The position numbers and the translations under genes were made by a program. Below are positions 1-30,220 of a stretch of DNA of 30,220 nt, piece by piece. The stretch's first letter is position 1; each line of letters begins with the position of its first letter. Under the pieces are notes generated by a model. That model did not search any database. It saw only the letters and a program-made list of their open reading frames with translations, and was not told where the DNA came from. Source of the stretch: Bacteroidales bacterium (GTDB taxonomy: Bacteria; Bacteroidota; Bacteroidia; Bacteroidales; UBA932). The DNA lies in the NCBI GenBank assembly GCA_017615445.1, contig JAGAAD010000079.1, forward strand, positions 1-30,220, given 5' to 3'.

Positions 1-69
1 AAATCCGGGACACCTCGCGCACTTAGACGGCACCGCCGCCTCGCATAACGCGGCTCAGCGGCTACAGTT

Positions 70-109
70 CGGGCATTGCGGAGAGCTTTGGGGGCTCTCC
101 TCATGCCCG
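70..109. repeat. Two-tier hairpin palindrome in the non-coding left edge
   Basis: Positions 70-76 (CGGGCAT) pair with 103-109 (ATGCCCG), and inside them 80-86 (GGAGAGC) pairs with 94-100 (GCTCTCC), giving a long imperfect hairpin with small bulges. No T-tract follows on either strand, so it is not an obvious terminator. The ATGCCC/GGGCAT stem recurs at 3483-3503, suggesting a dispersed palindromic repeat. Bases 1-207 otherwise show no credible coding sequence. Confidence 0.55.
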
Positions 110-131
110 ACTGTTGCCGGAATAGCCCGTA

Positions 132-166
132 TAAAAACAAAAAAACCATCGCAGGTATTGCGACGG
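132..166 (-). terminator. Rho-independent terminator downstream of higBA
   Basis: Read on the minus strand, the stem CCGTCGCA/TGCGATGG (one G-T pair) with loop ATACC is followed by seven T, then G and five T. It lies about 40 bases past the higA stop, so it fits the end of the higB-higA transcript. The same 35 bases occur perfectly, in the opposite orientation, at 3200-3234. Confidence 0.7.
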
Positions 167-207
167 TCTTTATTGTGGGGTGGCGATCAGCGAGAATGGA
201 TGTATGT

Positions 208-669
208 TTATTCTATCTTCCAACCGAAACGCTCCGCCAAAGAGACCAATAATTCTCTGTCTTTCGCTGGGATTCTGATCTTTACCCGCATCGTATCAGC
301 ATCAATCGTATCTGGTTCCGCTAACGATGCGGCAGGCATTTCATGCATTGAATATCCGGAAACCAAAAGCGATGGATTAACCTTTTTCCTTTTGACATCC
401 GTGTTGTATTCATCCTGCAGCCGCAGCCACATCTCCGCAGGAATGCCTTTAAGTCCTACTTCAAGCTTCGCCGCAACCGCGGGCGTGATGTTCCTGACCC
501 CGTGAATCAGCGCGCTTATATGGGTTGCTTGGACGCCAATAATCTTCGCAAACTCTTTCTGACTGATTCCTCTCGCCTTCAGCTCTTCCCCCAATATACT
601 TCCCGGATGCACTGGCTCGAAAGGGGAAAGATCATTAATGATCGTCCATTTCTCATTTTTTGTTTCCAT
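208..669 (-). CDS. higA: HigA-family antitoxin, XRE-type helix-turn-helix
   Basis: This 153-residue protein is the antitoxin and autorepressor of a type II toxin-antitoxin pair. The sequence shows the HPGSILGEEL stretch typical of HigA at about residues 21-30, then an XRE helix-turn-helix at about 34-75 (GISQKEFAKIIGVQATHISA). The roughly 60-residue C-terminal tail is longer than in minimal HigA proteins. The start overlaps the end of the toxin gene by 17 bases, so the two are probably translationally coupled. Toxin-before-antitoxin order is characteristic of higBA. In this family the antitoxin binds HigB and represses the shared promoter. DNA here is visibly richer in A and T than the downstream genes, which suggests horizontal acquisition. 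Family assignment is firm; activity in this strain is inference. Confidence 0.88.
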   Translation of the reverse strand: METKNEKWTIINDLSPFEPVHPGSILGEELKARGISQKEFAKIIGVQATHISALIHGVRNITPAVAAKLEVGLKGIPAEMWLRLQDEYNTDVKRKKVNPSLLVSGYSMHEMPAASLAEPDTIDADTMRVKIRIPAKDRELLVSLAERFGWKIE

Positions 670-973
670 AATGTGTGTCGTCTATCTCAATTACTTGTAT
701 TTGCAACTCGTTGTTTATCTCCTTGAAGATCAATCTGTGAACATATCGGTTTGACAACCTAACTGATGAATAACCAGACCACTCATGCTTCAATTGCTCA
801 TAATGAAGAAAGGAGTACTCTTTTAATACGCTGATGTTTGCCGCTGATTTCATAATCTTAATTGCTCTTACAAAGCCGGACAATAGTTCCGGTGTCCTCT
901 CAACAGATTTGTATTCGCGGCTTTTGCCAGTTTCGTACAAGTTCGTCAGTTCTTCATTCATCAGGACAATCAT
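653..973 (-). CDS. higB: HigB/RelE-superfamily mRNA interferase toxin
   Basis: This 106-residue basic protein resembles the HigB branch of RelE-superfamily toxins. It has LYETGKSREYKSV near the N-terminus, a central basic region and a C-terminal IEIDDTHYGNK tail, as in proteins annotated as plasmid-maintenance killer toxins. Relatives cut mRNA at the ribosome. It is the first gene of a two-gene unit and overlaps higA by 17 bases. Two in-frame ATG codons are possible, at 973 and 961. I kept 973 because it lies about 20 bases from a good -7 element; a start at 961 (MNEELTNLY) is also plausible. The length is normal and the frame is intact, so the toxin is probably functional. Confidence 0.85.
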   Translation of the reverse strand: MIVLMNEELTNLYETGKSREYKSVERTPELLSGFVRAIKIMKSAANISVLKEYSFLHYEQLKHEWSGYSSVRLSNRYVHRLIFKEINNELQIQVIEIDDTHYGNKK

Positions 974-992
974 AACGCCTCAATTCTTTCTG

Positions 993-1031
993 CAAATATA
1001 CAAATAATCATCGGTTTATAATAACTATTAT
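993..1031 (-). promoter_or_regulatory. higBA promoter with upstream dyad (candidate HigA operator)
   Basis: On the minus strand TATATTTG (1000-993) matches the Bacteroidota -7 consensus TAnnTTTG and lies 20 bases before the higB ATG. Just upstream, 1018-1031 is a perfect inverted repeat, ATAATA-AC-TATTAT, overlapping the expected -33 zone. A dyad there fits autorepression by the HigA/HigB complex. That it is the operator is inference. Confidence 0.55.
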
Positions 1032-1139
1032 GATAATTTTAGCGAAGAATATTGGAGATCATCGACAGCATTTGCGCCATCATTAGCACGCATTGGCACG
1101 CCAGGGCGTGGACCTCCTTCAAAAGAGAAAAAATACTAT

Positions 1140-1147
1140 TAACTTTG
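1140..1147 (+). promoter_or_regulatory. -7 promoter element of miaA, implying a near-leaderless mRNA
   Basis: TAACTTTG matches TAnnTTTG and lies only five bases before the ATG at 1153. Transcription would begin at or within a few bases of that codon, giving a leaderless or nearly leaderless message. This supports 1153 over the upstream in-frame ATG at 1093, which would precede the promoter. Confidence 0.6.
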
Positions 1148-1152
1148 CGCCT

Positions 1153-2124
1153 ATGAGACCCGAAATCGCAGAACTGCCGAAGCCGGAGGTGATAGACATC
1201 GCCGCGCTGGCGAAGGCGTATGCGAGCGGGGAGGTCGACCTCATCTGCGTGCTCGGACCTACGGCCTCCGGAAAGACAAAGTACGCCGTCCGCCTTGCCC
1301 ATGATCTGTTGGTGGTTAGCAGTTCGTTGAATCGAAGAGAAGTAACTGGCGCTCATCAGAGCGCCGGCCGGGCCGGGTATTTTGGCGAAGACAAAATACG
1401 GAAAGGCGAAAAGGCCGCAGGGGGTGTCGGGGGATGCGTCATCCCCCGTATGGAGGCCGAGATTATATCTGCCGATTCTCGGCAGATATATCGAGGTATG
1501 GACATCGGCACGGGCAAGGATTTGAAGGAATACGGCGACGTGCCGTACCACCTGATCGACATCGTGCCGGCGGGGGAGAAGTACAACGTCTACCGCTTTC
1601 AGCAGGACTTCCTCGCGGCCTACCAGGACATCCGCTCGCGCGGCAAAGTCCCAATCCTCTGCGGCGGCACCGGGCTCTACATCACGGCCGTCACCTGTGC
1701 GTATGACTGGAGCGCGAGCGTGCCGCTGAGCGAAGCGAAGGGGGCGGGGGCCCATGCGGCCGATGTGGCCAGCGGAGCAAACGGGACCGCGCTGGAGGGG
1801 CTGCCCCAGCGAACATTTTTCATCGGGACCCTCGTCACGCGCGAGGAGCGCAACGCCCGAATCGACCGTAGGCTGGACGAGCGTCTGGCCGAAGGCATGG
1901 TCGACGAAATCCGCGGGCTGCTCGAAAGCGGCGTGCCGGCCGAACGGCTGCTCTCCTACGGCCTCGAGTATCGCTACGTCACACTCTATCTCCAGGGCGA
2001 GCTGACCTACGACCAGATGCGCCAGAAGCTCGCGATCGAGATCCACCGGTTCGCAAAGCGCCAGATGACCTGGTGCCGCGGAATGGAGCGGGCGGGCATA
2101 AAGATTCATTGGACAAACGTATAA
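1153..2124 (+). CDS. miaA: tRNA dimethylallyltransferase MiaA carrying an in-frame insertion
   Basis: MiaA transfers a dimethylallyl group from DMAPP to the N6 of A37 in tRNAs reading codons that begin with U. The 323-residue product has the Walker A motif GPTASGKT (35-42), ISADSRQIYRGMDIGTGK (about 105-122), GGTGLY, and the C-terminal block ending FAKRQMTWCRGMER. Two oddities are visible. Residues 53-99, between the Walker A helix and the ADSRQ strand, are an extra 47-residue Gly/Arg/Lys-rich segment encoded by hairpin-rich DNA. The segment after GGTGLY is also short: the usual region with a KRAIRAIEI-like helix seems absent or replaced by an Ala/Gly-rich stretch (about 180-215). The reading frame is open throughout. 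ispF starts three bases after the stop. Whether the enzyme is active is open. Confidence 0.88.
   Translation: MRPEIAELPKPEVIDIAALAKAYASGEVDLICVLGPTASGKTKYAVRLAHDLLVVSSSLNRREVTGAHQSAGRAGYFGEDKIRKGEKAAGGVGGCVIPRMEAEIISADSRQIYRGMDIGTGKDLKEYGDVPYHLIDIVPAGEKYNVYRFQQDFLAAYQDIRSRGKVPILCGGTGLYITAVTCAYDWSASVPLSEAKGAGAHAADVASGANGTALEGLPQRTFFIGTLVTREERNARIDRRLDERLAEGMVDEIRGLLESGVPAERLLSYGLEYRYVTLYLQGELTYDQMRQKLAIEIHRFAKRQMTWCRGMERAGIKIHWTNV
1309..1449 (+). repeat. In-frame palindromic repeat insertion inside miaA
   Basis: This 141-base (47-codon) segment interrupts MiaA where the family normally runs directly from the Walker A helix to the ADSRQ strand. It has three strong hairpins: GGCGCTC-ATCA-GAGCGCC (1348-1365), GTATTTT/AAAATAC (1377-1399) and CGGGGGATG-CGT-CATCCCCCG (1428-1448). 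The length is a multiple of three and there is no stop in the miaA frame. The first hairpin shares loop ATCA and a related stem with 2769-2784. The GCAGGGGGT run beside the last hairpin recurs in reverse complement near 3057-3072. It resembles, by analogy only, protein-coding palindromic elements known in Rickettsia. Confidence 0.7.
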
Positions 2125-2127
2125 GAT

Positions 2128-2610
2128 ATGGAATACAGAATCGGACAAGGTTACGACGTACACCAGATTCGCGAGGGGCTGCCGATGTGGCTCGGGGGCA
2201 TTCAGATCCCGTCCACGGCGGGCTTCGTCGCACATTCGGACGGCGACGTCGCTATCCACGCGCTTTGCGACGCACTGCTCGGCGCGCTGGCGCTCGGGGA
2301 CATCGGGCATCTTTTCCCGGACACGTCGGACGAATGGAAGGGGGTTGATTCGAAGCTGCTGCTTGCGAAGGTCATGGAGCGCGTGCGCTCGCTTGGCTGG
2401 CAGGTGGGCAATGCGGACATCACCATCGCCCTGCAGGCCCCGAAGCTCGCGCCCCATATCGCCGCGATGCGTTCGACGCTTGCCGACATACTCGGAGTCG
2501 AGGCGGACCGCGTCAGCGTGAAGGCCACGACCACCGAGCACCTCGGCTTCGTCGGCCGCGGCGAAGGCTGCGAAGTGTGGGCCGTCGTGCTGATTTGCAG
2601 AAGTTTGTAA
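2128..2610 (+). CDS. ispF: 2-C-methyl-D-erythritol 2,4-cyclodiphosphate synthase
   Basis: IspF converts CDP-methylerythritol 2-phosphate to methylerythritol cyclodiphosphate with release of CMP, in the MEP route to IPP and DMAPP. The 160-residue length is normal. The zinc ligands appear as D10 and H12 (GYDVH) and H44 (DVAIH); HSDGDV lies at 36-41, GDIGHLFPDT at 58-66, and the nucleotide-binding TTTEHLGFVGRGEG block is near the C-terminus. It starts three bases after the miaA stop, so the two are an operon. The pairing makes biochemical sense because the pathway containing IspF supplies the DMAPP that MiaA uses. The first residue is fixed by the MEYRIGQGYDVH opening. Confidence 0.95.
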   Translation: MEYRIGQGYDVHQIREGLPMWLGGIQIPSTAGFVAHSDGDVAIHALCDALLGALALGDIGHLFPDTSDEWKGVDSKLLLAKVMERVRSLGWQVGNADITIALQAPKLAPHIAAMRSTLADILGVEADRVSVKATTTEHLGFVGRGEGCEVWAVVLICRSL

Positions 2611-2617
2611 AAATTAT

Positions 2618-2648
2618 TTTGCAAATTCCGCAAAGAATTATACCTTTG
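2618..2648 (+). promoter_or_regulatory. Canonical Bacteroidota promoter for the tRNA-Gln gene
   Basis: TTTG at 2618-2621, a 19-base spacer and TACCTTTG at 2641-2648 match the Bacteroidota sigma-ABfr-type consensus. It begins eight bases after the ispF stop and would start transcription about 20-25 bases before the tRNA. Confidence 0.75.
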
Positions 2649-2679
2649 CAATCCCTTTCGGGGAATTGACATAAATCAT

Positions 2680-2750
2680 TGAGATATGGTGTAATGGTAG
2701 CACTACAGATTCTGGCTCTGTCAGTGAGGGTTCGAGTCCTTCTATCTCAA
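2680..2750 (+). tRNA. tRNA-Gln (anticodon CTG)
   Basis: A full cloverleaf can be drawn: acceptor TGAGATA (2680-2686) with TATCTCA (2743-2749), a D arm, anticodon stem ACAGA/TCTGT with loop TTCTGGC (anticodon CTG at 2712-2714), and T arm GAGGG/CCTTC with loop TTCGAGT. The discriminator is A2750. The 3' CCA is not encoded. It reads CAG glutamine codons and so is not a MiaA substrate despite its position beside miaA. Confidence 0.93.
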
Positions 2751-2764
2751 CAAATCTGGCATTA

Positions 2765-2900
2765 GCGGGGCGCCATCAGGCGCCGCACCGGAACGTCAGC
2801 GAGACTTTCGGAGAAAGTTGAAGCAGTGAAGGTGCCGACCGGAGTGAAAGCGAAGGTCGCATACCCCTAGAGGGGTCGGCCGAAGGCCGGGGGTGAAATA
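2765..2900. repeat. Cluster of five small hairpins between the two tRNAs
   Basis: Consecutive stem-loops are visible: GGCGCC-ATCA-GGCGCC (2769-2784), ACTTTC-GGA-GAAAGT (about 2804-2819), CGACC...GGTCG (about 2836-2859), ACCCC-TAGA-GGGGT (about 2862-2875) and CGGCC-GAA-GGCCG (about 2877-2889). There is no open frame. The first loop matches the hairpin within miaA. It may be a structured tRNA spacer transcript or a composite of dispersed palindromes. Confidence 0.55.
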
Positions 2901-2904
2901 GCGC

Positions 2905-2943
2905 GAGCTACCCCGGCATTTTGAAAAAATGGCGGGGTAGCTC
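2905..2943. repeat. Inverted repeat of the tRNA-Met 5' end
   Basis: GAGCTACCCCG (2905-2915) is a perfect reverse complement of CGGGGTAGCTC (2933-2943), which is the acceptor and D-stem start of the tRNA. The loop is 17 bases. In the precursor RNA this stem would compete with the tRNA cloverleaf. Confidence 0.75.
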
Positions 2944-3004
2944 AGCTGGTTAGAGCGTCGGATTCATAATCCGGAGGTCGTGGGATCGTGACCCACTCCC
3001 GCTA
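2931..3004 (+). tRNA. tRNA-Met (anticodon CAT)
   Basis: The cloverleaf has acceptor GGCGGGG (2931-2937) pairing with TCCCGCT (2997-3003) with a G-U pair at each end, D stem GCTC/GAGC, anticodon stem TCGGA/TCCGG with loop TTCATAA (anticodon CAT), and T stem GTGGG/CCCAC. The T loop is ATCGTGA: the usual T54 and A58 are exchanged to A54 and T58. No CCA is encoded. CAT could also belong to an Ile2 tRNA modified by TilS. The acceptor and D stem favour elongator Met, but I cannot exclude Ile2. Confidence 0.88.
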
Positions 3005-3199
3005 CTCGCTCTACGAGCTCGTAGCGTCCAGAATCTTCGATTCACTGTGGGGCGTACCCCCCAGACCCCCTGCGTCGCTTCGCTCCAGAAGCGTTTTCAA
3101 CATACAGTAAAAGGGCAAATACAACGCCCCTTACGAACGATACAACATACGTCTTGATTGGCTACGACCAATCGCACAGACAAACTCTATATATACGCT
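3005..3199. other. Gene-free stretch after the tRNAs with small palindromes
   Basis: No credible gene is visible. It holds a perfect 14-base palindrome CTACGAGCTCGTAG (3011-3024), a GC-rich patch at about 3047-3085 that in reverse complement resembles part of the miaA insertion (GCAGGGGGT then a G-run), and the hairpin GATTGG...CCAATC (3156-3173). A 10-base match to the miaA insertion (CTTCGATTCA, reverse complement) lies at 3035-3044. Confidence 0.5.
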
Positions 3200-3234
3200 C
3201 CGTCGCAATACCTGCGATGGTTTTTTTGTTTTTA
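3200..3234 (+). terminator. Rho-independent terminator, inverted twin of 132-166
   Basis: CCGTCGCA-ATACC-TGCGATGG followed by TTTTTTTG and TTTTT forms a terminator on the plus strand. It is the first strong terminator after the tRNA genes and probably ends that transcript. All 35 bases match the reverse complement of 132-166. Confidence 0.7.
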
Positions 3235-3271
3235 CGCGCTTCCCCTGTTGTTTCCCCTTCCTCGAATCCTA

Positions 3272-3463
3272 TTCCGCCAAACAGCGCCATGGGTGATTGG
3301 CGTTGATGTGCCACACAGATATCTGTATCGCATGTTGCTGCCCACGCAATGTGGCGCTAGGGCCGAAATCGAGGGTAGTGCCACGGGGGAAAGTTCCGAG
3401 TGTGCCCCACGGACACTTTTGGGAGGGGATAACGAAAGGAGTCCGTGGCGCTGTTTGGCGGAA
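3272..3463. repeat. Long-range inverted repeat with nested hairpin
   Basis: The 18 bases at 3272-3289 (TTCCGCCAAACAGCGCCA) are a perfect reverse complement of 3446-3463. Within this span CCACGGAC (3407-3414) pairs with GTCCGTGG (3441-3448), so the two pairings partly exclude one another. No protein with recognisable features is encoded. The region could be a structured RNA or a degenerate palindromic element. Confidence 0.55.
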
Positions 3464-3482
3464 ATGACCGAAATCGCAAAAG

Positions 3483-3643
3483 ATGCCCGATCGGGTTGGG
3501 CATGACACGCAATGCGGCGGGGAATGACCCCAAAAACCCGCCAAACGACCCAAAAAAGAACCGATCGGCGAGAAATCACCCCAAAACTCGCCGAAAAGCA
3601 CAAAAACAAGCAATCCGGCGAGAAAACGGGCGAAATCTCGCCG
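3483..3643. repeat. Array of four hairpins downstream of pncB
   Basis: Successive stems are ATGCCC/GGGCAT (3483-3503), GGCGGG/CCCGCC (3516-3542), CGGCGAG/CTCGCCG (3566-3593) and CGGCGAG/CTCGCCG again (3616-3643). The last two have identical 7-base stems, equal 14-base loops of different sequence, and a 50-base period. Lying 32 bases past the pncB stop on the minus strand, they may help end the metK-pncB transcript or protect its 3' end, although no long T-tract follows. They are not a CRISPR: the repeated unit is only a stem. Confidence 0.6.
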
Positions 3644-3674
3644 AAACAAATCCCACCTTCCGCGGGGAGAATAA

Positions 3675-4868
3675 CTACCCCAGCAGACTAACCAGGTATT
3701 TGCACTTATCGGGATTTCCCAAAGTTTTGGTCAGGTCGCAGGAGAGCTTGACGCAGTCGTGCCAGACGCGCTTTTCGGTGATGCGGCCCTTGGTGAGCTT
3801 GACGACTATGTTCATCGGCGAGCAACCGGTGACGTCGCAGGTCAGGAAGGTGCCCACTCCGTAGGAGTCCATAACGCGGCCGGCGCAGTACTGGTGGATA
3901 GCGATGGCGCGGTCTATATTAAGGCCGTTCGAGAATACGACCTGCTTGGTGGCGGGGTCGATGCCGAGCTCCTTATATTTCGCGATGATCTTCTCCACCT
4001 GCTCCTCTTCATTGCCGCTGTCCACGCGGAGGCCCTTGTACATCATGGCCATGCGCTTCGAGAGATTGCTGAAAAAGACTTTGTCGCCGAAGCAGTCGTA
4101 GAGATAGATTCCGTTGTCGCCGTCGAACACGTCGCTGAACTTCTTCATCACGGCGTAGTTGCACTCGAACACTCCGCTGACGTTCTCCTCGAAGGAAATG
4201 AGCTGGTGCGACATAGTGCCTAGAGGCAGGCAGCCGTACTTCATTGCGAGCCAGACATTGCTGGTGCCGGTGAACTTGCCGGGCCAGGGCTTGCTCTCGT
4301 AGACTTCCTTCATCACGCGGATCACCATCTCCTGGTGGTCGAAGCTCAGGCGACGGCGTGTGCCCATATCGCCTAAAATCAGCCCGCCGGCGAAAATCTG
4401 CGAAGCCTTCTCGCGGGCGCGGGACTCTTCAAGCGCGGCGTCATACCTTTCGATGTCCCCGCGAAGGATGTGCATAAGCTCGCTGATGCACGAAAGCAGA
4501 GGCATCTCCCACATAATGGCGGAGAACCACTTGCCGCGGACCAGGATTGAAAGATGTCCATCGGCGTCCTGCGAGATCGACACCTCGGCGGGATTGAACC
4601 TGTATCCCCTCAAGAACGTGAAATACCACAAAGGCAGGTAGACGCACTTCTCGGTCATGAACGCGATCTCCTCGTCCGTGATCACCACATCCTTCATATA
4701 ATTGACCTGCTCCTGAAGCAATTCTGCGAAGCCGGCAGGATAAACGGTCTTGTTCCTGTCTATAAAGGAATATTCGACCTCCGCGCGCGGGTACGTCTTA
4801 AGGACATAGTACTGGCAGGTGAAGGTGTACAGGTCGTTGTCTGTGAAATGGGAAATCAGCGGTTTCAT
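3675..4868 (-). CDS. pncB: Nicotinate phosphoribosyltransferase
   Basis: PncB makes nicotinate mononucleotide from nicotinate and PRPP, with ATP, in NAD salvage. The 397-residue protein opens with the family signature [20 protein letters not shown] (about 8-27). It has GTMSH at 217-221, where H221 lies at the position of the phosphorylated histidine of known PncB enzymes, and the phosphate-binding region SYGVGTFLT near the C-terminus. Length matches bacterial PncB. The start overlaps the metK stop as ATGA (4865-4868), implying translational coupling and expression under the metK leader. This places NAD salvage under the same SAM-sensing riboswitch as metK, which is inferred from the overlap. 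Confidence 0.95.
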
Positions 4869-6124
4869 AGGCCGAAGGCTTTCTTGACAGCATCCACCAT
4901 ATCGAGTTTCTCCCAGCCGAAGAACTGGATGCCGTCCTTCACGTAGGGTTTGCGGCCCATGTGGCCATAGGCGGCCGTGGGCAGGTAAATCGGGTTCTTG
5001 AGGCCGAAACGCTCGACGATTGCGGCCGGGCGGAGATCGAAGAGCTCACCGATCTTCGACGCGATGTACGCGTCGGTCGCCTCGCCCCTCGCATCCGAGA
5101 TGCCCTCGCATGAAGCGGGATGAACGTGCGCGCTGCCGTACGAGTCCACGAAGATGCTCACGGGCTCGGCGACTCCGATCGCGTAGGCCAGCTGCACGAG
5201 GATTTCGTCCGCCACGCCGGCCGCGACCAGGTTCTTTGCGATATGCCTGGCGGCATAGGCGGCCGAACGGTCCACTTTCGAAGGGTCCTTGCCCGAGAAC
5301 GCGCCACCGCCGTGGGCTCCGCGTCCGCCGTAGGTGTCCACGACTATCTTACGGCCGGTGAGGCCGGTGTCCCCGGCGGGGCCTCCGATCACGAACTTGC
5401 CCGTGGGGTTCACGAGCAGTTTGTAGTCGCCCTTGAACAGAGCGGCTTCGGCCGCCGGCAGGGAGGCGATCAGGCGCGGCAGGACTATAGAGCGCACGTC
5501 GGCTTCGATGCGTGCGTGCATGGCTTCGTCCGTGTCGAACTCGTCGTGCTGCGTACTTAAAACTATCGTGTGCACGCGCAAGGGCTTGTGACGGCCGGAA
5601 AATTCCACGGTGAACTGGCATTTCGCGTCCGGGCGGAGGTAGGGCATCGGGCTGGGCGATTCACGGCGGATGTCCGCCAGCACCTGCAGCAGCTTGTGCG
5701 AGAGCGCCGGCGCGATGGGCATGAAGTCCTCAGTGTCTCGGCAGGCGTACCCGAACATCATGCCCTGGTCGCCGGCGCCCTGATCCTCAGGGCTCTCCCG
5801 CACGACTCCGCGGCTGATGTCCGCGCTCTGTTCGTGGATGGCGGAAAGCACGCCGCACGACTCCGCGTCGAAATGATATTCTGATTTGGTGTAACCGATG
5901 CGGCGGATGACGTCGCGCACGGTCTGCTGGATGTCCACATAGGCGTGGTCCGAGCGGACTTCGCCGCCCACCACCACGAGACCGGTGGTGCAGAAGGTCT
6001 CGCAGGCGACTCGCGCCTCCGGGTCCTGCCTTAAGAATTCGTCCAGGATTGCATCCGAGATCTGGTCGGCCACTTTATCCGGGTGGCCTTCGGAGACAGA
6101 CTCCGAGGTAAACAGATAATTCAT
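4865..6124 (-). CDS. metK: S-adenosylmethionine synthetase
   Basis: MetK forms SAM from methionine and ATP in the cytoplasm. The 419-residue protein has [19 protein letters not shown] at the N-terminus (GHPDK 13-17), [12 protein letters not shown], and the [22 protein letters not shown] phosphate-binding block. An upstream in-frame ATG would extend it by 55 residues. I chose 6124 because that extension would be translated from the promoter and riboswitch, and family members start MxYLFTSES. The start codon abuts the riboswitch 3' strand (GCTAAAAAG then ATG). pncB follows with a 4-base overlap. All key motifs are present and nothing suggests degeneration. Confidence 0.97.
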
Positions 6125-6176
6125 CTTTTTAGCATTTTTTGTACGAGGTTGCAAGCAGTCAAATCTTTCCTCGTAG
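6125..6176 (-). promoter_or_regulatory. SAM-II riboswitch controlling metK
   Basis: On the minus strand, stem P1 is ACGAGG (6174-6169) with CCTCGT (6148-6143). The loop has the conserved GATTTGAC and TTGCA blocks, and the 3' strand reads AAAAAATGCTAAAAAG directly before the ATG. This fits the SAM-II class: H-type pseudoknot, GAUUU in the loop, GCUAAAA at the 3' end over the ribosome site. SAM-II riboswitches are known to lower translation when SAM binds. The placement before metK closes a feedback loop. Confidence 0.9.
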
Positions 6177-6194
6177 GTGTAACTTGTTGGACTG

Positions 6195-6202
6195 CAAAGG
6201 TA
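6195..6202 (-). promoter_or_regulatory. -7 element of the metK-pncB promoter
   Basis: TACCTTTG on the minus strand matches TAnnTTTG, with an A/T-rich -33 region upstream. It places transcription start about ten bases before the riboswitch, so the whole aptamer is transcribed in a leader of about 60-65 bases. Confidence 0.7.
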
Positions 6203-6237
6203 TGAAAAATTGTTTAAAAAATGTGTAAAAGAAAACC

Positions 6238-6269
6238 TTTGCCTAAGTCGAAGATAATTGTTATATTCG
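6238..6269 (+). promoter_or_regulatory. Promoter of the Oar-type receptor operon
   Basis: TTTG (6238-6241), a 20-base spacer and TATATTCG (6262-6269) match the Bacteroidota consensus with one mismatch in the -7 box. The receptor ATG at 6312 follows after about 35 bases of A/T-rich leader. The promoter is divergent from metK. Confidence 0.6.
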
Positions 6270-6311
6270 CAGGTCGAAGTTGCGAACAAATACTATCTAT
6301 ATTTAGCGTTT

Positions 6312-9300
6312 ATGAAAAAAGCAATTAAGCTTCTTGTGGTGTTTTTAGCATCACTCTCTCTCGCAGCGCCTGTCTTCGCACAGGTTACAACTTCCTCAAT
6401 GAGCGGTAAAATCACGGATGACCTCGGCCCCGTCGTGGGCGCGGCGGTCGTGGCCGTGCATCAGCCGACAGGATCGGAGTTCTACGCAATTACTGACCCT
6501 AACGGCCGTTATGTGATCAACAGCATCACTGCCGGCGGCCCTTATAAGGTCACAGTATCTTGCCTGGGCTACCACGACTTCGTCTTTACAGGAATTGAAG
6601 TCGCCCTTTCAGACAACGCCGTCCTGAATGCCAAGCTCGTTGAAGAGTCCATGCAACTGGAGGGCGTTGTTGTTACTGCAGACGGCAGGACCTCGAACAT
6701 GAGCTCAGACCGTTCGGGTGCCCTCACCTCCCTCAGCAGCAAGCAGATCATGTCCGTGCCGACCATCAGCAGGAGCATGAACGACCTTCTCAAGCAGACC
6801 CCTCAGGCCTATGTGAGCGGAACCAAGACCTACATCGGAGGCGGTTCATACCGCGACTCTTATGTGACTGTGGACGGTGCCGCCATGAACAACGCCTTCG
6901 GTATCGGCTCGAACCTGCCTGCAGGCGGAAGCCCGGTTTCCCTGGACGCCCTTGATCAGGTCGCAATCGCAATCACCCCGTTCGATGTCCGTCAGTCCGG
7001 CTTCACCGGCGGCGGCATCAACGCCACGACCAAGTCCGGTACGAACGAGCTCTATGCCACTGTCTATGGCGCATTCCGCAACCAGGACATGCAGGGCTAC
7101 CAGGTGGCCGACTTCAAGCCCCTGACCAAGACAGACAGCCGTTATCTCATGTACGGCGCATCCGTCGGCGGCCCCATCATCAAGGACAAACTCTTCTTCT
7201 TCTTCAATGTGGAGGCGGACAAGAGCATCAGCCCCGGCCCTACCCGCATGCTTTCTAACCGCACCGTGGACGGAAGCGGAAAGCTCCAGGATGTGGCTGG
7301 TGAGGTCTACACCACCGGTAAGGACGGCATCTGCTATCCTTCTGCCGTGGTGATGGACGCGATTCAGAGCTATCTCCGCAGCGAGTACAACTACGACCCG
7401 GGTCTGTACACCGGCTACAACTCCGAGACCCCTTCGCTGAAGATCCTCGCCCGTGTGGACTGGAACATCAACAAGAACCATAAGTTCAACATCAGGTACA
7501 ACATGGTGAACAGCAAGTATGTGTCTGCGCCGTCGACCTCAACTACCGGTTTCGCAAACTCCGGTTTCTCGACCACCAACGCATCCGCAATGCAGGCTTG
7601 CTACTTCCAGAACGCAAGGTACTATCAGGAGCAGAACTACTCATCAATCGCAGGTGAGTTGAATTCCCGCTTCCTTGACGGTAAGCTGAACAATGTTTTC
7701 CGCTTCACCTATTCGCACCAGTATGAGCCCCGTTCGGTGGACGGCGGATACTTCCCGTTCGTGGACCTCGTCGTCAATGACATCAACGGAGACGGCAAGA
7801 CCCACATCTACACCACCTTCGGAACAGAGGCTTTCTCATATGGTAACCTCCGCGACGTGACGACCCTCGTCGTCACAGACGAAATCACCTACAACATCGG
7901 TATCAACTCGCTCCTCGCCGGTATCCAGTATGAGAACGACGTAACGAAGAACGGCTTCCAGAGAATGGGCGCCGGTGCCTATGTCTTCGATTTCGCAAAC
8001 GAGCAGGCTCTCTACGATGCGGTTATCAACAAGACCTTGTTTGACAACCCTCAGCAGTTTGCAATCACCCACGGTAACAACAGCACTTTCGCCCAGGAGT
8101 TCCCTCACTTCAACTTCGGCCAGTACTCGTTCTACCTGCAGGACAACATCAACATCAGCGATAACTTCAAGGTGACTGCCGGCGTTCGTTTCGAACTCCC
8201 GGTCTATCCTTCGCTGGATTTCAACAGGAACACCAGGGTTGAGGAAGCGACCTTCGCTCCCACGGCATCGAACCCCAGCGGTAAGTACACCACCGTGGAC
8301 ATGCCGAAGACCCAGCTCACCATCTCGCCGCGCGTAGGCTTCAACTGGGATGTCCTCGGCGACCGCAAACTCGTGGTCCGCGGCGGCACCGGCATCTTCG
8401 TCGGCCGTATCCCGTTCGTGTGGATCGTCGGTCAGTCCGGCGACGCAGGCGTTCTCCAGACCACGGTCACCCGTCAGGGTACTTCCGCTGCAGACGCCAT
8501 CCCCACCATCAGCAACGACCGCAACAAGATCCTCAACCAGCTCTATCCGGACGGATTCAGCGCAGTTGCAGCCGGCCAGAACCTGACTTCCATCACCCTT
8601 CTTGACAAGAACCTCAAGAACCCGACCGTGTGGAAGAGTTCTCTCGCGATCGACGCCGTTCTCCCCGGAGACATCAAGGCTTCCCTCGAGGGCGTCTATA
8701 AGAAAGACCTCCAGGTCGTCACCCTCACCGATATCGGTCTGAAGGCCCCGACCCGCGTTATCAGCGTTCCCGGCATCGCCGCCCGTCCTTTCTATGAGAA
8801 CGGATACTACGACAGCCAGATCCAGCACGCATACCTCATCAACAACGTGAGCAAGAACCTTGGTCAGTATTACTCCGTGACCGCCAAGCTCGAAAAGGAT
8901 TTCAGCTTCGGTCTCAGCGCCAAGGCATCTTACACCTATGCACACTCCAAGGTCATCAACGACGGCGTGGGCGACCAGCCCGGCTCCGCATGGAAGGCCT
9001 TCATCACCCAGTACGGTACCAACAATCCCGAGCTCGGTTATGCAAGCTATGTGATGCCTCACCGCGTTCTCGGAACCCTGTCCTATGCAAAGGACTACGC
9101 GAAGTACTTCGGCTCTCAGATCGCCATCTCCTACTACGGCGGCCCGACCATGCGCGGCAGCGTAGACTATGTGGACAACGTCTTTGGCGACGGAGCATAC
9201 AACTACTCCCTGATCGACATCCCTACTCTCGCAGACCTTCAGGATGCAAACGGCACCTGGGGCGCAGGCAACTGGGCATTCGATGAATACACCTACAAAG

Positions 9301-9770
9301 ACGCGAACGGCGCCGATGTCGTCTACACGGCAGCCGACCAGGCTCAGGACTGCTGGAACTACATCCAGAAAGACAAGTACCTCAGGACCCACACCGGAAA
9401 GATTGCCGAGCGCAACTCGCTCATTGGACCTTGGGTGAACAGGATCGACCTCAAGTTCAACCAGAACTTCTACTTCTACACCGGAGCGAACAAGCATCGT
9501 CACACCGTGCAGCTCGGACTGGACATCACCAACCTCGCAAATCTCCTGAATCCTCATTGGGGCAATGCATGGTCTGTGAACGCCAGCGACGGTTATGGCA
9601 ATGCCAACCCGATTAAGCTTAGCAATGCCAAGGCGGTTTACACCACTGGAGCCGCTCCGAAGTTCAAGTTCCAGACTAACGGAACCGAGAAACTTGTTGA
9701 GCCTTTCTCGATCTACAACAGCACATCTTCCACCTGGCAGATGATACTCAGTGCTAGATATATCTTCTAA
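6312..9770 (+). CDS. Oar-type TonB-dependent outer-membrane receptor
   Basis: This 1152-residue protein has a Sec signal peptide (about 1-24, ending PVFAQ), a carboxypeptidase-regulatory-like domain (about 30-110, GPVVGAAVVAVHQPTG), a plug domain including the Oar hallmark SGFTGGGINATTKSGTNEL (about 234-252), and a long beta-barrel ending WQMILSARYIF with the terminal phenylalanine usual for outer-membrane proteins. It lacks the SusC signature layout and no SusD gene follows, so I do not call it SusC. Oar proteins are TonB-dependent transporters; in Myxococcus one has been linked to protein secretion. Two lipoproteins follow after 25 and 29 bases, presumably surface partners. An in-frame ATG at 6258 would precede the promoter -7 box, so 6312 is preferred. 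Substrate unknown. Confidence 0.88.
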   Translation: MKKAIKLLVVFLASLSLAAPVFAQVTTSSMSGKITDDLGPVVGAAVVAVHQPTGSEFYAITDPNGRYVINSITAGGPYKVTVSCLGYHDFVFTGIEVALSDNAVLNAKLVEESMQLEGVVVTADGRTSNMSSDRSGALTSLSSKQIMSVPTISRSMNDLLKQTPQAYVSGTKTYIGGGSYRDSYVTVDGAAMNNAFGIGSNLPAGGSPVSLDALDQVAIAITPFDVRQSGFTGGGINATTKSGTNELYATVYGAFRNQDMQGYQVADFKPLTKTDSRYLMYGASVGGPIIKDKLFFFFNVEADKSISPGPTRMLSNRTVDGSGKLQDVAGEVYTTGKDGICYPSAVVMDAIQSYLRSEYNYDPGLYTGYNSETPSLKILARVDWNINKNHKFNIRYNMVNSKYVSAPSTSTTGFANSGFSTTNASAMQACYFQNARYYQEQNYSSIAGELNSRFLDGKLNNVFRFTYSHQYEPRSVDGGYFPFVDLVVNDINGDGKTHIYTTFGTEAFSYGNLRDVTTLVVTDEITYNIGINSLLAGIQYENDVTKNGFQRMGAGAYVFDFANEQALYDAVINKTLFDNPQQFAITHGNNSTFAQEFPHFNFGQYSFYLQDNINISDNFKVTAGVRFELPVYPSLDFNRNTRVEEATFAPTASNPSGKYTTVDMPKTQLTISPRVGFNWDVLGDRKLVVRGGTGIFVGRIPFVWIVGQSGDAGVLQTTVTRQGTSAADAIPTISNDRNKILNQLYPDGFSAVAAGQNLTSITLLDKNLKNPTVWKSSLAIDAVLPGDIKASLEGVYKKDLQVVTLTDIGLKAPTRVISVPGIAARPFYENGYYDSQIQHAYLINNVSKNLGQYYSVTAKLEKDFSFGLSAKASYTYAHSKVINDGVGDQPGSAWKAFITQYGTNNPELGYASYVMPHRVLGTLSYAKDYAKYFGSQIAISYYGGPTMRGSVDYVDNVFGDGAYNYSLIDIPTLADLQDANGTWGAGNWAFDEYTYKDANGADVVYTAADQAQDCWNYIQKDKYLRTHTGKIAERNSLIGPWVNRIDLKFNQNFYFYTGANKHRHTVQLGLDITNLANLLNPHWGNAWSVNASDGYGNANPIKLSNAKAVYTTGAAPKFKFQTNGTEKLVEPFSIYNSTSSTWQMILSARYIF

Positions 9771-9795
9771 TCATTATTAACCCATAATCAATCAC

Positions 9796-12012
9796 ATGAA
9801 AAGATTAGCTAAATTCTTTGGTGCAATCGCAGCCGCTGCGACCCTCCTCTTCTCCTGTACTCCGGAAGAAGTCGAGCAGGTTCTGGCTCAGGTTGCATTC
9901 GACAAGGCCAATTATGAAATTGGCGCCGAAGGCGGCGAGCTGAAGGTCAAGGTCCTCGTGACCGTGGACTGGACAGCCGCTATTGCTGCAGCTACATCCC
10001 TCGACATCATCGACGGCATCACCCTTCCCACCGACAAGGGTAAGGGAAGCTCAGAGCCCATCGAGATTGTCGTGAAATTCGCGGCCAACGAAGGTTTCGA
10101 CAGGACTGTGAAACTTTCTATCACAGGCGGAGGTGTCTCCGGATCCTGCACCATCACCCAGAAGGGTTCCGCCATCAGGGAAATGGAGCAGATTACCGTT
10201 GCCGAGTTCCTCGAGAAGCCCGAAGACGCATCGATCTACTACAAGCTCAGGGGCGTTATCACCAGCATCTCCAACACGACCTACAGCAACTTCAACCTGA
10301 AGGACATCGACGGCGATGCCACCATCTACATCTATGGCCTTGGCTATGAGTCCGATCCTGCCAACCAGAAGGTTGAACTCCTTGTGAAGGAAGGTATCCA
10401 GGAAGGCGACATCATCACCATCGCTTCCACCCGCGGCTCCTACAACGGAACCCCTGAGGGAATGAACTCCTACTACATCTCCCACGAGAAGAGCGCGACC
10501 CCGATGATCAAGCTCGACAAGGAGACCTACGAAGCCTCCGCTTCCGGCGAAGTCTTCGACCTCGCAGTCACATCCAACATCGTCACCTGGACTCTCAGCG
10601 CAGACGTGGATTGGCTGACCTTCGAGCCTGCTACCGGCAGCGAGTCTACCACCGTTAAGGTCACCGTCGCTGCAGGCGAAGGCGGCACCGGCACCATCAC
10701 CCTCTCGGCTGAAGGTCTGGATCCCGTCACCTGCGTCGTTACCCGTGCAGACCTCACCGTTCTCACCATCGCCGAGTTCCTCACCAAACCGGACGATGAC
10801 AACAAGGCCTATCAGATCGGCGGTATCATCACCTCGATCGTGATGGACAAGGACGATGCAACGAAGCCTAACAAGTATGGCAACTTCTACATCAAGGACC
10901 ACACCGGAGAAGCTTACATCTACGGTCTCCTTCCTGAGAAGGGCGGCGCAGCCGGACAGGATGTCATCACTGAGAAGGGCCTCAAGGTCGGCGACTTCGT
11001 CAGCCTTGCAGCTCCTAAGAGCAGCTACAAAGAGGCTCCTCAGGGCAAGAACGCATGGCTCCTCGCAGCATATCCTGCAAAGACCCTCGCCGAGTTCCTC
11101 GCTCTCGAAGACGATTCGACCAAGTCTGTGTTCTACACAGTCAGCGGTACGGTCAGCAGCATCGTGATGGACAAGGACGACGCCACCAAGCCTAACAAGT
11201 ATGGCAATATCTACATCAAGGATGCTGATGGAGTAGAACTTTACATCTACGGTGTTCTCGACTGGGATGGCGCAAGGGCTAACTTCGAATCTCTCGGAGT
11301 GAAGGTCGGCGATGTCATCACCGGTTATGCCTACAAGAGCTCTTACAAAGATGCTCCTCAGGCAGTCAACCTCCAGCCCGTCCTCATCGAGGAAGGCGAA
11401 GAGGAAGATCCTTTCGACTACACTCCCAGCGCAGAGTACCTCTCCGCAGGCAACCTTTGGAAGCCCGTCTTCGACGCCAACGGTGAGAAGTACTTCTACT
11501 ATTTCTGCAACGGTGCAGATTGGAACGGTACCGATACCGAGACCGCTGAAGTTCCTTTCCTCGCCAAGAAAGAATCCACCTACAAGCTCACTCTCGAGAA
11601 TGCAACTACCCAGGATTGGCAGAACCAGTTCTTCATCTTCCCGAGCGAGGGCCACTTCGTACCTCTCTCTGCTGACAAGCAGTACAAGGTGAAGATCACC
11701 TTCATCTCCAGTGTTGCCAACCCCGGCTTCGTGAAACTCTCGAAGTATATCGAGGGCGGTTCCAACCCGCTGAAGCACGAAGGTGAGTGCATCTGGGAGT
11801 TCGGTCGTTTCAACATGACCCCGGACACTCCGGTTGTCGCAGAGTCTCCTGTCATCAAGGGAGTTGCTTGCGATAACATCAACTTCATCATGGACTTCGG
11901 ACCGGCAGTTGCCGGCGCCATCGTCTACATCAAGGACATCACCATCGTGGAATTAACAGCTGGCGAGGGTGGAATTCCTGACTATGATCCTATTACAGGC
12001 TATGAGCTGTAA
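9796..12012 (+). CDS. Modular surface lipoprotein: BACON, OB-like repeats and jelly-roll-like module
   Basis: This 738-residue lipoprotein has a lipobox cysteine at C21. Domains in order: a BACON-like Ig domain (about 32-125), an OB-like domain (about 132-232, TVAEFLEKPEDASIYYKLRG), a second BACON (about 236-320), two more OB-like domains (about 323-425 and 430-532), and a C-terminal jelly-roll-like module (about 539-725, DYTPSAEYLSAGNLWKP...). The last two OB-like domains share the identical string SIVMDKDDATKPNKYGN 108 residues apart, a recent internal duplication. OB folds of this kind often accompany secreted nucleases; BACON domains are common in Bacteroidota surface lipoproteins. It lies 25 bases after the Oar-type receptor, so it probably works with it at the outer surface. 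Precise ligand unknown: nucleic acid or glycan are both possible. Confidence 0.82.
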   Translation: MKRLAKFFGAIAAAATLLFSCTPEEVEQVLAQVAFDKANYEIGAEGGELKVKVLVTVDWTAAIAAATSLDIIDGITLPTDKGKGSSEPIEIVVKFAANEGFDRTVKLSITGGGVSGSCTITQKGSAIREMEQITVAEFLEKPEDASIYYKLRGVITSISNTTYSNFNLKDIDGDATIYIYGLGYESDPANQKVELLVKEGIQEGDIITIASTRGSYNGTPEGMNSYYISHEKSATPMIKLDKETYEASASGEVFDLAVTSNIVTWTLSADVDWLTFEPATGSESTTVKVTVAAGEGGTGTITLSAEGLDPVTCVVTRADLTVLTIAEFLTKPDDDNKAYQIGGIITSIVMDKDDATKPNKYGNFYIKDHTGEAYIYGLLPEKGGAAGQDVITEKGLKVGDFVSLAAPKSSYKEAPQGKNAWLLAAYPAKTLAEFLALEDDSTKSVFYTVSGTVSSIVMDKDDATKPNKYGNIYIKDADGVELYIYGVLDWDGARANFESLGVKVGDVITGYAYKSSYKDAPQAVNLQPVLIEEGEEEDPFDYTPSAEYLSAGNLWKPVFDANGEKYFYYFCNGADWNGTDTETAEVPFLAKKESTYKLTLENATTQDWQNQFFIFPSEGHFVPLSADKQYKVKITFISSVANPGFVKLSKYIEGGSNPLKHEGECIWEFGRFNMTPDTPVVAESPVIKGVACDNINFIMDFGPAVAGAIVYIKDITIVELTAGEGGIPDYDPITGYEL

Positions 12013-12041
12013 TCACAATCAAGACTAAAACAAACAGGAAT

Positions 12042-15000
12042 ATGAAGAATATATTCAAACTTTCCGCACTTGCAGTTCTGGCAGTCGGCCTTCTGGCTTC
12101 CTGCCAGGAGAAGGAGATTGCAGCTCCCGAGGTCGCTCTCGGCGAGACCCACACCTTCACTCTGACATTTGCCCAGCCCGACACCAAGGTGGCCGTGACC
12201 GAAGCCGGTAAGACTACCTGGCAGGCAGGAGACAAGATCCTTGTTCATGGTGAGACCAGCTCAGACAGAGCTGTCGTCACTCTTGCTGCAAGCGATATCA
12301 GCGCCGACGGTAAGACCGCTACCATTTCTTTCTCTGGCGTAAGGCCTTACGACCGTTCTTCGGACAGGGGCTACACCAGCACCTTCTATGCTCAGTATCC
12401 TGCTGAGATTTCCACAGCCGGATCTCTCTACTACTACGCTAAGTTCGACAAGACCAACGATTTCCTTCTTGCCGGTTACAACGAGGGTGACAAGTTTATC
12501 CTCTACAATATGTGCGGCGTCATCAGCTTCAAGTCTGAGGGCGACTTCGACTCGTACACATTCTCCGGTAACAATGATGAGACCGTTGGTTACACTCTGC
12601 TCGCAAGTCGTCTTGCCGGCAAGGGTGCCGACAATGAGCCCGTGCTCGAGTGGAAGTATAGCCACACAAGTGGCCCTCTCACCACAATCGACGGTGTCGC
12701 GACTCCTGGCAAGACTTCATTTGTCTGCCTGCCTCTCGGCGCAGATTTCACCCAGGGCTTTACCCTCACTTTGAAGAAGGGTGATGCAGAGGTGGCAAAG
12801 TTGGTCACAACCAACCCTGTCAACGTAGAGCGCAGCAAGATCCTCCCTCTGGGAGACATCACCGAAAAGCTCGGTCTCAGCGGCACTGGCGAAACAGACA
12901 ACTGGGACTACACCCCTTCAGAGGCCTACCTCTCCGAGGGCAACCTCTGGAAGCCCATCTTCGACGGTAACTTCGATGAGGCTTATGGCGTGATCAGCGG
13001 AGGTGAGGTCAAGTCTATCGCCGACAACGATAATATCAAGAAAGAGAAGTCGACCTATGTCTTTACTTTCCCTGTCGCTACCGAGGGAGAGTGGGGTTGC
13101 TGCAACTTCCTTGCAACCACTGAGGATCATCTCCTCCCGCTGGCCGCAGGCAAGAAGTACAAACTCGCAGTCACTATCGGCTGCACCGCAGACATCCAGA
13201 AGTTCATCTTCTCTCTCCATGACTACAAGTCTGGCGATCCCACCCACGAAGGAGCTTGGAAGACAGATATGTGGGATGCTCTCGTGGCAAACACCCCCAA
13301 GGAGTTCTCGGCCGAGTTCAATTGCGAGGCTGACATGAACGTCGCTTGGACTATCATCCCTCAGTTCGGCACCCCTGCCGGAATGAAGCTCTACATCAAG
13401 GACCTCATCATCGAGGAAGTTAAGGAACCCCTCAAGTTCGCTTGGAGGAACGACACCGTCGTGGAGCAGCAGGTCGGTTACAAAGATCCCGGTGCAGCCC
13501 ACTGGTATATCGATGCCGATAAGGATGTGGACTTCAGCGTCAAGGTTCTCCTCAACAATGTCGAGACCACCGAAGGCGTCACCGTGGAGAAGTTCGAGGC
13601 CGGCGGCGGCCACGTAGCAATCAACTACGCAGCCAACGAGACCCCTGATGAGAAGGTGTGGGACGTTGTGGTCACCACCACCGCTTATGTGGAGCATCCT
13701 GAGCTTCACGGAAAACTCGAGCAGGGACCGTACGAGTACTCGAATCTTGCTAAGCTCAACTCTGACATCATCGCAGCCGGCGACAAGAAGGTCGACCGTA
13801 TTCTCAACATCAGCGCCGACGAGAAACTCTATGTGACCAAGAAAGTTGGCAAGAACGTCTTTGCACAGTCTCGCCACGACTGGTTCACCGGCGGCGTTCT
13901 CTTCTATGAGACAGGTCTTGAGAGCAAGGTGTCCGAGTGCAACACCATCTACGGAAAGTGTGTCGTCACCACCACCACCTACAACGGCGTTCCTGAGATC
14001 ACCAAGGTGACTTACAATGAAGGCGATGTGACCTTCGGTTACGATGGCAACACATGGCCTTGCGAAAAGGTCACCATCGCAGCTCTCGAGGCTGACTACA
14101 TGAAGTATGTCAACGTCAAGACCGAGTTCAACAACAACTACAACGGAGTGACCGTGACCGACGGCTTCGACAAGAACGACCGCAACGGTAAGATCAAGGA
14201 CAGCACCGGCGAAATCGCTCTCTATGTCCAGCTCACTGACGGCACCATCACCGGCCATATCACCGGAACCAAGCTGAACAAGATCATCGCATGGCCTACC
14301 TTCTACAAGACCAACCATCAGATCGGTCTGTGGAGCCAGCCTACCGATGTGAAGAGCATCCCCGGTGTAATCACCGTAGACGCAACTAAGAGCGTTGCCA
14401 TTGGAGCCACCGTCGAACTTGGTGCGACCACCAACAGCACGGCTGCTATCACTTACGCATCCGCGGACGAGAGCATCGCAACAGTTTCTGAGACCGGCGT
14501 TGTCACAGGCGTCGCGGCAGGTACCGTTGAGATTACCCTCTCCGTTGCTGCAAAGGATAAGTATCTTGCCGGTGAGGCAAAGTGCACGGTGACCGTTACC
14601 GACGGATCCGCCCCGGAACCCACCTATGTGGTTGTTTGGAGGGATGATTTTGCAAACGCCACTGGCACATCTGCAATCACAGCTCTTAACGGATCAGTAG
14701 ATGGTTTCACCGGAGCATATGTCGACATCGGAGAAAAAGTCTATGCTATGAACGGAGCTGTCAAACTGGGCGCTGCATCTGCAGCAGGTTCCATCAAGAC
14801 TCCCGCTCTGTCTACCATCACCGGCACAAACGCCACTCTGAGAGTCAGACTTAAGGCTGCAGGCTGGAATAATAAGACCGCGAAACTCGAGGTTCTTACC
14901 AGAAACGGCACTGTTTCCCCTGAGGGACAGGTGGCGATTGATTCCGAAAGCACCATGTCCGGCCAGAATCCTACTATGACAGGAAAAGAGTACACCTGGA

Positions 15001-15101
15001 CGATTACAGGTGCAAGCGCTGAGACTGCTATCCAGTTCACCTCCAACCTCGCAGTTGGAATTGATGATCTCATCATCGAGCAGGTGATTCCTGCAGAGTA
15101 A
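12042..15101 (+). CDS. Large modular lipoprotein with fimbrillin-like N-terminus, jelly-roll-like and Big_2 domains
   Basis: This 1019-residue lipoprotein has its lipobox cysteine at C21. An N-terminal part (about 35-275) resembles fimbrillin-type domains, with the motif TWQAGDKILVHGE (about 59-71). Then come a jelly-roll-like module (about 288-460, WDYTPSEAYLSEGNLWKP), a short Ig-like segment (about 463-555), an OB-like region (about 565-770), a Big_2 bacterial Ig domain (about 776-852, ASADESIATVSETGVVTGVAAG) and a C-terminal jelly-roll or choice-of-anchor-like domain (about 863-1015). It follows the preceding lipoprotein after 29 bases and ends before a strong terminator, closing the receptor operon. 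The jelly-roll-like module closely resembles the second one in the protein at 15226. Binding target unknown. Confidence 0.8.
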   Translation: MKNIFKLSALAVLAVGLLASCQEKEIAAPEVALGETHTFTLTFAQPDTKVAVTEAGKTTWQAGDKILVHGETSSDRAVVTLAASDISADGKTATISFSGVRPYDRSSDRGYTSTFYAQYPAEISTAGSLYYYAKFDKTNDFLLAGYNEGDKFILYNMCGVISFKSEGDFDSYTFSGNNDETVGYTLLASRLAGKGADNEPVLEWKYSHTSGPLTTIDGVATPGKTSFVCLPLGADFTQGFTLTLKKGDAEVAKLVTTNPVNVERSKILPLGDITEKLGLSGTGETDNWDYTPSEAYLSEGNLWKPIFDGNFDEAYGVISGGEVKSIADNDNIKKEKSTYVFTFPVATEGEWGCCNFLATTEDHLLPLAAGKKYKLAVTIGCTADIQKFIFSLHDYKSGDPTHEGAWKTDMWDALVANTPKEFSAEFNCEADMNVAWTIIPQFGTPAGMKLYIKDLIIEEVKEPLKFAWRNDTVVEQQVGYKDPGAAHWYIDADKDVDFSVKVLLNNVETTEGVTVEKFEAGGGHVAINYAANETPDEKVWDVVVTTTAYVEHPELHGKLEQGPYEYSNLAKLNSDIIAAGDKKVDRILNISADEKLYVTKKVGKNVFAQSRHDWFTGGVLFYETGLESKVSECNTIYGKCVVTTTTYNGVPEITKVTYNEGDVTFGYDGNTWPCEKVTIAALEADYMKYVNVKTEFNNNYNGVTVTDGFDKNDRNGKIKDSTGEIALYVQLTDGTITGHITGTKLNKIIAWPTFYKTNHQIGLWSQPTDVKSIPGVITVDATKSVAIGATVELGATTNSTAAITYASADESIATVSETGVVTGVAAGTVEITLSVAAKDKYLAGEAKCTVTVTDGSAPEPTYVVVWRDDFANATGTSAITALNGSVDGFTGAYVDIGEKVYAMNGAVKLGAASAAGSIKTPALSTITGTNATLRVRLKAAGWNNKTAKLEVLTRNGTVSPEGQVAIDSESTMSGQNPTMTGKEYTWTITGASAETAIQFTSNLAVGIDDLIIEQVIPAE

Positions 15102-15120
15102 TCAATAGTCTCTGAATTTT

Positions 15121-15154
15121 CAGCCCGGCGGTCTCCGTCGGGCTGTTTTTTTTG
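15121..15154 (+). terminator. Rho-independent terminator ending the Oar-type receptor operon
   Basis: CAGCCCG (15121-15127) pairs with CGGGCTG (15139-15145), with inner CGG/CCG pairs, followed by eight T (15146-15153). It begins 19 bases after the lipoprotein stop. Confidence 0.88.
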
Positions 15155-15181
15155 TTTACAGAGAAAGATTTGGTAACTTTG
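15151..15181 (+). promoter_or_regulatory. Canonical promoter overlapping the preceding terminator
   Basis: TTTG (15151-15154) is formed by the end of the terminator T-tract. A 19-base spacer and TAACTTTG (15174-15181) complete a perfect Bacteroidota promoter. The ATG at 15226 follows with a leader of about 40 bases. Confidence 0.8.
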
Positions 15182-15225
15182 AGGACACTAACGCACATTA
15201 ACAACCACATTAATAACAACCGACA

Positions 15226-17205
15226 ATGAAAAAATTCCTGTCTTTTTTAGCAGTTGCAGCGCTTGCTGTTTTTGCTTTCAATGCTTGTGAGCAGGATCCG
15301 GTCCAGACCGATATTCCTCTTGAAGGAATCTCAGTCGCCCCGGCTTCGCACTCTCTCAAAGTGGGTGAAACCGTCGTCCTCACGGCCACCTATAACCCCC
15401 AGGACGCTTCCGTCAAACCGGAGATCCTCTGGTCCTCTTCGAAGCCGGAAGTTGCCACCGTGGACGCTCGCGGAACCGTCACCGCAGTCGCGGCCGGTGA
15501 AGCGGAGATAGTGGCCACGGCGGACAAGTTCACCGCCAAATGCGTCATCACCGTCACATCGGACGAAGTCGTCCCTCAGGACAGCTGGGACTATACCCCC
15601 GGTGCGGCTTATGGCCTGGACGACAACCTCTGGAAGGCTGTGGATGCCGCGCACACTCTCGCTTGGTATTACAACCCGAACTGGGCGGGCGAGAAGCCCG
15701 CTCCTGAAGTGACGTTCAAGGAGTCCACCTACAAATTCACCATTCCGGACGACACCAGCGGAGACTGGCAGGCCCAGATCTGGATCGTGCCGAGCACGGA
15801 CCTCATCCTGGACGCCACAAAGACCTACACCTTCACCTGCAAGGTAGGTGCGACCAAGGAGACTCCCGTTTTCTTCAAGATGTATGAGAAGGGCGTTGAC
15901 TGGCCTCTCAGCTTCGAGTCTGCCACTAACCCCCGTCTGACGGTGGGCCCTGATGCCATTCTTGAAATCAAGGCCGAGGACTTCGTCCCTATCACCACCC
16001 CTCAGAGCCTGCTGATCGATCTCGGCGGCGCCGCTGCAGGGACCACGGTCTACATCAAGGACATCACCCTTGTGGTTACCGGTGACGCACCCGCTCCGCA
16101 GCCCGAGGACACCTGGGACTACACCCCTAGCGCAGAGTATCTGGCTGAGACCAACCTCTGGAAGCCTCTCTTCGACGGCAACTTCGATTACATCTACGGT
16201 GTGATCACAAACAATCAGGTTGTGGACATCACCGCCGCCTCGAACGTGCAAAAGAAAGAGTCCACCTACAAGCTCACTTTCCCGGATGCCACGGAAGGCG
16301 AGTGGGGCTGCTGCAACTTCCTTGCGCCCACCGCGGATCATCTCATCCCTCTTGCCGCCGGCAAGAAGTACAGACTCTCGGTGACCGTGGGCGCCACTGC
16401 CGCCATCCAGAAGTTCATCTTCTCGCTTCATGACTATAAAGCCGACGCAGATAACCGTGAAGGCGAATGGAAGACTGATATGTGGGACGCTCTGGAGGCA
16501 AACACCCCCAAGAAGTTCACCGCCACCTTCGATTGCACTGCCGATATGAATGTCGCGTGGACTATCATCCCTCAGTTCGGCACTCCCGCCGGAATGGTCC
16601 TCTACATCAAGGATCTCATCATCGAAGAATTGGTCCCGTCCGTCCCTGCGGAATTGGCCGGAACCTACATGGTGACCAATCTGAAGATACTTGGAGGCCT
16701 CTACACTACCAAGATCGAAGAATTCAAGGATAAGTCCTGGGAGTGGAATTCTTCCATCAATAATGAGTACGACAACCTGCTTGTGGTGGATGCCGACGAT
16801 TGCACTGTGGATTATCAGGCCGGCGCTGACGGAAAGTATTGGGACCGCATACTGGTGGCGGGAATGAATAAATTAGAGACCGGAGAATTGGATCTGAGCG
16901 CCAACTTCGACCAACTGCCTCATGAGAAGGTACCCCTCAGCGTTGATATGACCACTGGGACCGTTACCATCGGTGGTACGGTCACAGCGCAAGCTTATTT
17001 GCCTGGGGATTACACTCTCAGCAATGATTGGTCAAGCACCACGGGTTCGATCTCTGTCCCCGCAGGTTCGATTGCCCTGGCTTTCAAGTGCGCGAATATG
17101 CCTCAGGATCAATACACCTGGACTGACGATTGGCTCTATAAGGATTTCGACCGCTTTGTGATTCATCCTTTCGCCTACATAATGATCTTCGCGAAGCAGG
17201 AGTAA
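15226..17205 (+). CDS. Modular lipoprotein: Big_2, two jelly-roll-like modules, unknown C-terminal domain
   Basis: This 659-residue lipoprotein has its lipobox at FNAC21. Domains: a Big_2 Ig domain (about 31-112, WSSSKPEVATVDARGTVTAVAAG), two tandem jelly-roll-like modules (about 121-286 and 297-470, both opening WDYTP), and a C-terminal domain (about 475-659) that I do not recognise. The second module is nearly the same as the one in the protein at 12042 (shared GEWGCCNFLA, QKFIFSLHDYK, AWTIIPQFGTPAGM); the first is more diverged. The gene has its own promoter and terminator, so it is a monocistronic paralogue between two operons. The modules resemble carbohydrate-binding jelly rolls, but the ligand is not known. 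Confidence 0.82.
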   Translation: MKKFLSFLAVAALAVFAFNACEQDPVQTDIPLEGISVAPASHSLKVGETVVLTATYNPQDASVKPEILWSSSKPEVATVDARGTVTAVAAGEAEIVATADKFTAKCVITVTSDEVVPQDSWDYTPGAAYGLDDNLWKAVDAAHTLAWYYNPNWAGEKPAPEVTFKESTYKFTIPDDTSGDWQAQIWIVPSTDLILDATKTYTFTCKVGATKETPVFFKMYEKGVDWPLSFESATNPRLTVGPDAILEIKAEDFVPITTPQSLLIDLGGAAAGTTVYIKDITLVVTGDAPAPQPEDTWDYTPSAEYLAETNLWKPLFDGNFDYIYGVITNNQVVDITAASNVQKKESTYKLTFPDATEGEWGCCNFLAPTADHLIPLAAGKKYRLSVTVGATAAIQKFIFSLHDYKADADNREGEWKTDMWDALEANTPKKFTATFDCTADMNVAWTIIPQFGTPAGMVLYIKDLIIEELVPSVPAELAGTYMVTNLKILGGLYTTKIEEFKDKSWEWNSSINNEYDNLLVVDADDCTVDYQAGADGKYWDRILVAGMNKLETGELDLSANFDQLPHEKVPLSVDMTTGTVTIGGTVTAQAYLPGDYTLSNDWSSTTGSISVPAGSIALAFKCANMPQDQYTWTDDWLYKDFDRFVIHPFAYIMIFAKQE

Positions 17206-17225
17206 AATACCTCAATAAACATCTT

Positions 17226-17257
17226 CAGCCCGACGGGAAAACCGCCGGGCTTTTTTA
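17226..17257 (+). terminator. Rho-independent terminator
   Basis: GCCCG-a-CGG (17228-17236) pairs with CCG-c-CGGGC (17242-17250) with one internal mismatch and loop GAAAA, followed by six T. It starts 21 bases after the lipoprotein stop and closely resembles the terminator at 15121. Confidence 0.85.
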
Positions 17258-17288
17258 TTGCCGATGACAAAAAGATTTGTTAAATTTG
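17257..17288 (+). promoter_or_regulatory. Promoter of the nuclease operon
   Basis: TAAATTTG (17281-17288) matches TAnnTTTG, with ATTG (17257-17260) 20 bases upstream as a weaker -33 box directly after the terminator T-tract. The ATG at 17325 follows. No other good promoter or terminator is apparent from here to the window end. Confidence 0.65.
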
Positions 17289-17324
17289 AAAGCTATTGAT
17301 AACAATAACTTAACAACACACATA

Positions 17325-19325
17325 ATGAAACTCAAAAACTTATTTCTGGCAGTGTTCGCAGCTGGTGTCGCACTCGTTGGCTGCGACCCCGAAACCCTTC
17401 TGACCGAAGTGTGGGAGGCAGACGGCATCCCCAGTGAAATCACTATCACCAAGGCCGGCGGAAGCCAGACAATCCGGCTCACTTCCTCCATCGATTGGAA
17501 GATTCGTGGAGTGGAGAACGCAGCAGACTGGCTGGATGTGCAGGTAGACGGCGAGTCCATCACTTCGCCCAACACCACCATCAGCGGCGGAAGCGCGGCC
17601 CGCGAAGTGGTCCTCTCCGCCCTTGCAAACACTGGAACAGACCGCTCAGTGGATCTTACCCTCTTTGCGGATTTGAAACACAAAGTGTCTGTCAAGGTCA
17701 CCCAGGAAGGTGATCTCGGAGACGGCATCGCGAATGTGACAGTCGCCCAGCTTCTTGAAAACCCTGTAGAGGGAAATGTCTACCGCCTCAGCGGAAAAGT
17801 GAGCCGTTTCAGCGCGTCTTACTGCAGCTTCGACCTCACTGACGACACCGGAACAATCTACGTCTATTCCGTGGACGCAGATTCCAAGGCCAAATACACG
17901 GACGTCATCAAGAATGGCGGCAAGATCACGATCCACGGCGAGTACAAATGGTTCGCAGACAAGAGCCAGCACGAAATAGTGAATGCCGTGATCGAGGAGT
18001 ACGACGGCGGAAATGCCGCAAATCCGGACGACGCGACAGACGCGACAGTCGCAGATTTTATCAAGGCGGCAGACGGATCGAAGTACTATCGTCTCACCGG
18101 AACCGTCAGCGGCTTCAGCGACAAGTACTTCAGCTTCGATCTCACGGACGCCACCGGAACCATCTATGTGTATTCGGTCACGGACGCATCCAAGACCGAG
18201 TGGAAAGACAAGGTCAAGAATGGTTACAAAGTGGTCATCAGAGGCCAGTATGAGTACTATGCGGCGAAGAGCCAGCACGAAGTGGTGAACGCTATTATCG
18301 ACTCCGTGGAGGAGGCTCAGGCGGAGAAAGTCACGGCCACAGGCCTTGTGATTGCCGTCTCGAAGGTCGGCTTCCTGATCAGCACTGAGAGCGGTATCGT
18401 CTATGTCTACGACAGCTCCATCGCAGTCAGCGTCAAGGTGGGTGATAACGTCACCGTCAACGGAGACAAGACCACCTACAACGGCGTGGATGAGGTCGAA
18501 AAGTACACAGTGACTGTGAATTCCAGCGGGAACGCAGTTCCTGCGGCTGAGCCCACCGTGCTGGATGCCGCGGCATTCGACAAATACGAGACTCTGTTCG
18601 GCCTCGTTCAGTTCAGCGGAAAGCTCGTCAAGAGCGGAAACTACTACAATGTGAAGGTGAAGGATGCGACCCGCACCGGCAGCCTCTCGAACCCCGTTTC
18701 CGTTTCTGAAGATCTCCTTAACAAATGGGTGGATGTCACCGGATACTTCGTGGGCATCAGCGGCAGCTCATACTTCAATGTTATCGTTTCGGAACTCGCC
18801 CTCAGCGAAGATCAGCACGAAGATGAAAACCAGGAGCCCGAAGGAGCCACAGTAGGCGAGAATGAGGTAGGATACGAACTCACCACCGCTGAAATTGTCG
18901 CGGCTTTTGCTTCCAGCGATCAGACTAAAGACACCTACGGAGACTACACTATTACCAGTTCCACGGGTAATTGGACTGGTAATATGAACACCAAGAAAGG
19001 CCTTGCTTTCATTCAGCTTCGCAATAAATCCGGTGCGCATCTTAAATCTCCGGAATTCTCTTCGAATATCAAGAGAATCGTTCTGAGAATGAATGAGAAG
19101 ACAGTTGTTCGCACTATGTATGCCGTTCCGGCCGACACTCAGATTCCCACATCCAGTGACAACTATACCTCCAGTCTTTGGAGCAATAGCCTTGGAACCG
19201 TTTCGACCAAAGGAGGAGAAGAGACTGTGGTGATATCTGTAACCGGGACGAACAAGAGTTTCACTCTCATCGCCGGTAACGGAGCAGTTTATATCGACAG
19301 CATCCTCGTAATCTGTGAGAAATAA
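17325..19325 (+). CDS. Tandem OB-fold lipoprotein with BACON domain, leader of the nuclease operon
   Basis: This 666-residue lipoprotein has its lipobox at LVGC20. After a BACON-like domain (about 35-128) come four OB-like repeats: about 135-226 (VTVAQLLENPVEGNVYRLSG), about 240-327 (ATVADFIKAADGSKYYRLTG), a shorter one about 333-400, and about 411-493 (TVLDAAAFDKYETLFGLVQFSG). The first two are close copies, sharing FDLTDxTGTIYVYSV and KSQHExVNAxI. The C-terminal domain (about 515-666) looks like a jelly-roll or choice-of-anchor fold. Its stop lies inside the next gene (11-base overlap), which encodes a nuclease, so the two are coupled. OB repeats next to secreted nucleases (as in Bacillus YhcR) suggest nucleic-acid binding at the cell surface; this is inference. 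The start at 17325 follows the promoter; the in-frame ATG at 17277 overlaps it. Confidence 0.82.
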   Translation: MKLKNLFLAVFAAGVALVGCDPETLLTEVWEADGIPSEITITKAGGSQTIRLTSSIDWKIRGVENAADWLDVQVDGESITSPNTTISGGSAAREVVLSALANTGTDRSVDLTLFADLKHKVSVKVTQEGDLGDGIANVTVAQLLENPVEGNVYRLSGKVSRFSASYCSFDLTDDTGTIYVYSVDADSKAKYTDVIKNGGKITIHGEYKWFADKSQHEIVNAVIEEYDGGNAANPDDATDATVADFIKAADGSKYYRLTGTVSGFSDKYFSFDLTDATGTIYVYSVTDASKTEWKDKVKNGYKVVIRGQYEYYAAKSQHEVVNAIIDSVEEAQAEKVTATGLVIAVSKVGFLISTESGIVYVYDSSIAVSVKVGDNVTVNGDKTTYNGVDEVEKYTVTVNSSGNAVPAAEPTVLDAAAFDKYETLFGLVQFSGKLVKSGNYYNVKVKDATRTGSLSNPVSVSEDLLNKWVDVTGYFVGISGSSYFNVIVSELALSEDQHEDENQEPEGATVGENEVGYELTTAEIVAAFASSDQTKDTYGDYTITSSTGNWTGNMNTKKGLAFIQLRNKSGAHLKSPEFSSNIKRIVLRMNEKTVVRTMYAVPADTQIPTSSDNYTSSLWSNSLGTVSTKGGEETVVISVTGTNKSFTLIAGNGAVYIDSILVICEK

Positions 19326-20505
19326 TAAATACATACTCGCCCTCGCGGCGATTTTCGCGGTCGCCTCTTGCGAGCTGATCAACCCGCAGGATCCGGACGG
19401 CGGCTCTTCGAGCACAGTCTCAAAGAACTCCCTTTCGGTGACTAATAACCCCGTCTCGAACGGTGAGGGAACCCAGTTCCTTCTGGTGGAGGCGAAGGGA
19501 GAGTGGACGCTGTCGCTGGATTTCGGCGAAGCCGAGGAAGAATGGCTGACCGTGTCCGCTGAAAACGGACGCCCGGGCAGCAGGAAGCTGGTGATGGCGT
19601 GGGGAAAGAACGAAGGCGAAGATCCGCGGACCTGCCGCCTCACCCTCGCGGTGGGATCGGACAGCCAGTCGCTGGATTTCGTGCAGAAAGGGAAGTCGGT
19701 GGTCAACCCGCGCCCGATAGAGGGCCTGAATCCGGACCCCGTGCCCGGTTGGCTCGAGCTCCCGGCGACGAACAACCCGGACCTGTACTTCTTCACGCAC
19801 GACATGACCGTGGGCGGGAAGACTATGCGCAATTATTCGTTCTACTTGGATCCTCAGGCCTGCCTGGCGATCTGGGTGGCCTACCCGCTGAATCCCGGCC
19901 TCTACGGCAGCGGCTCCCGCTCGGACGCATGGGCCCTGGATCCGAAGGTGCCCCGCGAGTACCAGCCCGTCCTCTTCAGCGGCTTCAAGCCCTCCGGGAA
20001 CTACGACCGCGGCCATCAGCTGCCTTCGGCGGACCGCTTGCACGCCGGCGCGAATGAGCAGACGTTCTATGGCACGAACATGACTCCCCAGAGGGGAGCG
20101 CTGAACCAGAGAGCGTGGGCGACCTTCGAGGGAATGGTCCGGACATGGTCTTCCAGCTTTGACACCCTCTATGTGGTGACCGGCTGCGACCTCGAAGGCG
20201 CGACTCAGGTGGCCTACGACAACGACGGCAAGTCCATCCCGGTGCCGGTGGGATACTTCAAAGCCCTGCTGGGCCTGAAGAAGAGCGGCACGATCGGAAA
20301 CACCGCGAAGCAGGGAGGGTACACCGCCATCGGTTTCTATTTCAATCACGAAGCCTATTCGGACTCCGAAATTATGAATCAGTCCATGACCATCGACGAA
20401 CTTGAATCCATGCTGGACATAGACTTCTTCCCGAACCTGGAGGCCAAGTTGGGCACAGACCTGTACAACAAAGTTGAATCGACCACCGACACCTGGTGGA
20501 AATAA
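19315..20505 (+). CDS. DNA/RNA non-specific endonuclease lipoprotein
   Basis: A 396-residue beta-beta-alpha metal nuclease of the Serratia NucA/EndA type, which cleaves DNA and RNA without sequence preference. The catalytic DRGH is at 231-234 (YDRGHQLPSADR), with H234 as general base. GTNMTPQRGALNQRAWATFE follows, with N264 the likely Mg ligand and E272 spaced exactly as in Serratia nuclease. The N-terminus has a lipobox at VASC19 and a BACON-like domain (about 38-126) before the catalytic domain (about 150-390). The protein is therefore probably anchored in the outer membrane rather than released. The start overlaps the preceding gene by 11 bases. All active-site residues I can check are present. 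Substrate in vivo (extracellular DNA or RNA) is inferred. Confidence 0.93.
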   Translation: MRNNKYILALAAIFAVASCELINPQDPDGGSSSTVSKNSLSVTNNPVSNGEGTQFLLVEAKGEWTLSLDFGEAEEEWLTVSAENGRPGSRKLVMAWGKNEGEDPRTCRLTLAVGSDSQSLDFVQKGKSVVNPRPIEGLNPDPVPGWLELPATNNPDLYFFTHDMTVGGKTMRNYSFYLDPQACLAIWVAYPLNPGLYGSGSRSDAWALDPKVPREYQPVLFSGFKPSGNYDRGHQLPSADRLHAGANEQTFYGTNMTPQRGALNQRAWATFEGMVRTWSSSFDTLYVVTGCDLEGATQVAYDNDGKSIPVPVGYFKALLGLKKSGTIGNTAKQGGYTAIGFYFNHEAYSDSEIMNQSMTIDELESMLDIDFFPNLEAKLGTDLYNKVESTTDTWWK

Positions 20506-20513
20506 TCGAAAAG

Positions 20514-21569
20514 ATGAAAAAAATATTTTACGCCATTTCGGTGTTTCTCCTCATTGCGCTGAATGCAAACGCCCAGACGCATATAATCGGGTTCTACAAC
20601 CTGGAGAATCTCTTCGACATCTACGACGACCCGGCGAAGAACGACAACGAATATCTCCCCACCGGCTCGAACAAGTGGACACAGGAAAAGTATGACAAGA
20701 AAGTCCACAATATGGCCCGCGTAATCCGCGCCATGAGGGACGACAACAAAATGTGGCACACTATCCTCGGCGTCAGTGAGATCGAGAACAGGCTCGTGCT
20801 CGAAGACCTGGTGGCCGATCCGCAGATTGCCGATGCGAACTATCAGATAGTGCACTACGACGGTCCGGACCGCCGTGGTGTGGACGTGGGCCTTCTCTAC
20901 AATCCGAAGAGGTTCAAGTATCTGGACAGCGAGAGCATTCCGTTCGATTTCAACAGCACCATCGATTTCTCGGATGTGGACACATCGTATTTCAAGACCC
21001 GTGACATCCTGATGGTCCACGGCCTGATAGACGACGAGCATTTCGCCTTCTATGTGACCCACCTCCCTTCCAGGATAGGCGGCAAGGGCGGAAACCTCCG
21101 CAGCCGCGGCGCCGAGATAATCTACAACCACAGCCGCCTGATGGAGAAGAAGTATCCCGGAATCAAGATAGCCGTCATGGGTGATATGAACGATAACCCC
21201 ACGGACGAGAGCCAGACTGTCTGGCTGCACGGAAAAGAGAAACCGGAAGAGGTGACCCAGGAGGATTTCTTCGATCCGTTCATCCGCCTTCTGAAGGACG
21301 GCTACGGCTCGCTGGCCTATCAGGGCGTGTGGAACATCTACGACATAGTCCAGGTGAACTACAACATGCTGAACGCCCCCAACGGAGGCTACAAACTCCA
21401 GCAGATCAAGCTGAACCGCAAGAAGTACTACGGCCGCGTGTTCCACAAGGACTTCATGACCCAGCAGACCGGTCAGTACAAAGGAACCCCCTTCCGTACC
21501 TTCTCCGGCGGCTCCTTCATCGGAGGTTATTCAGACCACTATCCCACGTATATCGTAATTAAGAAATAA
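20514..21569 (+). CDS. Secreted endonuclease/exonuclease/phosphatase-family enzyme
   Basis: This 351-residue protein has a signal peptide (1-20, ending NANA) without a lipobox, so it is periplasmic or secreted. It carries EEP (DNase I-like) motifs: FYNLENLFD (27-35, N29), GVSEIEN (86-92, E89 as metal ligand), DRRGVDVGLLY (119-129), THLPSR (182-187, H183), GDMNDNPTD (223-231) and the terminal GGYSDHYP (337-344). The DNase I fold includes nucleases and phosphodiesterases, and the FYNLENLFD opening is typical of Bacteroidota secreted members. It starts nine bases after the endonuclease stop; an upstream in-frame ATG at 20496 lies inside that gene. A plausible role is trimming oligonucleotides produced by the endonuclease, but phosphatase or lipid substrates are not excluded. 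Confidence 0.9.
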   Translation: MKKIFYAISVFLLIALNANAQTHIIGFYNLENLFDIYDDPAKNDNEYLPTGSNKWTQEKYDKKVHNMARVIRAMRDDNKMWHTILGVSEIENRLVLEDLVADPQIADANYQIVHYDGPDRRGVDVGLLYNPKRFKYLDSESIPFDFNSTIDFSDVDTSYFKTRDILMVHGLIDDEHFAFYVTHLPSRIGGKGGNLRSRGAEIIYNHSRLMEKKYPGIKIAVMGDMNDNPTDESQTVWLHGKEKPEEVTQEDFFDPFIRLLKDGYGSLAYQGVWNIYDIVQVNYNMLNAPNGGYKLQQIKLNRKKYYGRVFHKDFMTQQTGQYKGTPFRTFSGGSFIGGYSDHYPTYIVIKK

Positions 21570-21573
21570 CACA

Positions 21574-24519
21574 ATGAAAAGACTGTTTACAGCAGCTGCG
21601 GCTCTGCTTCTCTCCGTGCTTGTTTTCGCCCAGACCGGCGGAATCAAGGGCACGGTGGTGAGCCGCGCGGGCAGAGTGCCGGTCTCCGGCGCTGAAATGA
21701 CCCTCGCGCAGAACGGCAGAGTCCTCGCCGAACTCAGTTCCGGCCAGGACGGAGCGTTCCTCATCGAGGGCCTTTCGGACGGAGTCTACGAACTGACTGT
21801 CAAGGCGGACGAATTCTCGGACCTCACCGTGTTCGTGACCGTGGACAAAGGTTATATTAAGGACCTCATCTTCGTGTCGCTGACTCCCGCCGCAAGGATT
21901 CAGGAGGCGGACGAAAGCAACTTCGCCGAGTTCGACATGGACGATTCCGGTTACTCGGACGCGCCGACTCTTCTGCTCGGTTCGAACGACGTCTACACTA
22001 ACATCGCCGGCTTCGGCTTCAGCTCGATCCGTTTCAAAAACAGAGGTTACAATTCTGAAACTCAGGACGTCTACCTCGCAGGCGTGAAGATGAACGACGC
22101 CATCACCGGTTACTCACCGTTCTCCCTTTGGAGCGGTCTCAACGAAGCCATGCGCTCGAAAGACACCACCATCGGCCTTGAGACGGCCGACGAGGGCTTC
22201 GGAGGCTACAACGGCGTGACTAACCTGCACGCAGTGCCGATGAGCGTCCGGACGGGCTGGCGCTTCTCCGTGCTCAGCAACAGCGCCTTGTACCGCCTGC
22301 GTCTTATGGCATCCTACGCCTCGGGCGAGATAAAAGACGGCTGGAGCTATGCGTTCAACGCTTCCGTCCGCGCCGGTGGAAACGACTGGATCGAAGGTGT
22401 GTACTACCGCTCTTTCGCCTACTATTTCGCCGTGAGCAAGAAGCTGGACGACGAAACCAGGCTGAGCCTCGTGACCTTCGCCACACCCGGTCAGAGAGGT
22501 GCGCAGAACGCCAGCACCCAGGAAGTCTACGACCTCATGGGCGACAACATGTACAACAGCAACTGGGGCTACCAGAATGGCAAGGTGCGCAACTCCCGCG
22601 TACGCCACACCTTCGAGCCCATCACCTTCCTCAAGTATGAGTACAAGCCCGAGGCGATGCCTCTGACCGTGAACGCCACCCTCCTCTGGAGGACGGGCTT
22701 CAACGGTTACACCGCCCTGGACTGGTACGACGCCATGGACCCGCGTCCGGACTACTACCGCAACCTCCCGAGCTACTACTACATGGAGGACGAGGACTAC
22801 AACCGCGTCAATCAGGACAAGTACGATTGGACCATGTATGCTTGGACCCACCGCGGAGCTGAGTACCAGAACTACCAGCACTTGAACTGGGACCGCCTCT
22901 ACAATGTGAACTACAACAACCCGGAAGGCCGCAGCAAGTACGCCCTCGAGGAGCGCCATGTGGACCAGAACGACCTGCAGTTCGCGGCCAACGCGAAGTA
23001 CAGGGTCAGCGAGGCCCTCACCGTGAACGGTGGAGTGGACATGCGTCTGAACCGCACGGAAAACTACAAAAAGATGAACGATCTCCTCGGCGGTCAGTAC
23101 TTCCTGAACATAGACAGCTTCGCCGAGCGCGATTTCGCAGCGAACGAAGCCCTTCTCCAGAACGACCTGAATTACTACAGGGCCCACGGAACTGCCGAGA
23201 AGATCACCAAGGGCGGCAAGTACGGCTATGATTACCTCGCTCAGATCCGCGTGGCGGACCTGTGGGGCAACGGCGTCTTCAAGCTCGGAGCTCTCAGCGC
23301 CAGCGCCGCAGCGAAGGTGGGTATGACCTCCTTCTGGCGTGACGGTCTGGTCCGCAAGGGCCTCTTCGCCGGAGCCAATGCCGACGGCTCCCACATCTAT
23401 GCGACTGACATCAACGGTCAGCTGATAGACCTCACCGCCCTCTCGAACGGCCAGACCTCCTACGGCAAGTCGGACAAGGTGAAGTTCCTGACCTACGCTG
23501 CGAAAGCCAACGTGTCCTACGACCTGTTCGGCAACAGCCGCGTCAGCCTGAATGTGGGTTATTTCAACGACGCGCCCACCTTCAACAACAGCTTCATCTC
23601 GCCCCGCACGCGCAACACCATCGTGGATAATCTCACCACCCAGAAGACCTTCTCGGCCGACCTGAACTACCAGATCGCATCCGAGTGGATCAGCGCCCGT
23701 GTGACCGGCTTCTACACCAAGATAATGGACCAGACGGACGTGATGAGTTTCTACGACGACTCACAGCAGAGCTTCACCAACTTCGCCATGACCGGCATCG
23801 ATCAGCGCCACATGGGAGTCGAGCTCGGAGTGAAAGTCCCTCTGCCCCTCAAGGGCCTGACCCTTAGCGGCGTGCTCAGCCTTGGTGAGTACATCTACAC
23901 CTCGACCCCTCACATGGTCCAGACTGTGGACAACAGCGCCGAGGTCGTTCGCGACGACTCCGTGCCCTACTGGATGGAGCATCCGGTCTATGTGCCCACA
24001 GGCACCACGGCCGACGGCCTTCCCATCTACGCCGAGAATGAGGACGGCACCTTCAAGGTGGACCACATGCAGAAGCACTATGTCCCCAGCACCCCTCAGC
24101 TCGCCTCGGAGATTGCTCTTAACTACCGCACGAACAGCTACTGGTTCTTCGAACTGAACGGCCAGTACTTCGACAGGGCATATCTGGACATGAACCCTCT
24201 CTACCGCACCAGCACCGCTCTCAGGGGCGCCGAATCCAACCCGGCCATCATCGAATACATGGCGGGTCAGGAGAAGTTCAACGCAGCATTCCTGCTGAAC
24301 GCTTCGGCCGGCAAGAGCTGGTCCATCCAGCGCAAGTACTATCTGGGCTTCTCGCTGAATGTGAACAACATCCTGAACAACAAGGAAGTCAAGACCGGCG
24401 GCTACGAGCAGACCCGTCTGATCAGCAGCGTGGGCAAGGACCGTTACTACCGTTTCGATCCCAAGTACTTCTACATGCAGGGCATGAATTATATGTTGAA
24501 CATCTACTTCAGATTCTAA
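21574..24519 (+). CDS. TonB-dependent receptor with carboxypeptidase-regulatory domain
   Basis: This 981-residue outer-membrane protein has a signal peptide (about 1-19, ending VFAQ), a carboxypeptidase-regulatory-like domain (about 22-105, GGIKGTVVSRAGRVPVSGAEMTL), an acidic linker (ADESNFAEFDMDDSGYSD, about 114-131) that may contain the TonB box, a plug (about 132-240, SSIRFKNRGYNSETQDVYLAG) and a 22-strand-type barrel ending MNYMLNIYFRF with terminal phenylalanine. It is preceded after four bases by the EEP enzyme and followed after four bases by a DUF5689-type lipoprotein. No SusD gene is present. I infer that the receptor imports products of the nucleases, with the lipoprotein as possible lid or capture subunit. 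Confidence 0.9.
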   Translation: MKRLFTAAAALLLSVLVFAQTGGIKGTVVSRAGRVPVSGAEMTLAQNGRVLAELSSGQDGAFLIEGLSDGVYELTVKADEFSDLTVFVTVDKGYIKDLIFVSLTPAARIQEADESNFAEFDMDDSGYSDAPTLLLGSNDVYTNIAGFGFSSIRFKNRGYNSETQDVYLAGVKMNDAITGYSPFSLWSGLNEAMRSKDTTIGLETADEGFGGYNGVTNLHAVPMSVRTGWRFSVLSNSALYRLRLMASYASGEIKDGWSYAFNASVRAGGNDWIEGVYYRSFAYYFAVSKKLDDETRLSLVTFATPGQRGAQNASTQEVYDLMGDNMYNSNWGYQNGKVRNSRVRHTFEPITFLKYEYKPEAMPLTVNATLLWRTGFNGYTALDWYDAMDPRPDYYRNLPSYYYMEDEDYNRVNQDKYDWTMYAWTHRGAEYQNYQHLNWDRLYNVNYNNPEGRSKYALEERHVDQNDLQFAANAKYRVSEALTVNGGVDMRLNRTENYKKMNDLLGGQYFLNIDSFAERDFAANEALLQNDLNYYRAHGTAEKITKGGKYGYDYLAQIRVADLWGNGVFKLGALSASAAAKVGMTSFWRDGLVRKGLFAGANADGSHIYATDINGQLIDLTALSNGQTSYGKSDKVKFLTYAAKANVSYDLFGNSRVSLNVGYFNDAPTFNNSFISPRTRNTIVDNLTTQKTFSADLNYQIASEWISARVTGFYTKIMDQTDVMSFYDDSQQSFTNFAMTGIDQRHMGVELGVKVPLPLKGLTLSGVLSLGEYIYTSTPHMVQTVDNSAEVVRDDSVPYWMEHPVYVPTGTTADGLPIYAENEDGTFKVDHMQKHYVPSTPQLASEIALNYRTNSYWFFELNGQYFDRAYLDMNPLYRTSTALRGAESNPAIIEYMAGQEKFNAAFLLNASAGKSWSIQRKYYLGFSLNVNNILNNKEVKTGGYEQTRLISSVGKDRYYRFDPKYFYMQGMNYMLNIYFRF

Positions 24520-24523
24520 GCGT

Positions 24524-25648
24524 ATGAAAAAGTCTATTATTGCAATGTTCGCCCTTGCGGCGCTCGTTTCCTGCCAGTCTCTGAAGGAAGAGTTCCAGCC
24601 TGTTCTGACACTTAAATATCAGAATCCTCCGGCATACGAGAGGAGCATCCCTGAGACCACTCACACAATCGCACAGCTGGTCTCGAAGTACGTTCCCGAG
24701 AAGCCCATGGTCATCAACGAAGACATCGTTATCTCCGGAATAGTGAGCACCACGGACCAGCCCGGTAACTTCTACAAAAGTTTCTTCATCCAGGACGAGA
24801 CCGGCGGAATTGAAATCAAGGTCGGAAAGAACAGCCTCTACAACGACTACCTGCCCGGCCAGAGGGTTTCTGTCCTCTGCCGCGACCTCACCCTCGGCAT
24901 GTACGGTTACAAAACCGGTAACTACGGCGGAATGGGTATGGCCCAGATCGGTTTCGCAGATCCTTCGGGCACCTACGAGACCTCTTATCTGGAGTCGCAG
25001 ATGATTATCAACGACCATATCTTCCGCGGAGAGATGGAAGGCAAGGTGACCCCCGTGGTCGTGACCTCGGCCTCTCAGCTGCCGGACGCCAAGACCGCCA
25101 CTCAGGCTACCCACAACCTCGTGGGCAAGCTCGTGACCCTCAAAGGCCTCAAGTTCGCGAATGAGAACTTCGTTCTTCTCTATCTGGACAGCACCAAGGA
25201 CAAGAAGGCGTACTCTAACCGCGTGTTCCTTTCGGATTCGAACGGACTCGGAAAGTACGGCGCCACTCACGGCATCACCACCTGGGCAATGTCCGAGACC
25301 AAGATGAAGGAGCACCTCCTCGCCGGCGACTGGGACGACGCCAAGGTGGGCAGCGGAAGCACCTTCCTCAAGGATGACGCAGGCAAAGACGTCACCCTCG
25401 GAGACCTCAAGGGCGACGGCACCTATCCGACCGTGGAGAAGGCGGCCTACAGCGTGAGCCAGTACTTCAAGCTCGGAGGCACCGAGATTCAGATCCGCAC
25501 CAGCGGTTTCTGCAAGTTCTGCGACGTGGAGATCGATCCCGCCGTGCTGAGCGGCAGCAAGACCATCAGCGTCACCGGAATCCTCAGCCTCTATCAGGGC
25601 AGCATTCAGATATCAGTAAACTCCCTCGACGACTTCGTGGTAGAATAG
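24524..25648 (+). CDS. DUF5689-type OB-fold lipoprotein, likely receptor partner
   Basis: This 374-residue lipoprotein has its lipobox at LVSC17. Residues about 45-270 match the DUF5689 pattern as I remember it (HTIAQLVSKY..., then an OB-like barrel with DIVISGIVSTTDQPGNFYKS, FIQDETGGIEIKV and LPGQRVSVLC). A second OB-like element closes the protein (KTISVTGILSLYQGSIQISV, then NSLDDFVVE). DUF5689 genes are frequently next to TonB-dependent receptors in Bacteroidota, but their biochemistry is not established. It lies four bases after the receptor and one base before the peptidase. In context it may present nucleic-acid fragments to the receptor, much as SusD does for glycans. The domain name is a recollection to be confirmed by profile search. 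Confidence 0.8.
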   Translation: MKKSIIAMFALAALVSCQSLKEEFQPVLTLKYQNPPAYERSIPETTHTIAQLVSKYVPEKPMVINEDIVISGIVSTTDQPGNFYKSFFIQDETGGIEIKVGKNSLYNDYLPGQRVSVLCRDLTLGMYGYKTGNYGGMGMAQIGFADPSGTYETSYLESQMIINDHIFRGEMEGKVTPVVVTSASQLPDAKTATQATHNLVGKLVTLKGLKFANENFVLLYLDSTKDKKAYSNRVFLSDSNGLGKYGATHGITTWAMSETKMKEHLLAGDWDDAKVGSGSTFLKDDAGKDVTLGDLKGDGTYPTVEKAAYSVSQYFKLGGTEIQIRTSGFCKFCDVEIDPAVLSGSKTISVTGILSLYQGSIQISVNSLDDFVVE

Positions 25649-25649
25649 T

Positions 25650-27647
25650 ATGAAAAAAGCGTTAGCACTCCTCGTAATGGCAGCATCCCTCACAGCTTGT
25701 CATCAGAATCCCTTCCTCCAGGAATGGGACACCCCGTACGGAATTCCTCCGTTCGAGAAGATAAAAGTCTCCGATTACATCCCCGCCGTCAAGGCCGGAA
25801 TCGAGCAGCAGAAAGCCGAAATAGACGCCATAGTGGCGAATCCGGAAGCACCCACTTTCGAGAACACTATCGCCCCGCTGGAGCTCAGCGGCAGCATCCT
25901 TTCGAAGGTGGTGGGCGTGCTCTACAACGTCAGCGAGACGGACCAGACTCCCGAGCTGGACGCAGTGCTTGAGGAGGCGATTCCGCTTATGTCCGACCAC
26001 TCCGCCGAGATTTCCTTCAACAAGGGCCTCTACAAGAGAGTGGCGGCAGTCTATTATGCGGACCAGAGCGGCCTCACCCGCGAGCAGCAGATGGTGCTGA
26101 AAAAGCACTTCGAGGGTTTCGAGCGTGACGGTATCGGTCTGCCCGAAGACCTGCAGCTCAGGCTCAAGAACATAGACAGCGAGCTGGCTGTGAAGACTCA
26201 GAAGATAGGCAACAACATCCTCGCCGAGAGCAATGCCTTCAAGGAGAAGTTCGGCATCAGCGTGAGCGAGTATCCCACCGCGATGACCACCACGGAAGAC
26301 CGTGAGCTTCGCAAGGCCATGTTCGAAGCCTACACTACTCGCGGCCACCACGGCAACGAGAACGACAACTGCGCCCTGCTGCTTGACGTTCTTCGCCTGC
26401 GCGCCCGCAAGGCTTCGATCCTGGGCTACCCGGATTTCGCAAGCTACCAGCTCTCGAACAAGATGGCCGGCGATCCCAAGACGGTGGACAATTTCCTTGC
26501 GGAGATCATGGCCGCCGCAGTCAAGAGCGCGAAGGCCGAGATCTACGACATGGAGAAGGTTGCAGGCCACGAAATCGAGCCCTGGGACTGGTGGTACTAC
26601 GCCGAGAAGGTCCGCAAGGCCAAATATGACCTGGACGACGACCAGATCCGCCCGTACTTCAAGATAGACCGCGTGGTGAACGGCATCTTCACTGCCGCGC
26701 ACACTCTCTACGGCATCAATGCCGAACTGATCGAGGGCGTGCCTTCCTACAACCCGGCAGTCGTGAAGACCTATAAGATCACCGACGCCGACGGCGCGCT
26801 GGTGGGCATCTTCACCACCGACTATCACCCCCGCAGCAGCAAGCGCGGCGGTGCGTGGATGAACAACATCCGCGACCAGTATGTGGACGCCGAAGGCAAC
26901 GAGATCCGCCCGATAATTGTGAATGTGGCCAACATGCCCGAGTACCTGACCGTGGACGACGTCCAGACGGTGTTCCACGAGTTCGGCCATGCCCTGCACG
27001 GCCTCCTGACCAAGTGCCACTACCCGAGCGTGTCCGGCACCAGCGTCACCCGCGACTTCGTGGAGATGTTCTCGCAGTTCAACGAGAACTGGGCCTTCCA
27101 GCCCTGGCTGCTCGAGCAGTATGCCGTGAACGACGCCGGCGAGGTGATCCCGGCCGAGCTTGTGGCGAAGATCAACGGAGCCCTCAAGTTCAACCAGGGC
27201 TTCATGACCACCGAGCTGGCAGCCGCCTCGATCCTGGATATGAAATGGCATGAGCTCAGCGCCATCCCGGAGAATGTGGACCCCGCCGCCTTCATAGACG
27301 AGTTCGAGGCGAAGGTCTGCAAGGAGATGGGCCTTATCAAGGAAATCGTTCCGCGCTACCGCACCACGTATTTCAACCACATCTTCTCGAGCGGCTACAG
27401 CGCAGGCTACTACGGCTATCTCTGGGCCGAGGTCCTGGACAAGGATGCCTTCAGCATCTTCGAGAAGGAGTGCGTGGGTCCGGACGGACAGTGGGATATG
27501 GACAAGACCGTGCAGCTTGCCGGCAAATTCAAGGCGACCTTCCTCGAGAGGGGAGGCGGCGAAGAGCCGATGACGCTCTACAAGTCGTTCGCAGGCCGCG
27601 AACCCGACTCCAAGCCTATGCTCAGGGGCCGTGGACTTATTAATTAG
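25650..27647 (+). CDS. M3-family peptidyl-dipeptidase lipoprotein (Dcp-like)
   Basis: This 665-residue zinc metallopeptidase has the thermolysin-like motif HEFGHALH (from residue 443, with H443, E444 and H447) and the downstream M3 regions [18 protein letters not shown] and [21 protein letters not shown]. Family members remove C-terminal dipeptides or cleave oligopeptides. The lipobox LTAC17 suggests attachment to an envelope membrane, in contrast to cytoplasmic Dcp of E. coli; lipoprotein versions occur in Bacteroidota. It starts one base after the DUF5689-type lipoprotein stop and so belongs to the same transcript. A peptide-degrading enzyme is not an obvious partner of nucleases; it could process peptides from nucleoprotein or simply be co-located. 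gpmI starts eight bases later. Confidence 0.93.
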
Positions 27648-27655
27648 TTAGTGAA

Positions 27656-29176
27656 ATGAACAGAAAAGTCTTATTGATGATTTTGGACGGCTGGGGAGAA
27701 GGCCGCCACGATTATTCGAACGCCATTTGGACCAAGGGCCAGCCTCACATCGACGCCCTTAGGGCAAAATATCCATTCAGCCATCTTCAGGCCTGCGGAG
27801 AGTATGTGGGTCTGCCGGACGGCCAGATGGGAAACTCCGAAGTGGGACATATGAACCTCGGCGCAGGCCGCGTGGTCTACCAGGACCTGGTGAAGATCAA
27901 CATCGCCTGCAGGGAGCACAAACTGCTCGAGAACAAGGAAATCAAAGCCGCATTCGACTATGTCAAATCTTCGGGCAAGAAGCTCCACCTGATGGGTCTT
28001 ACCTCCCACGGCGGAGTGCACAGCTCGCTGACCCACGTCTACGAGTTCCTCCGCGTCGCAGCGGAGATGGGTCTGGACAAGGTCTATGTCCACGCCTTCA
28101 TGGACGGCCGCGACACCGATCCGCGCAGCGGACTTGGCTTCGTCGCCGAGCTCGAAGAGAAGATGAAGGAGACCACCGGCAAGGTGGCGTCAGTCTGCGG
28201 CCGCTTCTACGCGATGGACCGCGACAAGCGCTGGAACCGCGTGAAGGAAGCCTATGACCTGCTGGTCGAGGGCAAGGGCGCCGAATTCGAGAGCGCCCAG
28301 GCCGGAATCCAGGCTTCGTATGACGCCGATGTCACGGACGAATTCATCAAGCCTATCGTGATCACGGAAGGCGGCAAGCCCGTGGCCACCATCGAAGAAG
28401 GCGACGCCGTCATCTTCTACAACTTCCGCAACGACCGCGCCCGTGAGCTCACGGCAGCCCTGACTCAGAAGGACATGCCCGAAGAAGGCATGCACACGAT
28501 TCCTCTCTACTATTGCTGCCTCACTCCCTACGACGCTTCCTTCACCGGAGTGCACATCCTGTTTGACAAGGAGCTCGTGCAGGACACCCTGGGCGAGACA
28601 GTCTCCAAGGCCGGCAAGCACCAGCTCCGCATCGCCGAGACCGAGAAATATGCCCACGTCACCTTCTTCTTCAACGGCGGCCGCGAGACCGTGTTCGAGA
28701 ACGAAGACAGAATCCTGGTGAACTCCCCTAAGGTGCCCACCTACGACATGCTGCCGCAGATGAGCGCGCCCGAGGTGGCCGAAAAGCTGATAGACCAGAT
28801 CCGCAGCGGCAAGCAGGACATGATAATCCTGAACTTCGCCAACGGCGACATGGTCGGCCACACCGGAGTCTACAATTCCATCACCCAGGCAGTCGAATGC
28901 GTGGACAAGCTGGTCGGAAAGGTGGTGGAAGAAGCCATCGCCAAGGATTATGTGGTGCTTCTGACTGCGGACCACGGCAACGCTGATTTCGCAGTCAACG
29001 CAGACGGCACGCCGAACACGGCCCATTCGCTGAACACCGTTCAGTTCATAGTGATCAACGCCGGCGACGAAGTGAAGACAGTCAAGGACGGTGCCCTTTG
29101 CAATGTGGCTCCCACCATCCTGAAGCTGATGGGCATCCCTCAGCCTGAGGCGATGACAGCAGAACCGCTCATCTAG
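27656..29176 (+). CDS. gpmI: 2,3-bisphosphoglycerate-independent phosphoglycerate mutase
   Basis: GpmI interconverts 3- and 2-phosphoglycerate in glycolysis, using two Mn ions and a phosphoserine. The 506 residues match the family. Visible motifs: DGWGEG (11-16), [14 protein letters not shown] (59-72, catalytic S61), [45 protein letters not shown] and TADHGNAD. It begins eight bases after the peptidase gene, and manA follows after five bases. No terminator or clear promoter separates it from the nuclease operon. Whether it shares that transcript or has an internal promoter cannot be told here. An intact housekeeping enzyme. Confidence 0.96.
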
Positions 29177-29181
29177 AAAGG

Positions 29182-30048
29182 ATGTACAAGTTCCAACCGA
29201 TACTCAAAACTCTCGTCTGGGGGACGGAGAGCTGGGTCCTCTCAGGATGGCCCGGCGACGAATCCGTGGTGGCCGAAGGACCGGAAGCGGGGAAGAAGAT
29301 AACTGACATTTATCCTGGTCAGTTCCCTCTGCTCATAAAGTTTATCGACTCGAACCGCGACCTCTCTATCCAGGTGCACCCCGGAGACGAGATGGCCGCA
29401 AGGCTGCACGGCTGCAAGGGTAAGACCGAGATGTGGTATGTGATAGGCGCTAAGCCCGGCTCACATCTTTTCAGCGGTCTCCGCCGGCAGATCACTCCGG
29501 ACGAGTATGAGGAATTGGTGCGTAAGGATGAGATTGTCTCCGCTCTGGCTTCTTATGAGGTGAACCCCGGCGATGTGTTTTTCCTCCCGAACGGCCGTAT
29601 CCACGGTCTCGGAGGGGGAGTGTACCTCGCGGAGATTCAGGAGACTTCAGACATCACATACCGTATCTACGACTACGGCCGCCTCGGCCTGGACGGCAAG
29701 CCGCGCAAGCTGCACATTCAGGAGGCCAAGGAGGCTATAGACTATCGGGTGTTGCCGGACTATCAGACTCATTATCAGCCGCGCGAGGACGAGCCCGTGA
29801 ACCTGGTTTCGTGCAAGCATTTCAGCACTGATCTGCTGGATCTGACCAGGCCGCTCGTGCGTCCGCTGGACGACTGCGGCGAGTTCCTGATTGTGATTGC
29901 GATGGAAGGTTCGGTCTCGCTCGAGACTCCCAGCGACAAATGTTCCCTGGTCCCCGGCGAATGCGCCCTTGTCCCTTCTGTGGAGGGGCAGTTGAAGATC
30001 ACCCCTTCTGGTAAAGCAAAACTTTTAACTACATACGTACCGCGATGA
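29182..30048 (+). CDS. manA: Class I mannose-6-phosphate isomerase
   Basis: This zinc cupin isomerase interconverts mannose 6-phosphate and fructose 6-phosphate. The 288-residue protein keeps the metal site: Q64 and H66 in SIQVHPGDE, E83 in GKTEMWYV, and H141 in NGRIHGLGGG. The N-terminal part is compact. After LVWGTESW the usual 15-20-residue GESWEISG region is condensed, and the stretch before QFPLLIKFID is also short, so the enzyme is below the 310-320 residues common in the family. It lies five bases after gpmI and its stop overlaps the next start as ATGA. Homologues of similar compactness may exist; I see no frame disruption. Confidence 0.9.
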   Translation: MYKFQPILKTLVWGTESWVLSGWPGDESVVAEGPEAGKKITDIYPGQFPLLIKFIDSNRDLSIQVHPGDEMAARLHGCKGKTEMWYVIGAKPGSHLFSGLRRQITPDEYEELVRKDEIVSALASYEVNPGDVFFLPNGRIHGLGGGVYLAEIQETSDITYRIYDYGRLGLDGKPRKLHIQEAKEAIDYRVLPDYQTHYQPREDEPVNLVSCKHFSTDLLDLTRPLVRPLDDCGEFLIVIAMEGSVSLETPSDKCSLVPGECALVPSVEGQLKITPSGKAKLLTTYVPR

Positions 30049-30220
30049 AAGCTAAGAGACGAGGTAGAAAGACAGTTGAACAGAGGCGTAAGAGAAAGGC
30101 AGGGAAGACCGTCTTTCCGCAATTCGTCGGCAAGGTGCAGATGACCCGCGAGGGTTATGTGTTCGTGATTATAGACGGCGAAGAAGACGACGTGTTCGTG
30201 CGCGCGGCGAAGACGCGCGG
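30045..30220 (+). CDS. rnr: Ribonuclease R, N-terminal fragment (cut by the window edge)
   Basis: From ATG 30045 the frame stays open to the window end (58 codons). It begins with a Lys/Arg-rich tail (MKAKRRGRKTVEQRRKRKAG), then an OB cold-shock-like block, GKVQMTREGYVFVIIDGEEDD followed by VFVRA, typical of the first cold-shock domain of RNase R/VacB, a processive 3'-5' exoribonuclease. The N-terminal winged-helix segment present in many RNase R proteins seems absent, because the OB block begins at about residue 28. The ATG overlaps the manA stop by four bases, indicating coupling. The catalytic RNB domain lies outside the window, so the call rests on the first domain only. Confidence 0.75.
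   Translation, partial: MKAKRRGRKTVEQRRKRKAGKTVFPQFVGKVQMTREGYVFVIIDGEEDDVFVRAAKTR

What the first reader, a model, noticed from the sequence alone, without database searches (positions are those of the whole stretch)
17325..25648. Candidate extracellular nucleic-acid utilisation operon
Five adjacent genes combine tandem OB-fold lipoprotein, surface-anchored DRGH endonuclease, secreted EEP-family enzyme, TonB-dependent receptor and DUF5689-type OB lipoprotein, with 1-11 base gaps or overlaps. The logic mirrors a Sus-like locus: bind, cut at the surface, trim, import. Parts of this neighbourhood recur in Bacteroidota by my recollection, but the assembled pathway with OB proteins as capture subunits is not a well-defined system to my knowledge.
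Basis: inference. Interest (0 to 1): 0.78.

Follow-up and report, generated by a model that had tools for sequence, protein, structure and literature searches.

The report
Probable TonB-powered DNA uptake operon
A gut-type Bacteroidales genome carries five adjacent genes that probably form a port for pulling DNA through the outer membrane together with two DNA-cutting enzymes; the port's two core parts look like a pair already shown to be essential for DNA uptake in a related bacterium.

Summary
The five genes are real, intact and in the stated order and form a conserved operon: where flanks allow, DUF5689 78/78, EEP nuclease 79/80, Endonuclease_NS 76/76 and the OB-lipoprotein slot 64/67 in 80 related loci. 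The core is wider: strong receptor and strong DUF5689 matches fall in the same 28 of 198 Bacteroidota genomes, adjacent in 27; EEP is the commonest further neighbour, mostly divergent. Endonuclease_NS and the OB lipoprotein are lineage-specific additions. No Riemerella sequence was obtained, so orthology is inferred. Best reading: a TonB-energised nucleic-acid import port with a surface nuclease and a probably periplasmic nuclease, used here mainly for feeding on DNA, possibly also for transformation. Against: acidic OB lipoproteins, no salvage gene among 17 window proteins scanned, and a Riemerella phenotype that could be indirect. New variant of a known kind.

The parts
17268..17290 (+). Candidate Bacteroidales-type promoter (TAAATTTG fits a TAnnTTTG -7 element; consensus recalled), closely similar to the stretch before 15226
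   Evidence: pattern scan (site at 17281); sequence. No chance estimate made, not tested.
17325..19325 (+). Lipoprotein with tandem OB folds (666 aa; lipobox LVGC)
   Evidence: PF01336 36.5 bits, PF13742 35.1 bits, both over cut-off. Of 22 rows of alignment A4, 22 match PF01336 and 19 match BACON at E<=1; the lipobox Cys is invariant in the 22 rows. pI 4.60.
19315..20505 (+). Lipoprotein nuclease: BACON-like domain plus DNA/RNA non-specific endonuclease (DRGH at residues 231-234; lipobox VASC)
   Evidence: PF01223 123.5 bits. In 76 orthologs the H of RGH and the N, E and R columns taken as catalytic (recalled) are 76/76; the D of DRGH is 41/76.
20514..21569 (+). Endonuclease/exonuclease/phosphatase-family nuclease, signal peptide I, probably periplasmic
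   Evidence: PF19580 304.8 bits over residues 25-351 of 351. In 79 orthologs: HLPS 79, GD[MF]ND 79, SEIEN-type 73, YNLEN 71, SDHYP 54; lipobox-like match in 4 of 78.
21574..24519 (+). TonB-dependent outer-membrane transporter with CarboxypepD_reg domain, 981 aa
   Evidence: PF13620. BtuB/Fiu/OprC-like barrel and plug fold.
24524..25648 (+). DUF5689 lipoprotein (OB fold, residues 38-178), constant partner of the transporter
   Evidence: PF18942 141.9 bits. OB fold; same 28 of 198 genomes as the transporter; 54.9 bits to the Riemerella-derived profile NF052645. Lipobox Cys invariant in 36 rows.
25650..27647 (+). M3-family (Dcp-like) peptidase lipoprotein, possibly co-transcribed
   Evidence: PF01432 378.4 bits; 1-base gap. 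Follows DUF5689 in 50 of 73 related loci with enough flank, so accessory.

Best explanation
The operon encodes a TonB-energised port for nucleic acid, most likely DNA, plus the enzymes that cut it. Proposed steps: (a) the DUF5689 OB-fold lipoprotein is the surface partner of the transporter [adjacency shown, fold predicted; binding inferred]; (b) the lipoprotein Endonuclease_NS cuts long DNA at the surface, as EndA of the same family does during pneumococcal uptake [family and active-site residues shown; surface location inferred; EndA comparison recalled]; (c) the transporter passes DNA or oligonucleotides into the periplasm, driven by TonB [transporter fold predicted; DNA as cargo inferred from the Riemerella pair]; (d) the EEP nuclease degrades it in the periplasm [inferred]. 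Because a surface endonuclease sits in the same transcription unit, the main use in this lineage is probably feeding on DNA; transformation with surviving fragments is possible, since related genomes also carry ComEC and DprA.
For: Strong receptor and DUF5689 matches in identical sets of 28 of 198 Bacteroidota genomes, adjacent in 27. DUF5689 within 1 kb downstream on the same strand in 43 of 45 distant loci and 57 of 60 loci of the order set; EEP next to the receptor in 28 of 45 and 41 of 60. After receptor (45 of 45 loci), DUF5689 (44) and EEP (29), the most widespread neighbour cluster is in 15 of 45. In R. anatipestifer, markerless deletion of either an adjacent CarboxypepD_reg outer-membrane protein or its DUF5689 partner drops transformation below detection (PMC8459023, Results and Discussion read). 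A tonBA deletion there lowers transformation without an iron-uptake defect (PMC8383284, abstract and passages). Of 8 DUF5689 proteins from other genomes that I scanned next to receptors of this family, 7 match the Riemerella-derived profile NF052645 at 173-226 bits and 5 also carry choice_anch_J, the architecture described for RA0C_RS04920. Both nucleases keep conserved active-site motifs. Secretin was found in 1 of 9 module-bearing genomes.
Against: No Riemerella sequence was obtained, so orthology with RA0C_RS04915/04920 rests on architecture, adjacency and a profile. All NF052645 scores, the window's 54.9 included, are below its cut-off of 475, and the window DUF5689 protein lacks the choice-of-anchor J domain. 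The window receptor is only 28-29% identical to the receptors L148 and L136. OB lipoproteins are acidic (pI 4.60 and 5.19), though the nuclease itself is too (4.68), so charge decides little. In the next locus of the same window an OB/BACON lipoprotein accompanies a different TonB receptor without a nuclease, so OB folds do not mark nucleic acid. In 12 of 45 distant loci, none with EEP next to the receptor, the gene upstream of the receptor belongs to another cluster (C4, an MFS transporter in the one scanned). ComEC and DprA ring in 10 and 11 of 14 control genomes, HHH_3 in 197 of 198 genomes, so their presence says little. No nucleotidase or nucleoside transporter was named among 17 window proteins. 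Flavobacterium johnsoniae is reported as not competent under the tested conditions although it has all homologs (PMC8459023).
Confidence: 0.6

Rival explanations
1. The transporter imports something else (a peptide, cofactor or phospho-compound), and the transformation phenotype in Riemerella is an indirect surface effect; the nucleases are passengers of the operon.
For: The Riemerella gene M949_1556, which gives its name to the profile that DUF5689 proteins match, is cited for effects on antigenicity, pathogenicity and LPS (passages in PMC12566107, PMC6557517 and PMC5399024; the original paper not seen, and whether it is the same gene as RA0C_RS04920 not tested). An M3 peptidase follows the operon in 50 of 73 related loci. 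An MFS-type gene precedes the receptor in 12 of 45 distant loci. F. johnsoniae was not competent under the tested conditions.
Against: A nuclease is the commonest further partner of the receptor (EEP 28 of 45 and 41 of 60), and a second nuclease joined in two different arrangements: codirectional upstream (near loci, L113, L114, L159) and downstream (L208). In Riemerella both genes are needed absolutely, like ComEC and RecA.
Confidence: 0.2
2. The operon is primarily a natural-transformation machine: Endonuclease_NS plays the part of EndA, processing bound double-stranded DNA for uptake towards ComEC.
For: Essential role of the presumed homologous pair in transformation; ComEC in 19 of 20 and DprA in 20 of 20 genomes of the window's relatives; Endonuclease_NS belongs to the same Pfam family as EndA (recalled); no secretin match in 8 of 9 genomes.
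Against: ComEC and DprA ring in 10 and 11 of 14 control genomes. Two nucleases would be expected to destroy transforming DNA. Nothing here shows that this lineage is competent.
Confidence: 0.12
3. Degradation without import of polymer: the nucleases clear extracellular DNA (biofilm, host traps, phage) and the receptor is only co-regulated.
For: Extracellular nucleases are reported as prevalent in Bacteroidota of marine sediments (PMC8289736, passages).
Against: Receptor and DUF5689 stay together even where no nuclease is adjacent. No PADLOC model matches any of the five proteins at E<=0.001 (database of 2023).
Confidence: 0.08

Closest known systems
Riemerella anatipestifer RA0C_RS04915/RA0C_RS04920 natural-transformation pair (PMC8459023)
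   Same: CarboxypepD_reg outer-membrane protein next to a DUF5689 protein in one predicted operon; pair reported as widespread and mostly adjacent in Flavobacteriaceae by that paper.
   Different: Window DUF5689 protein lacks the choice-of-anchor J/DUF5017 domain; the window operon adds two nucleases and an OB lipoprotein; distant lineage; function in the window untested.
M949_1556 family lipoprotein (NCBIfam NF052645)
   Same: The window DUF5689 lipoprotein aligns over residues 5-236 (E 6.3e-15).
   Different: 54.9 bits against a cut-off of 475; no C-terminal domain; so not a member.
Sus-type polysaccharide utilisation loci
   Same: TonB-dependent transporter plus lipoproteins plus degradative enzymes in one operon.
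   Different: No SusD family protein found; nucleases instead of glycosidases; no SusC family match.
EndA/NucA-type DNA/RNA non-specific endonucleases (PF01223)
   Same: Same Pfam family, RGH motif of the active site.
   Different: Lipoprotein with BACON-like domain, in an operon with a TonB-dependent transporter; the D of DRGH varies among orthologs (41 of 76).
ExeM/NucH extracellular nucleases and exonuclease VII large subunit
   Same: The OB region of the first lipoprotein scores weakly with both (NF033681 E 0.00059; TIGR00237 E 9.4e-06).
   Different: No nuclease domain found in that lipoprotein; both scores are far below cut-off.

Membership tests
Riemerella-type transformation pair (TonB receptor + DUF5689) | CarboxypepD_reg TonB-dependent outer-membrane protein | tested here: met
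   PF13620 over cut-off; TonB-dependent transporter fold (model pLDDT 69.1).
Riemerella-type transformation pair (TonB receptor + DUF5689) | DUF5689 protein directly downstream on the same strand | tested here: met
   4-base gap, PF18942 141.9 bits, lipobox VSC.
Riemerella-type transformation pair (TonB receptor + DUF5689) | Choice-of-anchor J/DUF5017 domain in the DUF5689 protein, as in RA0C_RS04920 | tested here: not met
   none in the window protein. Receptor-adjacent DUF5689 proteins of L113, L118 and L131 lack it too (5 of 8 others have it), so it does not define the pair in my survey.
Riemerella-type transformation pair (TonB receptor + DUF5689) | Direct sequence orthology with RA0C_RS04915 and RA0C_RS04920 | not tested
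   Searches found no Riemerella genome in a sample of 397 genomes of one family (nearly the same sample twice); only the indirect link exists.
Riemerella-type transformation pair (TonB receptor + DUF5689) | Requirement for natural transformation | not testable with these tools
   Needs genetics.
NCBIfam NF052645 (M949_1556 lipoprotein) | Score over curated cut-off (475) | tested here: not met
   54.9 bits, profile positions 11-223 of 457.
Sus-type utilisation locus | SusD-family lipoprotein next to a SusC receptor | tested here: not met
   no SusD or SusC family match at E<=0.001 in seven proteins from 15226 to 27647; DUF5689 occupies the partner position.
DNA/RNA non-specific endonuclease (PF01223) | Profile over cut-off and conserved active-site residues | tested here: met
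Exo_endo_phos_3 (PF19580) | Profile over cut-off with EEP motifs | tested here: met
OB-fold proteins | OB fold | tested here: met
OB-fold nucleic-acid-binding proteins | Nucleic-acid binding | not testable with these tools
   Only charge was looked at: acidic, pI 4.60 and 5.19.
Complete nucleic-acid utilisation pathway | Nucleotidase, nucleoside transport or salvage genes in the locus | tested here: not met
   none named among 17 proteins scanned; such genes may lie elsewhere (own genome not held).

The most novel reading that the evidence does not exclude
Bacteroidota move polymeric DNA across the outer membrane through a dedicated TonB-dependent transporter with an OB-fold lipoprotein lid, instead of a pilus/secretin channel, and some Bacteroidales wired this port to a surface and a periplasmic nuclease to feed on DNA, so that feeding and gene uptake share one gate.
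Probability: 0.45. Interest if true: 0.85.

Novelty: new variant of a known kind. Interest (0 to 1): 0.62.

Why it matters
How DNA crosses the outer membrane in Bacteroidota is open, as far as I know. The secretin used by other competent Gram-negatives (recalled) had no match in 8 of 9 module-bearing genomes sampled (drafts, so absence is weak). A conserved receptor/lipoprotein/nuclease module, including gut and rumen lineages, gives a testable candidate, would link nutrient scavenging with horizontal gene transfer, and would give a role to DUF5689.

Tried and rejected
Competence-gene co-occurrence: ComEC 19 of 20 and DprA 20 of 20 relatives, but also 10 and 11 of 14 controls; NamZ_N/DUF1343 19 of 20 relatives and 3 of 14 controls, not surveyed in module-free Bacteroidota; HHH_3 197 of 198 genomes. 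None can link the module with competence. Synteny with recA and comEC, suggested by the close Riemerella locus tags, was not seen within the fetched stretches of the 45 distant loci; a weak test (a RecA motif, and two partial ComEC queries). Solved structures by sequence: no match at E<=0.001 for receptor, DUF5689 or EEP. Foldseek alone gave no DUF5689 match at E<=0.001; the best rows were HIN domains, several with dsDNA, at low TM-scores. Defence: no PADLOC match. Weak T9SS_DNase_Rie match (42.2 bits, cut-off 260) in 12042-15101 is not a nuclease call. The terminator scan found 20 sites against 13.8 (sd 3.3) in shuffles, so single weak sites mean little. Literature (open-access library; lists capped at 20 of 37 and 20 of 64): on Riemerella transformation I saw PMC8459023, PMC8383284 and, in the listing only, PMC7965970; no follow-up on the pair and no paper on TonB-dependent DNA import in Bacteroidota among what was listed. 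Subscription journals were not searched.

Limits: receptor surveys scored only the top 2, 4 or 15 first-look candidates per genome, so counts of receptor-bearing genomes are lower bounds. The 28-of-28 thresholds (receptor >= 916 bits, next genome 274; DUF5689 E <= 1.2e-30, next genome outside the set 3.1e-20) were set after seeing the gap. Relatedness inflates the hypergeometric value of 1e-34.
Full report
What is there. Five + strand ORFs with an 11-base overlap and gaps of 8, 4 and 4 bases occupy 17325-25648. Pfam identifies OB folds, a DNA/RNA non-specific endonuclease, an Exo_endo_phos_3 enzyme, a CarboxypepD_reg receptor and DUF5689. Genes 1, 2 and 5 carry lipoboxes (read from the sequence); by a simple pattern 26 of 33, 53 of 70 and 63 of 77 of their orthologs do, against 4 of 78 for EEP and 1 of 80 for the receptor. 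Downstream, an M3 peptidase lipoprotein, iPGM and an isomerase-like gene follow at 1, 8 and 5 bases. The terminator scan shows no + strand site between 25648 and 30220; two weak ones lie inside the receptor gene, and a strong one at 15121-15145. A candidate promoter element lies at about 17281.

Origin. The nearest receptors in genome contigs lie in Bacteroidales MAGs, many from rumen and gut, including Candidatus Cryptobacteroides (best 80 of 314 confirmed stretches kept, 58-88% identity). The window's own genome is not held.

Conservation near home. Of the 80 loci, each scored only where the flank was long enough: DUF5689 after the receptor 78 of 78; EEP before it 79 of 80 (the miss, L004, has EEP, but its receptor ORF was drawn too long); Endonuclease_NS 76 of 76; a lipoprotein recognised by the OB profile 64 of 67; M3 peptidase 50 of 73. 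The receptor is patchy: 23 of 59 sampled genomes of the family (incomplete MAGs and limited scoring make this a lower bound).

Conservation across the phylum. The near-home profile found the receptor in 46 of 296 genomes at E <= 1e-20 (lower bound). In 45 of these loci (G009 left out) DUF5689 follows on the same strand within 1 kb in 43; L116 has none, and L155 has a receptor frame split in two with DUF5689 after the second piece. EEP is the direct neighbour in 28 of 45: 2 codirectional (L113, L114) and 26 divergent. Of the 17 without it, 12 have a gene of cluster C4 upstream instead, an MFS transporter in the one scanned, L140. Clustering of all neighbours gave receptor in 45 loci, DUF5689 in 44, EEP in 29, and next a cluster in 15. 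With a wider profile, 28 of 198 genomes have a strong receptor and the same 28 a strong DUF5689; 27 are adjacent, G037 is not. Weaker DUF5689 matches occur in many other genomes: 92 of 198 have a match at E <= 0.001. In 188 genomes of the order, 91 have the receptor; of 60 loci fetched, DUF5689 is within 1 kb in 57 and EEP adjacent in 41, one codirectional; L201 and L208, two of the three DUF5689 misses, do have it as the next gene's listing. Endonuclease_NS (score > 150) is nearby in 2 of 45 (L113, L114) and 2 of 60 (L159, L208); L209 has one at 140 bits on the other strand. L208 has a different order (EEP divergent, receptor, DUF5689, OB, Endonuclease_NS), so the nuclease joined in more than one arrangement.

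Function. The key published result is PMC8459023 (Results and Discussion read): in R. anatipestifer RA0C_RS04915 (CarboxypepD_reg, predicted outer membrane) and RA0C_RS04920 (DUF5689 plus DUF5017, choice-of-anchor J) are adjacent, each markerless deletion abolishes transformation, and the authors already proposed that DNA binds 04920 and passes through 04915. PMC8383284 (abstract and passages) adds that a tonBA mutant transforms less without an iron-uptake defect. Of 8 DUF5689 proteins from other genomes that I scanned beside receptors of this family, L117, L133, L136, L140 and L148 match the Riemerella-derived profile NF052645 at 185-226 bits and carry choice_anch_J; L118 (173), L131 (197) and L113 (76) match without that domain; the window protein scores 54.9 over the first half; all are below the cut-off of 475. 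In 19 of the 28 strong genomes DUF5689 has a single match in the whole genome, which makes a second, unrelated pair less likely. I therefore infer, without direct alignment, that the window pair is a distant relative of the Riemerella pair.

What speaks against. The OB lipoproteins are acidic, although the nuclease is too. OB repeats also occur in a neighbouring receptor locus without a nuclease (9796-12012). The Riemerella gene M949_1556 is cited for effects on antigenicity, pathogenicity and LPS, so the transformation phenotype could be indirect. No salvage gene was named among 17 window proteins. Competence-gene presence is uninformative. F. johnsoniae has all homologs but was not competent under the tested conditions.

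Verdict. The operon and its conservation are shown; the TonB-dependent transporter and the OB fold of DUF5689 are supported by models; DNA as cargo is inferred from a probable homologous pair; feeding as the main use here is inferred from the two nucleases in the same transcription unit.

Noticed in passing
6258-15101: A second TonB receptor locus: OMP_b-brl_4 receptor, a BACON lipoprotein with repeated OB-like units (OB seen by eye), and a Big_2 lipoprotein, without a nuclease domain over cut-off.
   Followed up: partly
9796-12012, 12042-15101, 15226-17205: The three lipoproteins share a repeated unit of about 170 residues beginning DYTPSxxYL..NLWKP, in places very similar, that Pfam did not name; seen by eye in the translations.
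   Followed up: no
15160-15182 and 17268-17290: Closely similar promoter-like stretches (AAAGATTTGnTAAnTTTGA) precede two successive transcription units.
   Followed up: partly
L208: Rearranged version in another genome of the order: EEP divergent, receptor, DUF5689, then OB lipoprotein and Endonuclease_NS downstream.
   Followed up: partly
L113:13126-15789 (- strand): The lipoprotein in the OB slot carries a DUF5689 domain (residues 430-633), which hints that slot 1 and slot 5 lipoproteins are related; the L114 lipoprotein of that slot has no Pfam match.
   Followed up: no
L116 and G037: Receptors without an adjacent DUF5689 gene; in G037 the DUF5689 gene is on another contig.
   Followed up: no
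L134-L136, L139, L140, L143, L144, L146, L148, L149, L151, L155: In these 12 loci without adjacent EEP, a gene of one cluster (MFS transporter in L140) lies directly upstream of the receptor on the same strand.
   Followed up: no
2680-2751 and 2931-3005: tRNA-Gln(ctg) and tRNA-Met(cat) genes.
   Followed up: no
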